Shown: in pieces, positions 1 through 64,000 of the stretch | Layout of the letters: every line of letters starts with the position of its first letter | Position numbering within the stretch: the stretch's first letter is position 1 | DNA from: Clostridium sp. | Lineage (GTDB): Bacteria > Bacillota > Clostridia > Clostridiales > Clostridiaceae | Reading direction: 5' to 3' | Assembly (NCBI RefSeq): GCF_022482905.1 | Contig: NZ_JAKVOI010000001.1 | Span: 2,543,958 to 2,607,957, forward strand | DNA length: 64,000 bases | Position numbers and translations under genes: made by a program | The notes under the pieces: model-generated | Told to the model about the DNA's origin: nothing | The model's input: the letters and a program-made list of their open reading frames with translations, nothing else | The model's database searches: none

Positions 1-130
1 ATCTGTCTGCTCCACCTGCTCTTGTTACGGAACCAGCTGCTGCTTTTGCAGGTCCAGTTGTAAGAGCTGTAGTCAAAACCAATGACATAAGTGTAGCACT
101 TGCAAGCACTTTTGTAGATTTCTTACTCAT
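1..130 (-). CDS. CWB2-type cell-wall protein, N-terminal fragment
   Basis: Only the first 43 codons lie in the window; the gene runs off the left edge. The start ATG is at 130-128, with GAGGAGGG 9-10 bases upstream. The peptide begins MSKKSTKVLASATLMSLVLT and reads like a Sec signal peptide: a lysine-rich n-region, a hydrophobic core and an alanine-rich cleavage region (AKAAAG). The mature part starts SVTRAGGADR. This resembles the start of the next gene (599-1639, SVTRIDGGAGGR), which carries cell-wall-binding repeat 2 (CWB2) domains. A secreted S-layer-like wall protein is therefore likely, by analogy with that neighbour. Confidence 0.7.
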   Translation of the reverse strand, partial: MSKKSTKVLASATLMSLVLTTALTTGPAKAAAGSVTRAGGADR

Positions 131-598
131 AATTGTAATACCCTCCTCAAATTTTAAGTGAATCTTAATTAAAATTCTTTTTTATTATATATATATATAT
201 TTTAAATATATACTTATTGAATTTTGAATACATGTCCAATAATAAGACACCATTCCTAAAACAGACATTATTATACCATAGATATATCACAGATTCTACT
301 AATTCAGTACAATATTAAATGATATTGATAAAAATCTATTAGTTGTATAATTAATGCAATTCTAATGTTTATTATAGCATAGTTGAATTTCAAATTCTAC
401 AGGCTATATATACCAACACCTGCATTTATTTCATTGATATACTATTCTACACAAGTTGAAAAAATCCTTCTTTTTCTGCAAAATTATACACTAATAAAAA
501 ATTTCTTATAATAATACTATTTTTTTGTTTACATCTATTAGACGTGCCATCTTTAGCAGATGTTCCAAAAATTTTAAATTTTTTTTCATATTTTTTTG
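131..598. other. AT-rich intergenic region between two CWB2 genes
   Basis: These 468 bases contain no credible gene. The strand is very AT-rich and includes a run of alternating TA near 185-215. The part next to 130 must hold the promoter of the leftward wall-protein gene. The part next to 598 must hold the end of the following gene's transcript. A loose hairpin with ACATCT/AGATGT arms lies around 530-567, but it has no T-run on the correct side, so I do not call it a terminator. Confidence 0.5.
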
Positions 599-1639
599 TT
601 ATTCTATACCAATAACCCCGAATGGATCATCATTCTTGAAATAGCTCTCAACCTGGGAGTTTATTACCCCGGTTCCCCCTACCATTATTATTTTAGGACT
701 CTCCTTCTTTGAAAGAATGTAATTTCTTGCCTTTATAGTCGGGTCATTTACTGCAGAACCGGAAAGTACAAGTGGTGAACCATCCTTTGCCGCTGCCGCC
801 GATGCCGAAAGCGCATCTGCAAACTGAAGCTGGGTACTTCCGCCGAAAGCCACATAGATCGTGTCGAAGTCAATTCCCCCATTGTTGTCGAAATAATCAA
901 GCACTGCAAGGTTTGTCTCATAACGGTCCTTTGTGTTTCCCGTTATCTTTGTGCCCTTTACGGAATTTACAACAGAAGCCGGCAGAACTCCATCGCCGCC
1001 TACAGCCTTTATCGTAAGCCCGCTGGCCACTTCTTTTATTACAGGGCTGACATCCGTGTCTCCTGAAAACAGTACTGGATACCCCTTCTGTGCGGCAATT
1101 GCCGCCACGGACAGGGCATCAGGGTAGTTGTATCCATACACGAGCATTCCTGTCTTCTGATTGCTCATGGACAGAACCTTTTTTGCCACTGCCGCATTTG
1201 TACCCATTCGTGTAGTGTCGCCCGTACCCTCAATACGCTCTACTTTATACTGAGTCTTGAGGCTTATCTCAATGGAAACTGAAACTACACCAGTACCCCC
1301 TATTATGTAGATATTTTTTGCACCAAGATCTTTTATGGTGTCAGCCACTTCACTTTCAAGCTCATCGCTCCCGGCTGTCAGTAGTATGGGCGCCTCGAGC
1401 TGTTTTGCAAGCGGCGTTGCACTTACGGCATCTGCATAGTTGTAGCCATTTACAAGTATTACATTACTGGCAGATGAAAACTGCTGTTTTGCAAGTTCAT
1501 CCGCCGTGCCTATTCTTCCCCCTGCACCTCCGTCTATTCTCGTGACACTGGGTGCTGCATATGCCCCTGTACTTCCAAAGCCAAAAGCAAGTACAAGGGA
1601 GATTGCCGCAGACATTGCAATTTTCCTCATTTTAACCAT
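599..1639 (-). CDS. Secreted cell-wall-binding repeat 2 (CWB2) protein
   Basis: 346 residues: a signal peptide (MVKMRKIAMSAAISLVLAFG, cleavage near AYAAPS) followed by three CWB2-like repeats of about 90-100 residues filling the mature chain. Each repeat has the family pattern of an R-(I/L)-xG start, a VxGxNxxDA core (VNGYNYADAVSA, VYGYNYPDALSV) and an IxxVGGxGV(L/I) end (IYIIGGTGVVS, KAVGGDGVLP, IIMVGGTGVIN). In clostridia three such repeats bind the protein non-covalently to secondary wall polymer. No extra catalytic domain is present, so the protein looks like a stand-alone wall-binding or S-layer-associated protein. The start has AAGGAAGGGG upstream at a slightly long spacing; the ATG at 1630 is an alternative. 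It lies in tandem with the fragment at the left edge. Confidence 0.88.
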   Translation of the reverse strand: MVKMRKIAMSAAISLVLAFGFGSTGAYAAPSVTRIDGGAGGRIGTADELAKQQFSSASNVILVNGYNYADAVSATPLAKQLEAPILLTAGSDELESEVADTIKDLGAKNIYIIGGTGVVSVSIEISLKTQYKVERIEGTGDTTRMGTNAAVAKKVLSMSNQKTGMLVYGYNYPDALSVAAIAAQKGYPVLFSGDTDVSPVIKEVASGLTIKAVGGDGVLPASVVNSVKGTKITGNTKDRYETNLAVLDYFDNNGGIDFDTIYVAFGGSTQLQFADALSASAAAAKDGSPLVLSGSAVNDPTIKARNYILSKKESPKIIMVGGTGVINSQVESYFKNDDPFGVIGIE

Positions 1640-1844
1640 AAACTGCGTACCCCTTCCTTAATTTTTATGTTCATGTAGTTTAAAGGCAAATTTTCATAAT
1701 TATCTACCAAAGTCAATAACATTATATAACATTAATTTGCATTTTTGAACATTAAAATAAAAAGAATATATAAAATTTAATTGTAACTTTTTGGTGCTGT
1801 TCAAATAAACTGATAATGTAGTAATATTCACGAGGTGAAAACAG

Positions 1845-2285
1845 ATGGCTTTTTCGGATAGAGAGCTGCTTGCCAGAATCATAAAATGCGAGGCCGGCGG
1901 TGAGGGTGACAATGGAATGAGGGCTGTCGCCACTGTTGTCATGAACAGGGTGAGGGTACCTTATGGAGAATACCAGAGAATCGGCCAGGGCGATATACGG
2001 AAGGTACTCTATCAAGAAGGCCAGTTCGACTGCATGCGCTCCCTCATACGCGGTGTATCCAATCCACAGACCATATGGTCGAACCCACCTGACCAGATAC
2101 ACTACGACATAGCAGACTGGGCGCTTGCCGGAAACAGATTGTTCAATATTGGTTATTCCCTGTGGTACTTCAACCCATATGCACCCTGCCCCTATACTTT
2201 CCCCTACAATGGAACGGGCAGTTTTCAGGTTCAGGTGAACAATCACTGTTTCTACAATCCTACAGAACTATATGCGAGCACTTAA
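1845..2285 (+). CDS. cwlJ: Spore cortex-lytic cell wall hydrolase, CwlJ/SleB family
   Basis: 146 residues, close to the length of Bacillus CwlJ. The whole protein is one Hydrolase_2 (SleB/CwlJ) domain: ARIIKCEAGGEG holds the expected catalytic glutamate, followed by AVATVVMNRV and a C-terminal aromatic region (LWYFNP, NNHCFYNPT). There is no signal peptide, which fits CwlJ (deposited in the coat from the mother cell) rather than SleB. The start ATG follows an ACGAGGTGA site. A gerQ-like gene begins 40 bases downstream in the same direction. The same cwlJ-gerQ order occurs in Bacillus, where GerQ is needed for CwlJ localisation. The expected role is cortex peptidoglycan cleavage at germination. 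Confidence 0.88.
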   Translation: MAFSDRELLARIIKCEAGGEGDNGMRAVATVVMNRVRVPYGEYQRIGQGDIRKVLYQEGQFDCMRSLIRGVSNPQTIWSNPPDQIHYDIADWALAGNRLFNIGYSLWYFNPYAPCPYTFPYNGTGSFQVQVNNHCFYNPTELYAST

Positions 2286-2325
2286 ATACGATTTCCATGA
2301 TTAATTCAACGGAGGTAATTGTTTT

Positions 2326-2913
2326 ATGATATCAAGCTATCCAGATTATTTTGCTGCAATTCCAATGATGCCGAGAGGCATTCCCGTAATTCCGGGATAT
2401 CCTTCCATGGGTGAAATTTCATCCCCCATAACAGATACTTATGACCCTGAAGGAGATGTTCCTGAAGAAGATGATTCTGAATTTGAAGATGATGAAAATG
2501 AGGAGCAGACTTCAGGGGAATATGAAAATGAAGATGAAGACGAGGGAAAAGAGGATGCAGACAATATAGATATAGATCCTGACTGGCTCAGGCAGGTTCA
2601 ACCCGGAACTACAGGCACTGCCGGCACCACAGGTACCACAGGCCCCACCGGTGCAACCGGAGGCTGCGGCTTTGAAATGGCTCCTGGTTCTCCTGTAATT
2701 CAGGATACCGATTATATCCAGGGATACTTAAGGACACAGATAGGCAAGCGAGTCAGAGTAACCTTCCTTCTCGGTACCGGGACGATGCAGGATCGTACGG
2801 GAATACTTGAAACTGTGGGTATAAGCTATATAATACTCAGGGACGAGGGTTCAAATGCAAGGGAAATGGCAGATCTGTATTCAATAAAATTCGTAACTAT
2901 ATTTGACAGCTAG
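2326..2913 (+). CDS. gerQ: GerQ-like spore coat protein with acidic and collagen-like regions
   Basis: 195 residues in three parts. Residues 1-38 are proline- and methionine-rich. Residues 39-85 are strongly acidic (runs of E and D). Residues 94-113 form a short collagen-like G-x-T/G-P-T stretch. The C-terminal 75 residues (from about 121) match the GerQ fold: DYIQGYLRTQIGKRVRVTF, then ISYIILRDEGSNAREMADLY and IKFVTIFD. It sits 40 bases after cwlJ, with RBS ACGGAGGT, and a strong terminator follows, so the two form a bicistron. Bacillus GerQ is cross-linked by transglutaminase Tgl through N-terminal lysines. Here the N-terminus lacks those lysines and the protein has few overall, so cross-linking, if any, must use other residues. 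A tgl gene is present at 24890. Confidence 0.8.
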   Translation: MISSYPDYFAAIPMMPRGIPVIPGYPSMGEISSPITDTYDPEGDVPEEDDSEFEDDENEEQTSGEYENEDEDEGKEDADNIDIDPDWLRQVQPGTTGTAGTTGTTGPTGATGGCGFEMAPGSPVIQDTDYIQGYLRTQIGKRVRVTFLLGTGTMQDRTGILETVGISYIILRDEGSNAREMADLYSIKFVTIFDS

Positions 2914-2938
2914 AAACAGGCGTGTATAAAAAAGGGAG

Positions 2939-2971
2939 TGCCGCACTAAAAAATTAGTGCGGCAGTTTTTC
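2939..2971 (+). terminator. Intrinsic terminator of cwlJ-gerQ
   Basis: A perfect 11-bp inverted repeat (TGCCGCACTAA at 2939-2949 and its complement at 2954-2964) surrounds an AAAA loop and is followed by GTTTTT. It ends the cwlJ-gerQ transcript 25 bases past the gerQ stop. Confidence 0.93.
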
Positions 2972-2987
2972 GCATAAAAAATAACTG

Positions 2988-3641
2988 TTATAGTAATTCA
3001 CATTTCCATAAAATCTTTTCTATAGACTCCCAAATAGAAAGTGACGGATTTTCCTTGTAATAGTTATATCTTTTGTACGCTTGCAAAATATAACCAGCTT
3101 CTTGGTTTCTCTTTATAATAGCTTTTGAGCGCCGGATTGCTTCACGAACGTGCTCCAAGGTCAACTGTCCGAGTATGCGTTTAAAGTTATCTTCGTGTTT
3201 GTATTGATCTAAATTCTCAAAGTGCTCATCGTACGCTCGATTGAGTGGCGCAAGATATTGACGGCGATGGGTCAGGATACCATTACAATCAGCTTTATGA
3301 AGAATGATCCAGAGCTCAAATGTAAAATTGCTATATCCCAACTGGTACTTAATGTTTTTTCCTGAATTCTGTGCTTCTTTCATTCGATCCAAAACAGTTT
3401 TGAATTGCTGAACATGTACCGGTTCTTCACTTTCATAATCACAGATATGAGTAATTTCAGTCTTACCAATGATGGTCATCTGTTTCGCACGAACAACAGG
3501 ATCTTTTTGAATTTTGCTATCTAATTTGACGGTATATACTGTCGCAGGATCAGCATTGACCATACCCTGAAACCATTCTAAATACCATTGCTCGGTTTCA
3601 CCCTCAACTGAAAAATAGTAGGTTCTATTCTCTTTACGCAT
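2988..3641 (-). CDS. rloB: RloB-family TOPRIM-like protein of an RloAB defence pair
   Basis: 217 residues from the ATG at 3641. That start is preferred over an ATG 21 bases upstream because AGAGGTG lies 9 bases before it and the upstream gene stops at 3646, giving a clean 4-base gap. The N-terminus (RTYYFSVEGETEQWYLEWF) shows the RloB signature EGxTE, and a second acidic patch (HICDYESEEP) follows, as expected for a TOPRIM-like metal site. The remainder is helical and basic. Partner gene rloA (AAA ATPase) is immediately upstream. Rlo genes were named for their presence inside restriction loci, and ATPase plus TOPRIM pairs of this shape act in phage defence. The nuclease role is inferred from the family; no activity is shown by sequence alone. 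Confidence 0.82.
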   Translation of the reverse strand: MRKENRTYYFSVEGETEQWYLEWFQGMVNADPATVYTVKLDSKIQKDPVVRAKQMTIIGKTEITHICDYESEEPVHVQQFKTVLDRMKEAQNSGKNIKYQLGYSNFTFELWIILHKADCNGILTHRRQYLAPLNRAYDEHFENLDQYKHEDNFKRILGQLTLEHVREAIRRSKAIIKRNQEAGYILQAYKRYNYYKENPSLSIWESIEKILWKCELL

Positions 3642-3645
3642 ATGA

Positions 3646-4968
3646 TCACACCTCTTCTTCATGGGACATCAGTTTTTCAAAGATAGGTGTGAAATCAACA
3701 TCTTTAATGGCACCATACCGATCCACGAAATAATTCTTCATGTAATCCTCATTTTTACGAACACCAGATTTTCCTGTGGTTCCAAAGTCTGAGAGAGAAT
3801 AGTGGCTGCTGTAATGAGTTTTTTCATCACGCTCCACAAATTTAATTTCATCTCTCCGATAAAGATTTGCATTTAAGAAAATAGGGTTATGTGTGTTGAA
3901 AATAAGCTGCGCATGGTGAATATTGATTTCATCATTATGAAAAATGTTGATAATATTCATTAATGCCATCGGATGGATGGAAGCATCGAATTCATCTACA
4001 ACCAAAGTACCACCATTCAAAAGAGCATTAACTACTAAAGGGAACATATTTACAAAACGAATAGTCCCATAGGATTCAAACAGTTCCGCTGGAATCGCAG
4101 TACCTCTTTTAGTTTCACTAAAAATGGAACAGAGTTTTGCTTCATTATTGTCACCGTCTACTACATATCCAATGGCATTTGAATTAATTCCGAAATAGGT
4201 GGCAGCCTCATTTATAGTCTTTTCAATGTACACGGACTTTTTCTTTGGATCACTGAATTTTCGAATAAGATTCATAGAATCCGCACGGTAAATAATCATA
4301 AATTTGTTGTCTAGCCAACTGCTGATCAATGCAACCAATTTGGAACTAAACATTGTTTTGAAACCATTCATTAAAAAAAGTTCTTCATCATTTAGATTAC
4401 TTTTGGCCAGAGCAATTGCACCTTCTGAATTCTGCTCAAAAGCATTTACGAGAAGCTCCTGAATGGCATCCAAAGAGTCAAACTTCAAGCCTTCATTTCG
4501 TGAAAAAATCAAGGAATTGTTGATCTTTAGAGTTTCGGATAATATCCTGCGCTGATAATCAGTCTCTAAAAATTTACCAAAGTCAGCTGAAAAAGAATAT
4601 TCCACCAGCATTCCGTTCGAGATAAACTTAATTGAAAAATATACTGGAGCGACGTTTTTATGGGAATTATTTGGAATCAGTTCTAAAGCCGTGGCTGCAG
4701 CGTTAGGATCGCTTTTATCCTCATCATTACGAATATTTCCACGTAATACAATTGATTTAAAGGTGTCCATAGCACCAATAATATTGGTTTTTCCAGAGGC
4801 ATTGGGTCCATAAATAACGGCTGAGCATAAACCTTTGTAGATTTTCTTTCCAATAGCTTCTTCCAGCAAACTATAATCGAGTCCTTTTTGTTTGGGCGCT
4901 GGTACAAGAGAAAATGTGAGTTCATCTTCAAATGATTTGTAGTTCTTGGTTCTAAACTCTAAAAGCAT
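3646..4968 (-). CDS. rloA: AAA-family ATPase of an RloAB (ATPase + TOPRIM) defence pair
   Basis: 440 residues from the ATG at 4968, chosen because AATGGAGGGA sits 5-6 bases upstream; an earlier in-frame codon would place that site inside the gene. It is an SMC/OLD-like ABC-type ATPase: an N-terminal strand then KSFEDELTFSLVP, Walker A GPNASGKT at about 54-61, a long helical insert, Walker B GTLVVDEFDASIHP, and a switch-like NTHNPIFL motif. This is the AAA_15/AAA_21 architecture of RloA. It is followed 4 bases later by rloB, so the pair is translated together. It lies alone between a spore operon terminator and a conserved metabolic pair, as expected for a small inserted defence unit, although no integrase or repeats are visible. 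Confidence 0.83.
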   Translation of the reverse strand: MLLEFRTKNYKSFEDELTFSLVPAPKQKGLDYSLLEEAIGKKIYKGLCSAVIYGPNASGKTNIIGAMDTFKSIVLRGNIRNDEDKSDPNAAATALELIPNNSHKNVAPVYFSIKFISNGMLVEYSFSADFGKFLETDYQRRILSETLKINNSLIFSRNEGLKFDSLDAIQELLVNAFEQNSEGAIALAKSNLNDEELFLMNGFKTMFSSKLVALISSWLDNKFMIIYRADSMNLIRKFSDPKKKSVYIEKTINEAATYFGINSNAIGYVVDGDNNEAKLCSIFSETKRGTAIPAELFESYGTIRFVNMFPLVVNALLNGGTLVVDEFDASIHPMALMNIINIFHNDEINIHHAQLIFNTHNPIFLNANLYRRDEIKFVERDEKTHYSSHYSLSDFGTTGKSGVRKNEDYMKNYFVDRYGAIKDVDFTPIFEKLMSHEEEV

Positions 4969-5126
4969 ACTATTCCCTCCATTCTGCAAATTATATGCAA
5001 AATCATATTTATATTATATGTTATATGCTGCCCATATGTCAATTTTCCATTCTTATTTTGCTAAAATTTTGCAGAATTATTTATGGCCATTTGATTGTTT
5101 GAACCGAATGGCAGAACATAGCCTCT

Positions 5127-5393
5127 TTAGTTTTTTATGTCGATTTCTTCTATGACGAACTTGTCAAAGTCCACGGTGTCCATGAAATTGTCCTGTGTAA
5201 AGGACGTCTTTCTCCTTCTATTGTATTCATCCACATTATATGGAAGCCAGTAGGGCCTTTCCAGGTCAAACTCCCTGCATATGTCCAGTATGCATTTTTT
5301 GAGATCCTCCTGGTAGCTCTCACCGTCCTCTACCGCGGCAACCATGTCTTTTACTATTTTGTTTTTCTTTAAAAGCTTTCCCCATATCTTCAA
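5127..5393 (-). CDS. Conserved small protein downstream of ttcA-like gene
   Basis: 88 residues with no domain I recognise. It starts at a TTG (5393-5391) placed after GAGGAGATAAAAAA, 12 bases beyond the ttcA-like stop, so the two genes are almost certainly co-transcribed. The chain is charged and mostly helical (KIWGKLLKKNKIVKDMVAAV), with a middle segment rich in aromatic residues (RPYWLPYNVDEYNRRRKTSF) and an acidic end. It has no signal peptide or membrane segment. An accessory role to the neighbouring tRNA/sulfur-transfer enzyme is a guess based on position only. Confidence 0.6.
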   Translation of the reverse strand: MKIWGKLLKKNKIVKDMVAAVEDGESYQEDLKKCILDICREFDLERPYWLPYNVDEYNRRRKTSFTQDNFMDTVDFDKFVIEEIDIKN

Positions 5394-5405
5394 TTTTTTA
5401 TCTCC

Positions 5406-6263
5406 TCAATATTCCTCAAGAAATGAATGTTTTTCACCGTCTTTTGTCCAGCCGGGTATGGAATCCATGTTCACATTGCAGGCGGCGTGAAAAATTGATT
5501 TGTCAACGCCCTTGAAGGACTTCTTCATGTTCTCTATGAGTTCCTTTATCTCATATCTCTTGCCGCCTGTCTTCTTTGCAGCCACCATACAGGCGCAGTT
5601 GAGGGGCCATATTCCGCTGCTTTGTATAAAATTTCTTATATGGGCTTCCTCTATGAAATAGAGCGGCCTTATGAGTTCCATGTTCTCAAAGTTCGTGGAT
5701 CTGAGTTTCGGAAGCATTGTCTTGAAATTTCCGGAATACAGCAAATTCAAAAGGGTGGTTTCTATTACATCGTTGAAATGATGCCCCAGTGCAAGCTTGT
5801 TGCAGCCAAGCTCCTGCGCCCTTGTATAGAGAAATCCCCTTCTCATCTTTGCACACATGTAACATGGATAATCCTTTGCTATTTTATTTACAACGTCAAA
5901 AATATCGGATTCATATATATGTACAGGTATGTCAAGGTACCTGCAGTTGTCTTCCAGGAGCTTTCTTATGCTCTCATGGTAGCCCGGGTCCATTGCTATG
6001 AACTCCAGCCCAAATTTCAGCTTCCAGTGTTTTTTCAACTCCTGAAACAGCTTTGCCATGAGCATGCTGTCCTTTCCCCCGGATACTGCAACGGCTATCC
6101 TGTCCCCTTCCTCTATCATCTCAAAATCCCTTACAGCTTTTACAAATTTCGACCATATATTTTTCTTGTAGGTCTTTGTAATGCTGTGCTCTATATCCGG
6201 AAGCGGTTTCCTCTCACTGAAGGGCACAAGTATGTCGCAGCCTTTCCCCGCAATATCGTCCAT
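5406..6263 (-). CDS. TtcA-like PP-loop tRNA thiolation protein
   Basis: 285 residues. A PP-loop ATP pyrophosphatase motif (AVSGGKDSMLM, about residue 57-67) is followed by DYPCYMCAKMRRGFLY with the CxxC pair and by GHHFNDVIET, both characteristic of the TtcA group (2-thiolation of cytidine 32 in tRNA through an Fe-S cluster). The third conserved cysteine region reads NCACMVAAKK, i.e. C-x-C rather than the usual CxxC. This suggests a clostridial TtcA-like subgroup whose exact substrate is uncertain. The start has GAGGTGAT upstream. The small gene at 5127-5393 follows directly, and a sensor kinase gene ends 44 bases upstream on the same strand. Confidence 0.78.
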   Translation of the reverse strand: MDDIAGKGCDILVPFSERKPLPDIEHSITKTYKKNIWSKFVKAVRDFEMIEEGDRIAVAVSGGKDSMLMAKLFQELKKHWKLKFGLEFIAMDPGYHESIRKLLEDNCRYLDIPVHIYESDIFDVVNKIAKDYPCYMCAKMRRGFLYTRAQELGCNKLALGHHFNDVIETTLLNLLYSGNFKTMLPKLRSTNFENMELIRPLYFIEEAHIRNFIQSSGIWPLNCACMVAAKKTGGKRYEIKELIENMKKSFKGVDKSIFHAACNVNMDSIPGWTKDGEKHSFLEEY

Positions 6264-6307
6264 ATAATCACCTCGTTCTGTAATATTAATATTATATCAC
6301 AATATAT

Positions 6308-7780
6308 TCACAATGTTATATCGGAAAGTTCCACATTGAGCCTGTCCCTGTCCACTTCGTGATCCTGTACAACATCCTCCATATGATTTTTCCCTGCAGT
6401 CCTCGCAGGCAGTTTTACAGTGAACTTGCTTCCCGAACCATATTTACTTTCAACATATATCTCCCCTCCGTGCATCTCTACAAAGGATTTCACAAGATAC
6501 AGACCTATTCCGCTTCCTTCCGAGTTTCCCCTGTAGATACTCTCCACCTGAGAAAACCTTTTAAATATAACTTCAAGTTTGTCTTCCGGTATTCCTATTC
6601 CATTGTCCTCTACAGAAATGAGTACATGGTCATCCATGTTTTTGAAATTTACGGCTATTTTCCCATTGCATTTTGTAAATTTCATTGAATTCGACAGGAG
6701 ATTCAATATTATTCTCTCCATTTTGTCGATATCCACTCCCATGATTTTTTCTTCCACATCCGTGTCAAATACTATGTCTATATTCCTTTCCTCGGCATAG
6801 GGAACTACGGAATCAACTATGTTTTCAATTGTGCTTACCATATTTGTATTGCGGATATCAAGCTTCAGTCTTCCTGAATTGATTCTCGTAACATCAAGCA
6901 GCGCATTTATCATCTTCATGAGCCTGTAACAGTTCTGTTTCATCACATCCACATACTTTATGTGCTTGTTTATAACTTTTTTCTTTCCACAGTCCTTGCA
7001 TGGATATAAGAGCTGAAGTGCTGCAAATATTACATTAAGAGGCGTTTTTAAATCATGTGATATATTGGAGAGCAGTTCAATATTCTTTTTCATATCTACT
7101 TCAAGCTGTTTTGTTTCCAGTTTGTACTTCAACAGTGCATCATCCATTTCCCTTCTCTTCTGTTTCCCCAGGTCAAGCAGCCTGTACAGCGATTCCAGCT
7201 GCATATTCTTTGTTTCCATATTCTTTTGCATTGTCTTTACGTAATATCCTATAATCCAGGCAACAGCAACATATACGGCAGACGTGACAATATCATTTGC
7301 AAAATTCACCGACAGATTGTATTTCAACATATAAACATAATCTGTCAGGACAAGTCCAGAAGCTGCTGACAGAGACAGAAGAATACCGAGTTTCATTCCC
7401 GATTGAAGTGTGGAAATTACAATAATAAAGAGTAATAAAAATTTATATTCATTGAAATCCAGGTTGGAAATCCATATCATTATCGTTAAAAATCCTACAA
7501 AAATAAAGCTGTCCGCAGCCTTGATCATCTCTTCATGCTTAAATACAAAACCCGATTTTTTGTTTTTCACCAAAAAAACGACCCATATTGAATAGCAAAG
7601 CAGAGAAAGGCATACCAGAATTGTGAATATTTTACCAGCATACTCCGAAGCACCGAGCAAATTCTTCAAACTATACCTCATGAAATATTGAAGCAGCGAA
7701 ACACTCAAAAGCACCAATTTGACAACAGACAGAAAATCATGCATACTTTCTCCCCCGTATAGAGTTCTGGCATTGTTCAT
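6308..7780 (-). CDS. Membrane sensor histidine kinase without adjacent response regulator
   Basis: 490 residues. The first 190 hold about six hydrophobic segments with short loops, i.e. a membrane sensor with little extracellular domain. A coiled-coil linker leads to the HisKA box (LLSNISHDLKTPLNVIFAAL, phospho-histidine in SHDLKTP), followed by an unusual Cys/Lys-rich insert (PCKDCGKKKVINK) and a complete HATPase_c domain: N box (NLLSNSMKFT), DNGIGIP, RFSQV and GSGIGLYLV. The last 30 residues are a polar tail. Two starts are possible: ATG 7780 after GGGGAGGAT, or ATG 7744 after GGGGGAGAAAG. No response regulator is nearby, so it is an orphan kinase. In clostridia orphan kinases of this type can phosphorylate Spo0A, but nothing here proves that. 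Confidence 0.85.
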   Translation of the reverse strand: MNNARTLYGGESMHDFLSVVKLVLLSVSLLQYFMRYSLKNLLGASEYAGKIFTILVCLSLLCYSIWVVFLVKNKKSGFVFKHEEMIKAADSFIFVGFLTIMIWISNLDFNEYKFLLLFIIVISTLQSGMKLGILLSLSAASGLVLTDYVYMLKYNLSVNFANDIVTSAVYVAVAWIIGYYVKTMQKNMETKNMQLESLYRLLDLGKQKRREMDDALLKYKLETKQLEVDMKKNIELLSNISHDLKTPLNVIFAALQLLYPCKDCGKKKVINKHIKYVDVMKQNCYRLMKMINALLDVTRINSGRLKLDIRNTNMVSTIENIVDSVVPYAEERNIDIVFDTDVEEKIMGVDIDKMERIILNLLSNSMKFTKCNGKIAVNFKNMDDHVLISVEDNGIGIPEDKLEVIFKRFSQVESIYRGNSEGSGIGLYLVKSFVEMHGGEIYVESKYGSGSKFTVKLPARTAGKNHMEDVVQDHEVDRDRLNVELSDITL

Positions 7781-7966
7781 AATATTATCCTCCCCAAAAA
7801 TCCGTTAGTGAAGTTTATAATCAGAATTATATAATCTATTAAATGAATTTTATTGGATCTTTTAGTATATTATAACATCTACGTATTTAAATATAAACAT
7901 ATTTGACAATAAAATTCAGCATAAATTTCCATTTATTATGCATAATAGATGCTGGAGGTGATTTTA

Positions 7967-9580
7967 TTGTTTTTAAAACATCCGGTTAAGAAAATTTTTG
8001 CATTGTTTATTTGTGCAGTATTATGCATATCCCCTATCATGCCGGTCAGTGCAGCCGGCATTGGAAGCCGTCCCTACGTGAAAAATACCACAGCACCGGA
8101 TCATCTCTATGTAATAGAACAGAACAAGCTCACAGATGCCCAAAATACGATGGTGGCAACGCTTCAGGGAATATGTTCAAAATCCAGTTCCCAGATATAT
8201 ACCCTGAACAGCAATCAGCCTTCCTATAAAATATGGCTGGAGGATCTTAAAAACAACTACGGGGTAAAGTATGAAATTGTAAATGATCCCTGGTGTCTAC
8301 TTGACAGGTTCGGATATCTCGTGGACGGATACGTTCTCTATGACAGCACAGTTCCCGGTGATCCTTCAATAAACAACGCCTGTTCCCTGGCCTCCCTGAA
8401 AAACTCCATAGCAGTGGACATATCCATTGAACCGGCGGTGAGATCCCACGGAATTACAAAACTTGCAGGAGACTGCAGAAATACTGACAAATACTGGGGT
8501 TATAGAAAGCTGTGGAATTCGGGTCTGAACCACTCCACGGTAATCCAGCTCAATCCAAAGAGAGCTTCCGCCCTAAGAGACTATGCCATAATGACAAAAT
8601 CCCTCATATTCTATGAAGATGACAAGGATGCCGAAGAACTGAGGGACACAATATTCGGATCAATGCCCCAAAACTCCATCTGTCTCGGGTGGGGGCCCGA
8701 TGAATTCAAAAATATAGCCCTGGCATCAAAATACGGCATTGTTACAATACCTGCAGACTGGTCCTATAATCTCACCGTACTGAGTGCATTTCCGTCCTGC
8801 CCGCTGAAACAGAAGTCCTCAAAGGCTGCCAGAGCTACTTCAGAAAAAAATATGCACTATGTCACCTTCATAATGTCCGACGGCGACAACCAGCAGTGGA
8901 ATCTCGGGAGCTGCTTCTCCTCCCCGAAATGGTACGGCTCAAGGTACAGAGGCAGCTTCAACATGGGATGGACGGTAAGCCCTTCACTCTACTATCTGGC
9001 ACCAACCGTGCTCGACATGTACTACAAGTATGCCTCTGCAGAAAATTTCCGTGACGATTTTCTTGTATCTCCCTCGGGAATGGGATATATATACCCTTCC
9101 AGATTTGACAGAAAAAGTCTTGACTCCTATGTGAGGGAACTTGGCTCCTATATGAAAAGTACAGACCAGAAATACGTGTGCATACTTGATGACAGGGCAT
9201 TCTACAGAAAAGATCTGTGGGATATTTATACAGGTGAACCGGTCATAAAGGGGCTTTTCTACCTTGACTACAAAAGGCAGGACAGCTACCACGGAAGGAT
9301 AATCTGGAGCAGGGGAAAACCTGTGGTATCCTGCAGAAATCTGCTGTGGTCGGGTATTGAGAATGAAAGCGGGCTTGTGAAAAACATAGATGACTATGTT
9401 AAAAAGGGATATACGGACACCAGAAGGGAAACGGCCTACACAGTCGTATACATACATGCCTGGAGCAAGACTCTGGAGGATGTGTACAATGTTGTTCTAA
9501 AGCTTGAACAAAATCCCAAAATAAAAGTTGTGGCACCTGACACCTTCATGGAAATCATACAAAAGAATGTGGTATATTAG
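7967..9580 (+). CDS. Secreted GxGYxYP-domain protein (putative glycoside hydrolase)
   Basis: 537 residues from a TTG at 7967, which lies 5 bases after GGAGGTGAT; an in-frame ATG at 7949 would place this ribosome site inside the gene. The N-terminus (MFLKHPVKKIFALFICAVLC to VSAAG) is a Sec signal peptide. The mature protein contains the family-defining motif GMGYIYP (about residue 367) with the preceding SDGDNQQWN and MGWTVSP segments of the GxGYxYP domain, a putative glycoside-hydrolase-like fold. It is thus an extracellular carbohydrate-active protein of unproven specificity. An amidohydrolase gene begins 32 bases downstream on the same strand, suggesting a two-gene operon for breakdown of a glycan or cell-wall compound. 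Confidence 0.83.
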   Translation: MFLKHPVKKIFALFICAVLCISPIMPVSAAGIGSRPYVKNTTAPDHLYVIEQNKLTDAQNTMVATLQGICSKSSSQIYTLNSNQPSYKIWLEDLKNNYGVKYEIVNDPWCLLDRFGYLVDGYVLYDSTVPGDPSINNACSLASLKNSIAVDISIEPAVRSHGITKLAGDCRNTDKYWGYRKLWNSGLNHSTVIQLNPKRASALRDYAIMTKSLIFYEDDKDAEELRDTIFGSMPQNSICLGWGPDEFKNIALASKYGIVTIPADWSYNLTVLSAFPSCPLKQKSSKAARATSEKNMHYVTFIMSDGDNQQWNLGSCFSSPKWYGSRYRGSFNMGWTVSPSLYYLAPTVLDMYYKYASAENFRDDFLVSPSGMGYIYPSRFDRKSLDSYVRELGSYMKSTDQKYVCILDDRAFYRKDLWDIYTGEPVIKGLFYLDYKRQDSYHGRIIWSRGKPVVSCRNLLWSGIENESGLVKNIDDYVKKGYTDTRRETAYTVVYIHAWSKTLEDVYNVVLKLEQNPKIKVVAPDTFMEIIQKNVVY

Positions 9581-9612
9581 TAATAACATATTATATTATA
9601 GGGGGAGTCAAA

Positions 9613-10983
9613 ATGAATATCTATGATGTAACGATAAAAAACGGCTATATTGCAGATCCTGAAAGAATGACCGTGGAAAAGGGAAACATAGGCATAAACA
9701 GCGGCAGAATATGCACTGTCACAGACACTCCAATATCAGGCAGGATTACAATTGATGCATCCGGCAGGATAGTAAGCCCCGGATTTATAGATATTCATGC
9801 CCACATAAACGGAGATGCAGTATGCGGAAAGCTGTCCCTGGCACAGGGTATAACTACCACCATAGGAGGAAACTGCGGCGGGGGAATACTGGATGTCGAA
9901 AACTTCTTCTCGCGGCAGGACAGCGGCGGCTTTCCCATAAACCAGGCACAGTTTGTGGGCCACTCCTTCCTCCTGAGAAACGAGGCGGGTGCATGTGATC
10001 CATATGTTCCGGCCACAAAGCGCCAGATTAAAACCATGAAAAAGCTTCTCAGGCAGTCCTTCCGTGAAGGCGCCATAGGAGTATCCTTCGGGCTGGAATA
10101 CGCTCCCGGCTCCTCCTTCGAGGAGGTAATCGAGCTGAGCAGAATAGCTGCTGAATACGGGAGACTCGTTTCAATACATACGAGGCTTTCAGGTCCGGGC
10201 GAGCTGGAATCCCTGAAGGAGGCCATAGACATTTCGGAAATAACGGGAGCACGGGTTCAGATATCACACCTTGTCTATCAATATGGTACGGGCATAATGG
10301 CACCAGCCCTGGAGATGATTGAAAGTGCACGGAAAAGTGGATTTGACGTATGGGCGGACAGCGGAATGTATACCAACTTTGCCACGGGAATGAACACCAG
10401 CGTCTATGATCCGGATCACATAAAAAAATTCGGGTGGAAATACGGCAGCATGCTGGTAGCCTCCGGAAAGTACAAGGGACAGTATCTCACCGAATCCCTC
10501 TACCACGAGCTGAGAAAAAGCCTGGAGGATATAATTGTGATATGCTTCACCGGAGTTGAAGAGGAAATATACGATGCCCTGAATGCGGATTTTGTAGTTC
10601 CCTCTTCTGACGCAGGGCCAAGCCCTTCCGGAAACATAAAAGAAGGTCATCCACAGAATTCAGGCACCTTCCCGAGATTTTTCAGGGAAATGGTGCACAA
10701 TAAAAACCGTCTTTCAATTATAGATGCGGTGAGAAAGTCATCTCTGCTTCCTGCAGAAATACTCGGCTTTGAAAACAAGGGGAGGATAAGGGAAGGCGCA
10801 GATGCCGATCTCGTAGTATTCAATCCCGATACAATATGTGACAATTCGGACTTTGAAATTCCGGACAGGCAGCCTTCAGGAATTGACTATGTGATTGTAA
10901 ACGGGAAAATCTCCGTAAAAAATGGTCATGTGCTGGACAATGCACTTTCCGGCAGAAGCATAAAATACCCCGGTGCCATATAA
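9613..10983 (+). CDS. D-aminoacylase-like amidohydrolase
   Basis: 456 residues. It has the amidohydrolase-superfamily layout of the N-acyl-D-amino-acid deacylase group: a small beta domain at each end (KNGYIADPERMTVEKGNIGI; VNGKISVKNGHVL), the metal motif HAH in PGFIDIHAHINGDA, a basic/acidic core with SIHTRLSG and QISHLVYQYG histidines, and PSSDAGPSPSG near residue 333, where the catalytic aspartate is expected. It lacks a signal peptide, so it acts inside the cell. It likely hydrolyses an acylated amino acid or a related amide. It follows the secreted GxGYxYP gene closely and ends in a terminator. RBS GGGGGAG precedes the ATG. Confidence 0.82.
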   Translation: MNIYDVTIKNGYIADPERMTVEKGNIGINSGRICTVTDTPISGRITIDASGRIVSPGFIDIHAHINGDAVCGKLSLAQGITTTIGGNCGGGILDVENFFSRQDSGGFPINQAQFVGHSFLLRNEAGACDPYVPATKRQIKTMKKLLRQSFREGAIGVSFGLEYAPGSSFEEVIELSRIAAEYGRLVSIHTRLSGPGELESLKEAIDISEITGARVQISHLVYQYGTGIMAPALEMIESARKSGFDVWADSGMYTNFATGMNTSVYDPDHIKKFGWKYGSMLVASGKYKGQYLTESLYHELRKSLEDIIVICFTGVEEEIYDALNADFVVPSSDAGPSPSGNIKEGHPQNSGTFPRFFREMVHNKNRLSIIDAVRKSSLLPAEILGFENKGRIREGADADLVVFNPDTICDNSDFEIPDRQPSGIDYVIVNGKISVKNGHVLDNALSGRSIKYPGAI

Positions 10984-11001
10984 GCCCGGAGTATTTTTTT
11001 A
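10964..11001 (+). terminator. Terminator overlapping the amidohydrolase stop codon
   Basis: AATACCCCGG (10964-10973) pairs with CCGGAGTATT (10986-10995) with one mismatch, followed by a run of seven T. The stem covers the end of the coding sequence. It can also serve the converging gene on the other strand in part (TTTTAT tail). Confidence 0.8.
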
Positions 11002-11002
11002 A

Positions 11003-11860
11003 TCAGCTGTTCTCCCTGAGCCACTGTGTCCAGGAGGTTTCATAATTGTCATTGTTGGATTTTGCATATTTATAAAAATTTCTTATGAGATCCGATCTCC
11101 TATGTGACTCACTTTCCTTGCCATCTTCGGGTTTAAGAAGATTCTTGCCGCCCAGGAGAACCTGCCTTTCCATTATATCTTCAAGGCTGTCCTTTTTTGC
11201 ATTCTTCATTATGTCATACATTGTCATAAAGGTTGTTGTCCTTCCTATTCCAGCCTTGCAGTGAAAATGGAGCCAGGTGTCTTCCGGCAGCTTCCTCACT
11301 GTATCCACAAAATAATCCACCATTTCATCCTCAGGTCTTTCCGTATCTGTAACAGGTATTCTTATATAGTCCATTCCGTGTTCTTCTACGAGCTCCTTTT
11401 CACTCTGAACTTTTTCAGGTATTATTTTCTTGTCCTCTACCATGATTGGTTTTCCAGGTTCTACTGATTTGAGCTTTTTCTTCTCGTCCTTTATTACCTG
11501 TTTCTTTGTAAGTCCCTTGTTGGCCTTGTTGCTGCCTTTAGGTTTCCAGCTCACCGCCATGTCGTTTATGAATCCGTGTGATTCCTGCCTGAGATCCACA
11601 ACTGTTATGTTACTACTGCCTATTGCCTTCTTCATAAGGTCGATATTTCCGCCTGTAAACTGTGCACTTCCGGAGGCCTTAAGTTCCGTATCCTTCCTGA
11701 ATCTCTTGGGCATTTCTCCGTTTTTGCTGGAATCTATGGATATATTTACAGAATCGCTTCCATTACTTGGTTTGTACAATTCTTTTGAATAGACATCTGA
11801 AATTCCTATGAGAGACATGAAAAATAGGATAAATGCCAGTATTCTCAGTCTTTTCTTCAT
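11003..11860 (-). CDS. Secreted cysteine phosphatase of the PTP-like phytase type
   Basis: 285 residues from the ATG at 11860, placed 8 bases after GAGGTGAT. A signal peptide (MKKRLRILAFILFFMSLIGI to VYSKE) precedes a tyrosine-phosphatase domain with the P-loop HFHCKAGIGRTTTFM (C-x5-R, about residue 213-227). The HCxAGxGRTT form and the upstream TDTERPEDEMVD general-acid region resemble bacterial PTP-like phytases (myo-inositol hexakisphosphate hydrolases) more than protein phosphatases. The chain between residues 90 and 170 is lysine-rich. It probably removes phosphate from extracellular inositol phosphates or phosphoproteins. It is monocistronic, converging with the amidohydrolase gene. Confidence 0.82.
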   Translation of the reverse strand: MKKRLRILAFILFFMSLIGISDVYSKELYKPSNGSDSVNISIDSSKNGEMPKRFRKDTELKASGSAQFTGGNIDLMKKAIGSSNITVVDLRQESHGFINDMAVSWKPKGSNKANKGLTKKQVIKDEKKKLKSVEPGKPIMVEDKKIIPEKVQSEKELVEEHGMDYIRIPVTDTERPEDEMVDYFVDTVRKLPEDTWLHFHCKAGIGRTTTFMTMYDIMKNAKKDSLEDIMERQVLLGGKNLLKPEDGKESESHRRSDLIRNFYKYAKSNNDNYETSWTQWLRENS

Positions 11861-11935
11861 ATAATAAATCACCTCGCAAAATTTTTGTATCCATTATATT
11901 TTGTTTAGTAATTTACTAATTATACGTTTAAAATT

Positions 11936-13321
11936 TCATTGTCTTTTTATCAATACAATATTCTTCCATTTTCCTTTTTTAAATCTTGCATAATATAGAA
12001 TTCCCCGCACCAGCCAGTCCATGTACATGCCTGTCCATATTCCTAAAAGCCCCAGTCCCAGACTTATGCCAAGTATATATCCAGTTACTATTCTGAAGAC
12101 CCACATTCCTATAATTGTCGTCACCATCGTATACCTTGCATCTCCTGCACCCTTGAGCCCTGCAGGAAGTACAAACGCAATAGACCAGAGGGGTATGCAG
12201 AGTGCATTTGTCCTGATAAGCAGTGCTGTAAGATTTATGGTTTCCACATTTGCCGTATACAGCGATGCCCACAAACCTGCTGCTGGAAAAGAAACAAGGC
12301 AGAGAAATATCAAAAGCACCGTAGACATCTTATACAGGTAGGAAAGACATCTCTCTGCCTCATTACTGTCTCCTTTTCCCATGTACTGCCCTATCAGTGC
12401 CGTTGCCACAATTCCAAGGGAAGTTCCGGGTATATTGAGCATGGTAGCTATGGAATTCCCTATTGTATTTGCAGCTATTGATATTGTACCCATTCCCACG
12501 ACAAATACCTGTGTAATAAGTTTCCCGCCGGTAAATATCAATGATTCCACACTGGCAGGTATACCCACAAGAAATATTGGTTTTATGATATCCATGTCAA
12601 ACCTGAAGCTAAAAATACCAGTCAGCCTGAGCACTCGCGTACCTCTCAGAAGTACAAAAAGTGCAGCAATTCCGCCTACCGTTCTGGCTATTGCAATTCC
12701 AAGTGCAGCACCTTTTACACCCATGCTTGCAAGATTGATATTGAAGCCCAGAAAGCTGAAATTGAGGCCGTATATAAAAATATATCCGAGTATTACATTG
12801 AGTACATTCATGAACATGGTTATCTTCATGGGAGTTTTTGAATCGCCGCTTCCCCTCATGACTCCATTTGCTATGAGATCCAGTGCTATCATTGGATATG
12901 TAACCAGAGTTATTCTAAAATATACTCTGGCATAATCTATGACAATCCTGTCCGCCGCACCGTAGAGAACAACTATGAGCTGCTTTTCAAACAGAAAAAT
13001 CAGAAGAGTTATGACAAGGGATATAAGTACTCCTGAATAGAGAGACTGCTTCATGGCCACATTTGCCATATTCCTGTTCTTCTGTCCTATATACTGTGCC
13101 ACCACTACAGTCCCGCCTACTGCAAGTGCCGAGAAAAAGGCAATGAGTATGTAATTGAAGGAATCTATCATTCCTATTGCAGATACGGCCTCCTTGCTTA
13201 TATGGCCTGCCATCATGGTATTCACCATGCCAAGGGTTGCCACGAAAAGCTGTTCAGCAAAAATTGGCATGGCCAATTTATATACATCCTGTCTTATAAC
13301 AATTCTCTTTTTTAATGTCAA
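11936..13321 (-). CDS. MATE-family multidrug efflux transporter
   Basis: 461 residues with 12 predicted membrane segments in two similar halves. MATE hallmarks include LAMPIFAEQLFVATLGMVNT at helix 1, GGTVVVAQYIGQKN, and in the second half NTIGNSIATMLNIPGTSLGI with TALIGQYMGKG. It would export organic cations or drugs using Na+ or H+. The start is a TTG at 13321; GAAAGGATGG is about 12 bases upstream, so initiation looks weak. No regulator is adjacent. The gene stands alone between the phosphatase gene and an unrelated gene pointing away. Confidence 0.88.
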   Translation of the reverse strand: MTLKKRIVIRQDVYKLAMPIFAEQLFVATLGMVNTMMAGHISKEAVSAIGMIDSFNYILIAFFSALAVGGTVVVAQYIGQKNRNMANVAMKQSLYSGVLISLVITLLIFLFEKQLIVVLYGAADRIVIDYARVYFRITLVTYPMIALDLIANGVMRGSGDSKTPMKITMFMNVLNVILGYIFIYGLNFSFLGFNINLASMGVKGAALGIAIARTVGGIAALFVLLRGTRVLRLTGIFSFRFDMDIIKPIFLVGIPASVESLIFTGGKLITQVFVVGMGTISIAANTIGNSIATMLNIPGTSLGIVATALIGQYMGKGDSNEAERCLSYLYKMSTVLLIFLCLVSFPAAGLWASLYTANVETINLTALLIRTNALCIPLWSIAFVLPAGLKGAGDARYTMVTTIIGMWVFRIVTGYILGISLGLGLLGIWTGMYMDWLVRGILYYARFKKGKWKNIVLIKRQ

Positions 13322-13491
13322 TTTGCCAGTCCATCCTTTCAGACAATCTATTTGCCGTATAAATATAGTATAAATAAACAGTTGAACAAGTCAATATTTT
13401 TAATCTAAAGGGATTAAATTAAGACTTAATTTTTTATTCACTAAATCAAATAATACCATAAACGAAGATATAGAATAAGGGGTGATTATGT

Positions 13492-13998
13492 ATGAGTGAT
13501 ATTTACATAAATAGTTATAACAATCAATCGAACTTAGATATTAATAATTTATCTATAAGCAAAATTACTGACGAAAATCAATCTAATAATAGTTCTAAAG
13601 AATTAATGAATGATGATACTAAAGATAAGGTAGAAATAAGTGTAAAAAATGATATTTTGATTAATACTAAAAAAGCATATGATGCATTTAAAGAAACTAA
13701 TAAAGAGTACGGCATTGTATCTGCTGATGGATACTACCAAGATATGAGTGTAATTTTGGGGCATATAGAAGTGGCTATGAAAATTATGGGGTTGCCTACA
13801 GCAACTTTTGATTTTAATGGGTTAACTGATGAAAATAAAGAGAATGGAGATTTTTTAGGGTTTATTGATAAAATTAAAAATTTTGCACATGAACTAAATA
13901 AAAAAAATGAAGGTACTGATCTTATGACTGTACCTGACTCTTTCTTTGATTTTTGTGATTCTTTCAAATCCAAATTGAAACAATATGGTTGTAAATAA
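13492..13998 (+). CDS. Uncharacterised polar protein
   Basis: 168 residues that I do not recognise. The first 50 residues are asparagine- and serine-rich and probably disordered (SYNNQSNLDINNLS). The rest is a soluble domain with mixed helices: TKKAYDAFKETNKEYGIVSA, DMSVILGHIEVAMKIMGLPT, and DSFFDFCDSFKSKLKQYG at the end. No signal peptide or membrane helix is present. Base composition is more AT-rich than its neighbours, which hints at a different origin. It has a good ribosome site (AAGGGGTGA) and its own terminator, so it is a real single gene. Function unknown. Confidence 0.6.
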   Translation: MSDIYINSYNNQSNLDINNLSISKITDENQSNNSSKELMNDDTKDKVEISVKNDILINTKKAYDAFKETNKEYGIVSADGYYQDMSVILGHIEVAMKIMGLPTATFDFNGLTDENKENGDFLGFIDKIKNFAHELNKKNEGTDLMTVPDSFFDFCDSFKSKLKQYGCK

Positions 13999-14003
13999 GT
14001 ATA

Positions 14004-14039
14004 AATAAAAGCACTTTTAGCCAAAGTACTTTTATTTTT
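14004..14039 (+). terminator. Terminator of the gene ending at 13998
   Basis: AATAAAAGCACTTT pairs with AAAGTACTTTTATT (one mismatch) around a short loop, ending in TTTTT. The reverse strand also has a T-rich tail, so it may work in both directions. Confidence 0.8.
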
Positions 14040-14073
14040 CCCATAGTAATCTCCAAATAAATTTTATCCTGTC

Positions 14074-14967
14074 CTATTTTAAATATTTATAAGTATCTTC
14101 CAGCTTTTTAAAGTCAAGTATTTCGTCAACTATTATTTCAAGTACGGTAGTGTCAGAATTTTCTATCTTTGCTTTTATATTATCAGGTAAAATACCAAAC
14201 TTTTTAGTCAGCAGCCTAGTAGATGTTCTTACAAGTTCCTGTCTTCTTCCTTCTTTTCTTCCTTCTTCCTTACCTTCTTTTTTACCTTCTTCTCTCAATA
14301 GTCTTCCAAGTTCAGTCATTCCAAACACCTCCTTGATTCTATCCATATTACTGCCGTCTACGAATTTTTCAGCAAAAGCATACAAAAGAGCTAGTGAATT
14401 CATCTGGTTTTTGTCGTCTTTTATTTGCCTGGCTAGTTTTATAGATTCCAATATTCTATCATTCCTATCTTTAGTACTGTTCATTATAGGTAAAAATACG
14501 AGAGATAATAAATCATTACTGTTTAAAGTATCATTAGATTTTATTTTATGCTCCAGGTATTTGTATTTTACATCACCATCCAGGTTACTCATATAGAAGG
14601 CATTAACTGAATATTTAATAGATCCTATATTTATATTTGTTTCGGCTTTTTTAATATTTGAAGAATAAACTACAATTGTATTTACGGCTCTATTTTCTTT
14701 ATAATATAAAACTGCATCATAGGCAAGAAATCTTGAAAGGTCACTTTTCCTATTTGTAGTCTGAAACTCAAGGTGCAAATAGGAGTTGTCGTCTAATAAA
14801 AATGTATAATCCATAAAGGAAGTATCTATTTGAAGATTTTTTAGTTCAGTTCTCGCAGCAGTAATTATTTTTGATTTTATGCCAAAGAATTGAAGTGCAT
14901 CTTCTTTGAAAACATCCAGTATACTTTTCATTATGGCATCTTCAATATTTTTGATTTTTTCCGGCAT
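14074..14967 (-). CDS. Rpn-family PD-(D/E)XK nuclease (recombination-promoting)
   Basis: 297 residues from the ATG at 14967, which has AAAGGAG about 10 bases upstream; this gives the same N-terminal length as its paralogue at 57868-58728. The PDDEXK_2 core is visible: DYTFLLDDNSYLHLEFQTTN carries the D...ExQ catalytic set, followed by RFLAYDAVLYY and TIVVYSS. The C-terminal part contains a charged EGKKEGKEEGRKEGRR repeat and then a helical tail. Rpn proteins (COG5464) are DNA endonucleases. Some promote RecA-independent recombination and some act as defence toxins. The repeat lies in a purine-only DNA tract prone to slippage. The gene stands alone with no transposase. Confidence 0.82.
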   Translation of the reverse strand: MPEKIKNIEDAIMKSILDVFKEDALQFFGIKSKIITAARTELKNLQIDTSFMDYTFLLDDNSYLHLEFQTTNRKSDLSRFLAYDAVLYYKENRAVNTIVVYSSNIKKAETNINIGSIKYSVNAFYMSNLDGDVKYKYLEHKIKSNDTLNSNDLLSLVFLPIMNSTKDRNDRILESIKLARQIKDDKNQMNSLALLYAFAEKFVDGSNMDRIKEVFGMTELGRLLREEGKKEGKEEGRKEGRRQELVRTSTRLLTKKFGILPDNIKAKIENSDTTVLEIIVDEILDFKKLEDTYKYLK

Positions 14968-15075
14968 AGGGGCTAAACTCCTTTGCAATTTAATAACTGT
15001 ATCTATAATATATATTATCATATTTTGTTATTCTGGAAACCTATTTTGATATGAAATTCCATACTTGCTTATAAT

Positions 15076-15474
15076 TTATACTTTATTAAACACAAGTGTA
15101 AGACTATATCCCCAAAATAATGATTGTAATATTACAGTATATATATTATTGTATTTTAAAAGTAGTTGATTTGGAATCAAACTTAAGTATGTTAAAATAT
15201 AACTTGTTATTAAAATAAATAAAATAGATGATACTAATAATTTAAAAATATTAAATCTTAAACTACCACTTTTTTTAAATAATTCTTTAATAGAATTTTC
15301 TAGTCCTAATAAAAATCCAAATATGGCAAAAAATATAATAAGATTTATGGTAAATAATCCTATATTAAATGTAATTTGTAAATTTTTATATATATTATTC
15401 AAATAAATGCTCCCTAATAGTGTATATATAATTAAAACTAATATGTATACATTAGCACCTTTAATTTTCAACAT
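15076..15474 (-). CDS. Small membrane protein of unknown function
   Basis: 132 residues from the ATG at 15474 (AGGGATG upstream). Four hydrophobic segments are clear: around residues 8-24, 37-57, 78-100 and 110-130. Short loops carry a few lysines, and there are no conserved catalytic motifs. The coding DNA is very AT-rich (long runs of TTTATT), unlike the metabolic genes around it. It lies alone between the Rpn nuclease and the yefM-yoeB pair. I do not recognise the family. Confidence 0.55.
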   Translation of the reverse strand: MLKIKGANVYILVLIIYTLLGSIYLNNIYKNLQITFNIGLFTINLIIFFAIFGFLLGLENSIKELFKKSGSLRFNIFKLLVSSILFILITSYILTYLSLIPNQLLLKYNNIYTVILQSLFWGYSLTLVFNKV

Positions 15475-15651
15475 TACCACATCCCTAACAATTAATTGTA
15501 GTGATCAGTTATTTTAAAATGATTTGCTATTATCCAGAAAATACTTTATACATATTTACTATATCATATATTTTTTATATAAATTGTCGAATTTAGTAAA
15601 TAATTTTTACAGTTTACCTCCTGAAGAAAGTGTTAAATGATACAGAATAAA

Positions 15652-15674
15652 CAAAAACACCCTTAACAGGGTGT
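15652..15674 (-). terminator. Terminator of yefM-yoeB
   Basis: ACACCCT (15657-15663) and AGGGTGT (15668-15674) form a 7-bp stem with a 4-base loop. On the minus strand it is followed by TTTTTG, 31 bases past the yoeB stop. Confidence 0.85.
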
Positions 15675-15705
15675 AAAAATATCAGTAATATTTAATTTAA
15701 GTTTA

Positions 15706-15963
15706 CTACTTATAATGTTCTTTACAACTTGCAATATAAATATTTCCATCATCAATACCATAAATAAGCCTATGAACGTCCGTTATCCTTCTGCTCCAAT
15801 ATCCTGACAATTCATGCTTCAATGCTTCAGGTTTTCCAATCCCTTCATTTCCATTTCTCTCTATATCCTTTATTAGTTCATTAATTTTCCTCAAAATTTT
15901 TTTATCCTCTGACTGCCAGTATACATAGTGATTCCATGCAATATCTGAAAAAATCTTATTCAT
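15706..15963 (-). CDS. yoeB: YoeB ribosome-dependent mRNA interferase toxin
   Basis: 85 residues, the usual YoeB size. Catalytic residues line up with the known enzyme at the same numbering: E46 (KPEALK), R65 (VHRLIYG), and the C-terminal H83-Y84 (CKEHYK). YoeB cleaves mRNA in the ribosomal A site. The gene overlaps the end of yefM by 8 bases, the normal antitoxin-first arrangement. The active-site residues are intact, so the toxin should be functional. Confidence 0.95.
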   Translation of the reverse strand: MNKIFSDIAWNHYVYWQSEDKKILRKINELIKDIERNGNEGIGKPEALKHELSGYWSRRITDVHRLIYGIDDGNIYIASCKEHYK

Positions 15964-16210
15964 CTAGCAACTCCATTTTCTTTCCTTTTCCCATTTTAAG
16001 CTGATTAATAGAGTTCAATAATTCATTATAGTATTCAGGATTACTTCTTACATATAGATTCTCCAATAAGTTATTATATTCTGATTCTGACATCATAACT
16101 ACATTTTCACCACGTTTACGAGTGATAATAATTGTTTCAAAGTCACTTGTTGCTTTATCACAGAAATCTTTAAAATTCTGTCTTACAGCTGAATAACTTG
16201 TAGCTATCAT
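15956..16210 (-). CDS. yefM: YefM antitoxin (Phd/YefM family)
   Basis: 84 residues. The N-terminal DNA-binding part (IATSYSAVRQNFKDFCDKA) and the ITRKRGENVVMMSESEYNNLLE segment are typical of Phd/YefM repressors. The acidic/hydrophobic C-terminus would wrap YoeB. RBS GGAGGTGAT lies just before the ATG. The promoter upstream carries two TGTACA palindromes, the known YefM-YoeB operator core, so autoregulation is expected. Confidence 0.95.
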   Translation of the reverse strand: MIATSYSAVRQNFKDFCDKATSDFETIIITRKRGENVVMMSESEYNNLLENLYVRSNPEYYNELLNSINQLKMGKGKKMELLDE

Positions 16211-16230
16211 AGCATCACCTCCACGTTTAT

Positions 16231-16259
16231 ATTGTACAATAGATTGTACAATTATGCAA
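16231..16259 (-). promoter_or_regulatory. yefM-yoeB promoter with paired TGTACA operators
   Basis: On the minus strand TTGCAT (-35, 16259-16254) and TACAAT (-10, 16236-16231) are separated by exactly 17 bases. Two copies of ATTGTACAAT (16231-16240; and 16243-16252 in near-identical form) place TGTACA cores at 16233-16238 and 16245-16250, 12 bp apart centre to centre. One core overlaps the -10 and the other fills the spacer. The TGTACA core and 12-bp spacing match what is described for the E. coli yefM operator. Confidence 0.88.
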
Positions 16260-16392
16260 GCAAAATAATGGCCATGTATCCAATCTTAAATTTATCAAAT
16301 TCATAATAATATTCCTCTTTTATGCACATATATAATTTATAGTCATAAATTATAATTAACGTGGATAATAATATTTTCGGAGGTAACTTTGT

Positions 16393-18234
16393 ATGTGTGG
16401 AATTGCTGGATGGATTGATCTTAAAGAAAACATCTCAAGAAACAGGGATGTAATCATAAACATGACAAATACATTGAAAGAAAGGGGACCAGATGACGAA
16501 GGGTACTATCTTTCTGAAAATGCCCTTCTCGGCCATAGAAGACTTGTAGTTGTAGACCCTTCCGGAGGTGCCCAGCCAATGTCAAAAAGTGCTGTCGGGA
16601 GGAAATTCATAATTGTATACAACGGAGAACTCTACAACACGGAGGATCTGAGAAAGGTACTCAGGGACGAGGGATACGAATTCGACTCCTATTCTGATAC
16701 CGAGGTACTCCTGACAAGTTACATTCACTGGGGACCCGAGTGCCTTCACCATATAAACGGCATATATGCCTTTGCCATATGGGATGAAGACAAAAAAAGC
16801 CTTTTCATGGCACGGGATCCTCTCGGTGTAAAACCCCTTTTCTATACTATAAAGAATAATTCCCTCATATTCGGCTCGGAGATCAAGACAATTCTTGCCC
16901 ATCCTCTTGTAGAGCCCATAGTAGACAGACAGGGACTTACAGAGATATTCGCACTTGGCCCCGCAAGAGCCCTCGGGAGCGGCGTGTTCAAGAATATACG
17001 CGAAGTTCCTCCTGCCAACTATCTTCTGTATACACCAGATGGTGTAAAGCTCAGTGAATACTGGAAACCGCAGTGCAGGCTTCATACAGAAGACGTGGAA
17101 ACCACTGCAGAGCATGTAAGGACTCTTCTCCTGGATGCCATAAAAAGACAGCTTGTGGCAGATGTTCCCGTGTGCTGTCTGCTTTCAGGAGGACTTGATT
17201 CAAGCACAATATCTGCAGTTGCAGCTTCGGAGTTTAAAAAACAGGGAAGAACTCTGGATACCTACTCCATCGACTACAAGGACAACGACAAGTACTTTGA
17301 GGCAAATTCCTTCGAGCCCACTCCGGACAGGGTATGGGCACTGAAGATGTCAAAATATATAAACAGCAGACATCATGGAATTGTAAATGACAACAAGGCT
17401 CTTGCGGATGCACTATACGATGCGGTAATAGCCGGAGATCTCCCTGCAATGGCGGACATAGATTCCTCCTTCTACCTTTTCTTCAAGGAAATAAGAAAGA
17501 AGAATACCGTAGTACTCTCAGGTGAATGTGCCGATGAAATTTTCGGGGGATATCCCTGGTACAGGAGACCCGAAGATATAAACGCCCACACTTTTCCATG
17601 GTCAAAATCCATAAATTCACGAAAGGAAATACTGTCGGGTGAATTGAAGAAACTTGACCTTGAAGGATATCTGAATGAACAGTATGAAGGTACTTTGAAA
17701 CAGGTTCCCCACCTTGACGGAGAATCAAGGTCCGAAGCACGGATGAGGGAACTGTTCTATCTCAATATAAAATGGTTCATGATAACACTTCTTACAAGGA
17801 AGGACCGCATGAGCATGGCAAACAGCCTTGAGGCAAGAGTTCCCTTTGCAGACTACAGACTTGTAGAATATGCCTTCAACATACCTTCAGAGATGAAATT
17901 CTACAAGGGGCGTGAGAAAGGGCTTCTCAGAAAAGCATTAAAGGGTATTCTTCCGGAGGAAATCATTGAACGTAAAAAGAGCCCTTATCCAAAAACCCAC
18001 AACCCCGAGTACACAAAACATGTTCAAAAGTGGATGAGACGCATAATGGCAGACAAAAGCTCGCCCATACTGAATCTTATAGACAAAAAGGCCGTGAAGG
18101 AACTCATAGATACAGGAGGTTCCTCCTTCAAAGCTCCCTGGTTCGGACAGCTCATGCGTGGTCCACAGCTCCTTGCCTATTTGATCGAGATAAATATATG
18201 GCTCAAGGAGTACAAGGTAAAAATAGAATTTTAG
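16393..18234 (+). CDS. asnB: Glutamine-hydrolysing asparagine synthetase
   Basis: 613 residues, full length. The N-terminal class II glutaminase domain begins MCGIAGW with the catalytic Cys2 (after Met removal Cys1), and holds RGPDDEGYY, GHRRLVVVD and YNGELYN. The synthetase domain has the pyrophosphate loop LLSGGLDSSTISAV (about 264-277), SGECADEIFGGYPWY, and ARVPFADYRLVEYAF. It converts aspartate, glutamine and ATP to asparagine. RBS CGGAGGTAAC lies 5-6 bases before the ATG. No T-box leader is visible in the 180 bases upstream. It is monocistronic and ends in a strong terminator shared with the converging lectin gene. Confidence 0.95.
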   Translation: MCGIAGWIDLKENISRNRDVIINMTNTLKERGPDDEGYYLSENALLGHRRLVVVDPSGGAQPMSKSAVGRKFIIVYNGELYNTEDLRKVLRDEGYEFDSYSDTEVLLTSYIHWGPECLHHINGIYAFAIWDEDKKSLFMARDPLGVKPLFYTIKNNSLIFGSEIKTILAHPLVEPIVDRQGLTEIFALGPARALGSGVFKNIREVPPANYLLYTPDGVKLSEYWKPQCRLHTEDVETTAEHVRTLLLDAIKRQLVADVPVCCLLSGGLDSSTISAVAASEFKKQGRTLDTYSIDYKDNDKYFEANSFEPTPDRVWALKMSKYINSRHHGIVNDNKALADALYDAVIAGDLPAMADIDSSFYLFFKEIRKKNTVVLSGECADEIFGGYPWYRRPEDINAHTFPWSKSINSRKEILSGELKKLDLEGYLNEQYEGTLKQVPHLDGESRSEARMRELFYLNIKWFMITLLTRKDRMSMANSLEARVPFADYRLVEYAFNIPSEMKFYKGREKGLLRKALKGILPEEIIERKKSPYPKTHNPEYTKHVQKWMRRIMADKSSPILNLIDKKAVKELIDTGGSSFKAPWFGQLMRGPQLLAYLIEINIWLKEYKVKIEF

Positions 18235-18241
18235 AATAATA

Positions 18242-18286
18242 AAAAACAGCAGTATCCGCTGCAAAATGGATACTGCTGTTTTTATT
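18242..18286. terminator. Bidirectional terminator between asnB and the lectin gene
   Basis: A 16-bp perfect inverted repeat (AAAAACAGCAGTATCC at 18242-18257 and its complement at 18268-18283) has T-runs on both strands, so it can end transcription from both converging genes. Confidence 0.93.
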
Positions 18287-18287
18287 T

Positions 18288-19226
18288 TTATCTTCTATAG
18301 GTGTGCCACAGTGAATTCCCGCTTCCCCTTGCAAATACATCCGTCCTGTTGGGGCCCCAGGATACTGCTGCAGGTGCCGAGTTTATGTTTCCTCCTATAC
18401 TCCACCAGTTGCTCCATCTGTTTCCATCCCAGGACATTGTAATAAGCTGATTGTTGAAACCTCTTGCAAATACTTCAAGCCTGTTTGCCCTTCTTGAAGA
18501 AACCGCAGGTCCCGAAGTCAGCAGTCCACCGAGATTCTGCCAGCTGCTCCACCTTGTCCCGTTCCACCATATATGCTGCAGACGATTGCCCTGTCCTCTT
18601 GCAAATACGTCAATTCTGTTTGGTCCCCAGGATACTGCTGCAGGTGATGAGGTAAGATTTCCGCCGAGGCTCTCCCAGTCACTCCATCTGCTTCCATTCC
18701 ACCATATATGCCATAGTGCATTGTCGGTACCCCGTGCAAACACGTCAAGCCTGTTCGCACCCCAGGAAGATACTGCAGGTCCTGAAGTAATAATGCCGCC
18801 AAGGCTTTCCCAGTCACTCCATCTGCTTCCATTCCACCATATGTGCCATAGTGCATTGTCGGTACCCCGTGCAAACACGTCAATTCTGTTCGCACCCCAG
18901 GATACTGCTGCAGGTGCCGAAGTAATAGTTCCACCGAGACTTTCCCAGCTGCTCCATCTTGTTCCATTCCACCATATGTGCCACAGTGCGTTGTCAGTAC
19001 CCCGTGCAAACACGTCAAGCCTGTTCGGTGCCCAGGAAGATACTGAAGGTGCCGAAGTCAAATTTCCTCCGAGATTTTCCCATCTGCTCCATCTTCCCGC
19101 CGGAACCGGAAGTACTATAACATTTCTTGGTACAAATCCGGCATAGCTTCTCATCTGCCCGTTTGGAAAAGGATAAAACGGCTGATTCATAGAATAGAAA
19201 TTGTTTGAAAATGTATTATTGTTCAT
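18288..19226 (-). CDS. PLL-like beta-propeller lectin with six 45-residue repeats
   Basis: 312 residues from the ATG at 19226, which follows AAGGAGGTTCCTA; a longer reading would bury this site. After a 40-residue N-terminus rich in Asn, Phe, Tyr and Pro, the protein is built of about six tandem 45-residue repeats. Each contains the core [21 protein letters not shown] and RWSxWExLGGxxTSxPA. This is the pattern of PLL-type (Photorhabdus lectin, formerly DUF346) propellers that bind fucose or other sugars. Repeats are nearly identical at the DNA level (135-bp period), implying recent duplication or gene conversion. There is no signal peptide, so the protein may be a spore-surface or intracellular lectin. 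Confidence 0.85.
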
Positions 19227-19305
19227 TAGGAACCTCCTTATTTTTTGTTCCTGTTTAAATACTGCCAATTACATTCTATGAATAGAGTTGAAAAAATGTT
19301 ACTTT

Positions 19306-20046
19306 CTATTTAAGCACTGCACATACAATCGTTCTGGCCCCATCAAATTCATAACTGCAGGTATACAGGGTCAATATCCTTTTAAAATCGTTATTTTTAA
19401 TGTTTTTATGATAAATGGATCTCTGCTTTAAAAAGTCTATATATTTCATATATTCTTCATCTGAAGCAAAATTAGTTCTGAGTTCATTCTTCTTTTCATC
19501 CACTACAAATACAGAAAAGACTTCATATGTATATTCCTTGTTGTCTTTTATGATTTTTACAATTCCCTTTTTAAAATTTTCTTCTTCTTTGAAATTATTT
19601 ATTTTATTAAACATGGTGGAGCTTTTCATATTATGCCCGTAAATGATCATATCTCTGCCTGCATCATGTTCATCATTATTTTCTACGAATATGCTCCCCG
19701 ATGCACTTTTTTGCCTGTAAAAATTATTGCTTAGATAAAATTCATTGTCCTTTCTCTGGACAACAGGATAACTTATATCCGTATTGGGAATATTCATACC
19801 AAAATATCCTATATCAGTGTCTGGAATACTTATCCAGAATTTATAATCCGGATTGATTTTTCTCAATTTTTCTTCTGCCGCATTTATTTTGGCGTTATGT
19901 TCAATTTTGGGCTTCAACGCCTGAATTTCAAAGTAGCTTTTAATATTCCTATAGTAGCCTATGCACCTGTAGCCTATTTTAACTACACAAAATACAATTA
20001 CTACAGCTAAAATTACATTCGCCAAAATTTTTACATTCTTTTTCAT
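19306..20046 (-). CDS. srtB: Class B sortase
   Basis: 246 residues. An N-terminal membrane anchor (ILANVILAVVIVFCVVKIG) is followed by a sortase domain: MIIYGHNMKSSTMF contains the catalytic His, TLYTCSYEFDGAR the catalytic Cys (TLxTC) and the Arg nine residues on. The spacing and SFVVDEKKNELRTNF insert fit class B. It would attach a surface protein to the wall. It begins 10 bases after the end of the YibE/F-family gene, so the two are one operon. The adjacent wall phosphatase at 21270-23645 is the obvious substrate candidate, although its sorting signal is not canonical. Confidence 0.92.
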   Translation of the reverse strand: MKKNVKILANVILAVVIVFCVVKIGYRCIGYYRNIKSYFEIQALKPKIEHNAKINAAEEKLRKINPDYKFWISIPDTDIGYFGMNIPNTDISYPVVQRKDNEFYLSNNFYRQKSASGSIFVENNDEHDAGRDMIIYGHNMKSSTMFNKINNFKEEENFKKGIVKIIKDNKEYTYEVFSVFVVDEKKNELRTNFASDEEYMKYIDFLKQRSIYHKNIKNNDFKRILTLYTCSYEFDGARTIVCAVLK

Positions 20047-20055
20047 AGTTCACCC

Positions 20056-21207
20056 TTATATAAATTTTTTTGCACACCTGCCGGTAAGCAGTCTGCAGGT
20101 TATAAAGGATACTATAGGTACCGTCAAAATAACTCCGATACTTCCCGATACCCCCTGCATAATCTCTATTCCAACAGAATACATATTGATAATCTGGTTG
20201 TATTTCATATTGTAGGCATATATCAAAAGCAGAGTATTTATGGAACCACCTGTAAATGCAAGTATAAGTGTATTCGACATGGTCCCCATCATATCCTTCC
20301 CGACATTTATTCCAGAGACAAACAACTCCTTGAAGTCAAGTTCGGGATTTTTTTCATGTATTTCATTTATCGTAGATGCTACAGACATGCTGACATCTAT
20401 TACTGCACCAAGAGATGCTATAAGTATTCCTGCAAATAAAATTCCACCTATATTCAGATGTGTCTTGCTGGATATGACCACCAGATCCTCTATCTCCGAC
20501 ACATTATATCCGGATATTTTCGCAAAATATCCAAACGCCGAAGCGGCTCCACCTGCAATAACAACTCCTGCAATAGTCCCCAATACTGCTGCTACTGATT
20601 TTACAGTCAAACCATCTATCAAATACATGGTAACTATCGTGACCAGTATTCCTATAACAACTGCAGATAAAAATGGAGAATATCCCCTATAGATCATTGG
20701 TATAAATAAAAATACAATGCAGATGAATGTAAATGCAAGCCCCACAACAGACTTGAAACCTTTTTTACCTCCAATTGCCCATAGTATCAAAACAAAAATT
20801 CCTACAAAGGCATATACAATCGGTCCCCTGTTGTAGCTGTATACAGTAGCCACATAGTTGTCCCCAGATACGCTAAGCGAAACAACAACCTTCATTCCCT
20901 TTTCACAATCGGCACCGTAAAGATATCCTGAAGTACTGGTGGCATTTAGCACTCTTCCCTTATAACTTCCGCTCAGCATTTTTATTTTTACTGTCTGCCT
21001 TCCTACACGTGAACCATCTTCCTGTATGTTGTCCTTTATGATATCCTCAACTACAGCCTTGTCAAAGGACACACCTTCCTTGTTGGAAAACTGTACTTTG
21101 TCTATCTGATTAAAGGAATACAAAAATGCAAAAAAGCCCAATGCCAGTACTGCTATAACTGCTCTCCTGATATTGGCGGTTCTGTCACCAAATAGTCTTG
21201 AAATCAT
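20056..21207 (-). CDS. YibE/F-family integral membrane protein
   Basis: 383 residues. A membrane anchor (VIAVLALGFFAFLYSF) is followed by an extracytoplasmic beta domain of about 100 residues (VKIKMLSGSYKGRVL, VVVSLSVSGDNYVATVY), then seven or eight hydrophobic helices. The pattern, with GFKSVVGLAFTFICIVFLFIPMIYRG and GAVIDVSMSVASTINEI, is the YibE/F family (PF07907), whose biochemical role is not settled. RBS GGAGG precedes the ATG. It is co-transcribed with srtB downstream, and a terminator separates it from the phosphatase gene upstream. Confidence 0.85.
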   Translation of the reverse strand: MISRLFGDRTANIRRAVIAVLALGFFAFLYSFNQIDKVQFSNKEGVSFDKAVVEDIIKDNIQEDGSRVGRQTVKIKMLSGSYKGRVLNATSTSGYLYGADCEKGMKVVVSLSVSGDNYVATVYSYNRGPIVYAFVGIFVLILWAIGGKKGFKSVVGLAFTFICIVFLFIPMIYRGYSPFLSAVVIGILVTIVTMYLIDGLTVKSVAAVLGTIAGVVIAGGAASAFGYFAKISGYNVSEIEDLVVISSKTHLNIGGILFAGILIASLGAVIDVSMSVASTINEIHEKNPELDFKELFVSGINVGKDMMGTMSNTLILAFTGGSINTLLLIYAYNMKYNQIINMYSVGIEIMQGVSGSIGVILTVPIVSFITCRLLTGRCAKKFI

Positions 21208-21229
21208 AGTCTGTTCCTCCAGTTCATAT

Positions 21230-21263
21230 TAAAATTACAGGAGCACCTACATGCTCCTGTAAT
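21230..21263 (-). terminator. Terminator of the wall metallophosphatase gene
   Basis: A 12-bp perfect inverted repeat (ATTACAGGAGCA at 21234-21245, complement at 21252-21263) with a 6-base loop is followed on the minus strand by TTTTAAT. It lies between the phosphatase stop and the YibE/F gene start, so the latter needs its own promoter or readthrough. Confidence 0.85.
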
Positions 21264-21269
21264 CCTACT

Positions 21270-23645
21270 TTATTTTTCAAATAATTTTCTCTTCCTGTTT
21301 ATGAAAAGCAGTGCTGCTGCGGAAAGTCCTGCAAGAGCAGCAAGAGGATAGAATTTAAAATCATCTCCTGCCTTGAAGTTTTCTACTGCCTTGTCTAGTT
21401 CTTCACGTGCATTTTTAACATCATCCGGCGAACTGTCCTCTGAGCCAAGAACAGCTTTTGCCTTTGCAACTGCAGCTTTAAGTGCATCTGCTTTTTCCTG
21501 CTTATACTGTTTATCTCCAGTTCCTATCTTGTCCTTGGTATCTTCCAATAATGCATCTGCATCATTTGTTGCAGATTGGAGTCCTTCTTCATCAGAACTA
21601 TCGCCGGAACCACCTTTTACGACACTGTTTTTGAAGTTTTCTACTGAAGTATTCAAAGCTTCAGTAGCTTTGTCCAGCGCTGTCTGTGAATCGTCATCCA
21701 AGTCAAGAGCAGTCCTGGCTGTTTCAATTGCAGCATTAAGCTTGTCCTTTGCTTCCTGAGGATACTGTCCTTCTTTTGTACCTACAGCTGCTTTATCATA
21801 TTCATCCTGTGCAGTATCTATTGCAGTTTGAAGTTCTGTCTTGTCGCCCTTAGTCTGAATACCATCAATGGCACCTTTCAAATCTGCATATGCCTTGGCA
21901 ATTGCTTCTTCACTGGCTTCCTCAGAAACAGCTTTTGCAGCCTCAAGTGCAGTATTCAATTTTTCAAGGCTTGCCTTTGTATAGTTGTCACCATCAGCAA
22001 CTTTTTTCTCTCCTTCTGAAATCAAATCTTTCAACTCATCAAAAGTTGCTTTACTGTCCTCCGATTTTACAATAGTAAAGGAGTTGTCAATTTTTGCTCC
22101 AGTATCTGTCCTGAAAGTATTTATAGTAAAACTTGTATCATCAACAGACACAGTGGAGTAAGTCGGGATATCCTCCTGCCATCTTGCAGCTACATAGGCC
22201 TGCTGATTTTTTACCAGGTCATAATATTTACTTCCTGATGCAGAATCTGCAGTCATATACAGTATACCGGTTGGATTTACAACTGTCTTTGAATCATCCA
22301 AGCTATTTGCATCTTCCAATGTACTCTGATCCACACCTGTTTCACCATCTTTTATGTCAACCTTCTGCACTGCTTTTGGATCTTCAATACTCTTTAGGTA
22401 ATCCTTGTATTCCTGACTTGTTTCCTTTCCTTCCAGGTCATTATCTTCAAACTGAGTTTCGAATGTATCATCATCAATCATCTTGGATTCATCCTTAACT
22501 CCACCCTTTAACATGTATGATCTTGAATAAGTATGGTCATGTCCTGTGAGTACAATATCAATCTTATTGTCTTCAAAAATAGGAGCCAGGTTATATCTCT
22601 TGTTTACTATTTCAGGTTCGTTGGAATGTTCACCAGGTCCATATATGTCATGGTGGAGTGTTACCACACGCCATTTTACATCTGGATTTTTAGAAATGGC
22701 TTCTTTGATGATATCCTCATGTTCTGCATAATTTTCACTGTTGGTGTTCAGGTCAATGAACAGCGTATTGCCGTATGAATAGTAATAATCTCCACCAGCT
22801 GTCGTCGTTCCCTTATCTGATGCATTAGGGTTGTTAAAGTGATATGTGTAATTTACATTTTTTGAATCGTGGTTACCTATAGTAGTGGCAACTGGCAGTG
22901 ATTTCAGTGCCTCCGGGCTCAGATATCCTGCATATTCAATATTCTGTGACTGCTCATCCTCTTCTTCCTTTGTAGTCTGAATCTGATCTCCTGCCGAAAT
23001 CATGAAGCTTACATCTGGATTTTGTGCCAATGCGGTATTTATGGTATTGTTCCAGTTGAAGCTGTCATTTCTTACAGCCGCATCCTGCCCCTGTGATCCA
23101 CTTTCACCTGTTGCAGTATTGCCGCTTGAAGAACCTATCTGCGGATCTCCCACAAGCAGGAAAGAAAAGCTTTCTGTATCCTTAGTCCTATATATAGTTG
23201 GAGCTGTCCATTCACCATTTACTGTATAACTATAATAATATGTTGTATTTTCTTCCAGTCCTGTTGCTGTAGCATGATTATAATTATAACCTTTTGTATA
23301 AGTATTCTCCGGAACATCTCCCTTAGTTACATCAATTTCTTTTGCATCGCTTAAATCCTGTTTTGTGCCAATTTTCAGCTGTGGATCAGCTTCACCATCT
23401 TTTGAATACCAGCCGAAGTTCAACTCAGTTGCATTTCTTCCCGGTGTCAGTGACATCTGCGTAGGATCCTTCTTTACTGTCTCCCATTTTTGTACCCAGA
23501 CATCCCAGACACCATTTTTTGCTGCTTCTGTTTGACTTGCCTCAGTCCATCCATCGTTGCTTGCTGCAATTGCGGTAATTCCTGTTGATGTAAGCATAGT
23601 AGCCGTCAACAGCAGTACCATCATCTTCTTGTTTCTCTTCAACAT
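21270..23645 (-). CDS. Cell-surface metallophosphoesterase with FIVAR-like repeats
   Basis: 791 residues. Signal peptide (MLKRNKKMMVLLLTATMLTS to IAAS); a fibronectin-like purple-acid-phosphatase N-domain (about 45-155, with TYYYSYTVNGEW); and a metallophosphatase domain with LLVGDPQIG, SAGDQIQ, IGNHDSKN, TLHHDIYGPG and LTGHDHTYSRS. This is followed by about 280 residues of helical repeats (LEKLNTALEAAKAV, KLNAAIETARTAL) of the FIVAR type, and a C-terminal hydrophobic helix with RKRKLFEK. All metal ligands are present. The tail has the membrane-plus-basic part of a sorting signal, but the residues before it (NFKAGDDFKFYP) lack LPxTG or NPxTx. The enzyme probably releases phosphate from nucleotides or organic phosphates outside the cell. 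Confidence 0.88.
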   Translation of the reverse strand: MLKRNKKMMVLLLTATMLTSTGITAIAASNDGWTEASQTEAAKNGVWDVWVQKWETVKKDPTQMSLTPGRNATELNFGWYSKDGEADPQLKIGTKQDLSDAKEIDVTKGDVPENTYTKGYNYNHATATGLEENTTYYYSYTVNGEWTAPTIYRTKDTESFSFLLVGDPQIGSSSGNTATGESGSQGQDAAVRNDSFNWNNTINTALAQNPDVSFMISAGDQIQTTKEEEDEQSQNIEYAGYLSPEALKSLPVATTIGNHDSKNVNYTYHFNNPNASDKGTTTAGGDYYYSYGNTLFIDLNTNSENYAEHEDIIKEAISKNPDVKWRVVTLHHDIYGPGEHSNEPEIVNKRYNLAPIFEDNKIDIVLTGHDHTYSRSYMLKGGVKDESKMIDDDTFETQFEDNDLEGKETSQEYKDYLKSIEDPKAVQKVDIKDGETGVDQSTLEDANSLDDSKTVVNPTGILYMTADSASGSKYYDLVKNQQAYVAARWQEDIPTYSTVSVDDTSFTINTFRTDTGAKIDNSFTIVKSEDSKATFDELKDLISEGEKKVADGDNYTKASLEKLNTALEAAKAVSEEASEEAIAKAYADLKGAIDGIQTKGDKTELQTAIDTAQDEYDKAAVGTKEGQYPQEAKDKLNAAIETARTALDLDDDSQTALDKATEALNTSVENFKNSVVKGGSGDSSDEEGLQSATNDADALLEDTKDKIGTGDKQYKQEKADALKAAVAKAKAVLGSEDSSPDDVKNAREELDKAVENFKAGDDFKFYPLAALAGLSAAALLFINRKRKLFEK

Positions 23646-23903
23646 GTTTGTATTCCCCCGTATTATTATAATTTACTGTGTGTATTATAGCATGGTTTTT
23701 AAGTGCGCTTGTTTTTGATTATATATTACAATTGAATAATTATGAATAATTGTTAAGCCATATTTACATTAGAATACATACTTTTTACATTGTTTAAGCT
23801 GTAAAACGTTTAATATGAGAATATTTTCTAATGAGAGGAATAAAAAAAACCTATAGAAATAAATATATATGGATAGATCTATTAAAGGAGATATTAGATA
23901 TCC

Positions 23904-24893
23904 ATGTACAATTCAGATCCCGACAGTTTAAATTTTTTAGACGGTGTGAGAAACAGCAAGGGTCCGGATGACCTGAAGGATTTTTTCAACCAGCTCTCCA
24001 GACAGAATCCGGATAAGGCAGATATTTTTATCAATGACAAAAAGCTGCAGTTTCCAACATTGTTTATTCTCAAAGATGAAATCAGAAGGACTGATTTATT
24101 CAGAAACCTGAATCAAAGAAACAAGATAGCCCTGCTGATTATAAAAAAGATACTTTCAGACAAAAAACAGAACACCCCTCAGGAAAATCTCTCCTTCAGA
24201 CATATACACCTCATTCATTCAGTTTTAAGGTGGATATTGTCATCCGGAGCTTCCAGCGACGGCATAAGTGATGAATATGCCCGGGTACTGGATATCACTT
24301 CCGCAATCTTGACACAAATATACAGGGACAGTACACTGCTTCCCATTATGGCGGACATAATTTTTGAAAGACATAAAAAGGGCCTTTTGATTCACGATCT
24401 CATCTGGGCATTTTTCCAGTCTGCAAATCCCGAAAGTCTTATGATCATAGGTCAAAAATTACTTTCTGACCACAAAAAAGACGTTGAGCTGGCCTCAAAG
24501 CTGCTGAATTTTATACCTGAACTGGAGGAAAGTACAGGCAGAGCAAAAAAATACACCATCTTTTCAAACTGGATGAAGGAAAACAGTGCATTCTTGAAAT
24601 ATACGGGCGAAAGCTTTCATCAGACCTTCAAGCCGAGGCCCTACAGGGTAGTTCTAGAAGGGAAATATCTATGCAGGAACATATGCTGCGATACAGGAAA
24701 AGCCGTTTGCTGTCCCACTCCCGAGGAATACAGCCTTCTTGATGAATTCAAAAAGCTTGATGAAAATGTGAAGGTGCTTCTCTCGAATTTTTCCTTGAAA
24801 ATACACAGCAGGAATATATATCTATGGGGTCTGTGGATACGCTCCCCTCTGGAGGATCAGATAAAAATAGCCAGAATAGGAGGAGTACAATGA
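23904..24893 (+). CDS. Unknown protein translationally coupled to tgl
   Basis: 329 residues, not recognised. Residues 1-230 are mainly helical with repeated hydrophobic helices (HIHLIHSVLRWILSSG, LLIHDLIWAFFQ), reminiscent of helical-repeat scaffolds, with no signal peptide. A cysteine cluster near residue 255-272 (CRNICCDTGKAVCC) gives five cysteines in 18 residues, possibly a metal site or a disulfide cross-linking patch. The C-terminus overlaps the tgl start by four bases (ATGA), so the two proteins are made together. Coupling to a spore-coat transglutaminase suggests a coat or mother-cell protein. It has RBS AAAGGAGAT. Confidence 0.65.
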   Translation: MYNSDPDSLNFLDGVRNSKGPDDLKDFFNQLSRQNPDKADIFINDKKLQFPTLFILKDEIRRTDLFRNLNQRNKIALLIIKKILSDKKQNTPQENLSFRHIHLIHSVLRWILSSGASSDGISDEYARVLDITSAILTQIYRDSTLLPIMADIIFERHKKGLLIHDLIWAFFQSANPESLMIIGQKLLSDHKKDVELASKLLNFIPELEESTGRAKKYTIFSNWMKENSAFLKYTGESFHQTFKPRPYRVVLEGKYLCRNICCDTGKAVCCPTPEEYSLLDEFKKLDENVKVLLSNFSLKIHSRNIYLWGLWIRSPLEDQIKIARIGGVQ

Positions 24894-25507
24894 GTTTTGA
24901 ATCGAATTTGAGAAATAACATTGTAAATGCAGCCATAGCACTTGATAAAAGCAATTTGTCCTTCAGCACCTTCCGTAAATCCTACTGCAACGGGAACTAC
25001 TGGGAGAGGACGCGGCAGGGGGGCTTTCTGCTGAAAGAAGGAGCAAGTCCCTCAGCTGCAATCAACGATATTTACAGAAACGGCAGTAAATACGGTACTG
25101 AATGTGCAACGGCAATAGTCATAGTATTTTACAAGGCCTGCCTTGACTCTTTTGGAAACAGGCTGTTTGATGCCGTATTACCCGATATATATTTAATGAA
25201 CTGGCAAAATGTAGACAGGAATCTGGGACTTGCCACAATGGACATAGAAAATCCCCTGCCCGGAGACTGCCTGTACTTTAAAAATCCGCAGGTAAGTCCC
25301 CTAACTCCCGAATGGCAGGGGGAAAATGTAATTGACCTTGGGGAAGGGATGTACTACGGTCATGGTGTAGGAATAAGGACAGGCAATGAAATAGTTGACG
25401 CACTGAATTCAAACAGGGTAATGGGGGCAACTCAGTCCGCCTATCTTCTTGACTCCGCTACAAGACCGGATTTTGAACGCCTTGCCCATATAAAAGAGAG
25501 CAGCTAA
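24890..25507 (+). CDS. tgl: Spore protein-glutamine gamma-glutamyltransferase Tgl
   Basis: 205 residues from the ATG at 24890; TAGGAGGAG sits 5-6 bases upstream, inside the end of the previous gene. It matches the Tgl family: NYWERTRQGGFLLKEGASPSAAINDIYRNG, then the catalytic KYGTECATAIVIVFYKA with Cys72 preceded by Glu, and later YYGHGVGIRTGNEIVDALN. Bacillus Tgl (about 245 residues) cross-links coat proteins, including GerQ, late in sporulation; the present protein is shorter at its N-terminus. A gerQ-like gene lies 22 kb away at 2326. No cortex or coat genes other than its unknown partner are adjacent. Confidence 0.9.
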   Translation: MSFESNLRNNIVNAAIALDKSNLSFSTFRKSYCNGNYWERTRQGGFLLKEGASPSAAINDIYRNGSKYGTECATAIVIVFYKACLDSFGNRLFDAVLPDIYLMNWQNVDRNLGLATMDIENPLPGDCLYFKNPQVSPLTPEWQGENVIDLGEGMYYGHGVGIRTGNEIVDALNSNRVMGATQSAYLLDSATRPDFERLAHIKESS

Positions 25508-25513
25508 AATATA

Positions 25514-26974
25514 TTATCTTCCATAAATCTCTGTAATATTTTTGATTTTATGTGCCAGCTTTTCTGTAAGCCGTCCTCTTTTTATCCTCCACTTCCAGTT
25601 TTCCCCCATGGTTGACGGAGTGTTCATTCTGGCCCCATCTCCAAGTCCGAGATAATCCTGGAGCGGTATAACTGCAAGCTCTGCCACAGAGCTTAGGGCG
25701 CCTCTTATAAAACCCCAGTTGTATCCCTCTTCTTTACTCAATCCCAAATATCTTTTTGCAAAGTCGAAGTTCTCTTTTCCGGTATTTTGAATCCACCCCA
25801 TGACAGGTTCATTGTCATGGGTTCCTGTATAGACAACACAGTTTCTTTCATGGTTGTGGGGCAGATAGATACTGTCTTTTGCTGAATCAAAGGCAAATTC
25901 CAGAACCTTCATTCCAGGATAACCCGACTCCTCACGTAATTTTATTACATCATCCGTAAGATATCCAAGATCCTCTGCTATTATATCCATATTCTTTATA
26001 TCTTCTTTAATCTTCCTGAAAAATTCTATTCCAGGGCCTTTAACCCACTTTCCATTTGCAGCAGATTTCTCTCCGCGGGGTATCTGCCAGAAGGATTCAA
26101 AACCCTTGAAATGATCTATCCTAACCACGTCATACATATCCGAATTCTTTTTAAGTCTTTCCAGCCACCACCTATATCCGCTGCTTTTCAAATAATCCCA
26201 CCTGTATACGGGATTCCCCCACAGCTGTCCCTTGTCCGAAAATTCATCCGGCGGACATCCCGATACTGCATCTGCTGAAAATACCTTCCTGTGTGACCAG
26301 GTATCTGCACTATCCTCCGCAGCGTAAATGGGAATATCCCCTATTATCTTTATGCCATTTTCATGTGCATAACTTTTAAGCTTATTCCACTGTTTGAAAA
26401 ACATGTACTGCAAAAAAATCCAGAACTTCACATCCTGATCCAATTCTATTTTGCAGTGCTGAATTTCAGAGGGTTCTCCGGACCTTATGCCTTCACTCCA
26501 ATACTGCCAGGGCTTTGAATCAAATTTCGTCTTGAGTGCCATATAGAGTGCATAGTCTTGAAGCCAGTAGCTGTTGTCCGCCCTGAATTTTTCAATATCT
26601 TTTTCATACTTTCCCCTGCTGTTTTCGTATGCAGCTTTCAGGACTTTCATCTTGTGCTCAAATATTTTCCCATAGTCGACTTTTTCAGGATCATTTCCAA
26701 AGTCAATGTTTTCGTATGCCGATTTGTCAAGGATGCCCTCTTCATTCAAGGTGTCAAGATCTATGAAATATGGATTTCCTGCAAAGGCCGAAAAAGTCTG
26801 GTACGGAGAATCTCCCATACCCGTAGGTCCAAAAGGAAGCACCTGCCAGTATTTTTGACCCGCTTCAGCAAGGAAATCCACAAATTCACAGGCACTTTTC
26901 CCAAAGGTTCCTATTCCATATGACCCTGGCAGAGATGTAATATGCATCAATATACCACTGCTTCTTCCATCCAT
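25514..26974 (-). CDS. malQ: 4-alpha-glucanotransferase (GH77)
   Basis: 486 residues from the ATG at 26974, after AAGGGGGCTTTAAA. The GH77 catalytic set is present: VVRIDHFKGF with the nucleophile Asp, DIIAEDLGYLTDDV with the acid/base Glu, and YTGTHDNEPVMGW with the third Asp. The N-terminus (GILMHITSLPGSYGIGTFG) is characteristic. It transfers alpha-1,4-glucan segments in maltodextrin and glycogen metabolism. It follows the aminotransferase gene by 28 bases, probably on the same transcript, although no metabolic link is evident. Confidence 0.95.
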   Translation of the reverse strand: MDGRSSGILMHITSLPGSYGIGTFGKSACEFVDFLAEAGQKYWQVLPFGPTGMGDSPYQTFSAFAGNPYFIDLDTLNEEGILDKSAYENIDFGNDPEKVDYGKIFEHKMKVLKAAYENSRGKYEKDIEKFRADNSYWLQDYALYMALKTKFDSKPWQYWSEGIRSGEPSEIQHCKIELDQDVKFWIFLQYMFFKQWNKLKSYAHENGIKIIGDIPIYAAEDSADTWSHRKVFSADAVSGCPPDEFSDKGQLWGNPVYRWDYLKSSGYRWWLERLKKNSDMYDVVRIDHFKGFESFWQIPRGEKSAANGKWVKGPGIEFFRKIKEDIKNMDIIAEDLGYLTDDVIKLREESGYPGMKVLEFAFDSAKDSIYLPHNHERNCVVYTGTHDNEPVMGWIQNTGKENFDFAKRYLGLSKEEGYNWGFIRGALSSVAELAVIPLQDYLGLGDGARMNTPSTMGENWKWRIKRGRLTEKLAHKIKNITEIYGR

Positions 26975-27002
26975 TTTAAAGCCCCCTTGCAAATAATAAA
27001 TT

Positions 27003-28178
27003 TTAAATATGCTGCAGGGCTTTTCCCATGCGTTCCAGAGCCATTTCTATTTTATCTACGGAATTGGCATAAGACAATCTCAGATATCCTTCTCCACAGC
27101 TTCCAAAACTTGCACCTGAAAGAGTCGCCACCCCTGCTTCATTCAGCAGATAATCTGCAAGCTGCCTGCTTTTCATGCCAGTATCTTTTATATTCGGGAA
27201 TACATAGAAGGCTCCTTCTGGTTTCCTGCAGCTGATACCCTTTATGCTGTTCAGTCCGTCTACAATAACCTGTCTTCTTTTCTTGAATTCCTCAACCATC
27301 CTGTCAACCTGATCCTGCGGTCCTATAAGTGCCTCTATACCCGCAATCTGAGTAAATCCAGCAACGCAGGAATTGGAGTTTATCATGAGGTCCGTAACTT
27401 TTTGGGCAAGTTCCCTGTTCATTATTCCATAGCCGATTCTCCATCCTGTCATTGCATAGGTCTTTGAAAAACCGTCCAGGATAATTGTCCAGTCCTTCAT
27501 GTAAGGAATGGATGCTATTGATTTTATTTGAATGTTGCCATAGTTTATTCTCGTATATATTTCATCTGACAGTATATATATATTCCTGCCTTTCACGGTT
27601 TGTGCAATGGAATTTATATCCTCCTCCGTAAGTACTCCTCCCGTCGGATTGGCAGGTGAATTTACAATTATAAGCTTTGTTCTGGACGTTATTTTGGATT
27701 TCAGCTCGTCTACATCCAGCCTGAAATTGTTATTTTCCCTGATATTCAATGACACAGGTGTACCTCCTGAAAATTCAATCATGGATTTATATATCGGGAA
27801 TCCCGGGTCGGGATATATTACCTCATCACCGGAATTTACAAGTGACAATATGGTATAGAAAATAATAGGCTTGCCACCGGGCACAACTACAACTTCCTCC
27901 GGACTTGTTTTCACGTGCTTGTGTTTTTCTGTATAATCCGCTATCGCCTCTCTTAGTGGAAGATATCCCTGGGCTGCCGAGTAGTGTGTATATCCGCTGT
28001 CCAGAGCTTTCTTACCAGCTTCTATTATATTTTTCGGTGTATCAAAATCCGGCTCACCTATTTCGAAGTGTACTACATCAATACCCTGTCTCTCAAGCTG
28101 TTTTGCTCTCGAAAGCACTTCAAAGGCAGATTCTGTCCCTAGTCTTTCCATCCTATCTGCAAATTTATTTATAAACAT
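27003..28178 (-). CDS. PLP-dependent class I aminotransferase
   Basis: 391 residues from ATG 28178 (GGGGGGAGGAT about 9 bases upstream; the in-frame GTG at 28187 is too close to it). Class I/II fold: HFEIGEPDFDTP, the GYTHYSAAQGYLPLREAIA cofactor region, VNSPANPTGGVL, and DGFSKTYAMTGWRIGYG with the Schiff-base lysine. This is the AspC/PatA-like subgroup, acting on aspartate, alanine or aromatic amino acids; specificity cannot be read from sequence. It is the first gene of a probable pair with malQ. Confidence 0.9.
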   Translation of the reverse strand: MFINKFADRMERLGTESAFEVLSRAKQLERQGIDVVHFEIGEPDFDTPKNIIEAGKKALDSGYTHYSAAQGYLPLREAIADYTEKHKHVKTSPEEVVVVPGGKPIIFYTILSLVNSGDEVIYPDPGFPIYKSMIEFSGGTPVSLNIRENNNFRLDVDELKSKITSRTKLIIVNSPANPTGGVLTEEDINSIAQTVKGRNIYILSDEIYTRINYGNIQIKSIASIPYMKDWTIILDGFSKTYAMTGWRIGYGIMNRELAQKVTDLMINSNSCVAGFTQIAGIEALIGPQDQVDRMVEEFKKRRQVIVDGLNSIKGISCRKPEGAFYVFPNIKDTGMKSRQLADYLLNEAGVATLSGASFGSCGEGYLRLSYANSVDKIEMALERMGKALQHI

Positions 28179-28323
28179 CTTTTTCACATCCTCCCCCCAA
28201 TTTCTAATGAAAACATTTTACTTTCTTGGAAGTATTATATCACAATATATATGTTTTCAAGTATAAATATACATTAAGTTGAACAATATAATAGTAAAAA
28301 TAAAATAGGAGGGAAATTTACTT

Positions 28324-28482
28324 ATGGCCAAAGCAGGTATGAGAAGACCGGATCCAAGTGATCCTCACGGTACTGAAAGCAATAAAAAAATGAAATTTCC
28401 AAAAAACAATGGCTCTCCTGTTGGAGAAATTCAGGGGAAGGCCAAGACCGGCAACAAAAAAGCCGATCCAATAGAGGAGTGA
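28324..28482 (+). CDS. Small basic protein, first of a tandem pair
   Basis: 52 residues (MAKAGMRRPDPSDPHG to ADPIEE), too short for routine gene calls. Translation is supported by TAGGAGGGA upstream and by close coupling to the next small gene. The peptide is hydrophilic, rich in Lys, Gly, Asn and Pro, with no hydrophobic core, so it is probably unstructured. Such proteins are common among minor small spore proteins of clostridia, but I cannot assign a named family. The pair ends before a terminator. Confidence 0.6.
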   Translation: MAKAGMRRPDPSDPHGTESNKKMKFPKNNGSPVGEIQGKAKTGNKKADPIEE

Positions 28483-28488
28483 TTCATA

Positions 28489-28623
28489 ATGGCTAAAGAC
28501 AGTCAGATAGACAAAAAGGAAGTAAGAGAGAGAAAATGCAGCGGACAGACACCTTTAACACGTGAGGCCCAAAATGGCAACCGGAATGCAAAGAAACATT
28601 CTATAAAAAGCAATCACAGTTAG
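28489..28623 (+). CDS. Small basic protein, second of a tandem pair
   Basis: 44 residues (MAKDSQIDKKEVRERKC to IKSNHS). The start lies 6 bases after the stop of the first small gene, and that gene's end supplies its ribosome site (GAGGAGTGATT). It is strongly basic and polar with one cysteine. Both genes begin MAK, but the rest differs. Close spacing and matched composition suggest a co-expressed pair, possibly spore-associated. No family recognised. Confidence 0.58.
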   Translation: MAKDSQIDKKEVRERKCSGQTPLTREAQNGNRNAKKHSIKSNHS

Positions 28624-28652
28624 AAAAACAATGCAGCTTTTAGAGCTGCATT
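28624..28652 (-). terminator. Terminator of the garR operon
   Basis: AATGCAGCT (28630-28638) pairs with AGCTGCATT (28644-28652). On the minus strand it is followed by GTTTTT, 14 bases past the dehydrogenase stop. It may also slow transcription from the small tandem genes. Confidence 0.82.
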
Positions 28653-28665
28653 ATCTGTTTACTAT

Positions 28666-29619
28666 TTAATATCCCGCCGATCGGTTTACAATATTCACAA
28701 CATCTTTTCCACCGACAAAGGCCTCAAGATTACTTATAGCCAATCTTACAATTCTCTTATAAGTTTCATGAAGGCTGTACCCACCGGAAACATGCGGTGT
28801 AATGACAGCATTCTTCATCCTCCAGAGTCTGTGTCCTTCCGGAAGAGGTTCAGGATCTGTAACATCCAATGCGGCCCCTAGAAGATGTCCATTTTCAAGG
28901 GCATCACAGAGTGCATCAGTATCAATAGCATTTCCACGCCCGACATTAATAAGCACGGCATCTTTTTTCATCAGCTTCAGTGTCCTCTCATTTATAATCT
29001 TGTTTGTAAGCTTTGTAGCCGGCAGACTCAAAGTCACGATATCTGCCCGAGGCAGTAAAGTTTCAAGATCGTCCATGAAATGAAGCTCATCCAGATAATC
29101 CGGTTTGCTTGGATTTTTACGCCTAACTCCTATAGTATAGGCTCCAAGTGCCTTAACTCTTTTGGCAAATTCGCCTCCTATATCACCAAGCCCGATAATC
29201 AAAGCCGTAGATCTGTAAATTGATTTTACCTCTCCCTCATATTTCCATATATGTTTTGCCTGATCATCCCTGTACAAATGGAGCTTTTTATAAAGCTCGA
29301 ATAAAACAGCAAGCATGTACTCGGATATTGCCAGGCCGTATGACCCGGATGCATTTGTAAGCACAGCATCCTCCGGAAGTACATCTTTATCTGTATATTT
29401 TCCTACTCCGGCACTTTCAAGCTGAAGCCATTCAAGATTTTCAGATCCCTTTACCATATCTACAGGTGGATTTCCAATAATAATATTGGCAGCCTGTACC
29501 TGTTCTCTTTCAACTGTTTTAGGTGTTTCATACACATAATCAGCAGATATATCTTTTTGCTCCAAAAGTTTTTTATTTTTTTCCTCAAGCGGAATCAGTA
29601 CAAGAATATTTCGCTTCAT
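28666..29619 (-). CDS. D-isomer 2-hydroxyacid dehydrogenase
   Basis: 317 residues. The NAD-binding motif ALIIGLGDIGGEFAKR (GxGxxG) and the catalytic trio Arg (VNVGRGNAID), Glu (DVTDPEPLPEG) and His (ITPHVSGG) are intact, so it is an active reductase or dehydrogenase of a 2-hydroxy acid. It follows garR with 79 bases between, containing a weak hairpin. In the aldarate context it may reduce hydroxypyruvate (the isomer of tartronate semialdehyde) or oxidise D-glycerate. It has RBS AGAGGTGA. Confidence 0.87.
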   Translation of the reverse strand: MKRNILVLIPLEEKNKKLLEQKDISADYVYETPKTVEREQVQAANIIIGNPPVDMVKGSENLEWLQLESAGVGKYTDKDVLPEDAVLTNASGSYGLAISEYMLAVLFELYKKLHLYRDDQAKHIWKYEGEVKSIYRSTALIIGLGDIGGEFAKRVKALGAYTIGVRRKNPSKPDYLDELHFMDDLETLLPRADIVTLSLPATKLTNKIINERTLKLMKKDAVLINVGRGNAIDTDALCDALENGHLLGAALDVTDPEPLPEGHRLWRMKNAVITPHVSGGYSLHETYKRIVRLAISNLEAFVGGKDVVNIVNRSAGY

Positions 29620-29643
29620 AACTATTCACCTCTTGTTATCAAA

Positions 29644-29679
29644 ATAATAAAGGCAGGCTCACTCAATACAAGCCTACCT
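29644..29679 (-). terminator. Weak hairpin between garR and the dehydrogenase gene
   Basis: AGGCAGGCT (29651-29659) pairs with AGCCTACCT (29671-29679), with one G-T pair, and on the minus strand it is followed by TTATTATTTT. It is probably a partial terminator or an mRNA end that lowers expression of the downstream gene. Confidence 0.5.
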
Positions 29680-29698
29680 CTATTTTAAACATATTCAA

Positions 29699-30583
29699 TT
29701 ATTTAGCAACTTCAACATTTGCCAATTTCTCGTAGAACTTTACAATAGCCGAGTGATCACTCTGTCCCTCACCGTCCAGGTGAAGATTTCTGAGTATCTC
29801 AAGCACCTGACTTGTAAGGAACAGCGGAGCACCCACTCCTGCTCCAGTTTCGACTGCATTGGTCAGATCCTTTATGTGAAGATCAATTTTGAATCCAGGT
29901 TTGAAATTTCTGTCAAGAACCATCGGTGCTTTTGCATCAAGTACAGTACTTCCTGCAAGTCCTCCACGGATGGCATTATAAATAAGCTCCGGAGATACAC
30001 CAGCTTTTGTACCAAGTACAAATGCTTCGGACATGGCTGCTATATTAAGTGCAACTATAACCTGATTTGCAAGCTTTGTTACATTTCCAGCTCCAATATC
30101 GCCGCATAATACTACACTCGTACCCATTTTCAAAAGCAGATCCTTGAATTTATTGAAAGTTTCTTCTTTTCCCCCTACCATTATGGATAAAGTTCCATCA
30201 ATAGCTTTTGGTTCTCCACCACTTACCGGGGCATCCAGCATATCTACTCCCTGTTTTTCCAGTTTTTCAGCCACTTCTCTCGAAACGAGAGGTGCTATGG
30301 AACTCATGTCAATAAGTACAGAACCCTTTTTTATTCCTTCCGCAACACCGTTTTCTCCAAAAACAACCTGTTTAACCTGTGGAGAATTAGGAAGCATTGT
30401 TATCACAACATCACTTTTCGATGCAACATCCTTTGCTGAAGTGCCAGCTTCGGCTCCAGTTTTTACGACTTCATCAACTGATGCTTTGTTAATATCGAAC
30501 ACTACAAGGTCATAGCCTGCCTTGACTAAATTCTTCGACATTGGTTTTCCCATAATTCCAAGTCCTATAAATCCTATTTTCAT
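29699..30583 (-). CDS. garR: Tartronate semialdehyde reductase
   Basis: 294 residues. A beta-hydroxyacid dehydrogenase: N-terminal KIGFIGLGIMGKPMSKNL (NAD binding), DAPVSGGEPKAIDGTLSIMVGG (substrate binding), and GAGNVTKLANQVIVALNIAA with the catalytic lysine. This matches GarR/GlxR, which reduces tartronate semialdehyde to D-glycerate in glucarate and galactarate breakdown. Its own promoter (30622-30703) shares the regulon element. RBS CAGGAGGA precedes the ATG. Confidence 0.93.
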   Translation of the reverse strand: MKIGFIGLGIMGKPMSKNLVKAGYDLVVFDINKASVDEVVKTGAEAGTSAKDVASKSDVVITMLPNSPQVKQVVFGENGVAEGIKKGSVLIDMSSIAPLVSREVAEKLEKQGVDMLDAPVSGGEPKAIDGTLSIMVGGKEETFNKFKDLLLKMGTSVVLCGDIGAGNVTKLANQVIVALNIAAMSEAFVLGTKAGVSPELIYNAIRGGLAGSTVLDAKAPMVLDRNFKPGFKIDLHIKDLTNAVETGAGVGAPLFLTSQVLEILRNLHLDGEGQSDHSAIVKFYEKLANVEVAK

Positions 30584-30621
30584 ATGTTGATCCTCCTGTA
30601 CTTTAAATTTATACTAACATT

Positions 30622-30703
30622 ATCTTACTTTTGTATATACCAATCAATATTCATTTGCACAAATATCAACAGCCATCACCAATGTGTTTTATATATATGC
30701 ATA
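30622..30703 (-). promoter_or_regulatory. Aldarate-regulon promoter 1 (garR)
   Basis: Minus strand: box TTTGTGCAAATGAATATTG (30663-30645), whose last six bases (ATATTG) stand in the -35 position. After 17 bases comes -10 TAAGAT (30627-30622). A second box, palindrome TATGCATA (30696-30703), has its TGCA core 42 bp upstream of the core in the first box. The same layout occurs before five other units of this cluster. Confidence 0.82.
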
Positions 30704-30718
30704 AATAAAATTCAAAGA

Positions 30719-32242
30719 TCATGTAATTGGAGCAGGATTGAATATTCCAAGAGCATTGTAAAGTCCATGAATATCTGCATAGGTTTTCTTTGTTCCACTG
30801 GCAACCCCCAGAATCAAATTAAATAATTCCCACCCTACTTCTTCGATGCTCTTTTCCCCGCTTGCTATTCTTCCTGCATCAAGATCTATCAAGTCATTCC
30901 ATTTTTCCTTGAGAGTTGTATTGCTTGAGACCTTTATAACAGGTGCCACTCTTAAATTGTAGGTTGTACCTCTTCCTGTAGTAAATACTTGTAATGTCAT
31001 GCCGGAAGAAAGCTGCATAGTACCACATACGAAATCACTGGCAGGCGTTGCAGCATAGGTCATACCTTTCTTTTTGATTCTCTCTCCAGGAGAAAGTACG
31101 TCAACTATGCTGGTACTTCCCGATTTGGCTACAGACCCCAAAGCTTTATCAACCACATTTGAAAGTCCTCCCTTTTTATTGCCTGGTGAGGGATTTGCAT
31201 CTCTATCCACATGGGATTCGTCGAGATATCTATCATACCATTTCATTTCTCTTACAAGTTTTGCAAGGACTTCATCATTGGCTGTTCTCGGTGCCAGAAG
31301 ATGAACCGCATCTCTAATTTCAGTTACTTCTGAAAACATTGCCTTCGCACCAGCCCTTACAAGTAAATCTGCTGCAAATCCAACAGCAGGATTTGCAGTG
31401 ATCCCGGAAAATGCATCACTTCCACCACATTGAAGTCCAACTACCAAATCGGATACAGGACATTGAACACGCGTTCTGGAATTCAATTTTTCAAGTTTCC
31501 TGTCCGCCTTTCTCATTATTTCGTTAATCATCTCCTCAAATCCATGACATTCCTGTAAAATTACAAGATCATCATTTTCTATTCTGGGGAAAAGTATCGT
31601 CGGTACCAATTTTTCACACCCAAGGCATACTGTCAGCAGCTGACCTCCAAAATTTGGATTCCTCGATAAATTTCTTATGGTCCTTATGGGAATTTCTGCA
31701 TTATCCCCATGTATGGCAACTCCACATCCATAAAGATGATTAAGTGCAACAACATCATCTACATTCCCGTATTTTGGAAGCAGCTCCCTCCTTATCTTGT
31801 CTATGGCAACATTGACTACACCTTCCGAACATTGAACAGTAGTTGTAATACCCAGTATATTTTTAGTTCCGACGCTTCCGTCTTCATTTCTATATCCCAT
31901 GAAGGTATAACCTTCAAGTGGCTCGTAGTCATCAATCATATGTCCACTTTTCAGCTCATCAAGGGAATGCGCTTTTGGAAGCCGCACTTTATCTTCACGA
32001 AGCCAGCTGCCTTTTTCCAGATCACATTCTGCATATCCAATTATCTCGCCATATCTTATGATAGGCTCATCCTTTGATATATCCTTCAATACTACCTTGT
32101 TTGCCTGTGGTACATCAGAAAGAAGTTTAAGTCCATCATCAAATACAACTCCTTTTTTCAATCCATTCTTATTAGCTATTATAGCTACATTATCACTGGG
32201 ATTGACTTTGATGTACAAAGGAAATATCTGTTCATCTTTCAT
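30719..32242 (-). CDS. garD: Galactarate dehydratase
   Basis: 507 residues, full length for the UxaA/GarD family. An N-terminal SAF-like domain ([19 protein letters not shown]) leads into the catalytic part: [54 protein letters not shown] and [21 protein letters not shown], with the conserved cysteines and histidines of the metal site. It dehydrates galactarate to 5-keto-4-deoxy-glucarate. It is the last gene of the unit that starts with gudD (36462), 3 bases after the second gudD gene. Confidence 0.93.
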
Positions 32243-32245
32243 TAT

Positions 32246-33598
32246 CTATTCACTCCTTACCATGCACGGTTTTTTACTATCAAACTTCCATCCAGGGATC
32301 AAATACTGCATGGCCAGTGCATCATTACGATCTCCTGAATCCAGCCTTTCATAGAGTTTGTTTGCCTCTGATACTTTATCCATATCTATATCTATTCCCA
32401 ATCCTGGCCTCTTTGGAACTTCTATATATCCGTTTTTAATACTCAGCGGATTTTTTACAATATGCTGGCCATCCTGCCAAATCCAATGTGTGTCCATTGC
32501 TGTAATATGTCCGGGTGCTGCTGCCGCAACATGTATATACATGGCAAGAGAAATATCAAAATGGTTGTTTGAATGTGAGCCCCAAGTCATCCCCCAGTCA
32601 TTACACAATTGAGCAACACGTACTGAACCATTCATGGTCCAGAAATGGGGATCAGCAAGAGGTATATCTACAGCTCCCAGAATAATTGAATGATAATATT
32701 GAGGCCAATTTGTTGCAATCATGTTTGTAGCAACCTTGAAGCCTGTTGCCTTTTTAAATTCATTTATTATCTCTCTTCCTGAATATCCTCTCTCTGCTCC
32801 ACATGGATCTTCAACATAAGATAATGTATTTCTCATATCTTTGCATAATTTTATCGCCTGATTCAGCGACCATGCACCATTGGGATCTATATTGAATACA
32901 CATTCCGGAAAGGATTTCTTCAAAGCCATCATGGTTTCCATTTCTGCTTCACCTTTAAAAACTCCGCCTTTAAGCTTGAAATTCCCAAAGCCATATTTCT
33001 CCTTAAGTACCTGAGCTTCTTCTACAACAGCCTCCGTTGTCAAGGCAGATCTTCGCCTTGTTCTAAACCATATATCATTATTGTCAGATTCATCTATATA
33101 TGGCAGATCCGTTTTATCCTTATCACCAATATAAAACAAATACCCTAATACAAGTACTTTATCTCTCTGAATTCCATCGCCAAGAAGTGAAGCCACCGGC
33201 AAATTCATATATTTCCCCAATAGATCCAAAAGTGCCGATTCTACAGCCGTTTCCGCTTTTACAACAAATTTCATATTCTTTAAATTTAATCCCTGAAGTC
33301 CCCTTCCATCATTTCCGGCAGCCTGATACCCTCCATTACGTATCAGATTTAATATATTTCTATAATCGCCTATCTGTCTGCCTATCACAAGTGGTATATA
33401 ACTTTCCAATGTTTTCGTAATATCATTACCGCCATGTACCTCACCCAGTCCTATATTCCCGGAGTTATCTTTGAGTATTACTATATTACGTGTAAAAATC
33501 GGACCATGGGCTCCACTCAATGTCAAAAGCATACTGTCATACCCAGCTACAGGAATGACTTTCATATCTACTATTTCAGGTGTACCTCTCATCAACAT
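32246..33598 (-). CDS. gudD: Glucarate dehydratase, copy 1
   Basis: 450 residues from the ATG at 33598; AAAGGAGG lies just upstream, and a longer reading would hide it. This is an enolase-superfamily enzyme with the GlucD set intact: [10 protein letters not shown] (Lys-x-Lys), [36 protein letters not shown] and [13 protein letters not shown] (catalytic His). It dehydrates D-glucarate or L-idarate to 5-keto-4-deoxy-glucarate. It is about 60% similar by eye to the second copy at 35113. Lies between the DASS permease and garD in one operon. Confidence 0.92.
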
Positions 33599-33609
33599 AC
33601 AACCTCCTT

Positions 33610-35049
33610 TTAATACATTCCTATCAATTTCCACCACGCCATTCCAAAAACAAGAAGAATTACGAGATGTACTATTGACACAATAAAACCAACAAACCAC
33701 CAGGTTCTCTGTTCAACATATCCTTCAGAAAAATATACACCTCCCTGTGCTATCCCATAATGGGTCAGTCCTGAACTTAAAGCTGATATATCCACCAGTA
33801 AAAATACAGATAATACCGGAGGTGCACCAATACTCAGCAATATTGTTAGAAATGCTGTAAATAATGCTGTAAAATGCACCATATTACTTGCAAACAAATA
33901 GTGCAGATAATACATTGAAATACAAATTATGACTAATGCAGAAAGCCATGATATACCCTGTATATAATTAGTAACTATACTGCTTATCCACTTAATTATT
34001 CCCAGCTTGTTGAGCTGTCCAGCCATCATCATAAAAGCACCAAGCCATATAACAAGATTCCAGATCCCTCTTTTCCCGGTAAATTCTTCCCAGGATACAA
34101 TTCCCGATGCTATTAATATTATCAGTCCCAAAACACTTACTGTTGTTGCGTCAATATTTAATTTAGATCCAAATATCCATAGGGCCACTACAATAATAAA
34201 TACACCTACCACAAATTTTTCGGATTTTTTCATGGAGCCCAGCTGCCTTAAATTGTCGCTCATCAATTTTTCGACATTGTCCAGCTTTTTTATTTCAGGC
34301 GGGCATATAAAATAAATAATTACTGGTACAACTATAAAATTTATCAATACCGGTACTATGCCCACTAAAAGCCACAAACCAAAAGTTATATCTGTTTTCA
34401 CTCCCAAGTCCCTGGCCATGGCAATAGCTAATAAATTTACTGCAGAAGATGTAACAAACAATGATGATGAAATAAGATTGCTGTGTATGGCTGTGAGCAT
34501 TAAAAAAGTGCCTGCCTTCTTTTCCGTGCCATCCCCAGCTCTTGAGCCATAAGCTTCTGAAAGTGCCTTCGCAATTGGCAGTATTATTCCTGTAGATCTT
34601 GAAGTCGCACTTGGAATCAACATGCTAAGTATCCCTTCACATAGTACCAATGAATATCCGACGCCTATTGTCCTCCTTCCTATCTTCCTAATTATATTGT
34701 AAGCCAGACGCTTTCCAAGTCCTGTCTTTGTTATACCTATGGAAAGACAGTCCGCACAGACTATCAGCCAGATGAGTCCTTCACTATATGAAGAAAAAGC
34801 TTCTTTAGTTGTTATAATATGTGTACAGGTTAATATGAATATTCCAATAAAAGAAGCCAAGCCCAATGACACTGCTCCAAGAGCACATGCTACTATAATA
34901 GAAACAAATATCGCCAGGAGATACCAACCATTTATGGGCACTGAATCCGGTCTTGGCACAAGACAAATCAATATCCCAACCAGAATTGAAACCATCAGGG
35001 GCTTAAACCTGATATTGGGCTTGAATGATGATTCTACTATATTCGGCAT
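33610..35049 (-). CDS. DASS-family anion/Na+ symporter, candidate aldarate permease
   Basis: 479 residues with 11-13 hydrophobic segments. Divalent-anion:Na+ symporter features are [19 protein letters not shown] (the SNT-like first motif), [20 protein letters not shown], and a second-half counterpart with [22 protein letters not shown] proteins carry dicarboxylates such as malate, succinate or tartrate. Here it is sandwiched between two glucarate dehydratase genes, so it is the prime candidate for glucarate/galactarate import, a job done by an MFS GudP in E. coli. RBS AAGGAGAGA. Confidence 0.85.
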
Positions 35050-35112
35050 GATAATTCTCTCCTTATAACAATTTAGCTAACACAACATGTGCTAGCTAAT
35101 TAGAATTACATT

Positions 35113-36462
35113 TTATCTTACTAAGCATGGTTTTTTGTTGTTGAATTTCCAGCCTGGAATTAAATACTGCATTGCAACAGAATCATCACGGGCACCTAAT
35201 GACATTTTATTATACAAGTTATTTGCTTTCTCAACCTGTTCCATATCTATCTCCACTCCAAGACCTGGTTTATCGGGAATATCTATCATGCCTCCAATAA
35301 TTTTGAAAGGATTTTGGGTCAGATATTGACCATCCTGCCATATCCAATGGGTATCTATAGCAGTAACTTTTCCCGGAGCTGCAGCTGCTGTCTGTGCATA
35401 CATTGCAAGTGAAATATCAAAGTGATTGTTCGAATGTGAACCCCAGGTAAGCCCCCAGTCCCTGCATGTCTGTGCCACTCTTACCGATCCTTCCATAGTC
35501 CAGAAATGAGGATCAGCAAGAGGTATATCTACAGAATGCATTTGCAGAGAATGTACCATTTGGCGCCAGTCAGTCGCTATCATATTTGTGGCTGTAGGAA
35601 GTCCAACTTCATTCCTGAATTCAGACATTACTTCACGCCCTGAAAATCCTTCTTCAGCACCACAGGGATCTTCTGCATACGCAAGAACTCCATTTAAATT
35701 TTTACACAAGTCTATGGCTTCACATAATGACCACGCTCCATTAGGATCAAGTGTAATACGTGCATCAGGAAATTTTTTATGAAGTGCAGTAACAGCCTCT
35801 ATTTCCTTCTCTCCTTCAAGAACTCCGCCCTTAAGTTTGAAATCTTTAAACCCATATCTCTGTTCTGCTGCTTCTGCAAGCCTTACAACCGCTTCGGGAG
35901 TCATTGCTTCTTCTATACGTAAACGTGACCAGTCATCATTTGAGTCAGGTTCATTTACATAAGGTAGGCTTGTCTTTTTACGATCACCTACAAAGAAAAG
36001 ATATCCTAAAACCTTTACTGATTTCCTCTGCTGTCCTTCACCAAGCAATTCACATACAGGCACCCCCAAAAATTTTCCCACGAGATCAAGAAGTGCAGCT
36101 TCTATTGCCGTCATCGCATGAATTGCAATTCTCATATCAAAAGTCTGAACTCCTCTTCCAAGGCAGTCCCTGCATGCAAAGGTATCTTTGATTTTATTAA
36201 CTATTGATTTATATTTTCCAATACTTTGTCCAACAACTAATGGCGTTGAATCCTGTATTGTTTCACGTATTTTTTCACCGCCGGGCACCTCCCCAATTCC
36301 CACATTTCCAGAACTGTCTTTCAAAATTAAAATATTACGTGTAAAAAAAGGGCCGTGTGCTCCGCTGAGATTAAGCAGCATGCTGTCGTGACCCGCTACA
36401 GGAATAACTTTCAAGTCAGTAACAACCGGTGTATTTTTTATTGAATTTTGTTCATTTCCCAT
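35113..36462 (-). CDS. gudD: Glucarate dehydratase, copy 2
   Basis: 449 residues. Same active-site set as copy 1: [59 protein letters not shown]. Unlike the E. coli GudD/GudX pair, neither copy has lost an obvious catalytic residue. It is the first gene of the unit gudD2-permease-gudD1-garD and lies behind promoter 2. RBS GGAGGGATA. The copies may prefer different diacids (glucarate, idarate). Confidence 0.92.
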
Positions 36463-36515
36463 ATCCTATCCCTCCAAAAATAATAACTGTAACAACGTTT
36501 GTTTGTAATTTAATT

Positions 36516-36598
36516 ATCATACTTTTGATTATCTCAATCAATATTCAATTGCACAAACATTAATCCTTTACATCAATTCATTTTTATATATATGCCTA
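36516..36598 (-). promoter_or_regulatory. Aldarate-regulon promoter 2 (gudD copy 2 operon)
   Basis: Minus strand: box TTTGTGCAATTGAATATTG (36557-36539), 17-base spacer, -10 TATGAT (36521-36516). The distal box TATGCCTA (36591-36598) has its core 43 bp upstream. Transcription would start about 45 bases before the gudD copy 2 start codon. Confidence 0.83.
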
Positions 36599-36608
36599 AA
36601 GATTATTT

Positions 36609-37898
36609 TTAAAGCAGATTCCCATCTTCATCAAATTTCACATACTCCGGTTCACTTTCTATTTCAATATCAGTATATTTTTTTATTTCGTCATAATAGG
36701 CCTCTGAAAGCATTATATGCTCAATATGCAAACTGTTTGGTATCCTGACTATTCTTGCATTTTTTTTATCAATATTTACACATGTTTTTATACAAAGCTG
36801 TATGGCCTCCCTGTCATCTGCCACTACGCAGGGTATTCTTGCCGATTCAAGTACAGTGCTTGTAATGCAATTTGGATATATTTTTTCAAAGTCAAGTTTA
36901 TCAAACAATTTTTTCGTTATAACACTCGAAAGTCCAATTCCAAGCCCATTTCCATGAGATTTTTCGCTCAGGTCAAGCATGGCGGTCCTCTGTACCTTCA
37001 CCCCACCAGATGCATATTTCGTGGAGAATGTACCTGTAATATTAGGATCCACACCTGTACCACTATAATTCTTGCCTATTTCATCGACAATAAGAACATC
37101 ACATTCCCCGACTATTATTTTAGGCATGTTGGAAAATGCTTCCTTAAGCAGTTCCGGTTCTTTATCTGCAATTTCATCTGAGTCAATCCCCACTATTTTA
37201 CACGTTTCATCAAAGGCGTTTTCTATACACGGTACTGCAAAAAGAATAGGTGCATTTTGAATTATAACTTTTCCAATTTGCTCTATATTTTTTCCTATAT
37301 TCTGCATCCCCTGTGAATGTACCCGTTCTGCTCCCACCTGTTTTCCAAGCCCTACCGCCATCATCTTCATGATACCACTTTCATATTTTCCCCTGAATGC
37401 ATTATGAGGCTTAATACGACAGGAAACTATGATACCGTCAGACTCAGCCGCATTTTTGTCTATAACTACTTCCCTTCCACCTTCCATAGTTCCAGCTGTT
37501 ATGACTTCCATGGATGATTTAATAGGACATCCCAAAAACTCCTCCGTAATTCCATAACTTTCAAGCAGTTCCACCTGCCCCTCAGCAGTCGCCCCCCCGT
37601 GACTTCCCATTGCAGGTACTACAAATGGCTTAGCTCCCTTAGACGAAACAAAATCAGCTATAGCTTTGGTTATTATTGCAACATTTGCAACACCCCTGCT
37701 TCCAGCTGTAATGGCAATATTCATCCCTGGCTTGATCTTCCGTGAAAATTTCTCTCTGGAAAGTTCTTTTTCTACTACATAGGGTATATCTTCAGGTTTA
37801 ATTAAAGGCCGCGGGAAAATCTGCCTAACTTTGAACATTCTCGGGATATAAACTCCATCCAGTAATTTGGACACTGCTCCTCCCTTTTTTATTTCCAT
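36609..37898 (-). CDS. LarA-family nickel racemase-like protein
   Basis: 429 residues of the lactate-racemase LarA superfamily (DUF2088 N-terminal domain). Expected active-site residues appear: GSHGG (His100), KPHNAF (His165), YESGIMKMMAVGLGK (lysines 178 and 186) and RVHSQG (His194), close in spacing to the LarA histidines and the pincer-cofactor lysine. LarA enzymes racemise 2-hydroxy acids with a nickel-pincer nucleotide, whose synthesis genes (larB, larC, larE) are not in this window. It is the last gene of the glycerate kinase operon. Substrate could be glycerate, malate or tartrate; this is inference from context. Confidence 0.8.
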   Translation of the reverse strand: MEIKKGGAVSKLLDGVYIPRMFKVRQIFPRPLIKPEDIPYVVEKELSREKFSRKIKPGMNIAITAGSRGVANVAIITKAIADFVSSKGAKPFVVPAMGSHGGATAEGQVELLESYGITEEFLGCPIKSSMEVITAGTMEGGREVVIDKNAAESDGIIVSCRIKPHNAFRGKYESGIMKMMAVGLGKQVGAERVHSQGMQNIGKNIEQIGKVIIQNAPILFAVPCIENAFDETCKIVGIDSDEIADKEPELLKEAFSNMPKIIVGECDVLIVDEIGKNYSGTGVDPNITGTFSTKYASGGVKVQRTAMLDLSEKSHGNGLGIGLSSVITKKLFDKLDFEKIYPNCITSTVLESARIPCVVADDREAIQLCIKTCVNIDKKNARIVRIPNSLHIEHIMLSEAYYDEIKKYTDIEIESEPEYVKFDEDGNLL

Positions 37899-37899
37899 A

Positions 37900-38265
37900 T
37901 CAGTTCTCCCTTTCTACATTTTTTGTTGCAATTACATCACTGCCAAGATCAAGTACATTTTTTATAATTACCCGGTTCATTTTAACCGGTGCTTTTATTG
38001 TGACTTTTTTTATTTCATCCATTACCTTGAATATATCATTTTTTGGCACTGGATTTGTAAGTCTGACACTTACAAGAGGTAGAACTCCATTTTCAACAAG
38101 AACAGATGAAGCAATATTTCTACGAGGATCCAGAATCTCCTGATGCACATATTCTTCTCCTCTTTTGCAGGATGCTCCTTCTATTGAAACCAGTTCTTTT
38201 CCTTCTACATCAGCTTCTATCTCACATCCATTTGGACATATTATACACGTATATTCCCTGATCAT
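37900..38265 (-). CDS. DUF1667 iron-sulfur-like subunit
   Basis: 121 residues. Cysteines in the N-terminal half (TCIICPNGCEIEAD, then GASCKRGEEY) make a C-x2-C-x3-C plus C set suited to a metal or Fe-S cluster. The second half (RRNIASSVLV, LPLVSVRLTNPVPK) is the DUF1667 domain. These proteins usually accompany a GlpA-like and a second flavoprotein, as here, and probably form an electron-transfer complex. It overlaps the preceding gene by four bases (ATGA). Confidence 0.85.
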   Translation of the reverse strand: MIREYTCIICPNGCEIEADVEGKELVSIEGASCKRGEEYVHQEILDPRRNIASSVLVENGVLPLVSVRLTNPVPKNDIFKVMDEIKKVTIKAPVKMNRVIIKNVLDLGSDVIATKNVEREN

Positions 38266-39500
38266 TTTGCCGCCACCTCTATATTATCCATAGATTTTAT
38301 ATCTTCCCTGTTTATTTTAAACTGGATCATTTTTGCCGGTACTGCTTTTTTCAATTTGACTGTTTTTATAACATTTCCTGACTGAGCAACCTCAATTCTG
38401 CAGTTCTTTATAGGCTTTCTTACTCTCATGGAAAGCTGAAAATCCTTCTTTCCGCTTATTTTCTGCGGTACTGTATGTCCTATATTGTCACCTGCCACAA
38501 TATCTATATTAGATCTGTCAAATCCTCCTGTATTTATATATTCTTCCACTGAATCTGCAAGCCCCTCTGCTTCAAGAGACACAAAGTCAACCAGATCATG
38601 GACATGAAGCACATTTCCTGCAGCAAATATCCCTTCAACACTTGTCTGATAGTTTTCATCTACAATGGCTCCCTTTGTCCTATTATCAAGAACAACATCT
38701 GCAGCAAGCGAAAGTTCATTCTCAGGTATCAATCCAACCGAAAGAATCAGTGTATCACAGGTATAATCCTTTTCAGTTCCTGGTATTGGTTTCATCTTTT
38801 CATCAACCTTGCATACTGTAATACCTTCAAGCTTCGAATTCCCTTTAATTGCAGTAATTGTATGACTCAAATAAAGCGGAATATCATAGTCATTAAGACA
38901 TTGTTCAATATTTCTTGGAAGTCCGCTGGGGTACGGTTGTATTTCAAAGACTGCCTTTACTTTTGCACCTTCAAGCGTCATCCTTCTGGCCATTATCATC
39001 CCTATGTCACCTGAGCCAAGTATTATAATTTCCCTGCCTATCATCTTGTTGTACAAATTTACATAGGCCTGTGCAACACCTGCATTATATACTCCCGAGG
39101 GTCTTGTCCCAGGAATACCAATTGCCCCTCTTGTTCTCTCCCTGCATCCCATTGCAAGTACAACTGCTCTTGCTTCATATTTCAACAATCCATTTCTGGA
39201 TACAGCTGTAACAATCCTCTTGGAGGTAATATCTATAACCGTAGTGTTTGTAATATACTCAATTCCAAGTTCATCAACCTTGTCTATGAATTTCTGGGAA
39301 TATTCAGGACCTGACAAAGTTCTTTTGAATCTTGTAAGTCCAAATCCATCATGAATACACTGCCTTAGAACACCACCAAGTTGTTTTTCCCTTTCAAGTA
39401 TTATAATATCCGAAATACCTTTAGTTTTAAGTTCTACCGCAGCCGCAAGTCCTGCAGGTCCTCCCCCTATAATTACAACATCCTTTTTTATAACAGCCAT
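38262..39500 (-). CDS. FAD/NAD(P)-dependent oxidoreductase (GlpA-module partner)
   Basis: 412 residues from the ATG at 39500, with GGGAAGGTGAGA upstream; it shares one base with the previous stop (TAATG). It is a two-dinucleotide-binding flavoprotein: VVIIGGGPAGLAAAVEL for FAD near the start and REIIILGSGDIGMIMARRM for NAD(P) near residue 165, plus GIFAAGNVLHVHDLVD at the end of the FAD domain. A CxxC redox pair is not evident. In Firmicutes this type of protein sits between a GlpA-like dehydrogenase and DUF1667, exactly as here. It probably passes electrons from a hydroxyacid to NAD(P)+ or another carrier. Confidence 0.85.
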   Translation of the reverse strand: MAVIKKDVVIIGGGPAGLAAAVELKTKGISDIIILEREKQLGGVLRQCIHDGFGLTRFKRTLSGPEYSQKFIDKVDELGIEYITNTTVIDITSKRIVTAVSRNGLLKYEARAVVLAMGCRERTRGAIGIPGTRPSGVYNAGVAQAYVNLYNKMIGREIIILGSGDIGMIMARRMTLEGAKVKAVFEIQPYPSGLPRNIEQCLNDYDIPLYLSHTITAIKGNSKLEGITVCKVDEKMKPIPGTEKDYTCDTLILSVGLIPENELSLAADVVLDNRTKGAIVDENYQTSVEGIFAAGNVLHVHDLVDFVSLEAEGLADSVEEYINTGGFDRSNIDIVAGDNIGHTVPQKISGKKDFQLSMRVRKPIKNCRIEVAQSGNVIKTVKLKKAVPAKMIQFKINREDIKSMDNIEVAAK

Positions 39501-40954
39501 TAATATCTCACCTTCCCAACAAACATATAAGACCCGCATCGTGAATAAACTAATTCTTTTTCCTGTTTGTGCTTTTCCTTTTCAATTATCTCCGTTATTC
39601 TTGTCTCACAGTAACCTCCCTGACATCTTCCCATCATTGCCCGTGTTCTGTTTTTGATACCAGTCAAGGAATCAACTCCAAGACAATTGTGAACAGCCTC
39701 TACTATTTCAGCCTTTGTAATATTCTCACACCTACAGACGACTTCCCCATAATCAGGATTTTTCTCTATAAGTTTTTCCTTTATATCATCACTTTGATCA
39801 GAGAATTTGACAATTCCCTTTCTCCTCGGGTTGAAATTTTCATCTTGAACAAGTTTTTCCTTCTCGCCAAATAGAGCTACCGTCCTTCTCGCAAGGGGAA
39901 GTGCACTTGTAAGTCCTGGTGATTCTATTCCCACCAGATTGATAACATTTGGCACTTCATCCCTCATTTCAAGTACAAAATCCTGCACTTCGCCTGTCTC
40001 CTTGTCTACAAGTTTAGGTCTTATACCTGAAAAATTTCTAATGAAATGTTCCTTGTTTAAATTTTTGAACATCTTTTTCCCTTCGACAATCAACTTGTTC
40101 ATCACTGCAGGAGTTACTCCATAATTCTCAAAGTCTTCAACGATTTCAGAACTCGGTCCTACCAATATATTGCCGTCTACAGTTGGTGTCGCATGTGTTC
40201 CAAATCCACCTCTTTCATTGGGAGCAGGATATACCGGCATATTCATATATTTTCCTGCCTTCTTGTCAAGTACAAAATATTCACCCTTGAATCCTCTTAT
40301 TGTATAACCCGGTATTCCAAGCATAGTCGATACAACTGCCGAATTCAATCCGGCCGAGTTTACGATCCATCTTGCATGATACAATCCTCTGACTGTCTTT
40401 ACTTCAAATATATCGTTTTTACGATTGATGCCCAGTACCTCGTTGTTAAAATAATATTCAACTCCATTCTGCTGGGCATTTTCTGCAAGTGCTATGGTAT
40501 ATTCAAAAGGATTTAAAATTCCACTTGCAGGAGAATACATTGCAAATTCCCCTCCTGCACTGGGATCAAGTTCTTCTATGCTCTTTCTGTTTATTATTTT
40601 GAGTCCTTTGACTCCATTCAACTCCCCGAGTTTCTTGTACTTCAACAGACTTTTCATGTCATCTTCAGTGAAACCTATAACAAGCTTACCCGTTCTTTTA
40701 AATGGAACATCAAGTTCTTCCGCCACTCTATCAAATTCCATATTTCCCTCTACTGCACATTGCGCCTTCAAAGAACCATGCTTGTAGGTAAACCCGGCAT
40801 GAAGCATGCCTGTATTTCTACCGCTTGTTTCACAGCATACATCAGGTTCTTTTTCAAGAACAGCTATATCGAGCTTGTATCTCGAAAATTCCCTGGCGAT
40901 GGCATTCCCTACTACACCTCCACCTATGATTAAAATATCATATATTTTATCCAA
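39500..40954 (-). CDS. GlpA-like FAD dehydrogenase with C-terminal [2Fe-2S] BFD-like domain
   Basis: 484 residues from a TTG at 40954, preferred because GCGGAGGTG sits 8 bases upstream. The N-terminal DILIIGGGVVGNAIAREFSR is a DAO-type FAD site, followed by TSGRNTGMLHAGFTY. The last 90 residues hold VVCRCENITKAEIVEA and GRCQGGYC, the four-cysteine BFD-like cluster found in anaerobic glycerol-3-phosphate dehydrogenase GlpA. Here the operon begins with glycerate kinase and has no glycerol genes, so another 2-hydroxy acid is the likely substrate. Confidence 0.86.
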   Translation of the reverse strand: MDKIYDILIIGGGVVGNAIAREFSRYKLDIAVLEKEPDVCCETSGRNTGMLHAGFTYKHGSLKAQCAVEGNMEFDRVAEELDVPFKRTGKLVIGFTEDDMKSLLKYKKLGELNGVKGLKIINRKSIEELDPSAGGEFAMYSPASGILNPFEYTIALAENAQQNGVEYYFNNEVLGINRKNDIFEVKTVRGLYHARWIVNSAGLNSAVVSTMLGIPGYTIRGFKGEYFVLDKKAGKYMNMPVYPAPNERGGFGTHATPTVDGNILVGPSSEIVEDFENYGVTPAVMNKLIVEGKKMFKNLNKEHFIRNFSGIRPKLVDKETGEVQDFVLEMRDEVPNVINLVGIESPGLTSALPLARRTVALFGEKEKLVQDENFNPRRKGIVKFSDQSDDIKEKLIEKNPDYGEVVCRCENITKAEIVEAVHNCLGVDSLTGIKNRTRAMMGRCQGGYCETRITEIIEKEKHKQEKELVYSRCGSYMFVGKVRY

Positions 40955-40977
40955 TTTATAAACACCTCCGCAGTTCT

Positions 40978-42132
40978 TCACATTTTACAATTATTTAGCT
41001 TTATGAGTCTGATAATATTTTCCATAGTTTTTTCTACATTTTTACTTCCATTTTCAAGGGCATTATCTAAATTTGTAACACCTTGAACAATACTGAAGAT
41101 TGAATCTATACCTTTTTCATAGAGTGCTTCTATATCTTTCCCTATACTTCCCGCCAGTACTATCACAGGTTTGTCATACTTCTTGGCCATCATGGCCACA
41201 CCCATTGGGGTTTTCCCATATTGTGTCTGAAAATCAATACTTCCTTCCCCTGTGAAAACCAAATCCGCAGTCTTTATATTCTCCTCAAGGTTGGAATATT
41301 TTATTACTATGTCAATACCAGCTTCAAGTTTTCCATTCAAAAATACCATGAGTCCGGCTCCAAGCCCTCCTGCTGCACCGGCACCAGGTATGTTCAATAC
41401 ATCCATGCCAAGTTGATTTTTGATTATAGAAGCATAATGTCTCAAATTATCATCCAGTATTTTTATCATTTCACTATCTGCACCTTTTTGCGGACCGAAT
41501 ACATTCGATGCCCCATTATCCCCACAAAGAGGATTGGTAACATCACAAGCCACTTCTACTTCTACCTCTTTAATGCGTTCATCAAATTCAGACAGATCTA
41601 TGGAAGACAGTTTTCTCAATTCCCCTCCTCCAAATCCAATCTCTTTTCCAAATTTATCTTTCAATTTTCCACCTAATGCTTGAACAACTCCCGCACCTCC
41701 ATCATTGGTTGCACTTCCACCAATTCCTATAAGCAGCTTTTTAATCCCGCGATCCAGGCATGCCTTTATGAGCTGTCCTGTCCCATAAGTTGTTGTTACG
41801 AGCGGATTCCTGTCTTCCTGATGAATTAGAGCAATTCCACTTGCGCTGGCCATTTCTATAATTCCTGTTTTACCATCTCCAAGTATTCCGTATTCAGCTT
41901 CCACTTCATTTCCAAGCGGGCCCATTACTTTTAATTTATATACACTGCCACCTGTAGCATCAACCAGAGACTGCATTGTACCTTCTCCTCCATCTGCCAT
42001 AGGTATCTTTATGCAATTAATGTCCTCATCTACCCTTCTAATTCCCTTTTCCATGGCATCACATACTTCTTTTGCCGTCATACTTTCTTTAAATGAATCA
42101 GGTGCCAACAGAATATTGGACTCTTTTTTCAT
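40978..42132 (-). CDS. garK: Glycerate kinase (GarK/GlxK type)
   Basis: 384 residues from ATG 42132, placed after TTGGAGGGATTAAAC. Family motifs: LLAPDSFKESMTAKEVCDAM, PMADGGEGTMQSLVDATGG, GIGGSATNDGGAG and GAGAAGGLGAGLMVFL. It phosphorylates D-glycerate (to the 2-phosphate in the well-studied enzymes), the last step of aldarate degradation. First gene of a five-gene operon behind promoter 3, ahead of the flavoprotein, DUF1667 and LarA genes. Confidence 0.94.
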   Translation of the reverse strand: MKKESNILLAPDSFKESMTAKEVCDAMEKGIRRVDEDINCIKIPMADGGEGTMQSLVDATGGSVYKLKVMGPLGNEVEAEYGILGDGKTGIIEMASASGIALIHQEDRNPLVTTTYGTGQLIKACLDRGIKKLLIGIGGSATNDGGAGVVQALGGKLKDKFGKEIGFGGGELRKLSSIDLSEFDERIKEVEVEVACDVTNPLCGDNGASNVFGPQKGADSEMIKILDDNLRHYASIIKNQLGMDVLNIPGAGAAGGLGAGLMVFLNGKLEAGIDIVIKYSNLEENIKTADLVFTGEGSIDFQTQYGKTPMGVAMMAKKYDKPVIVLAGSIGKDIEALYEKGIDSIFSIVQGVTNLDNALENGSKNVEKTMENIIRLIKLNNCKM

Positions 42133-42197
42133 GTTTAATCCCTCCAAAGTTCAATCCATTGTATATTTCCCATGTTCTACATTTTGTTAGTTCTAAG

Positions 42198-42281
42198 ATA
42201 ATACTTTTTAATGAATGAAACAATATTCAGTTGCACAAACATATATCCCACCTTTAATTTGTTTTTCATTTATTTGCATAA
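42198..42281 (-). promoter_or_regulatory. Aldarate-regulon promoter 3 (glycerate kinase operon)
   Basis: Minus strand: box TTTGTGCAACTGAATATTG (42239-42221), 17-base spacer, -10 TATTAT (42203-42198). The distal box TTATGCAA (42281-42274) has its TGCA core 43 bp upstream of the proximal core. Confidence 0.83.
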
Positions 42282-42292
42282 CTAACTGCTAT

Positions 42293-42320
42293 AAAAACAT
42301 CTGTTGAAACAGATGTTTTT
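42293..42320 (-). terminator. Terminator of gntP
   Basis: AAAAACATCTG (42293-42303) pairs with CAGATGTTTTT (42310-42320), with a TTGAAA loop and a T-run on the minus strand, 11 bases past the gntP stop. Confidence 0.88.
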
Positions 42321-42330
42321 ACAATTAAAA

Positions 42331-43656
42331 TCAGTGAACAAATATATTTAAAATAAGGACGCCGACCAGTCCGATTACAGAAAGTAAACATGTATAGCTT
42401 GTCCTTGTCTTAATTGCATCAGCTACCGACAGCCCAAAGTATTCTTTATACATCCAGAATCCCGGATCATTTACATGAGATGCAAATATACTTCCTGTAG
42501 TGGTGGCAAGTACCATCAAGCTTGGATTAACTCCCGATACAGTTACCAAAGGCACTATCAGCCCCGCTGCCGCAGTTACCGCTACAGTAGCTGAACCAAG
42601 GGCAGTTCTCAAAACGGCTGCAATAAACCATGCCAATATAATTGGTGAAAGGTTCAATCCCTTTGTCATGGAAACTATTGTATCTCCTACCCCCGATGAA
42701 ACTAATACCTGCTTGAACGCACCACCTGCACCAATTATGAGAATAATCATGGCAATAGCTTTTACTGACTCACTCATGCTCTTTGCTATTTCATCCAATT
42801 TCCTGTTACATCCAAATCCGAAAGTAAATATGGCAATAATTGCCGTAATCATCAGAGCTATAGGTGCATCTCCAAAGAATTTGATATATTTTAATATTGA
42901 AGCATCCTTTGGAAACAGCAGTCCGCTGAATTCTGCAATAGCTATTAGAACTACCGGTACAAGCGCTGTAAATACACTTTTACCAAAGCTTGGCATTTCC
43001 TCATCGGTAAACAATTTGCTTGTGGTCAATCCTTCCGGTATGTTTGTTTTTGCATCCCTTATGAATTTTGTTTTTGAAAACAAAATTCCTACAATAATAG
43101 CTCCTGGAATAGCAATAATGAGTCCCAGAAGTAGCGTTCTTCCTACACTGGTTCCATAAGCCGAAGTTACAAGTGTTGGGCCAGGATGAGGCGGCAGAAA
43201 ACTGTGAGTTACAGAGAGCGCTACAACTGCCGGATAACCAATATAAATCAAAGGCAGCTTTGTTTCCTTGACTACACTATAGATAATTGGTATCAATAAA
43301 ATAAATGCTGCTTCAAAGAACATTGTTATTCCAACAATAAGTGAAGTTACAAGCATAGCCCATTGAACTTTCTTCATCCCAAACTTTTTAATCAAAGTAG
43401 TTGCTATACGCTGTCCTGCTCCACAATCAGACATCAACTTTCCAAGCATTGCCCCGAATGCAAGTATGAGTATCAAGCTGTTCAGCTGACTTCCGATACC
43501 CTTATACATCGCCTCGGTAACCTTTTCCAACGGCATACCTTCAAGAACACCAACAACCAGGGAAACTAATATCAATGAAATAAATCCATTAAGTTTACAA
43601 GGTATCATGAGTATTAAAAGCAATATTACTCCAATACCAACTATAACAAGCGACAT
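42331..43656 (-). CDS. GntP-family gluconate/sugar-acid permease
   Basis: 441 residues with 12-13 hydrophobic helices. GntP-family landmarks are GAMLGKLMSDCGAGQRIA, HSFLPPHPGPTLV and FIAAVLRTALGSATVAVTAA. These permeases import gluconate, glycerate-like or other aldonic acids with H+. Here it has its own promoter with the regulon element, so it is probably an uptake route for glycerate or a related acid that feeds the same pathway. Confidence 0.9.
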   Translation of the reverse strand: MSLVIVGIGVILLLILMIPCKLNGFISLILVSLVVGVLEGMPLEKVTEAMYKGIGSQLNSLILILAFGAMLGKLMSDCGAGQRIATTLIKKFGMKKVQWAMLVTSLIVGITMFFEAAFILLIPIIYSVVKETKLPLIYIGYPAVVALSVTHSFLPPHPGPTLVTSAYGTSVGRTLLLGLIIAIPGAIIVGILFSKTKFIRDAKTNIPEGLTTSKLFTDEEMPSFGKSVFTALVPVVLIAIAEFSGLLFPKDASILKYIKFFGDAPIALMITAIIAIFTFGFGCNRKLDEIAKSMSESVKAIAMIILIIGAGGAFKQVLVSSGVGDTIVSMTKGLNLSPIILAWFIAAVLRTALGSATVAVTAAAGLIVPLVTVSGVNPSLMVLATTTGSIFASHVNDPGFWMYKEYFGLSVADAIKTRTSYTCLLSVIGLVGVLILNIFVH

Positions 43657-43829
43657 GTTAAATTCCTCCCTTAAATATACTATTTATCAAAGTATTCAAA
43701 ATATTAATTATTTAATAAATATTATGACATAACTTTGTAGAGATTAAGAACGTTTACTGAACATTCATTGATACCTACAAACTATGTAGAAACTCCAGTA
43801 TTTAGTTTTGAATACTTTATGATTTTATT

Positions 43830-43911
43830 ATCATGTTTTTTGACAACCGTTACAATATTCAGGTGCACAAATTTTAATCGTTATCATGAGCTTTTTTCAT
43901 CTATATGCATA
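43830..43911 (-). promoter_or_regulatory. Aldarate-regulon promoter 4 (gntP)
   Basis: Minus strand: box TTTGTGCACCTGAATATTG (43871-43853), 17-base spacer, -10 CATGAT (43835-43830). The distal palindrome TATGCATA (43904-43911) has its core 42 bp upstream. It would give an unusually long leader (about 170 bases) to gntP. Confidence 0.8.
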
Positions 43912-43923
43912 AATATTTTTTAT

Positions 43924-43971
43924 AAAAAAAGAATCCAGTATAGCGGATAAACCCGCTTAAATACTGAACTC
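43924..43971 (-). terminator. Terminator of the PPC-aldo/keto reductase operon
   Basis: A long two-part hairpin: GAATCCAGTAT (43931-43941) with ATACTGAACTC (43961-43971), and an inner AGCGG/CCGCT stem. On the minus strand it ends in seven T. Confidence 0.82.
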
Positions 43972-43983
43972 TTTTATCCTAAC

Positions 43984-44883
43984 CTATAAAATATCAAGAG
44001 GCATCTTTCTATCAGGTTTGGGAAACAAACTTTCAAGTTTATCAAGATCATCTTTTGAAAATTGAATAGCCGCAGCCTTTGCATTCTCTATCACATGCTC
44101 TTCACGAGATGCTTTTGGAATAGCAATCACATTATCCGTCCTTATCGTCCAGGCCAGAATTATCTGAAGAGGCTTTGCATTGTATTTTGCTGCCAGTTCA
44201 TTTACTGTCCTGTCTTTCATCAACTGTCTTTTCAACCTTCCTCCCTTGGCTATCGGACAATATGCCATAATGGGCATGTTATTTTTCCTATGCCAGGGCA
44301 GCAAATCAAATTCGATTCCACGTGATCCAAGATGATATAATACCTGATTGACCATACAATTGGAACCATTCCTGCAATTTACAATCTGCTCCATATCCGA
44401 AGTATCCATATTCGATACTCCCCATCTTAAAATCCTGCCCTGCTTTTTCAGTTTCTCCATACCATCTACAGTTTCCTGAAAAGGTACGTTTCCTCTCCAG
44501 TGCAAAAGATACAAGTCCAGATAATCCGTGTTCAGTCTCTTGAGACTGTTCTCACAGGCAGCAACTATACTTCCAAAACCGGCATTATGCGGGTACACCT
44601 TGGATACCAGAAATACTTTATCTCTGATTCCCCGTATTGCCTTTCCGACAAGAATTTCAGATCCGCCATCTCCATACATCTCGGCAGTATCAATGAGTGT
44701 CATTCCGAGTTCTACACCAAGTCTCAGAGCTTTTATCTCCCTATCTTCACTTGACGGATTTTCTCCCATATACCAGGTTCCCTGTCCTAATGCATGGACA
44801 TAAGTTCCATCAGGCAGTCTTACCAATCTTCCTTCATTTGCACTTCTTGTCGATTCAATCTCAACTTCACTTATTGAACCCAT
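43984..44883 (-). CDS. Aldo/keto reductase
   Basis: 299 residues from ATG 44883 (GGAAAGGGA upstream). AKR signatures: LGQGTWYMGE, GMTLIDTAEMYGDGGSE with catalytic Asp/Tyr, DKVFLVSKVYP (Lys), and LHWRGNVPF (His). C-terminal VIAIPKASREEHV binds the phosphate of NADP(H). It follows the PPC-domain gene by 21 bases, in a unit with a regulon-type promoter, so it probably reduces an aldehyde or keto acid linked to aldarate metabolism (e.g. a uronate). Confidence 0.9.
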   Translation of the reverse strand: MGSISEVEIESTRSANEGRLVRLPDGTYVHALGQGTWYMGENPSSEDREIKALRLGVELGMTLIDTAEMYGDGGSEILVGKAIRGIRDKVFLVSKVYPHNAGFGSIVAACENSLKRLNTDYLDLYLLHWRGNVPFQETVDGMEKLKKQGRILRWGVSNMDTSDMEQIVNCRNGSNCMVNQVLYHLGSRGIEFDLLPWHRKNNMPIMAYCPIAKGGRLKRQLMKDRTVNELAAKYNAKPLQIILAWTIRTDNVIAIPKASREEHVIENAKAAAIQFSKDDLDKLESLFPKPDRKMPLDIL

Positions 44884-44904
44884 AATTATCAATCCCTTTC
44901 CAAC

Positions 44905-45327
44905 CTATAAATCCATAAAATTCAATCCAAATTCCCTATCAGGCGATTTTTTTATCTTCTCTCCAAGATCCGTAATAAATATTTCACAAACCAGGGATAT
45001 TCTGCACTTGAATAGATGGCCTCCTATCAACCCATAATTTTTATTGCTTAAATTTATATGTGAATGAATTACAACATCATCATTTTCCAATCTTCCTATA
45101 TTCCCTACAAGGCTGGTTATTTCAAGATTTTCCACAATATCCCTGCTGTCATACACTTTTTTTACCGGATCAAAATATCCCAGCTTGACTTCACCCGCAG
45201 CACCAATTGCCGTAAAGTATCCTGCTTTTATATTCTGTTCCCTGCACAATTCTGACAGTTCCTCTATTACCTCCTCTCCTTTGTTCAATTTTACAATATA
45301 AGTAGAACCAGATTTTCTGAATTTCAT
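44905..45327 (-). CDS. PPC/PCC (DUF296) domain protein
   Basis: 140 residues forming one PPC domain: TYIVKLNKGEEVIEELSELC, AGYFTAIGAAGEVKLGYFD, then VVIHSHINLSNKNYGLIGGHLF with the conserved histidines, and a C-terminal VCEIFITDL strand. In plants such domains are part of AT-hook proteins, but stand-alone bacterial ones have no settled function; the histidine cluster suggests metal binding. It is the first gene of the aldo/keto reductase unit behind promoter 5. Confidence 0.87.
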   Translation of the reverse strand: MKFRKSGSTYIVKLNKGEEVIEELSELCREQNIKAGYFTAIGAAGEVKLGYFDPVKKVYDSRDIVENLEITSLVGNIGRLENDDVVIHSHINLSNKNYGLIGGHLFKCRISLVCEIFITDLGEKIKKSPDREFGLNFMDL

Positions 45328-45378
45328 ACTATCAGCTCCTGTAAATTTTTATTATATAACAAAATTTATATAATAATT

Positions 45379-45461
45379 ATTCTTCTTTTTTGAAGAGGAA
45401 ACAATATTAAATTAAACAAATATTAAATAATAATAGTACTTTATTTTGTCTAATTGCATAG
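45379..45461 (-). promoter_or_regulatory. Aldarate-regulon promoter 5 (PPC and aldo/keto reductase)
   Basis: Minus strand: a diverged box TTTGTTTAATTTAATATTG (45420-45402) lacking the GTGCA core, 17-base spacer, -10 AAGAAT (45384-45379), and a distal CTATGCAA (45461-45454) with its core 42 bp upstream. The geometry is conserved while the proximal box is degenerate, so activation may be weaker. Confidence 0.65.
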
Positions 45462-45466
45462 TGAAA

Positions 45467-46621
45467 TTAGCTTTCATTTGTTTTAAAATTAATAATAGAG
45501 CAATAAAGCCAGAATAAATCAATATATTTCTTTGGATTCATATTCGTAAGCTTGTATATTTTATTAAGACGGTAGTTTAGAGTATTTCTGTGTATAAACA
45601 ATCTCCCGGATACCTTGTTCAGCTCACCATTTTCCTCTATAAATACTTTAAGCGTTTCTCTCAATTCACCATTCCTATCGTTTACAGCAAGCATATTATA
45701 GGACTCTCTCAATTCATTAACCTTCCATTTGGCATTATCCTGCGAAAACAGCATCTCATATTTTAGAAAATCAAAAACATATACATTGTCGTCGGGGTGG
45801 TTTTTTTGTCCGAACATGAGCGTTTGATTTGCTATTTGATAGGATTTATGTATGTCAGATAACTTATTGTATATTTTTCCCACCGATATTTTGACGTTGT
45901 TGTCAGTTTGTGCTTGTATTTTTTCATAAATTGTTTTTATTCTGTCTATGCAGTTTATTGTCTTGTAATGAGCATTCGGACATTTGTATATGAGAACAAT
46001 AGTCTTTGAATCGATAACCGCCACAAGTGAATTCTTAAGTGTTCCCTCGAGAATTTTTACTATATTGGTCAGTAAATCCAGATCCTTCCTCTCGGAAATT
46101 TTTTTAAAATTCACTTTTACAATAAAAATTGTCATGGGATAATTATAATCCAATTTGAATTTTTTCGTATATTTTTCAAGCAGGCGAAATGATCCCTGAT
46201 CATTGTTTATAAGAGATACTATCATATCCTCTTTAATTCTGTTGCTCCATTCAAGTTCCCTCATGACATATGCCTGTTCTATCATCATCTCTGCAGTCAT
46301 TTTGATCAATTTGCCATAACCTATGACTTCATCTCTTTTACCTGTAATACCGATTACTCCTACGACATTATCCTGAAACTCAATAACTACATTAGTTCCC
46401 TGCTGCACTCCATTCAACTCTCTGCACTGCTTTTCATCAATACTGAATTCAGATTTTCTTTCAAGTGCAAGTACCGCACCCTCATGAACATTACCTACTC
46501 TGTTTTTATCACCGGACGCTATAATTATTCCCTTATCATTCATAATATTCACATTTTTATTGACGGCTTTCATAGTCCTCCCCACTATTCTTTCAGCAAG
46601 TTCTCTACTTAGAACCTCCAT
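45467..46621 (-). CDS. cdaR: CdaR-type sugar diacid transcriptional activator
   Basis: 384 residues from ATG 46621, which follows TTTAAGGAGGAACG; a start 42 bases upstream has no ribosome site. N-terminal sugar-diacid recognition domain (ELAERIVGRTMKAVNKNVNI, IGITGKRDEVIGYGKLIKMTAEM), a GGDEF-like middle (IFIVKVNFKKISERKDLDLL), and a C-terminal PucR-type helix-turn-helix (VSGRLFIHRNTLNYRLNKIYKLTN). E. coli CdaR activates the gar and gud genes with glucarate, galactarate or glycerate as inducer. This is the natural candidate to bind the six repeated promoter elements. It is transcribed away from the aldolase gene. Confidence 0.9.
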   Translation of the reverse strand: MEVLSRELAERIVGRTMKAVNKNVNIMNDKGIIIASGDKNRVGNVHEGAVLALERKSEFSIDEKQCRELNGVQQGTNVVIEFQDNVVGVIGITGKRDEVIGYGKLIKMTAEMMIEQAYVMRELEWSNRIKEDMIVSLINNDQGSFRLLEKYTKKFKLDYNYPMTIFIVKVNFKKISERKDLDLLTNIVKILEGTLKNSLVAVIDSKTIVLIYKCPNAHYKTINCIDRIKTIYEKIQAQTDNNVKISVGKIYNKLSDIHKSYQIANQTLMFGQKNHPDDNVYVFDFLKYEMLFSQDNAKWKVNELRESYNMLAVNDRNGELRETLKVFIEENGELNKVSGRLFIHRNTLNYRLNKIYKLTNMNPKKYIDLFWLYCSIINFKTNES

Positions 46622-46681
46622 CCAACGTTCCTCCTTAAACATATATAGATAATACACCTGCAATTTATTTTATCCACAGTG

Positions 46682-46762
46682 TGCATATATATAAAAACAT
46701 ATTATTGATAACGATTAATGTTTGTGCAATTGAACATTGATATATATTTACATAAATACAAT
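46682..46762 (+). promoter_or_regulatory. Aldarate-regulon promoter 6 (DapA-family aldolase)
   Basis: Plus strand: distal TGCATATA (46682-46689), then box TTTGTGCAATTGAACATTG (46721-46739) with the core 43 bp away, 17-base spacer and -10 TACAAT (46757-46762). The distal box lies about 60 bases upstream of the divergent cdaR start codon, so it may also affect cdaR. Confidence 0.83.
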
Positions 46763-46833
46763 AATAAAATTGTTGGATCATTTATTTTAATACTATCATA
46801 TCACAAATCATTTTAATTTTTAGGAGGAATAAT

Positions 46834-47730
46834 ATGTTAAAAGGAGTTTTTACACCAATAATAACTATCTTTGATAAAGATGGAAAATTTGACAAAGAAT
46901 CAAACAGGACAATAATTGAAAAATTAATCTCAGATGGAATTTACGGTATATGCATACTTGGAACAACAGGAGAATTTTTCAACATGACCTTTGACGAGAA
47001 GAAAGAATATATAAAATTTGCATCGGAAGTCATAAATGGAAGAGTGAAGTTAATAGTTGGGACAGGCAGTACAAATTTAAAAGAAGTTATATCGCTTGGC
47101 AAATATGCAGAGGAAAATAATGCAGATGCCATATTGGTACTCCCTCCATTCTATTTTAAACTGGATGAAGAGCATATTTTTGAGTATTTTTCAATTATAG
47201 CTGAAAATACAAACCTTCCCATGATATTATACAATATACCCCAGAATACAAAAGTGGAACTATCTGCTGACCTGGTATTGAAATTAGCTGACAAGTATGA
47301 GAACATAGCCAATGGAGGTGTTAAAGATACCACACCTGCATTAGCCAATGTAAGAAGATTTGTAGAAAAAGTCAAAAGTGTTCATCCAAATTTTGCTGTT
47401 TTATCTGGGATTGACGAATATTTGATACCCAATCTCCTGATAGGAGGAAATGGTATCGTTGGCACACAGACCAACACACAGGCAAAATTACTTGTTGAAG
47501 CATACAGGACATTTCTGGATAAAAATTTTGATAAGTTACTAGAACTGCAAAAACAGATAAATCATATAATGATTGTACGCGAAATGCCACACAGCAACAA
47601 TATATTGTCGACAAAAACTGCAGCAAGCATTGCTCTAGGTTTAAATTTTAATACATCTATAAGATACTACGATATAAAGGTACCTGAGGAAATTAAAGAA
47701 AAAATCCACAAAGTAGTCAAGCCTCAATAA
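46834..47730 (+). CDS. DapA-family aldolase, probable 5-keto-4-deoxyglucarate aldolase
   Basis: 298 residues, a class I lyase of the dihydrodipicolinate synthase family. Visible sites: GTTGEFFNM (substrate carboxylate binding), ILYNIPQNT with the catalytic Tyr, and NGGVKDTTPA with the Schiff-base Lys. It lies behind the regulon promoter and the cluster has no HpcH-type GarL, so it likely cleaves 5-keto-4-deoxyglucarate to pyruvate and tartronate semialdehyde, which GarR then reduces. An alternative is a KdgD-like decarboxylating dehydratase, less likely because GarR and glycerate kinase are present. RBS TAGGAGGAA. Confidence 0.82.
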   Translation: MLKGVFTPIITIFDKDGKFDKESNRTIIEKLISDGIYGICILGTTGEFFNMTFDEKKEYIKFASEVINGRVKLIVGTGSTNLKEVISLGKYAEENNADAILVLPPFYFKLDEEHIFEYFSIIAENTNLPMILYNIPQNTKVELSADLVLKLADKYENIANGGVKDTTPALANVRRFVEKVKSVHPNFAVLSGIDEYLIPNLLIGGNGIVGTQTNTQAKLLVEAYRTFLDKNFDKLLELQKQINHIMIVREMPHSNNILSTKTAASIALGLNFNTSIRYYDIKVPEEIKEKIHKVVKPQ

Positions 47731-47750
47731 ATATAATGAAATTCAATTGG

Positions 47751-47785
47751 AAATTACTATAGGATAAGTTTCTATAGTAATTTTT
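47751..47785 (+). terminator. Terminator of the DapA-family gene
   Basis: AAATTACTATAG (47751-47762) pairs with CTATAGTAATTT (47772-47783) and is followed by TTT. It lies 20 bases past the stop. Confidence 0.85.
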
Positions 47786-47835
47786 ACTTTATTCAGAACA
47801 GCATCATTTTAGTAGCATGTTTTGCCTGCTCACTG
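47785..47835 (-). pseudogene. Possible scar of an mntA-hepT junction
   Basis: TACTTTATTCAGAACAGCATCATT (read as two parts) at 47785-47808 matches 23 of 24 bases of 57373-57396, the start of the deleted hepT gene. On the minus strand it reads as a short upstream peptide end, then stop TGA overlapping the hepT start region (NDAVLNK), the same arrangement as at 57391. Only about 50 bases remain. It may be a leftover of a second mntA-hepT cassette, but the match is short. Confidence 0.35.
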
Positions 47836-47852
47836 CTTCTCCAGTTTCATAA

Positions 47853-50651
47853 CTATTCATCCCGTGTTTTATCCTTACTCAAAATAGTTAGAATATAACA
47901 TACTTCATCATCATTAATACTAATCTCAAATTCATTTTCAAGTATCTCTGTAGCCTTCCTCACCTTCTTAAATAGTTTTGAGTTATTTTTTTTGAACACT
48001 TCAATATTTGTAAACTTTACTTTATCTCCATGAACACATCTATTCAGCATACAGCCTAAATGAACAATTAAATCTATCAAATCCTCTTTATGATTATTAG
48101 CAAATTTCAAATTTATCTTTTCAATAAATTCTTTTATAATTGGTATGGCAATTTCAGGATTTATATATTTCAAATATTTATTTAATAGGTCTCTTGATAT
48201 TGAATAAGCATCTTCTTCATGTTCATTAATTTCTTTATTATATACATTCATATCTATAAAATTAAGAAATTCGCTTTTAAAATCATGATCCAGTAATTTA
48301 TTTATAGGAAAATATGGAGCAGATATATCTAGATCCAGTGTACCGAAATATGCCAATATATCATATTCCTCTTTTATTCTATCTACATCTTTCTCCAGAT
48401 CCATATAGCTTAATGTAATTACTTCTATCTGATCTCTATAACTTTTATCAAGTATTCGTGAAATCATCTCCTTGATCATCATACTGGTACCTTCGCCTGT
48501 TGCACAAACAGTCAAAATAGCCTTTTTCTTCAAACTATTATCATTAACTGGAACATTATTACTTAAGTTTACTATAGACTGATAAATTTCTTCAATACTA
48601 TCCCCTTTATATAATACATTACGTGTTGCCTCTAAAATATGCAATGTGGAAACATTGGGGAATGTTTCTATCTTTACTCCTGTTTCATCCATCAACTTTT
48701 TGCCTAGATTTATCAGTGAACCCATATCTACAAAAAGTAAAATACCCTTTTCTTTGTTCATGGACAGTACCTCAGTTTTTATCTTATTATACGTATCAGG
48801 TATGGGACTTTCAAGTGGCATGTTTACTGCTCTTACAATATTCGTATTAAATAATGTATTAGAAACTTCAGCTATACTTGTAGCAGTACTTTGACCATGG
48901 CATACAATCAATATCCCCACTTTATCGATATCAACCGTGCTATTTTTATTATTTGCAAGTAAAATGGTTATAAATATTCTTTCGTTTTTGGGAACTATAA
49001 CCTTAAATCTATCTTCAATTACTAAGATCAGTTTATCTGATGTTTTGTACTCATCAGGATATTTTGTTTTTATCTCAAGTTTGTTAATAAATGTATTACT
49101 TTTTAACTGGTTGTATTTGATACGTTTCAGCAGAGCATCTATATGAAAAGCGAATCCTAAAATAAGCCTGGAATTGAATTTTGTTTTGAGTTCCATTTCT
49201 GCTATGTCAATTAATTCAGACGAAACATTCACAATGGTTTCAGGTATAATTTTATAGAGTTTTCTTAAATCTGCTATATTAATTACATTATTAAAATAAT
49301 GTTCTATTTCTTTGTTTATATATATATCTATATGCTTTTCATCCATACCCTCTGCCTTTAAATCGTTGATTTTCCTATCTATAAATTCATATATGTCCTT
49401 GCTGGAATTATTCAGAAGGTATGGATTGCAGGATTCTGGAGATATCGTTACATCACTTGAAAGTACATCCACATAAGCCTTATCAAATGTGCTCCCATTT
49501 TTCAAGAAATATTGTCTTATTTCTGAGTCCAACATATTAAAATCGACTTTTAATTCACCGTCATTTTTCAAGAATTCCAAGTAGGCTTTTGCACATAGAA
49601 GTTTTATTACAGAATGGACTTGTCCTATATTTCCAACTCTGAATTCAAATGAGACAAGTGCCTTCATTACCTTTGAAGCTATTTTAATGGGCTTGTTTAT
49701 ATTTGCCGATTCTGAACAAAAAAGCCTTTCAATAATTTCAATTTTTTCTCCGGTGTCCTTTTCCCTGTATTTTGGAAGAGTTATTACTACAGGAAATCTC
49801 CTTAAAAATGTAGAAAGAAGTATTTCATCGGGATTTTCAGTTGTAGCCGCTATTATAAGCACACTGCTTTTTCTCTTTTTTCCTGTTTCACCTAATCTAT
49901 GATATTCACCCCTGTCCATGAGATAGAATAACATCTCCTGTCCATCTGAAGGAAGTCTGTGAACCTCATCAAGAAAGAGTATGCCTCCATCAGCTTTTTC
50001 TACTAGACCTATTTTATCTGCATCGGCCCCTGTAAATGCCCCTTTTATATGCCCAAAAAGTTGGGACAACAATAACTGGGGATTATTAAAATAATCAGCA
50101 CAATTAAATGATATAAAAGGGAATTCTTCTTCACTCAATTCTTTTGATTTTTTAGCATACTTGTACATGGTAATGGCAAATGTAGTTTTACCAACCCCAC
50201 TTTCTCCAAGTATTAAAGTGTTGAGTCCGTTTGACGGATACATTATCGCCGCTTTTGCCTGACCTATCTGAACTGCCAGGCTGTTATCCTTTCCAATTAA
50301 TGAATCAAATGGATCCAGTTGTATATCTCTATTCACATTTGTTGATATAATATTCCTTATTTCATCTATGCTATATGTATCCTTTATAGCTCTTTCTTCA
50401 ATAAATTGCAGAATTGTATCTCTTAATATATAGGTAACAGGTCTACTGTTTATCTTTACAAGTTTCTTTTGTTTAAAAAGACTATTTAGCAAAACGCTTC
50501 CATTATTTCTTACTATACCAAGATTATTTTGTATATCAGCCGCATCAATACCAGGCGGTTTGTTATCTTTAATATTGTTGACTAAGTTATTAAATGTAAC
50601 TTTTTCTTTTATAAACCTTAAAACTAAATCAATATTCTTAATATTCAACAC
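47853..50651 (-). CDS. LevR-family sigma-54-dependent activator of the galactitol-type PTS operon
   Basis: 932 residues: winged-helix-like N-terminus (1-75); AAA+ domain with Walker A GESGVGKT (149-156), the sigma-54 contact loop GAFTGA (204-209) and Walker B GGILFLDEVHRLP; a PRD; a mannose-type EIIA-like domain (VGILIVCHGQSTATSIAEV, with His); an EIIB-like part (ILTVCATGEGTSMMIKEM, with Cys); and a final PRD. This is the LevR layout, in which PTS phosphorylation controls activity. The start is GTG 50651 or, more likely, TTG 50648 after AAGGGGG. It lies just downstream of the PTS operon headed by a -24/-12 promoter at 56828. Confidence 0.92.
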   Translation of the reverse strand: MLNIKNIDLVLRFIKEKVTFNNLVNNIKDNKPPGIDAADIQNNLGIVRNNGSVLLNSLFKQKKLVKINSRPVTYILRDTILQFIEERAIKDTYSIDEIRNIISTNVNRDIQLDPFDSLIGKDNSLAVQIGQAKAAIMYPSNGLNTLILGESGVGKTTFAITMYKYAKKSKELSEEEFPFISFNCADYFNNPQLLLSQLFGHIKGAFTGADADKIGLVEKADGGILFLDEVHRLPSDGQEMLFYLMDRGEYHRLGETGKKRKSSVLIIAATTENPDEILLSTFLRRFPVVITLPKYREKDTGEKIEIIERLFCSESANINKPIKIASKVMKALVSFEFRVGNIGQVHSVIKLLCAKAYLEFLKNDGELKVDFNMLDSEIRQYFLKNGSTFDKAYVDVLSSDVTISPESCNPYLLNNSSKDIYEFIDRKINDLKAEGMDEKHIDIYINKEIEHYFNNVINIADLRKLYKIIPETIVNVSSELIDIAEMELKTKFNSRLILGFAFHIDALLKRIKYNQLKSNTFINKLEIKTKYPDEYKTSDKLILVIEDRFKVIVPKNERIFITILLANNKNSTVDIDKVGILIVCHGQSTATSIAEVSNTLFNTNIVRAVNMPLESPIPDTYNKIKTEVLSMNKEKGILLFVDMGSLINLGKKLMDETGVKIETFPNVSTLHILEATRNVLYKGDSIEEIYQSIVNLSNNVPVNDNSLKKKAILTVCATGEGTSMMIKEMISRILDKSYRDQIEVITLSYMDLEKDVDRIKEEYDILAYFGTLDLDISAPYFPINKLLDHDFKSEFLNFIDMNVYNKEINEHEEDAYSISRDLLNKYLKYINPEIAIPIIKEFIEKINLKFANNHKEDLIDLIVHLGCMLNRCVHGDKVKFTNIEVFKKNNSKLFKKVRKATEILENEFEISINDDEVCYILTILSKDKTRDE

Positions 50652-50687
50652 CCCCCTTGTACAATGTAGTTATAACATTCAATAGAA

Positions 50688-50723
50688 TAAAGAGCTATTG
50701 CATACTTCATTTTGCAACAGCCC
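50688..50723 (-). terminator. Terminator of the galactitol-type PTS operon
   Basis: GAGCTATTGCA (50692-50702) pairs with TGCAACAGCCC (50713-50723), allowing two G-T pairs, followed on the minus strand by TTTATT. It separates the PTS operon from the activator gene. Confidence 0.7.
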
Positions 50724-50753
50724 ATAAATAATATAATGGATAGTTAGTAATTA

Positions 50754-52085
50754 TTATGCTTTTTTAACATAGTATTTTTTTATGATTATAAAGCTGAGTA
50801 TAAATAATAATATTAAACTTATAGCAGTAATTAGGTTTCGCTGAACTAAATCAAATAAGCTCCAGACAACTGGGCCTGCTTTCATATAGGTAATCGAAGT
50901 TGCTCCTTTTGGAAATGAGAATCCAACACTTTGAGCCAATGATGTAAACGTACTTGAAATAGCTGTTGAAGAATATAATGTAACAATTAAAATTGGTATA
51001 CCAGCAATACATGTTTTAAGGATGTCAGCATTAAATAAAATGGCCGGTCCAATCATTAAACAAGCAAAATTTGCGACATCACCAAATGGAAACGTTGTAT
51101 TTCCAGGAAGTATAACAGCCAATAAAATTAAAATAGGAATTAATAATACTGAAGATGTAACAACTGCAGGATTTGCTGTTAGAATTGGCCAATCCAAACC
51201 TATATAACATTTTCTCCCAGGAAATCTCTTTTTCATAAATTCAGTCGCTGCTTCAGAAATAGGCAACAAAGCCTCAGAAAATAATGATGCTAATCTAGGT
51301 AAAATAATCATAATTGTTGATACCTTAATTGATAATATCAGCGTTTTCTGAATATTATAACCTGCAAGCAAGCCAATGGCAATACCCATGATCAAGCCTA
51401 ATATTGATGGTTCACCTAAAAATCCTATTTTTTTCTTTAAAGATTCTGCATCAAATTTAGTATCTTTCAACCCTGGGATACGATCTATCAACCAAATTAT
51501 AGGCATAACAGGTAACAACGCCATCATGCCTGAATGCGTACATGTTACATCAGGTATGCCTGTTGTTTCCTGAATTCTTACAGCCATATAATCTCCAAGC
51601 TTTAATTCAATAACTACAATTACACTTGCTATAAAATATGCCAACAACAAATTTTTAGTAAATATATACGTAACCGCAGCAACAAAAATTTTAGTCCACA
51701 CATTCCACAAATCTACATTCAAGGTATTTGTCCACTTTCTCCATAGCATTATAAAATTTATAATAATCTGTAGTGGAAAAATTGTTGCAGCATAGGGCCA
51801 TGCCCAACTTATCATGGAAGCTGCTGTCCATCCAACATCAATTGATGATAAGTTAGAGCCTGTAGACGTAATCATTGTTTTAGCAGCCGGAGCTATTTCT
51901 CCAACCAGCAATGCTGAAATAAATGTACTAATTGCAGTAAAAGCAATTCCCAACATCAAACCTGACCTGAAAGCTTTACCAGGTTTTAATCCAAAAATCA
52001 ACCCAATAATAAACATGATAAAGGGTAAAAACACTGCAGCCCCAAGATTTACAATATAATTTACCACATCGAGTAAAATATGCAC
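50754..52085 (-). CDS. PTS galactitol-family EIIC permease
   Basis: 443 residues with about 11 membrane segments, of the GatC/SgcC family: FIIGLIFGLKPGKAFRSGLMLG near the start, DVGWTAASMISWAWPYAA, TGIPDVTCTHSGMMALLPV and FPFGDVANFACLMIGPAI. It is the membrane channel of a PTS that imports and phosphorylates a polyol or sugar acid. The start is GTG 52085, seven bases after GGAGGG. It is the last gene of a seven-gene operon that also encodes EIIA and EIIB. Confidence 0.9.
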   Translation of the reverse strand: MHILLDVVNYIVNLGAAVFLPFIMFIIGLIFGLKPGKAFRSGLMLGIAFTAISTFISALLVGEIAPAAKTMITSTGSNLSSIDVGWTAASMISWAWPYAATIFPLQIIINFIMLWRKWTNTLNVDLWNVWTKIFVAAVTYIFTKNLLLAYFIASVIVVIELKLGDYMAVRIQETTGIPDVTCTHSGMMALLPVMPIIWLIDRIPGLKDTKFDAESLKKKIGFLGEPSILGLIMGIAIGLLAGYNIQKTLILSIKVSTIMIILPRLASLFSEALLPISEAATEFMKKRFPGRKCYIGLDWPILTANPAVVTSSVLLIPILILLAVILPGNTTFPFGDVANFACLMIGPAILFNADILKTCIAGIPILIVTLYSSTAISSTFTSLAQSVGFSFPKGATSITYMKAGPVVWSLFDLVQRNLITAISLILLFILSFIIIKKYYVKKA

Positions 52086-52106
52086 AAGTTAGCCCTCCTT
52101 TATAAC

Positions 52107-52394
52107 TTAATGATTTTTTAAAACATCTACAATTTGTTCTAGAGTTGATTTCTGTCCTATTCCAGTTAATAATGAAATCCCACTAATAATCGGAATATTA
52201 TTATTTAATTTCAATCTCGAATTTACTGATACAATTAAATCTGCTTCAATATTATTGCCGGATAATTGTCCAAATGATATTGGAGATACATCCACATCTA
52301 TACCTTGTTCATCACAATAATCCTTAATTTTTTTTGCACATACAACTGAGGTCGCAACTCCTGAGCCACATACCGTAAAAACCTTTTTTTTCAT
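52107..52394 (-). CDS. PTS galactitol-family EIIB
   Basis: 95 residues from ATG 52394 (AAAGAGGTAG upstream); a longer reading has no ribosome site. The active cysteine lies in VFTVCGSGVATSVVCAKKI (the CGSGxATS loop of gat-type EIIB). It accepts phosphate from the EIIA encoded by the first gene of the operon and hands it to the incoming sugar through EIIC. Confidence 0.9.
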   Translation of the reverse strand: MKKKVFTVCGSGVATSVVCAKKIKDYCDEQGIDVDVSPISFGQLSGNNIEADLIVSVNSRLKLNNNIPIISGISLLTGIGQKSTLEQIVDVLKNH

Positions 52395-52416
52395 ATTTCT
52401 ACCTCTTTCCCTTATT

Positions 52417-53469
52417 TTATTTGTCAAAAGTAATAATAACTTTTAGTGCTTCTCCATTTTGCATAAGCTTAAATCCTTCATTAATCTTTTCAAGTGGTAG
52501 TCTATGTGTAATCAGTGCATTTCCATCAATTTTTTTATCAAAAAGCAATTGCTCGGCTAAATGAAATTGTCTAGGCGTGGATCCATAAGATGCAGTGACA
52601 GTTAATTGATTATAATGTATGAGATTACCATCAATACCTAACTCCGGGCTATCCTTTGGAAAACCTGCAAATAATAGAACTGTTCCTCCTTTTGCAACTA
52701 CCTCAACTGCTTGTCTTGCTGAAGCTGTCGAAGTATTAGCAACTACTACCTTATTAGGGCCTCTATGATTTATAGTAACATCCCTTACAAATGACTTTAA
52801 GTCACCATCAGTTTTTAAATTAAAATAATAATCCGCCACGTTTTTTTCTCTTGCCATCTTCAATCGCCCTTCAGAAGGATTTGCAATAATAGTTTTAGAA
52901 ACGCCTCTTACTTTAGCAATCATTGAATGCAAGATTCCAATCGGTCCACATCCTAAAATAAGAATTTCATCACCTAGGTGTGAATCAATAACTTCTTCGC
53001 CATTCATTGCTGAAACTGTTGGATCCCCTAATGCCGCAATTTCATAAGAAACTCCATCAGGAATTTTTACGCAAGTACCGACTTCCAACGTTTTTCCTGG
53101 TATTTTAATATATTCTGCAAAAGCTCCCTGGTAATGTATACCTAGGTTTTTCCGGTTTTCACAAAGATTTTGTAAGCCTCTATCACAGTAATAACAATGA
53201 CCACATGGTATTCCTGGATGTATACTTACTCTGTCACCAATTGAAACTTTACTGATATTTTCTCCAACTTCTACAACCTCTCCAGCAAATTCGTGTCCTA
53301 AAACTACCGGAGGTATAATTTTTGCATGGCCATGTAAATAAGTACGTAAATCTGATCCACATATTGCTGCTGCCTTTATTTTTACTAAATAATCATCTGA
53401 ACCAATCACTGGTTTCTCATAATCCTCAATTGTTATGTTTTTCACACCATTAAATACAGCTACTTTCAC
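52417..53469 (-). CDS. Zinc-dependent alcohol dehydrogenase (GatD/threonine-dehydrogenase-like)
   Basis: 350 residues starting at GTG 53469 (GGGGAGAT upstream). A medium-chain dehydrogenase: catalytic zinc site CGSDLRTYLHGHAKIIPPVVLGHEFAGEV, structural zinc site CGHCYYCDRGLQNLCENRK (four Cys), and NAD loop ILGCGPIGILHSMI. It resembles galactitol-1-phosphate or L-iditol/threonine dehydrogenases. In this operon it probably oxidises the phosphorylated substrate or one of its products. Confidence 0.9.
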   Translation of the reverse strand: MKVAVFNGVKNITIEDYEKPVIGSDDYLVKIKAAAICGSDLRTYLHGHAKIIPPVVLGHEFAGEVVEVGENISKVSIGDRVSIHPGIPCGHCYYCDRGLQNLCENRKNLGIHYQGAFAEYIKIPGKTLEVGTCVKIPDGVSYEIAALGDPTVSAMNGEEVIDSHLGDEILILGCGPIGILHSMIAKVRGVSKTIIANPSEGRLKMAREKNVADYYFNLKTDGDLKSFVRDVTINHRGPNKVVVANTSTASARQAVEVVAKGGTVLLFAGFPKDSPELGIDGNLIHYNQLTVTASYGSTPRQFHLAEQLLFDKKIDGNALITHRLPLEKINEGFKLMQNGEALKVIITFDK

Positions 53470-53485
53470 GTTTATCTCCCCTTTT

Positions 53486-54130
53486 CTATTTTTTTATATT
53501 ATTAAATATGTCTGTAAAATTCTTAGCCCTTCTATATATCTCATCATAATTTTCTGCATCAGCCAATTTTTTATCAACTAAGTCACTTCCTATACCTGCC
53601 CCTATAGCACCTGATTGTATGAAGGAAGTAAAATTCTCTTCACTTATTCCACCAACTGCCATTATTTTCAGCTGCTTAAGAGGTCCCAATAGCTGCTTAA
53701 TATAATTTGATCCAATTGTTGCTGCTGGAAAAATTTTAACTATTTCGGCTCCCAACCTCCATGCGGTAATTGCTTCAGTCGGAGTAAAAACCCCTGGAAC
53801 TGCTAAAATATCATACTTATTGCACATTTGTATAACATCAGAATGTAGAGAAGGCGATAAAATAAATTGTGCTCCAGAAAGTATTGCAATTCTTGCAGTC
53901 TCCCCATCAATAACAGTACCTGCTCCAATAATCATTTTATCAGAATAACTTTGAGTTAAACTTTCAATCATTTTTGATGCGCCTGGAGTATTAAATGTAA
54001 CCTCAATCAATCTAACCCCTCCACGATATAGAGCATCAGCTATTTTATTAATTTGTTCAAATGTAGTTCCCCTCACTATTGATATAACCCCATTTTTTTT
54101 TATTTGTTGTAATATTTTATATTTATCCAT
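53486..54130 (-). CDS. KDPG/KHG (KDPGal-type) aldolase
   Basis: 214 residues of the Eda/DgoA family: SIVRGTTFEQ, LIEVTFNTPGA (Glu), GAGTVIDGE and KIFPAATIGSNYIKQLLGPL with the Schiff-base Lys. It cleaves a 2-keto-3-deoxy acid (often its 6-phosphate) to pyruvate and a glyceraldehyde. It is placed directly after a DgoD-like dehydratase, suggesting the product of that enzyme, directly or after phosphorylation, is its substrate. Confidence 0.92.
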   Translation of the reverse strand: MDKYKILQQIKKNGVISIVRGTTFEQINKIADALYRGGVRLIEVTFNTPGASKMIESLTQSYSDKMIIGAGTVIDGETARIAILSGAQFILSPSLHSDVIQMCNKYDILAVPGVFTPTEAITAWRLGAEIVKIFPAATIGSNYIKQLLGPLKQLKIMAVGGISEENFTSFIQSGAIGAGIGSDLVDKKLADAENYDEIYRRAKNFTDIFNNIKK

Positions 54131-54144
54131 ATTAATCTATCTCC

Positions 54145-55290
54145 TCACCACTCAGATAATGTTCCATCATAATTACGCCACCTCGGATTGGTCCAATTTA
54201 GTCCTTCCAAGCTTACCTTTTCTACCATTTCCTCATCAATTTCTATTCCAAGACCAGCACCAGATGGTACATCTACAAAGCCTTTTTTATATTGAAATAT
54301 TTCCTTGTTTTTTACAAAATCGAGCAGATCAAAGCCCTGATTATAATGAATACCTAAGCTTTGTTCCTGAATAAATACATTTTGTGTACATGAGTCAACC
54401 TGCAATGTCGCTGCCAAGGCAATTGGACCATAAGGTGCATGAGGTGCTACTGCAATATCATAGGCTTCCGCCATAGCTGCAATTTTCCTTACTTCAAATA
54501 TGCCGCCAGTCAGTGAAATATCTGGCTGGATAATGTCTACTACGCCTTGTTGCATAATATGCTTATATGACCAACGAGTACATAATCTTTCCCCTGTTGC
54601 TATAGGAATTGAGGTATGACTTGCTATTTCCTTAAGTGTGTCATCATTTTCAGGCAAAACTGGCTCTTCAATAAACATAGGATGATATATTTCCAACTCA
54701 TGGGCCAATACTTTTGCCATTGCCTTATGTACACGCCCATGAAAATCGATTGCAATTTCAACATCATTACCTACTGATTTACGAATAGAATCAACCCGTT
54801 CTAAAACTGCTTCTATCTTCTTGTAGGTATCAATATAATGCATTTCATCACAAGCATTCATTTTTACAGCTGTAAAGCCCAAATTTTTGCGTTCTAAAGC
54901 AGCTTTTCCAACATCACTAGGGCGATCGCCTCCTATCCAAGAATATACTTTAATATTTCTTCTTGCTTTACCTCCTAAAAATTCATAAACAGGCATATTA
55001 TAATACTTTCCCTTAATATCCCATAATGCCATTTCAATTCCTGATACTGCAGTCATATGAACCGGACCACCTCTAAAAAAATATCTGTATAAGCACTGCC
55101 AAATGTCTTCGATTTCTAGAGGATTTCTACCAATAATCAAGTTACTTGTTTCGTAAATACAGTTAACAACTGTTTCTGTTCTAGTACCAGAAATACACTC
55201 TCCCCAACCTGAAATTCCACTGTCAGTTATAATTTTAACGAAAATCCATCGAGGTTTTAATTTGTAGACCTTTATATCAGTAATCTTCAT
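54145..55290 (-). CDS. dgoD: Galactonate dehydratase-like enzyme (DgoD type)
   Basis: 381 residues from ATG 55290 (TTGGGAGGAAAATTAGA upstream). Enolase-superfamily enzyme with DgoD landmarks: FTAVKMNACDEMHYID, VEIAIDFHGRVHKAMAKVLA (catalytic His), MFIEEPVLPEND, IATGERLCTRW, APHAPYGPIALAATL (second His), and QSLGIHYNQGFDLLDFVKNK, which closely resembles E. coli D-galactonate dehydratase. It would dehydrate an aldonic acid to a 2-keto-3-deoxy acid. No kinase (DgoK) is in the operon. Confidence 0.85.
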   Translation of the reverse strand: MKITDIKVYKLKPRWIFVKIITDSGISGWGECISGTRTETVVNCIYETSNLIIGRNPLEIEDIWQCLYRYFFRGGPVHMTAVSGIEMALWDIKGKYYNMPVYEFLGGKARRNIKVYSWIGGDRPSDVGKAALERKNLGFTAVKMNACDEMHYIDTYKKIEAVLERVDSIRKSVGNDVEIAIDFHGRVHKAMAKVLAHELEIYHPMFIEEPVLPENDDTLKEIASHTSIPIATGERLCTRWSYKHIMQQGVVDIIQPDISLTGGIFEVRKIAAMAEAYDIAVAPHAPYGPIALAATLQVDSCTQNVFIQEQSLGIHYNQGFDLLDFVKNKEIFQYKKGFVDVPSGAGLGIEIDEEMVEKVSLEGLNWTNPRWRNYDGTLSEW

Positions 55291-55291
55291 T

Positions 55292-56260
55292 CTAATTTTC
55301 CTCCCAAGCAATTAGATTTGGTGGAACTTTACCACTCTTAACAGATAAAACATTATCAACTGCTGTAGAACCCATTCTTCGATTTGAATCATACGTTGTT
55401 CCTGCTTCATGTGGTGTCATCAATACATTAGGAAAATCAAAATACGGCTGCCATTCTGGTGGCTCAGAATCATATACGTCTGTTGCATAACCAAGCAGTT
55501 TTCCATCTTTTAAGGCATTCATTAATGCATTAGAATCAATACATTTACTTCGTGCTGTATTCACTAAGATAGCTCCTTTCTTCATCATATCGAATTGATT
55601 TTTGCTTAAAATCTTGTAAGTTCCCTCATTTAAAGGAACATGTAAACTGATAAAATCTGATTGTGATAAAAGCTCTGGTAAATCAACATACTCAACACCT
55701 AGCGTTTTTGCAGCATCACGCTCTACAATATCATAGCCTAAAATTCTCATTGAAAATCCTGTAGCACGTTTAACTGTTGCCAATCCTATATTACCAATTC
55801 CGATAATCCCAATAGTTTTTTTATAAAGACTAATACCAGGGCGTTTAATCCATTCTTTATTTTTTGTTTCTCTTATTGCCCTGTAATAATCTCTTGCAAT
55901 CATCAATATAAATCCCATTGCACAATCTGCTACTTCTTCTTTGTTCGTACCAGGTGCATTTGTTACAATAATCCCCATATCATGTGCCTTTTCTTTATCA
56001 ATTGCATCTACTCCTACACCATGCTTTGCAATAACTTTCATTTTAGTAAAATGATCTATAACATCACCTGGAACTTTATCATTTCCAACAATCAATGCAT
56101 CTGCATCAGATGCATATTCTATCATTTCAGCTTTTGTAAAAGGTCTTCCAAAAGGATTTAGGATAACTTTACATCCCGCTTTTTCTAATCGTTCTACCGG
56201 TTGTTTATAAAATTTCCCAAATGATACAGCAGTTGCTACAACCTTCCATTCATTTTTCAT
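55292..56260 (-). CDS. Phosphoglycerate dehydrogenase-like 2-hydroxyacid dehydrogenase
   Basis: 322 residues. NAD motif TIGIIGIGNIGLATVKRA, then NTARSKCID (Arg), DVYDSEPPEWQ (Glu) and LMTPHEAGTTYDSNRRM (His). It belongs to the D-isomer 2-hydroxyacid dehydrogenases. Second gene of the PTS operon, ending one base before the dehydratase start. It might oxidise a carbon-2 hydroxyl of the imported acid or dispose of a pathway intermediate; the substrate is unknown. Confidence 0.88.
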   Translation of the reverse strand: MKNEWKVVATAVSFGKFYKQPVERLEKAGCKVILNPFGRPFTKAEMIEYASDADALIVGNDKVPGDVIDHFTKMKVIAKHGVGVDAIDKEKAHDMGIIVTNAPGTNKEEVADCAMGFILMIARDYYRAIRETKNKEWIKRPGISLYKKTIGIIGIGNIGLATVKRATGFSMRILGYDIVERDAAKTLGVEYVDLPELLSQSDFISLHVPLNEGTYKILSKNQFDMMKKGAILVNTARSKCIDSNALMNALKDGKLLGYATDVYDSEPPEWQPYFDFPNVLMTPHEAGTTYDSNRRMGSTAVDNVLSVKSGKVPPNLIAWEEN

Positions 56261-56314
56261 TCATACTCATTCCCTTTCTAAAATAATTCTAAAGAATATT
56301 AATAGTTATGGAAT

Positions 56315-56782
56315 TCAATCCATAATAAATTTTAATTTTTCTATTACTTCCAAAGGTGATTCTGATGCATAGATATCTTTTAAAATACTTTGTTTAGAGA
56401 ATATATTCATGAGATTACTTAATGTCTTTACCTGTTGTTCTGGGTTCTTAATTGCCATCATAAAAATTAGTGATGCTTCTACTCTACCTGTGTCGCTGCC
56501 CATTTCTCTAAATACAATTGGATTTTTAAGTTTGGCTATCAATATGCCAGGGACATTGACGTGTTTTGCATCCGTATGTGGTATGGCAACCTTAATACCA
56601 TCGGTATTCAATCCAGTTGGAAATGTATTTTCTCTTTCCAATATACCTTTTACATAAGAATTTTTAACATATCCTTTTTGCCTCAATATTTCTGATAAAT
56701 TAATTAAAAGTTGTTCTTGATTTTCTGCTTCATAATCTATAAGAACTAAATCTTCATGTAATAGTACACTTTCTTCCTGCAT
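56315..56782 (-). CDS. PTS EIIA (fructose/mannitol type)
   Basis: 155 residues of the PTS_EIIA type 2 fold. The phosphorylated histidine is in GIKVAIPHTDAKHVNVPGI, with NTFPTGLNTDG just upstream of it. As first gene of the operon it lies 46 bases from the -12 end of the sigma-54-type promoter at 56828-56844. It passes phosphate from HPr to the EIIB at 52107 and probably also to the LevR-type activator. Confidence 0.92.
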   Translation of the reverse strand: MQEESVLLHEDLVLIDYEAENQEQLLINLSEILRQKGYVKNSYVKGILERENTFPTGLNTDGIKVAIPHTDAKHVNVPGILIAKLKNPIVFREMGSDTGRVEASLIFMMAIKNPEQQVKTLSNLMNIFSKQSILKDIYASESPLEVIEKLKFIMD

Positions 56783-56827
56783 AACAACGTTCCTCCAAAT
56801 CTTTATTAATTATTCACATAACAATAG

Positions 56828-56844
56828 AGCAAAATACATGCCAA
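56828..56844 (-). promoter_or_regulatory. Sigma-54 (-24/-12) promoter of the galactitol-type PTS operon
   Basis: Minus strand TTGGCATGTATTTTGCT: GG (56842-56841) and GC (56830-56829) are exactly 10 bases apart, and the whole fits TGGCAC-N5-TTGCT with one mismatch. Transcription would start about 35 bases before the EIIA start codon. The neighbouring gene at 47853 encodes a GAFTGA-bearing LevR-type activator. Confidence 0.85.
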
Positions 56845-56977
56845 GTCAGTGCATAGCTTCAGACTCATTGTGTTTGCTAAGTTTGGCTCATATAATATGC
56901 TCATATATATAACAAAACTGCTAGTGCATAATTTATATATTGTTACTGCGTAAATGTTTTCATCTTTATCTCTAAAT

Positions 56978-57013
56978 AAAAAAAGGGCCGGTTATCCGTT
57001 GAGATACTCGACC
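56978..57013 (-). terminator. Terminator of the mntA-hepT remnant
   Basis: Minus strand: GGTCG-A-GTATC pairs with GATA-AC-CGGCC (with a bulge) and is followed by seven T (forward A-run 56978-56984). Confidence 0.6.
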
Positions 57014-57166
57014 ATTTCTATATTATATTTAAAGTATTTCAAGAGTCGGTTACAATGGGTATCCCTTGGACACCAGAAATACTTTACCTCCAATTATGGA
57101 TATTTCATTCCTTATTAATTCAATTTCAAATTCAAATTCACTTATTTTATGATAGCTCCATCCATA

Positions 57167-57400
57167 TCATATTTTAAGTATCAAATTAGAAAATTTTTTT
57201 AAATCATCCATATGATTCTCAATTATAGCCCGTACTATTTCTAGATTCACTGTTTGATAATCATGCACAGCTATATTTCTAAATCCAACCATAGATTTCA
57301 ACTCTTTCATAAGCTTTTTATCTATTATTTTATTGTTAAACAATACTTCAAATGCATCTTTCAATAACAGATACTTTATTCAGAACAACATCATTCATAT
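57167..57400 (-). pseudogene. hepT: hepT toxin gene with internal deletion and frameshift
   Basis: A start ATG at 57400 overlaps the mntA end and gives MNDVVLNKVSVIERCI, typical of a HepT N-terminus, then a TGA. The other frame, open from about 57364, continues DAFEVLFNNKIIDKKLMKELKSM and GFRNIAVHDYQTVN, including the HEPN R-x4-H motif, to a stop at 57167. About 60 residues that should lie between the two parts are missing and the frame has shifted, so the toxin is broken. HepT is a HEPN RNase/toxin normally restrained by the MntA nucleotidyltransferase encoded just upstream. Confidence 0.8.
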
Positions 57401-57798
57401 ATTTGTCCCCTTTTTTTTATATCATTTAATATTATTTCCCTTTCTTCATTTAAAGTAGGATAATCCTTAAATGCATACATTTCAAAGTACGCTCTTCTAA
57501 TATCATTACTACAATATACACAATTTCCATTAGCTATTATTTGAACTTTGAATACAGTAGATGCTTTATTTAAATCAACTAAATCCACATCCCTCTTCAA
57601 TATATCTGCAAGTTTTTGAGCCAATATAAAGACTTCATAAGATGTAAATTTATTATCACTGCCAAAAGCTATATCTATATCACTGTCTTCTCTATAAATT
57701 CCATTCACACTGGATCCAAAAATGTAAATTAAATACGGCTTAACTTCATAACTTAAAAATTTCACTATTTTATCTACATTTTCCTGACTTATATTCAA
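57391..57798 (-). CDS. mntA: MNT-domain nucleotidyltransferase antitoxin
   Basis: 135 residues from a TTG at 57798, chosen because GAAGGAGAT is 9 bases upstream (a GTG at 57807 is too close to it). A minimal nucleotidyltransferase: IYIFGSSVNGIYREDSDIDIAFG gives the GS-x(n)-D-x-D metal site and VDLVDLNKASTVF the third Asp region. MntA AMPylates the HEPN toxin HepT. The partner hepT downstream is broken, so this antitoxin has outlived its toxin. Confidence 0.86.
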   Translation of the reverse strand: MNISQENVDKIVKFLSYEVKPYLIYIFGSSVNGIYREDSDIDIAFGSDNKFTSYEVFILAQKLADILKRDVDLVDLNKASTVFKVQIIANGNCVYCSNDIRRAYFEMYAFKDYPTLNEEREIILNDIKKRGQIYE

Positions 57799-57867
57799 CG
57801 AATTCACATCTCCTTCAATTTTCTCCTGTAAGATATTCTATATATTATGTTGAATTTTTCCCTTGAA

Positions 57868-58728
57868 TCAAAAATACCTCTCCAGTTCTTCCACCTTCTC
57901 CATATTGAATATATCTGTAGCTATAACATCCAAAGTTTCATCTGACAAGCTATTTATTTTGTCGGTATAACCAACAGGCAGCTTCTTGAATTTCTTTATC
58001 AATTGTTTGATAATAAGCTCTGATTTGCCTTCTTTTCTGCCTTCTTTTCTGCCCTCATCTCTTATCATTTTTCCAATTTCAGTCATATTTATCATCTCCT
58101 TCAATTTTCTTCTGCTTATTTCATCTCCAAATTTATCTAGCAGTGCATATAGCATGCTGGTACATTCCAGCTTTGTTCCGTTATCCTCTATACTCTGTGC
58201 CAATTCTATACTTTTAACTGCCCTTTCACTCCTGCTTTCGCTGCCGCTCATAAGTGGCAGAAATGTTATGCATAATATATCATTATAGGTAAGTTTCTCT
58301 CCATTATGTATCTTATTTTTAAGATATTCTATTCTTTCATCACCATCTATATTCTTCATATAAAAAGGTTCTATCCTATACTTTATGGTTCCTGCATCTA
58401 TATATTCATCTACATCTTCTATATCCGAAGAATAAACTACAATAGTTCTGACTTTTCTTTTTTCCCTATAAAAAAGAGAAGCATCATAGTAAAGAAATCT
58501 TTTGATATCATCTTTTTTGTCAGTGGTCTGGAATTCAAAATGTAGGTACGATCCGTCTTCCGTATAGAATAGATAATCCGTATATCCTGTCTTTATCTCT
58601 ATGTTTTTTATCTCTGTCTCAGCCGGTGCTATTATTCTGGTGCCTATATTGAAAAAACTTACGGCACTCTGCCTGAATATATCCATGGCCTTTTTCAGCA
58701 CTGCGTCTTCTACTTTATTATAATCCAT
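57868..58728 (-). CDS. Rpn-family PD-(D/E)XK nuclease, second copy
   Basis: 286 residues from ATG 58728 (GGAAAGGG about 9 bases upstream). It is a paralogue of the protein at 14074: DYLFYTEDGSYLHFEFQTTDKK (D...ExQ catalytic set), RFLYYDASLFYREKRKVRTIVVYSSD, and a shorter DEGRKEGRKEGKSE repeat near residue 240. The two copies differ throughout, so this is an old duplication or separate acquisition, not a recent one. Function as for other Rpn nucleases (DNA cleavage; possible defence). It is next to the mntA-hepT remnant, a typical neighbourhood of mobile defence genes. Confidence 0.82.
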   Translation of the reverse strand: MDYNKVEDAVLKKAMDIFRQSAVSFFNIGTRIIAPAETEIKNIEIKTGYTDYLFYTEDGSYLHFEFQTTDKKDDIKRFLYYDASLFYREKRKVRTIVVYSSDIEDVDEYIDAGTIKYRIEPFYMKNIDGDERIEYLKNKIHNGEKLTYNDILCITFLPLMSGSESRSERAVKSIELAQSIEDNGTKLECTSMLYALLDKFGDEISRRKLKEMINMTEIGKMIRDEGRKEGRKEGKSELIIKQLIKKFKKLPVGYTDKINSLSDETLDVIATDIFNMEKVEELERYF

Positions 58729-58850
58729 ATCATTCATCCCTTTCCACAATAAATTTTATATTTTTATTATGGTCATAAATGGTTGGACCCATTCAAACAT
58801 TTGTTCCTTTTAAAGTGATGACTTATTTAAGTTTACACTAACTTTATAAA

Positions 58851-58898
58851 TATAAAAAACAAGTATATGTACCTGTGTATAAGGACTTATACTTGTTT
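58851..58898 (-). terminator. Terminator of the mannose-family PTS operon
   Basis: AAACAAGTATA (58857-58867) pairs with TATACTTGTTT (58888-58898), an 11-bp perfect stem with a 20-base loop. The minus strand runs into TTTTTT, 31 bases past the alcohol dehydrogenase stop. Confidence 0.85.
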
Positions 58899-58928
58899 AA
58901 CTAATTTTATTCAATATTATTATGTGAT

Positions 58929-59966
58929 TTAAAATTTTACAACAATTCTATAAGAGGAAGGTTTAATGGCTTCTTTCATAGCTTTTTCAATATCTTTAAA
59001 TTCCAATATTTCACTGATTACCGGAGATGGATCAATAATTCCATCTCCCAGCAATTTTACAGCTTTGGCAAAGTCAGAGGAATTTGAGTTGGCAGACCCG
59101 GAGATGCTTATAAGCTTTTTATGCAACATATTTGGACTTACAGCAATTGGATTATCCGGATGATATGAACTGTATAATATTATCTTCCCATAGAGAGCTA
59201 TCATGTCAAGGCACTGCTGTGCTATGGCAGATATTGCCGTGGTATTGAATATTATATCTGCTCCCCTTCCTTCCGTCAGCTCTTTTATTTTATCTACCGG
59301 ACTTTCATCAATAGGGTTGAATGTTTCGTGGATACCAAGCCTGTTTAGTAATTTTCTTCTATTCTCATCAGGTTCACTGACTATTACCCTGGCACCTTTT
59401 TTCCAAGCTAAAAGTGAATGAAATACCCCCATTATACCTGCACCAATCACCAAAACATTTTGTCCCAATTTAATATCAGCTGTTTCTATACTGTGAATAA
59501 CACATGACAGCGGTTCAGTTAGAGCTGCTGCTTCAAAACTGAGTTTATCAGGAATTTTAAAAACATTTCTGGTCTTGACTGCCAGATACTGTGCAAATCC
59601 TCCTATTCCAGGTACAGAAAGTCCTCCCACCAATTTTTCAGAAGCAAAGTTTTCACAGCTTCCTTCCTCACCTTTTCTACAGTAATAACATTCACCGCAT
59701 GATGTCAGCAGTCCAACAACCACCCTGTCCCCTATATGCCATACAGAACTGTCCACTTCTGAACCGATATTCACAATTATACCTGATTGTTCATGACCAC
59801 CTATAAATGGAAATTTGACTTTGTTAATTCCTTGATATACTCTTTGTTCCCATGTACAAATGGCACTTGCCTTCAACTCAACAAGCAATTCATCAAGTTT
59901 AGGTTCCGGTGTTTTTATATCCTGTATCTCTATTTCCCCAACATTTGTGAATACTGCTGCTTTCAT
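58929..59966 (-). CDS. Zinc-dependent alcohol dehydrogenase
   Basis: 345 residues from ATG 59966 (GAGGGGATGATATTA upstream; the ATG nine bases earlier is too close to it). Medium-chain family: AICTWEQRVYQG and PFIGGHEQSG for catalytic zinc (the usual C-G-S-D is C-T-W-E here), CGECYYCRKGEEGSCEN for structural zinc, and VIGAGIMGVFHSLL for NAD. The change around the first zinc cysteine keeps Cys and His but alters the neighbours. Last gene of the mannose-family PTS operon, 14 bases after the aldolase gene; it likely oxidises or reduces a pathway intermediate. Confidence 0.88.
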   Translation of the reverse strand: MKAAVFTNVGEIEIQDIKTPEPKLDELLVELKASAICTWEQRVYQGINKVKFPFIGGHEQSGIIVNIGSEVDSSVWHIGDRVVVGLLTSCGECYYCRKGEEGSCENFASEKLVGGLSVPGIGGFAQYLAVKTRNVFKIPDKLSFEAAALTEPLSCVIHSIETADIKLGQNVLVIGAGIMGVFHSLLAWKKGARVIVSEPDENRRKLLNRLGIHETFNPIDESPVDKIKELTEGRGADIIFNTTAISAIAQQCLDMIALYGKIILYSSYHPDNPIAVSPNMLHKKLISISGSANSNSSDFAKAVKLLGDGIIDPSPVISEILEFKDIEKAMKEAIKPSSYRIVVKF

Positions 59967-59980
59967 TAATATCATCCCCT

Positions 59981-60775
59981 CTATAATTCCTTCAAAGCTT
60001 GTTCTACGTCTGCATTTTCATGTATAATCATTGAAATCGCTCTGCAATATTTATCAATATTTTTGTTGTTCCATATATTTCGTCCCATTACTACTCCTCT
60101 TGCACCTGATTTCATAGCATTTTTTATCATAGTAAATAGATCCCTTGCATTTTTTGATTTTCCCCCTCCTAAAATTAGAACTGGTCTATAACAATTTTCT
60201 ACTACCGTTCTGTATTCCTCTGAGTTACTTTCCTCTGAATAGCAGGTCTTTACAAAATCCGCTCCATATTCGGCACCCAATCTTGCTGAAAATGCAATAT
60301 TTTCAAGTGTTCTTTTCGATTCTTCCTTAAATCCGCCAGGAATCATTTCTGCTCCAAACACGAGACCCCACTTATCAGCTTCCGAAGCATTTTTTGAGAG
60401 CATTTGAATCATTTTATCCTCATCTTCAAGCCCCACAAAACCCATGCTCATAATTCCATCTGCTCCTATCTTTACAGCATCTTCTACTGAAAAAGTTGAC
60501 GTTACATTGTTCATTACCTGTCTATCTGGATGAATAGACGTAATCCCTCCATCTATTCTAAGTATCAACCCCATGCTTCCTATTTCATTACTGTACTTTT
60601 TTGCAACTCCATAGGTAGTAAGTATAGCATCTACTCCTCCACTTTTGGCTTTTTTAATTATTTCGCCGGGATCTGTCAATATACCAGTAACATCCATCGA
60701 AGAAGCATGATCCATAGCTAAAACAAATGCCTTATTATCCTTTTCTTTAAAAATGTTATACCATCTTTTTTTCAT
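59981..60775 (-). CDS. DhnA-type class I aldolase (LsrF/DeoC-like)
   Basis: 264 residues of the class I FBP aldolase/DhnA family: FVLAMDHASSMDVTGILTDP (Asp), ILTTYGVAKKY, LILRIDGGITSIHPD, ADFVKTCYSEESNSEEYRTV with the Schiff-base Lys, and LILGGGKSKNARDLF, GARGVVMGRNIW for phosphate binding. It would cleave a phosphorylated ketose made from the PTS substrate. Members include LsrF and archaeal aldolases, so the substrate is open. Located between the EIID gene and the dehydrogenase gene. Confidence 0.85.
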   Translation of the reverse strand: MKKRWYNIFKEKDNKAFVLAMDHASSMDVTGILTDPGEIIKKAKSGGVDAILTTYGVAKKYSNEIGSMGLILRIDGGITSIHPDRQVMNNVTSTFSVEDAVKIGADGIMSMGFVGLEDEDKMIQMLSKNASEADKWGLVFGAEMIPGGFKEESKRTLENIAFSARLGAEYGADFVKTCYSEESNSEEYRTVVENCYRPVLILGGGKSKNARDLFTMIKNAMKSGARGVVMGRNIWNNKNIDKYCRAISMIIHENADVEQALKEL

Positions 60776-60807
60776 TTCAACGTCTCCTTTTTAATAATTT
60801 TGATAAT

Positions 60808-61641
60808 TTACCATATTCCCAAAATTCCTCCTACTGCTCCTATTGCTATAAGAATAGCCAATACTGTTGTAGCCTTGAATTTTTTATTTAGCAGTTTTAA
60901 CGATAATAATGTTATTATCAAAGGCAGTAGATTCAGCAAAAGTTTATCAAGTACATCTTTTTGTATACTTAAACCACTTGCACCCATCTTCAAATTGACA
61001 TATGTTGTAAGCTGTACAAAATTTGCCGATAATGCACCCAGAACTATTGCTCCCATTGTCGTAGCCATCGTCATAACCTTCTTGAGTAAATTACCTGCCA
61101 ATATTTTTTGAATTCCTTCCCGTCCAAGTTTATATCCCTGCATCCACATATAATATGCTAGAGAAATCGTGATACCCATTATTAATACTGAATACGATAT
61201 AGGTCCCAATAAATTTCCCTCTGAACCTAAACTTATCCCGAATGAAAGCAATATAGGTACAAGAGTTCCCTGCACTAGAGTATCTCCAATTCCCGCAAAT
61301 GGTCCCATCAATCCAGTTTTAAGTCCATTTATCATCTCATCACTTATAGCCTCTCCATTGGCTCTTTGTTCTTCCATAGCTATTACCATTCCATGTATTA
61401 CTCCACCAAAATTGGGCTCAGTGTTGAAAAATTCCATATGTCTTTTTATTGCTGCTTTAAACTCTGACTCATCATCTCTATACAACTTCTTAATTATCGG
61501 AGCGAGACAGTGAACCATTGCTGTAGATTGCAATCTTTCATAATTGTAATTTGAATGTGAAAAGAATGTCCATCTCCAAAAAGCTTTAATTACATCTTTT
61601 TTACTGAGTTTTTTAGTTTTCTTATCAACCTCCTGCATCAT
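60808..61641 (-). CDS. PTS mannose/fructose/sorbose-family EIID
   Basis: 277 residues. Typical start KKDVIKAFWRWTFFSHSNYNYER, then EFFNTEPNFGGVIHGMVIAMEEQRANG and GLMGPFAGIGDTLVQGTLVPIL, and three to four C-terminal membrane helices. With EIIC it forms the membrane part of the transporter. It overlaps the EIIC gene by four bases. Confidence 0.95.
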   Translation of the reverse strand: MMQEVDKKTKKLSKKDVIKAFWRWTFFSHSNYNYERLQSTAMVHCLAPIIKKLYRDDESEFKAAIKRHMEFFNTEPNFGGVIHGMVIAMEEQRANGEAISDEMINGLKTGLMGPFAGIGDTLVQGTLVPILLSFGISLGSEGNLLGPISYSVLIMGITISLAYYMWMQGYKLGREGIQKILAGNLLKKVMTMATTMGAIVLGALSANFVQLTTYVNLKMGASGLSIQKDVLDKLLLNLLPLIITLLSLKLLNKKFKATTVLAILIAIGAVGGILGIW

Positions 61642-62405
61642 GCATTCCCCCCTTCTCGCAACATCAAAAGCTGAGTATAAATGTAGGCCACTATAAATGC
61701 AAATACCGAAATTACAAGTACTGTCAATTTAAAATAGCTTAATGAAAGAAATCCTAACATAAAAAATAATATTGTTTCTTTTCTCCCTATTGCCTTTAAA
61801 TTCATTGCAATACCTAATGCAGGTAATATTCCTCCTATAACCGTCAATATATGAAGTGGCGTTCCTCCTAAAGTATCAATAGCTCCCTTAACTGCACCCG
61901 AGCCAAAATATGAAGCAAGAGTAACTGGAATTACACAAAGTAAAAATATACAAATTTGAGGAAGAATTATGTGGTAGAGATAAATTATCTTTTTAAGCTC
62001 TCCTTTTTCTGCTGCGACGTCGGCCATATGAACAAATGCTATATCAATAGTCATATGAGTTACCCAAACTATAGTTCCCAACAATCCTAGCGGTATAGCA
62101 AGAGTAATCGCAACATTTGGAGAAACATTCGCAGCTATTCCAAGTGCAGTTCCAAGTATGCCTGCCAATCCTGGATCTACTGGTGATGTACCTCCTGCAG
62201 TTATAAAGGCTAAATATGGAAGGTTTATTGCTGCTCCAATTATACATCCTTGCACCGGATCCCCAAGAACAATCCCTACTAGTGTACCTCCAACAAGCGG
62301 TCTCATAACAGTCGTGCCTCCCATAAGAGTCAACCAAGGTGTTCCAATATAACCCAAATAATAAATAATCCCTATCAATACTGCTTGCCAAAGATGAATC
62401 TGCAT
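61638..62405 (-). CDS. PTS mannose/fructose/sorbose-family EIIC
   Basis: 255 residues from ATG 62405 (AAAGGAG about 8 bases upstream). Seven to eight hydrophobic helices with the family pattern: WQAVLIGIIYYLGYIGTPWL near the start, GTLVGIVLGDPVQGCIIGAAINLPYLAFI, GTSPVDPGLAGILGTALGIA, and GGILPALGIAMNLKAIGRKE. It forms the sugar channel together with EIID. Confidence 0.95.
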   Translation of the reverse strand: MQIHLWQAVLIGIIYYLGYIGTPWLTLMGGTTVMRPLVGGTLVGIVLGDPVQGCIIGAAINLPYLAFITAGGTSPVDPGLAGILGTALGIAANVSPNVAITLAIPLGLLGTIVWVTHMTIDIAFVHMADVAAEKGELKKIIYLYHIILPQICIFLLCVIPVTLASYFGSGAVKGAIDTLGGTPLHILTVIGGILPALGIAMNLKAIGRKETILFFMLGFLSLSYFKLTVLVISVFAFIVAYIYTQLLMLREGGNA

Positions 62406-62421
62406 TGACATCCTCTCCTTT

Positions 62422-62895
62422 TTACAAAAACTTTTCTACTTTTACCGCATTGTCTTCAGGAATAATCTGTATTCTTACATCAACTCCCTTCTGGATTACT
62501 TGCTTCAATATGTCTTTTTCTTCATCAGATGCGGATATATTCTTATATAATTTCTTTCTCTTTACATTCGCTCCCATCCCTCCTATAATCAGCTCTTTAA
62601 GGTGCACTCCATTTTGGATAAGCCTATATACTGTATCTGGTGTTTTAACAAGCAGTATTATTCTGTCTCCATTGTCTTCACCCATTAGAAATTTTGCACC
62701 AGACTCTATGTCGAAGACATCCAACTTTACTCCGGGCGGTACTGCTACCTGTAAAATAGATTTTAAGAACGTATCTCCAGCAACCCCGTCATCAACAATG
62801 ACAATTTTATTACCCTGTGTATAATGCAGCCAGGCTGTCATAACCTGTCCATGTATCAACCTGTCATCTATTCTTGTCAGCACTATATTTACCAT
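62422..62895 (-). CDS. PTS mannose/fructose/sorbose-family EIIB
   Basis: 157 residues. The phosphorylated histidine is in LTRIDDRLIHGQVMTAWLHY (His15), followed by IVIVDDGVAGDTFLK and LLVKTPDTVYRLIQNGVHLKEL. RBS AGGAGATGA. It takes phosphate from the EIIA of the next upstream gene, which ends four bases away. Confidence 0.96.
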   Translation of the reverse strand: MVNIVLTRIDDRLIHGQVMTAWLHYTQGNKIVIVDDGVAGDTFLKSILQVAVPPGVKLDVFDIESGAKFLMGEDNGDRIILLVKTPDTVYRLIQNGVHLKELIIGGMGANVKRKKLYKNISASDEEKDILKQVIQKGVDVRIQIIPEDNAVKVEKFL

Positions 62896-62899
62896 ATAA

Positions 62900-63331
62900 T
62901 CATCTCCTATAATTTTTTATATTGGCTTTTTTCATTTCATCGAAAAATTCTTTTATACCATCCTTTCCACATTTCATCACATATTCCGCTAATTCGTCCA
63001 ACTTCATGGAATTTCTCATATTTAACGCCTCCAATATCATTGGCAAATTTATCCCACAAATAGATCTATATTTATGGTGAATTAGATATTTGCTGTTTAC
63101 CGCAGTAGTATTATATGGGCTGGCACAGTATAAATCAGAGAATACCAAAACTCCTTCTCCTTCATCCAATTCAATTATACTGTCAAGTACTTTTTTACCG
63201 AATAGCTCTATACTGTCACCATGATATAGTCCAAAACACTTGCATTTTTTTTGTTTTCCCATAATAAGCTCCACACTGTTCAACAATCCCTTTGCAAAAT
63301 CACCATGTGTTACAACCAATACTCCTATCAT
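62900..63331 (-). CDS. PTS mannose/fructose/sorbose-family EIIA
   Basis: 143 residues. EIIA-Man fold with the active histidine in GVLVVTHGDFAKGLLNSVEL (His9/10 region), then EGVLVFSDLYCASPYNTTA. First gene of the operon, 41 bases downstream of the sigma-54-type promoter at 63372-63388, with RBS AAGGAGGATAG. Confidence 0.95.
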   Translation of the reverse strand: MIGVLVVTHGDFAKGLLNSVELIMGKQKKCKCFGLYHGDSIELFGKKVLDSIIELDEGEGVLVFSDLYCASPYNTTAVNSKYLIHHKYRSICGINLPMILEALNMRNSMKLDELAEYVMKCGKDGIKEFFDEMKKANIKNYRR

Positions 63332-63371
63332 TATTTTTCTATCCTCCTTTCAATAGCTTACCTACTTTAAC

Positions 63372-63388
63372 AGCAAAAATGGTGCCAA
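63372..63388 (-). promoter_or_regulatory. Sigma-54 (-24/-12) promoter of the mannose-family PTS operon
   Basis: Minus strand TTGGCACCATTTTTGCT matches TTGGCAC-N5-TTGCT in full, with GG (63386-63385) and GC (63374-63373) exactly 10 bases apart. A perfect 12-bp palindrome ATTTGCGCAAAT (63440-63451) lies about 55 bases upstream and is a candidate activator site, though it also borders the terminator of the upstream gene. Confidence 0.9.
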
Positions 63389-63450
63389 TAAATATACTGA
63401 CAACTGTGTAAAAAGCTTACGATACATTGATTTAAACACATTTGCGCAAA

Positions 63451-63479
63451 TAAAAAACGGTCTTTTCTAAAACCGTTTT
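63451..63479 (-). terminator. Terminator of the LevR-type gene at the right edge
   Basis: AAAACGGT (63454-63461) pairs with ACCGTTTT (63472-63479). The minus strand continues into a T-run ending at 63452. It separates the activator gene from the PTS promoter. Confidence 0.82.
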
Positions 63480-63536
63480 CACAATATATATCTTTTAATA
63501 TGTGTGTAACAATATTTTTACAATCTGTGTATAATG

Positions 63537-64000
63537 TTACTTGTATATATTTAACATTTCTACTATATATGCAAATTCTGAATCAGGTATCATAATGCCA
63601 AAAGCATTCTCTACGATCTGGAAACTCGATTTTAATATCAAAAAGGTATGCTGTCCATTTTCTTTCAAGCTAGATAATTTTCTATATTGCAGCGGTTCAC
63701 CTTTAATTACCCTTTCAAGCATACTTATACAATGAAATATAAATTTGATCTTCAAACCTTTGTCGTCCTGTATATTTAGCTTCTTTAAAATTTCAGCGTA
63801 CACCTGACTTAACAGTATATATGCTTTTCTTGGGTTTAAAAAAGTAAGTACTTCTTCCAATAGGTTCATCATTCTATCTTCATCAAAGCTAAAATAATCA
63901 GCTTCCATTTTCAAATCATTATTCTGTTCTGATTTGGATTCCCTCTCTATTTCAATTCCCTGACCTATAAAAGTACTTGCACTATTAACTTCTTCAACCA
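63537..64000 (-). CDS. LevR-family activator, C-terminal fragment (PRD)
   Basis: The frame is open to the right edge, so only the last 153 codons are present. The sequence ends with a PRD-like helical domain: PRKAYILLSQVYAEILKKLN, FIFHCISMLERVIKGEP (with the conserved His before a Leu/Glu-Arg helix) and FGIMIPDSEFAYIVEMLNIYK. This matches in form the C-terminal PRD of the LevR-type activator at 47853. The location beside a sigma-54-type PTS promoter makes it the probable activator of the mannose-family operon. The AAA+ domain lies outside the window. Confidence 0.8.
   Translation of the reverse strand, partial: VEEVNSASTFIGQGIEIERESKSEQNNDLKMEADYFSFDEDRMMNLLEEVLTFLNPRKAYILLSQVYAEILKKLNIQDDKGLKIKFIFHCISMLERVIKGEPLQYRKLSSLKENGQHTFLILKSSFQIVENAFGIMIPDSEFAYIVEMLNIYK

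Follow-up and report, generated by a model that had tools for sequence, protein, structure and literature searches.

The CdaR (SdaR) regulon of Escherichia coli comprises garPLRK, garD, gudPD and cdaR. An SdaR motif was predicted in γ-proteobacteria in 2011 (PMC3223726, PMC2996990). In the passages covered, that motif is, like the sites analyzed here, an operator computed for an orthologous regulator and located upstream of glycerate or aldarate genes, and those passages mention neither spacing, nor pairs, nor Firmicutes. The CdaR binding site was undetermined as of 2020, according to the part covered of a study on GabR of Corynebacterium glutamicum (PMC7652997). The same part presents GabR as a PucR-type activator whose two inverted repeats, both required for strong binding, lie immediately 5' of the -35 (PMC7652997). 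As presented there, GabR resembles the CdaR system in its related HTH family, its activator role and its two inverted-repeat sites, but differs in its 21-bp repeats within one 55-bp fragment, its function in GABA use, its octameric form and its lack of a GGDEF-like domain. No phased operator pair was described in the literature passages and listings covered.

The window, a stretch of 64,000 nucleotides from a Clostridium sp. genome, contains a regulator gene with a Diacid_rec domain and a PucR-type HTH inside an aldarate cluster (cdaR, 45467..46621, minus strand; Pfam Diacid_rec, GGDEF_2 and HTH_30). The likely start, read by eye, is the ATG near 46621 behind AAGGAGG and not the TTG at 46663. 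The product was the sole Diacid_rec match in the genome and is 31% identical to E. coli CdaR. The HTH sequence HRNTxxYRL was invariant across six aligned CdaRs, and a search of solved structures gave one weak match, Rv2242. The E. coli regulon and the window agree in regulator family, substrate class, operator and operator position relative to the -35 and -10.

The initial annotation had placed six sites with a shared two-box plan in this cluster, and all six were recovered where expected, their core 19-mers differing from TTTGTGCAANTGAATATTG by 0, 0, 0, 1, 3 and 1 mismatches. The first unit (30612..30703, minus strand) precedes garR (29699..30583, minus strand; Pfam NAD_binding_2 and NAD_binding_11), whose product is probably a tartronate semialdehyde reductase. 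It consists of a far box at 30690-30703 (TATGCATATATATA), a near box at 30648-30661 (TGTGCAAATGAATA), a -35 at 30642-30647 (TTGATT) and a -10 at 30619-30624 (GATAAT), with a predicted start at about 30612 (profile E 5.1e-17). The gudD2 unit (36506..36598, minus strand; E 5.0e-17) has its far box at 36585-36598 (TAGGCATATATATA), near box at 36542-36555 (TGTGCAATTGAATA), -35 at 36536-36541 (TTGATT) and -10 at 36513-36518 (GATAAT). Behind it lie gudD2, a sodium:sulfate-symporter-family transporter gene, gudD1 and garD (30719..36462, minus strand; Pfam), whose spacing suggests an operon. The glycerate kinase unit (42188..42280, minus strand; E 1.7e-13) has boxes at 42267-42280 and 42224-42237, a -35 at 42218-42223 (TTGTTT) and a weak -10 at 42195-42200 (TATCTT). 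The genes behind it encode glycerate kinase, a DAO/BFD oxidoreductase, an FAD oxidoreductase, a DUF1667 protein and a Lar_N/DUF362 protein (36609..42147, minus strand; Pfam), and would form an operon.

The gntP permease gene (42331..43656, minus strand; Pfam) follows a unit at 43820..43911 (minus strand; E 1.6e-17) with boxes at 43898-43911 and 43856-43869, a -35 at 43850-43855 (TTGTAA) and a -10 at 43827-43832 (GATAAT). The PPC/PCC-domain gene and an aldo-keto reductase gene (43984..45327, minus strand; Pfam) follow the unit at 45369..45460 (minus strand; E 4.5e-11), with far box 45447-45460 (TATGCAATTAGACA), near box 45405-45418, -35 45399-45404 (TTGTTT) and -10 45376-45381 (AATAAT). The near box of this unit is degenerate (TGTTTAATTTAATA), an oddity also present in two congeners (G141 and G145). 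The sixth unit, on the plus strand (46680..46772; E 1.6e-16), has far box 46680-46693 (TGTGCATATATATA), near box 46723-46736 (TGTGCAATTGAACA), -35 46737-46742 (TTGATA) and -10 46760-46765 (AATAAT). It precedes a DapA-family gene (46834..47730, plus strand; Pfam), possibly encoding a GudL-type 5-KDG aldolase; GudL is DapA-like in the part of its description covered (PMC11775122).

Each unit carries two versions of a single 14-bp imperfect palindrome that approximates TGTGCAWWTGCACA, one as the far box and one as the near box; an initial reading by eye as direct repeats was dropped because both boxes fit this palindrome. In the six window units, near boxes matched 3-6 and far boxes 2-6 of the seven half-site positions, and the imperfection of the near boxes was counted against their being CdaR operators. 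TGCA, previously assigned to every upstream box, occurs in five of six, the gudD2 far box reading TAGGCA. The reported 42-43 bp between boxes stands: 42 bp in garR, gntP and PPC, and 43 bp in gudD2, glycerate kinase and dapA. This amounts to about four helical turns and places both copies on the same face.

Directly 3' of the near copy is TTGNNN, read here as the -35. Two overlapping registers are available for the -10, with 17 bp to the matching -35 in either case. ATATTG, the -35 proposed initially, was rejected for its poor consensus fit: ATATTG/ACATTG matches TTGACA at 0 or 1 of 6 positions in the six window sites, versus 3-5 for TTGNNN. The 17-bp spacing was retained, and the earlier -10 scores close to ours (27/36 versus 29/36 positions, counted by hand from the hexamers); in the glycerate kinase unit the ATATTG-register -10, TATTAT, 3 bp upstream, is better than TATCTT. 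Since TTGNNN fits the consensus far better than ATATTG, weakness of the -35 no longer argues for an activator. Across 57 near-box matches, taken without a promoter filter and including 18 without an adjacent TTG (many of them far boxes or reverse-strand matches), mean TATAAT match was 4.1 in the TTGNNN register versus 4.3 in the other, and mean TTGACA match 3.1 versus 1.1. The conservation of ATAAT comes partly from the unit filter, which required TTG, an A run and four of six -10 matches. The clostridial data thus score the two -10 registers about equally, and the TTGNNN register was preferred for its better -35 and because enterobacterial -10s lie at that offset. The near copy is centered at about -42.5 from the predicted start (-39.5 with the ATATTG-register -10), so that by predicted -35 and -10 it lies near -42 and adjoins or overlaps the -35, as in class II activator promoters.

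Similarity by chance in AT-rich DNA was considered, as the window has 37% G+C and the core alone, at up to three mismatches, had 10 genome matches outside the cluster (reversed core, 3). Six core matches had an expectation of 0.16, none of 100 shuffles contained six, and the reversed near-box pattern had no match in 225 genomes. A whole-unit profile, trained on sequences including the six window units and first applied to 150 of 5785 candidates, placed all six in the cluster within the 3.57 Mb genome (E ≤ 4.5e-11), the next best match being 0.066. Chance is thus excluded for practical purposes, and the earlier proposal of one aldarate regulon is supported.

We consider it likely that CdaR activates each of these promoters from two operators and that the dimers bound there cooperate. 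The cluster-encoded CdaR, named before as the natural regulator, is very probably the regulator of the six promoters, judging from its being the only CdaR gene in the genome and from co-occurrence. Among genomes of the order, the near-box/-10 pattern occurred in 12 of 14 with a CdaR orthologue (E ≤ 1e-60) versus 2 of 211 without (Fisher 3e-16), and the two exceptions, G094 and G095, each contain a site with three mismatches. With the spacer lengthened by 1 bp, the pattern was absent from the 14 CdaR genomes and had five matches elsewhere. Within the source genus (13 genomes), best E was at most 1.6e-17 in the six with CdaR and 0.018 in the seven without. The boxes are thus present in related clostridia, so the test for their absence set beforehand was passed.

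Because gene clusters are often passed on intact, co-occurrence by itself cannot identify the binding protein, and another regulator encoded elsewhere might bind the boxes while CdaR only travels with the cluster. This seems improbable, because the cdaR promoter and the garP-garD region of E. coli, distant on the chromosome, share the operator under a CdaR of 31% identity, and in two genomes of the clostridial genus g6 (G096 and G098) further sites lie on contigs that do not carry cdaR. The common operator precedes aldarate and glycerate genes: of 47 units with an ORF in reach, 34 had an orthologue of a gene from the window cluster as the largest ORF just downstream, the other 13 being counted against CdaR pairs.

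In three genera, with units chosen without regard to the far box, TRTGCA lay at exactly 42 (14 units) or 43 bp (27 units) in 41 of 44 units, and a one-letter variant lay at 42 or 43 bp in the remaining three; these sites are not independent, as congeners and promoter copies within one cluster share descent. In g6 the spacing was 32 bp in seven of eight units, one turn shorter, and four of the eight precede cyclopropane-fatty-acid synthase genes.

The layout is not limited to clostridia. Enterobacterial cdaR and garP promoters have the same operator, placed alike against the -35 and -10; at cdaR, 77 of 80 combine an operator of at least 10/14 with an equally placed -10. At garP, as in the window, a second operator lies 42 bp upstream, scoring at least 10 in 19 of 21 regions, the misses being L185 (wrong anchor) and L189 (which fits 43). 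The mean score peaked at exactly 42 (11.4/14; over distances, mean 4.2, sd 1.7). Over distances of 15-59, the best pair fell at 42 in 10 of 21 regions and at 22 in 9, and all 10 of the former have TATACT or TATAAT at the same offset, although the scan used no -10. Whereas the window has a pair at all six promoters, enterobacterial cdaR has a single operator with a CRP-like site upstream, and garP often has a third box 22 bp further upstream. E. coli gudP has weak boxes, garD has no -10 in the TTGNNN register, and a strict 56-base pair pattern, found in 2 of 20 enterobacterial genomes, was too strict.

The single operator at cdaR fits a reading with CdaR on the near box only and the far box a polymerase UP-element or bend, as do the AT-richness of the far box, the A runs after it with two invariant A columns, and the g6 glycerate kinase unit (L055), without a clear far box (best 8/14). 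We regard this as unlikely, since TRTGCA is held at one exact distance and the garP box at 42 outscores the near box in 14 of 21 regions. UP-elements are not known to carry a TGCA core.

Among 11 distant Firmicute CdaR loci, the operator beside cdaR scored 14/14 in three, 12 in two, 11 in two and less in four. No same-register promoter was found in the five of these loci that were read, and near-helical pairs were weak (32 bp at L083, 23/28; 43 bp at L088, 22/28).

Between the boxes, 18 of 52 units contain a cre-like stretch, TGNNAACGNT, invariably placed at -17 relative to the near box; shuffles gave no more than 2. The CcpA cre consensus is WTGNAANCGNWNNCW, of which the stretch misses one or two positions. 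Two of the six window sites have it, gntP (43872-43886) and the DapA-family gene (46706-46720). This shared stretch, and the proximity of the promoters in one cluster, would fit recent copying of one promoter without constraint. Such copying is very improbable, as the boxes and TTG were kept whereas columns in the spacer and between the boxes have diverged, the layout persists across genera and in enterobacteria, and the sole length change seen is 10 bp.

For paired CdaR operators, the operator, its position at the -35, the spacing, the gene context, the co-occurrence with CdaR and the recurrence at enterobacterial CdaR targets are read directly from the DNA. We infer CdaR binding, an inducer, activation and cooperation across four turns. 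A sugar diacid or glycerate would switch CdaR on, and CdaR would most likely occupy both operators. Contact between the two dimers may let the near site fill more readily and recruit polymerase; adjoining the -35, an activator bound there could touch sigma and RNA polymerase. We see about an even chance that CdaR acts as a phased pair, two dimers across whole helical turns, kept since before the Firmicutes/Proteobacteria split or transferred between them, and that one clostridial genus shortened the spacing by precisely one turn, from 42 to 32 bp, while cyclopropane-fatty-acid synthase and LrgAB-type genes joined its CdaR regulon.

These results provide a concrete predicted CdaR operator with its promoter position and a rigid two-operator spacing, testable in E. 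coli K-12. The natural one-turn variant bears on whether both bound proteins need to lie on one face of the DNA. CdaR regulons become readable in unannotated clostridia, including one genus with sites before a membrane-lipid gene.

All six sites with the core 19-mer were found where the initial annotation had placed them, before garR, gudD2, the glycerate kinase gene, gntP, the PPC gene and dapA; the window held six matches at up to three mismatches (0.16 expected). Among the 3,567,184 genome bases searched, five matches had 0 or 1 mismatch and all lay within the cluster. At three mismatches the genome gave 11 matches, including the PPC site, and the reversed core gave three at up to three mismatches; the core alone is therefore non-specific at this level. 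The whole unit, comprising far box, near box, -35 and -10, is specific. A unit profile built from 34 chosen units of three genera, window sites and orthologues included, was run over 13 genomes of the genus, with 150 first-look candidates scored per genome. In the window's own genome, six of the 150 candidates matched at E values of 1.6e-17 to 4.5e-11 and the next at 0.066. Among the 150 candidates per genome, the weakest clear unit in the other five CdaR genomes reached 4.3e-8 (next match 0.0066), and the best match in the seven genomes without CdaR was 0.018.

The best reading makes both boxes variants of a single 14-bp palindrome close to TGTGCAWWTGCACA, with TGTGCAnnTGAAYA as the near box and TRTGCAWATAnAYR as the far box. 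TGCA had been proposed for every upstream box, which holds except at gudD2, where the far box has TAGGCA; the proposed 42-43 bp between boxes was borne out, with 42 in three window sites and 43 in three. The TTGNNN directly 3' of the near box is the better -35 candidate: in the window it matched TTGACA at 3-5 of 6 positions, and the hexamer first chosen at 0 or 1. The -10 region resembles TATGATAAT, which holds both TATGAT, the earlier choice, and GATAAT, ours; each lies 17 bp from its own -35 and they score alike. With GATAAT as the predicted -10, the near box is centred at about -42.5 and the far box at about -84.5 or -85.5; choosing TATGAT instead shifts every centre by 3. Across all units, a run of four A marked positions 29-32 from the near-box start, in the -35/-10 spacer; without filtering, A made up 70-79% of each column, and with the filter, which required the run, 91-98%.

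Diacid_rec had a single match in the genome, the cdaR gene inside the cluster (45467..46621, minus strand), whose start is probably an ATG near 46621 behind AAGGAGG and not the TTG of the ORF tool (region 46615-46663). CdaR orthologues (E <= 1e-60) were detected in 14 of 225 genomes of the order. In genome G113 a second, partial CdaR match lay just ahead of the full one (locus L032, 16648-18899). A pattern of near box, A run and -10, with two mismatches allowed, matched 14 of the 225 genomes: 12 of the 14 with CdaR and 2 of the 211 without (Fisher, 3e-16). The latter two had a single two-mismatch match each, and the two missed CdaR genomes each had a three-mismatch site. The reversed pattern matched none of the 225 genomes; lengthening the spacer by one base left no match in the 14 genomes with CdaR and a single match in each of five others.

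The operator, its place and its spacing are seen directly in the sequence. When clostridial units were selected on the near box, a following TTG, the A run and a -10, leaving the far box free, TRTGCA lay at 42 (14) or 43 bp (27) in 41 of 44 units of genera g1, g3 and g10, congeneric sites not being independent; the other three had TAGGCA, AATGCA and TATGCG at that distance. In genus g6, TRTGCA lay at 32 bp in 7 of 8 units, again not independent within the genus, and the remaining unit, before the glycerate kinase gene of locus L055, had no clear far box. The near box alone, unfiltered (57 matches at one mismatch), had TRTGCA at 42 or 43 bp in 35 cases, with one case at each of four other distances. 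The existence of a 32-bp form speaks for phasing and against a fixed length. Between the boxes, 18 of 52 units carried TGATAACGATTAA or a near variant, always at exactly -17 relative to the near box, with window copies at 43872-43886 and 46706-46720. It resembles a CcpA cre site, with one or two misses against the consensus, and catabolite repression at these promoters is a guess.

The E. coli garP promoter reads TGTGCATATGCTCA, 42 bp, TTAGCATTTGCACA, ATGATT, 17 bp, TATACT. In a free search of its region and 20 others found among 80 enterobacterial genomes, over distances 15-59, the best pair lay at 42 in 10 of 21, at 22 in nine and at other distances in two; TATACT or TATAAT stood at the expected offset in all ten with 42. 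When the regions were anchored on the near box and the -10, the operator score averaged 11.4 of 14 at exactly 42, its peak, against a mean of 4.2 (sd 1.7) over distances 15-71; a second peak fell at 64, and 19 of the 21 regions scored at least 10 at 42. Many of these garP-garD regions (loci L174-L193) had a third operator-like box (e.g. TGTGCATTAGCGCC), 22 bp further upstream than the far box, which perhaps serves garD. Enterobacterial cdaR promoters differed in having one operator, upstream of which lies a CRP-like site. In 77 of 80, an operator scoring 10/14 or better had a -10 downstream at the same offset, and 8 of the 20 promoters listed read TGTGCATTTGCACA. E. coli gudP and garD fitted the layout poorly. 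Of the 11 CdaR loci from distant Firmicutes (29-35% identity), three had a perfect 14/14 operator beside cdaR, adjoining a GntP-family permease gene, with no promoter readable in this register.

According to PMC7652997, the CdaR binding site was undetermined as of 2020, and GabR, of CdaR's family, has two inverted repeats just upstream of its -35. The operator itself is of an already predicted kind, since PMC3223726 describes an SdaR (CdaR) motif as newly reported and conserved before known E. coli targets, and PMC2996990 links SdaR to glycerate genes. No description of paired operators or their spacing was found in the literature searched, whose coverage of subscription journals is thin. We think that CdaR binds both predicted operators, as a class II activator at the near one and as a helper at the far one, on the same helix face four turns upstream; binding, inducer and cooperation are inferred.

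Of the 52 units, those of the window and of its relatives taken together, 47 had an ORF of at least 100 aa in reach. In 34 of them the largest such ORF was orthologous to a gene of the window cluster (glycerate kinase 9, garR 6, gudD 6, gntP 5, dapA 4, AKR 3, transporter 1). In the window, the glycerate kinase gene is followed by DAO/BFD, FAD oxidoreductase, DUF1667 and Lar_N/DUF362 protein genes (36609-42147), a set that by inference looks like a module for 2-hydroxy-acid oxidation or racemisation. The other 13 ORFs encoded cyclopropane-fatty-acid synthase (4), MFS transporters (3, two of them Pfam-scanned), iron-alcohol-dehydrogenase-like proteins (2, one scanned), a Fer4_20/Pyr_redox_2 protein, LrgA, and two proteins without a Pfam match. 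The eight CdaR-type units of g6 preceded four cyclopropane-fatty-acid synthase genes (L039 3094-4269, L040 14864-16039, L041 16912-18087 and L044 13951-15126), one LrgA gene (L054 861-1205), one 143-aa ORF without a Pfam match, one glycerate kinase gene (L055 1618-2760) and, in L043, no ORF in reach. The CdaR regulon seems to have shifted in genus g6.
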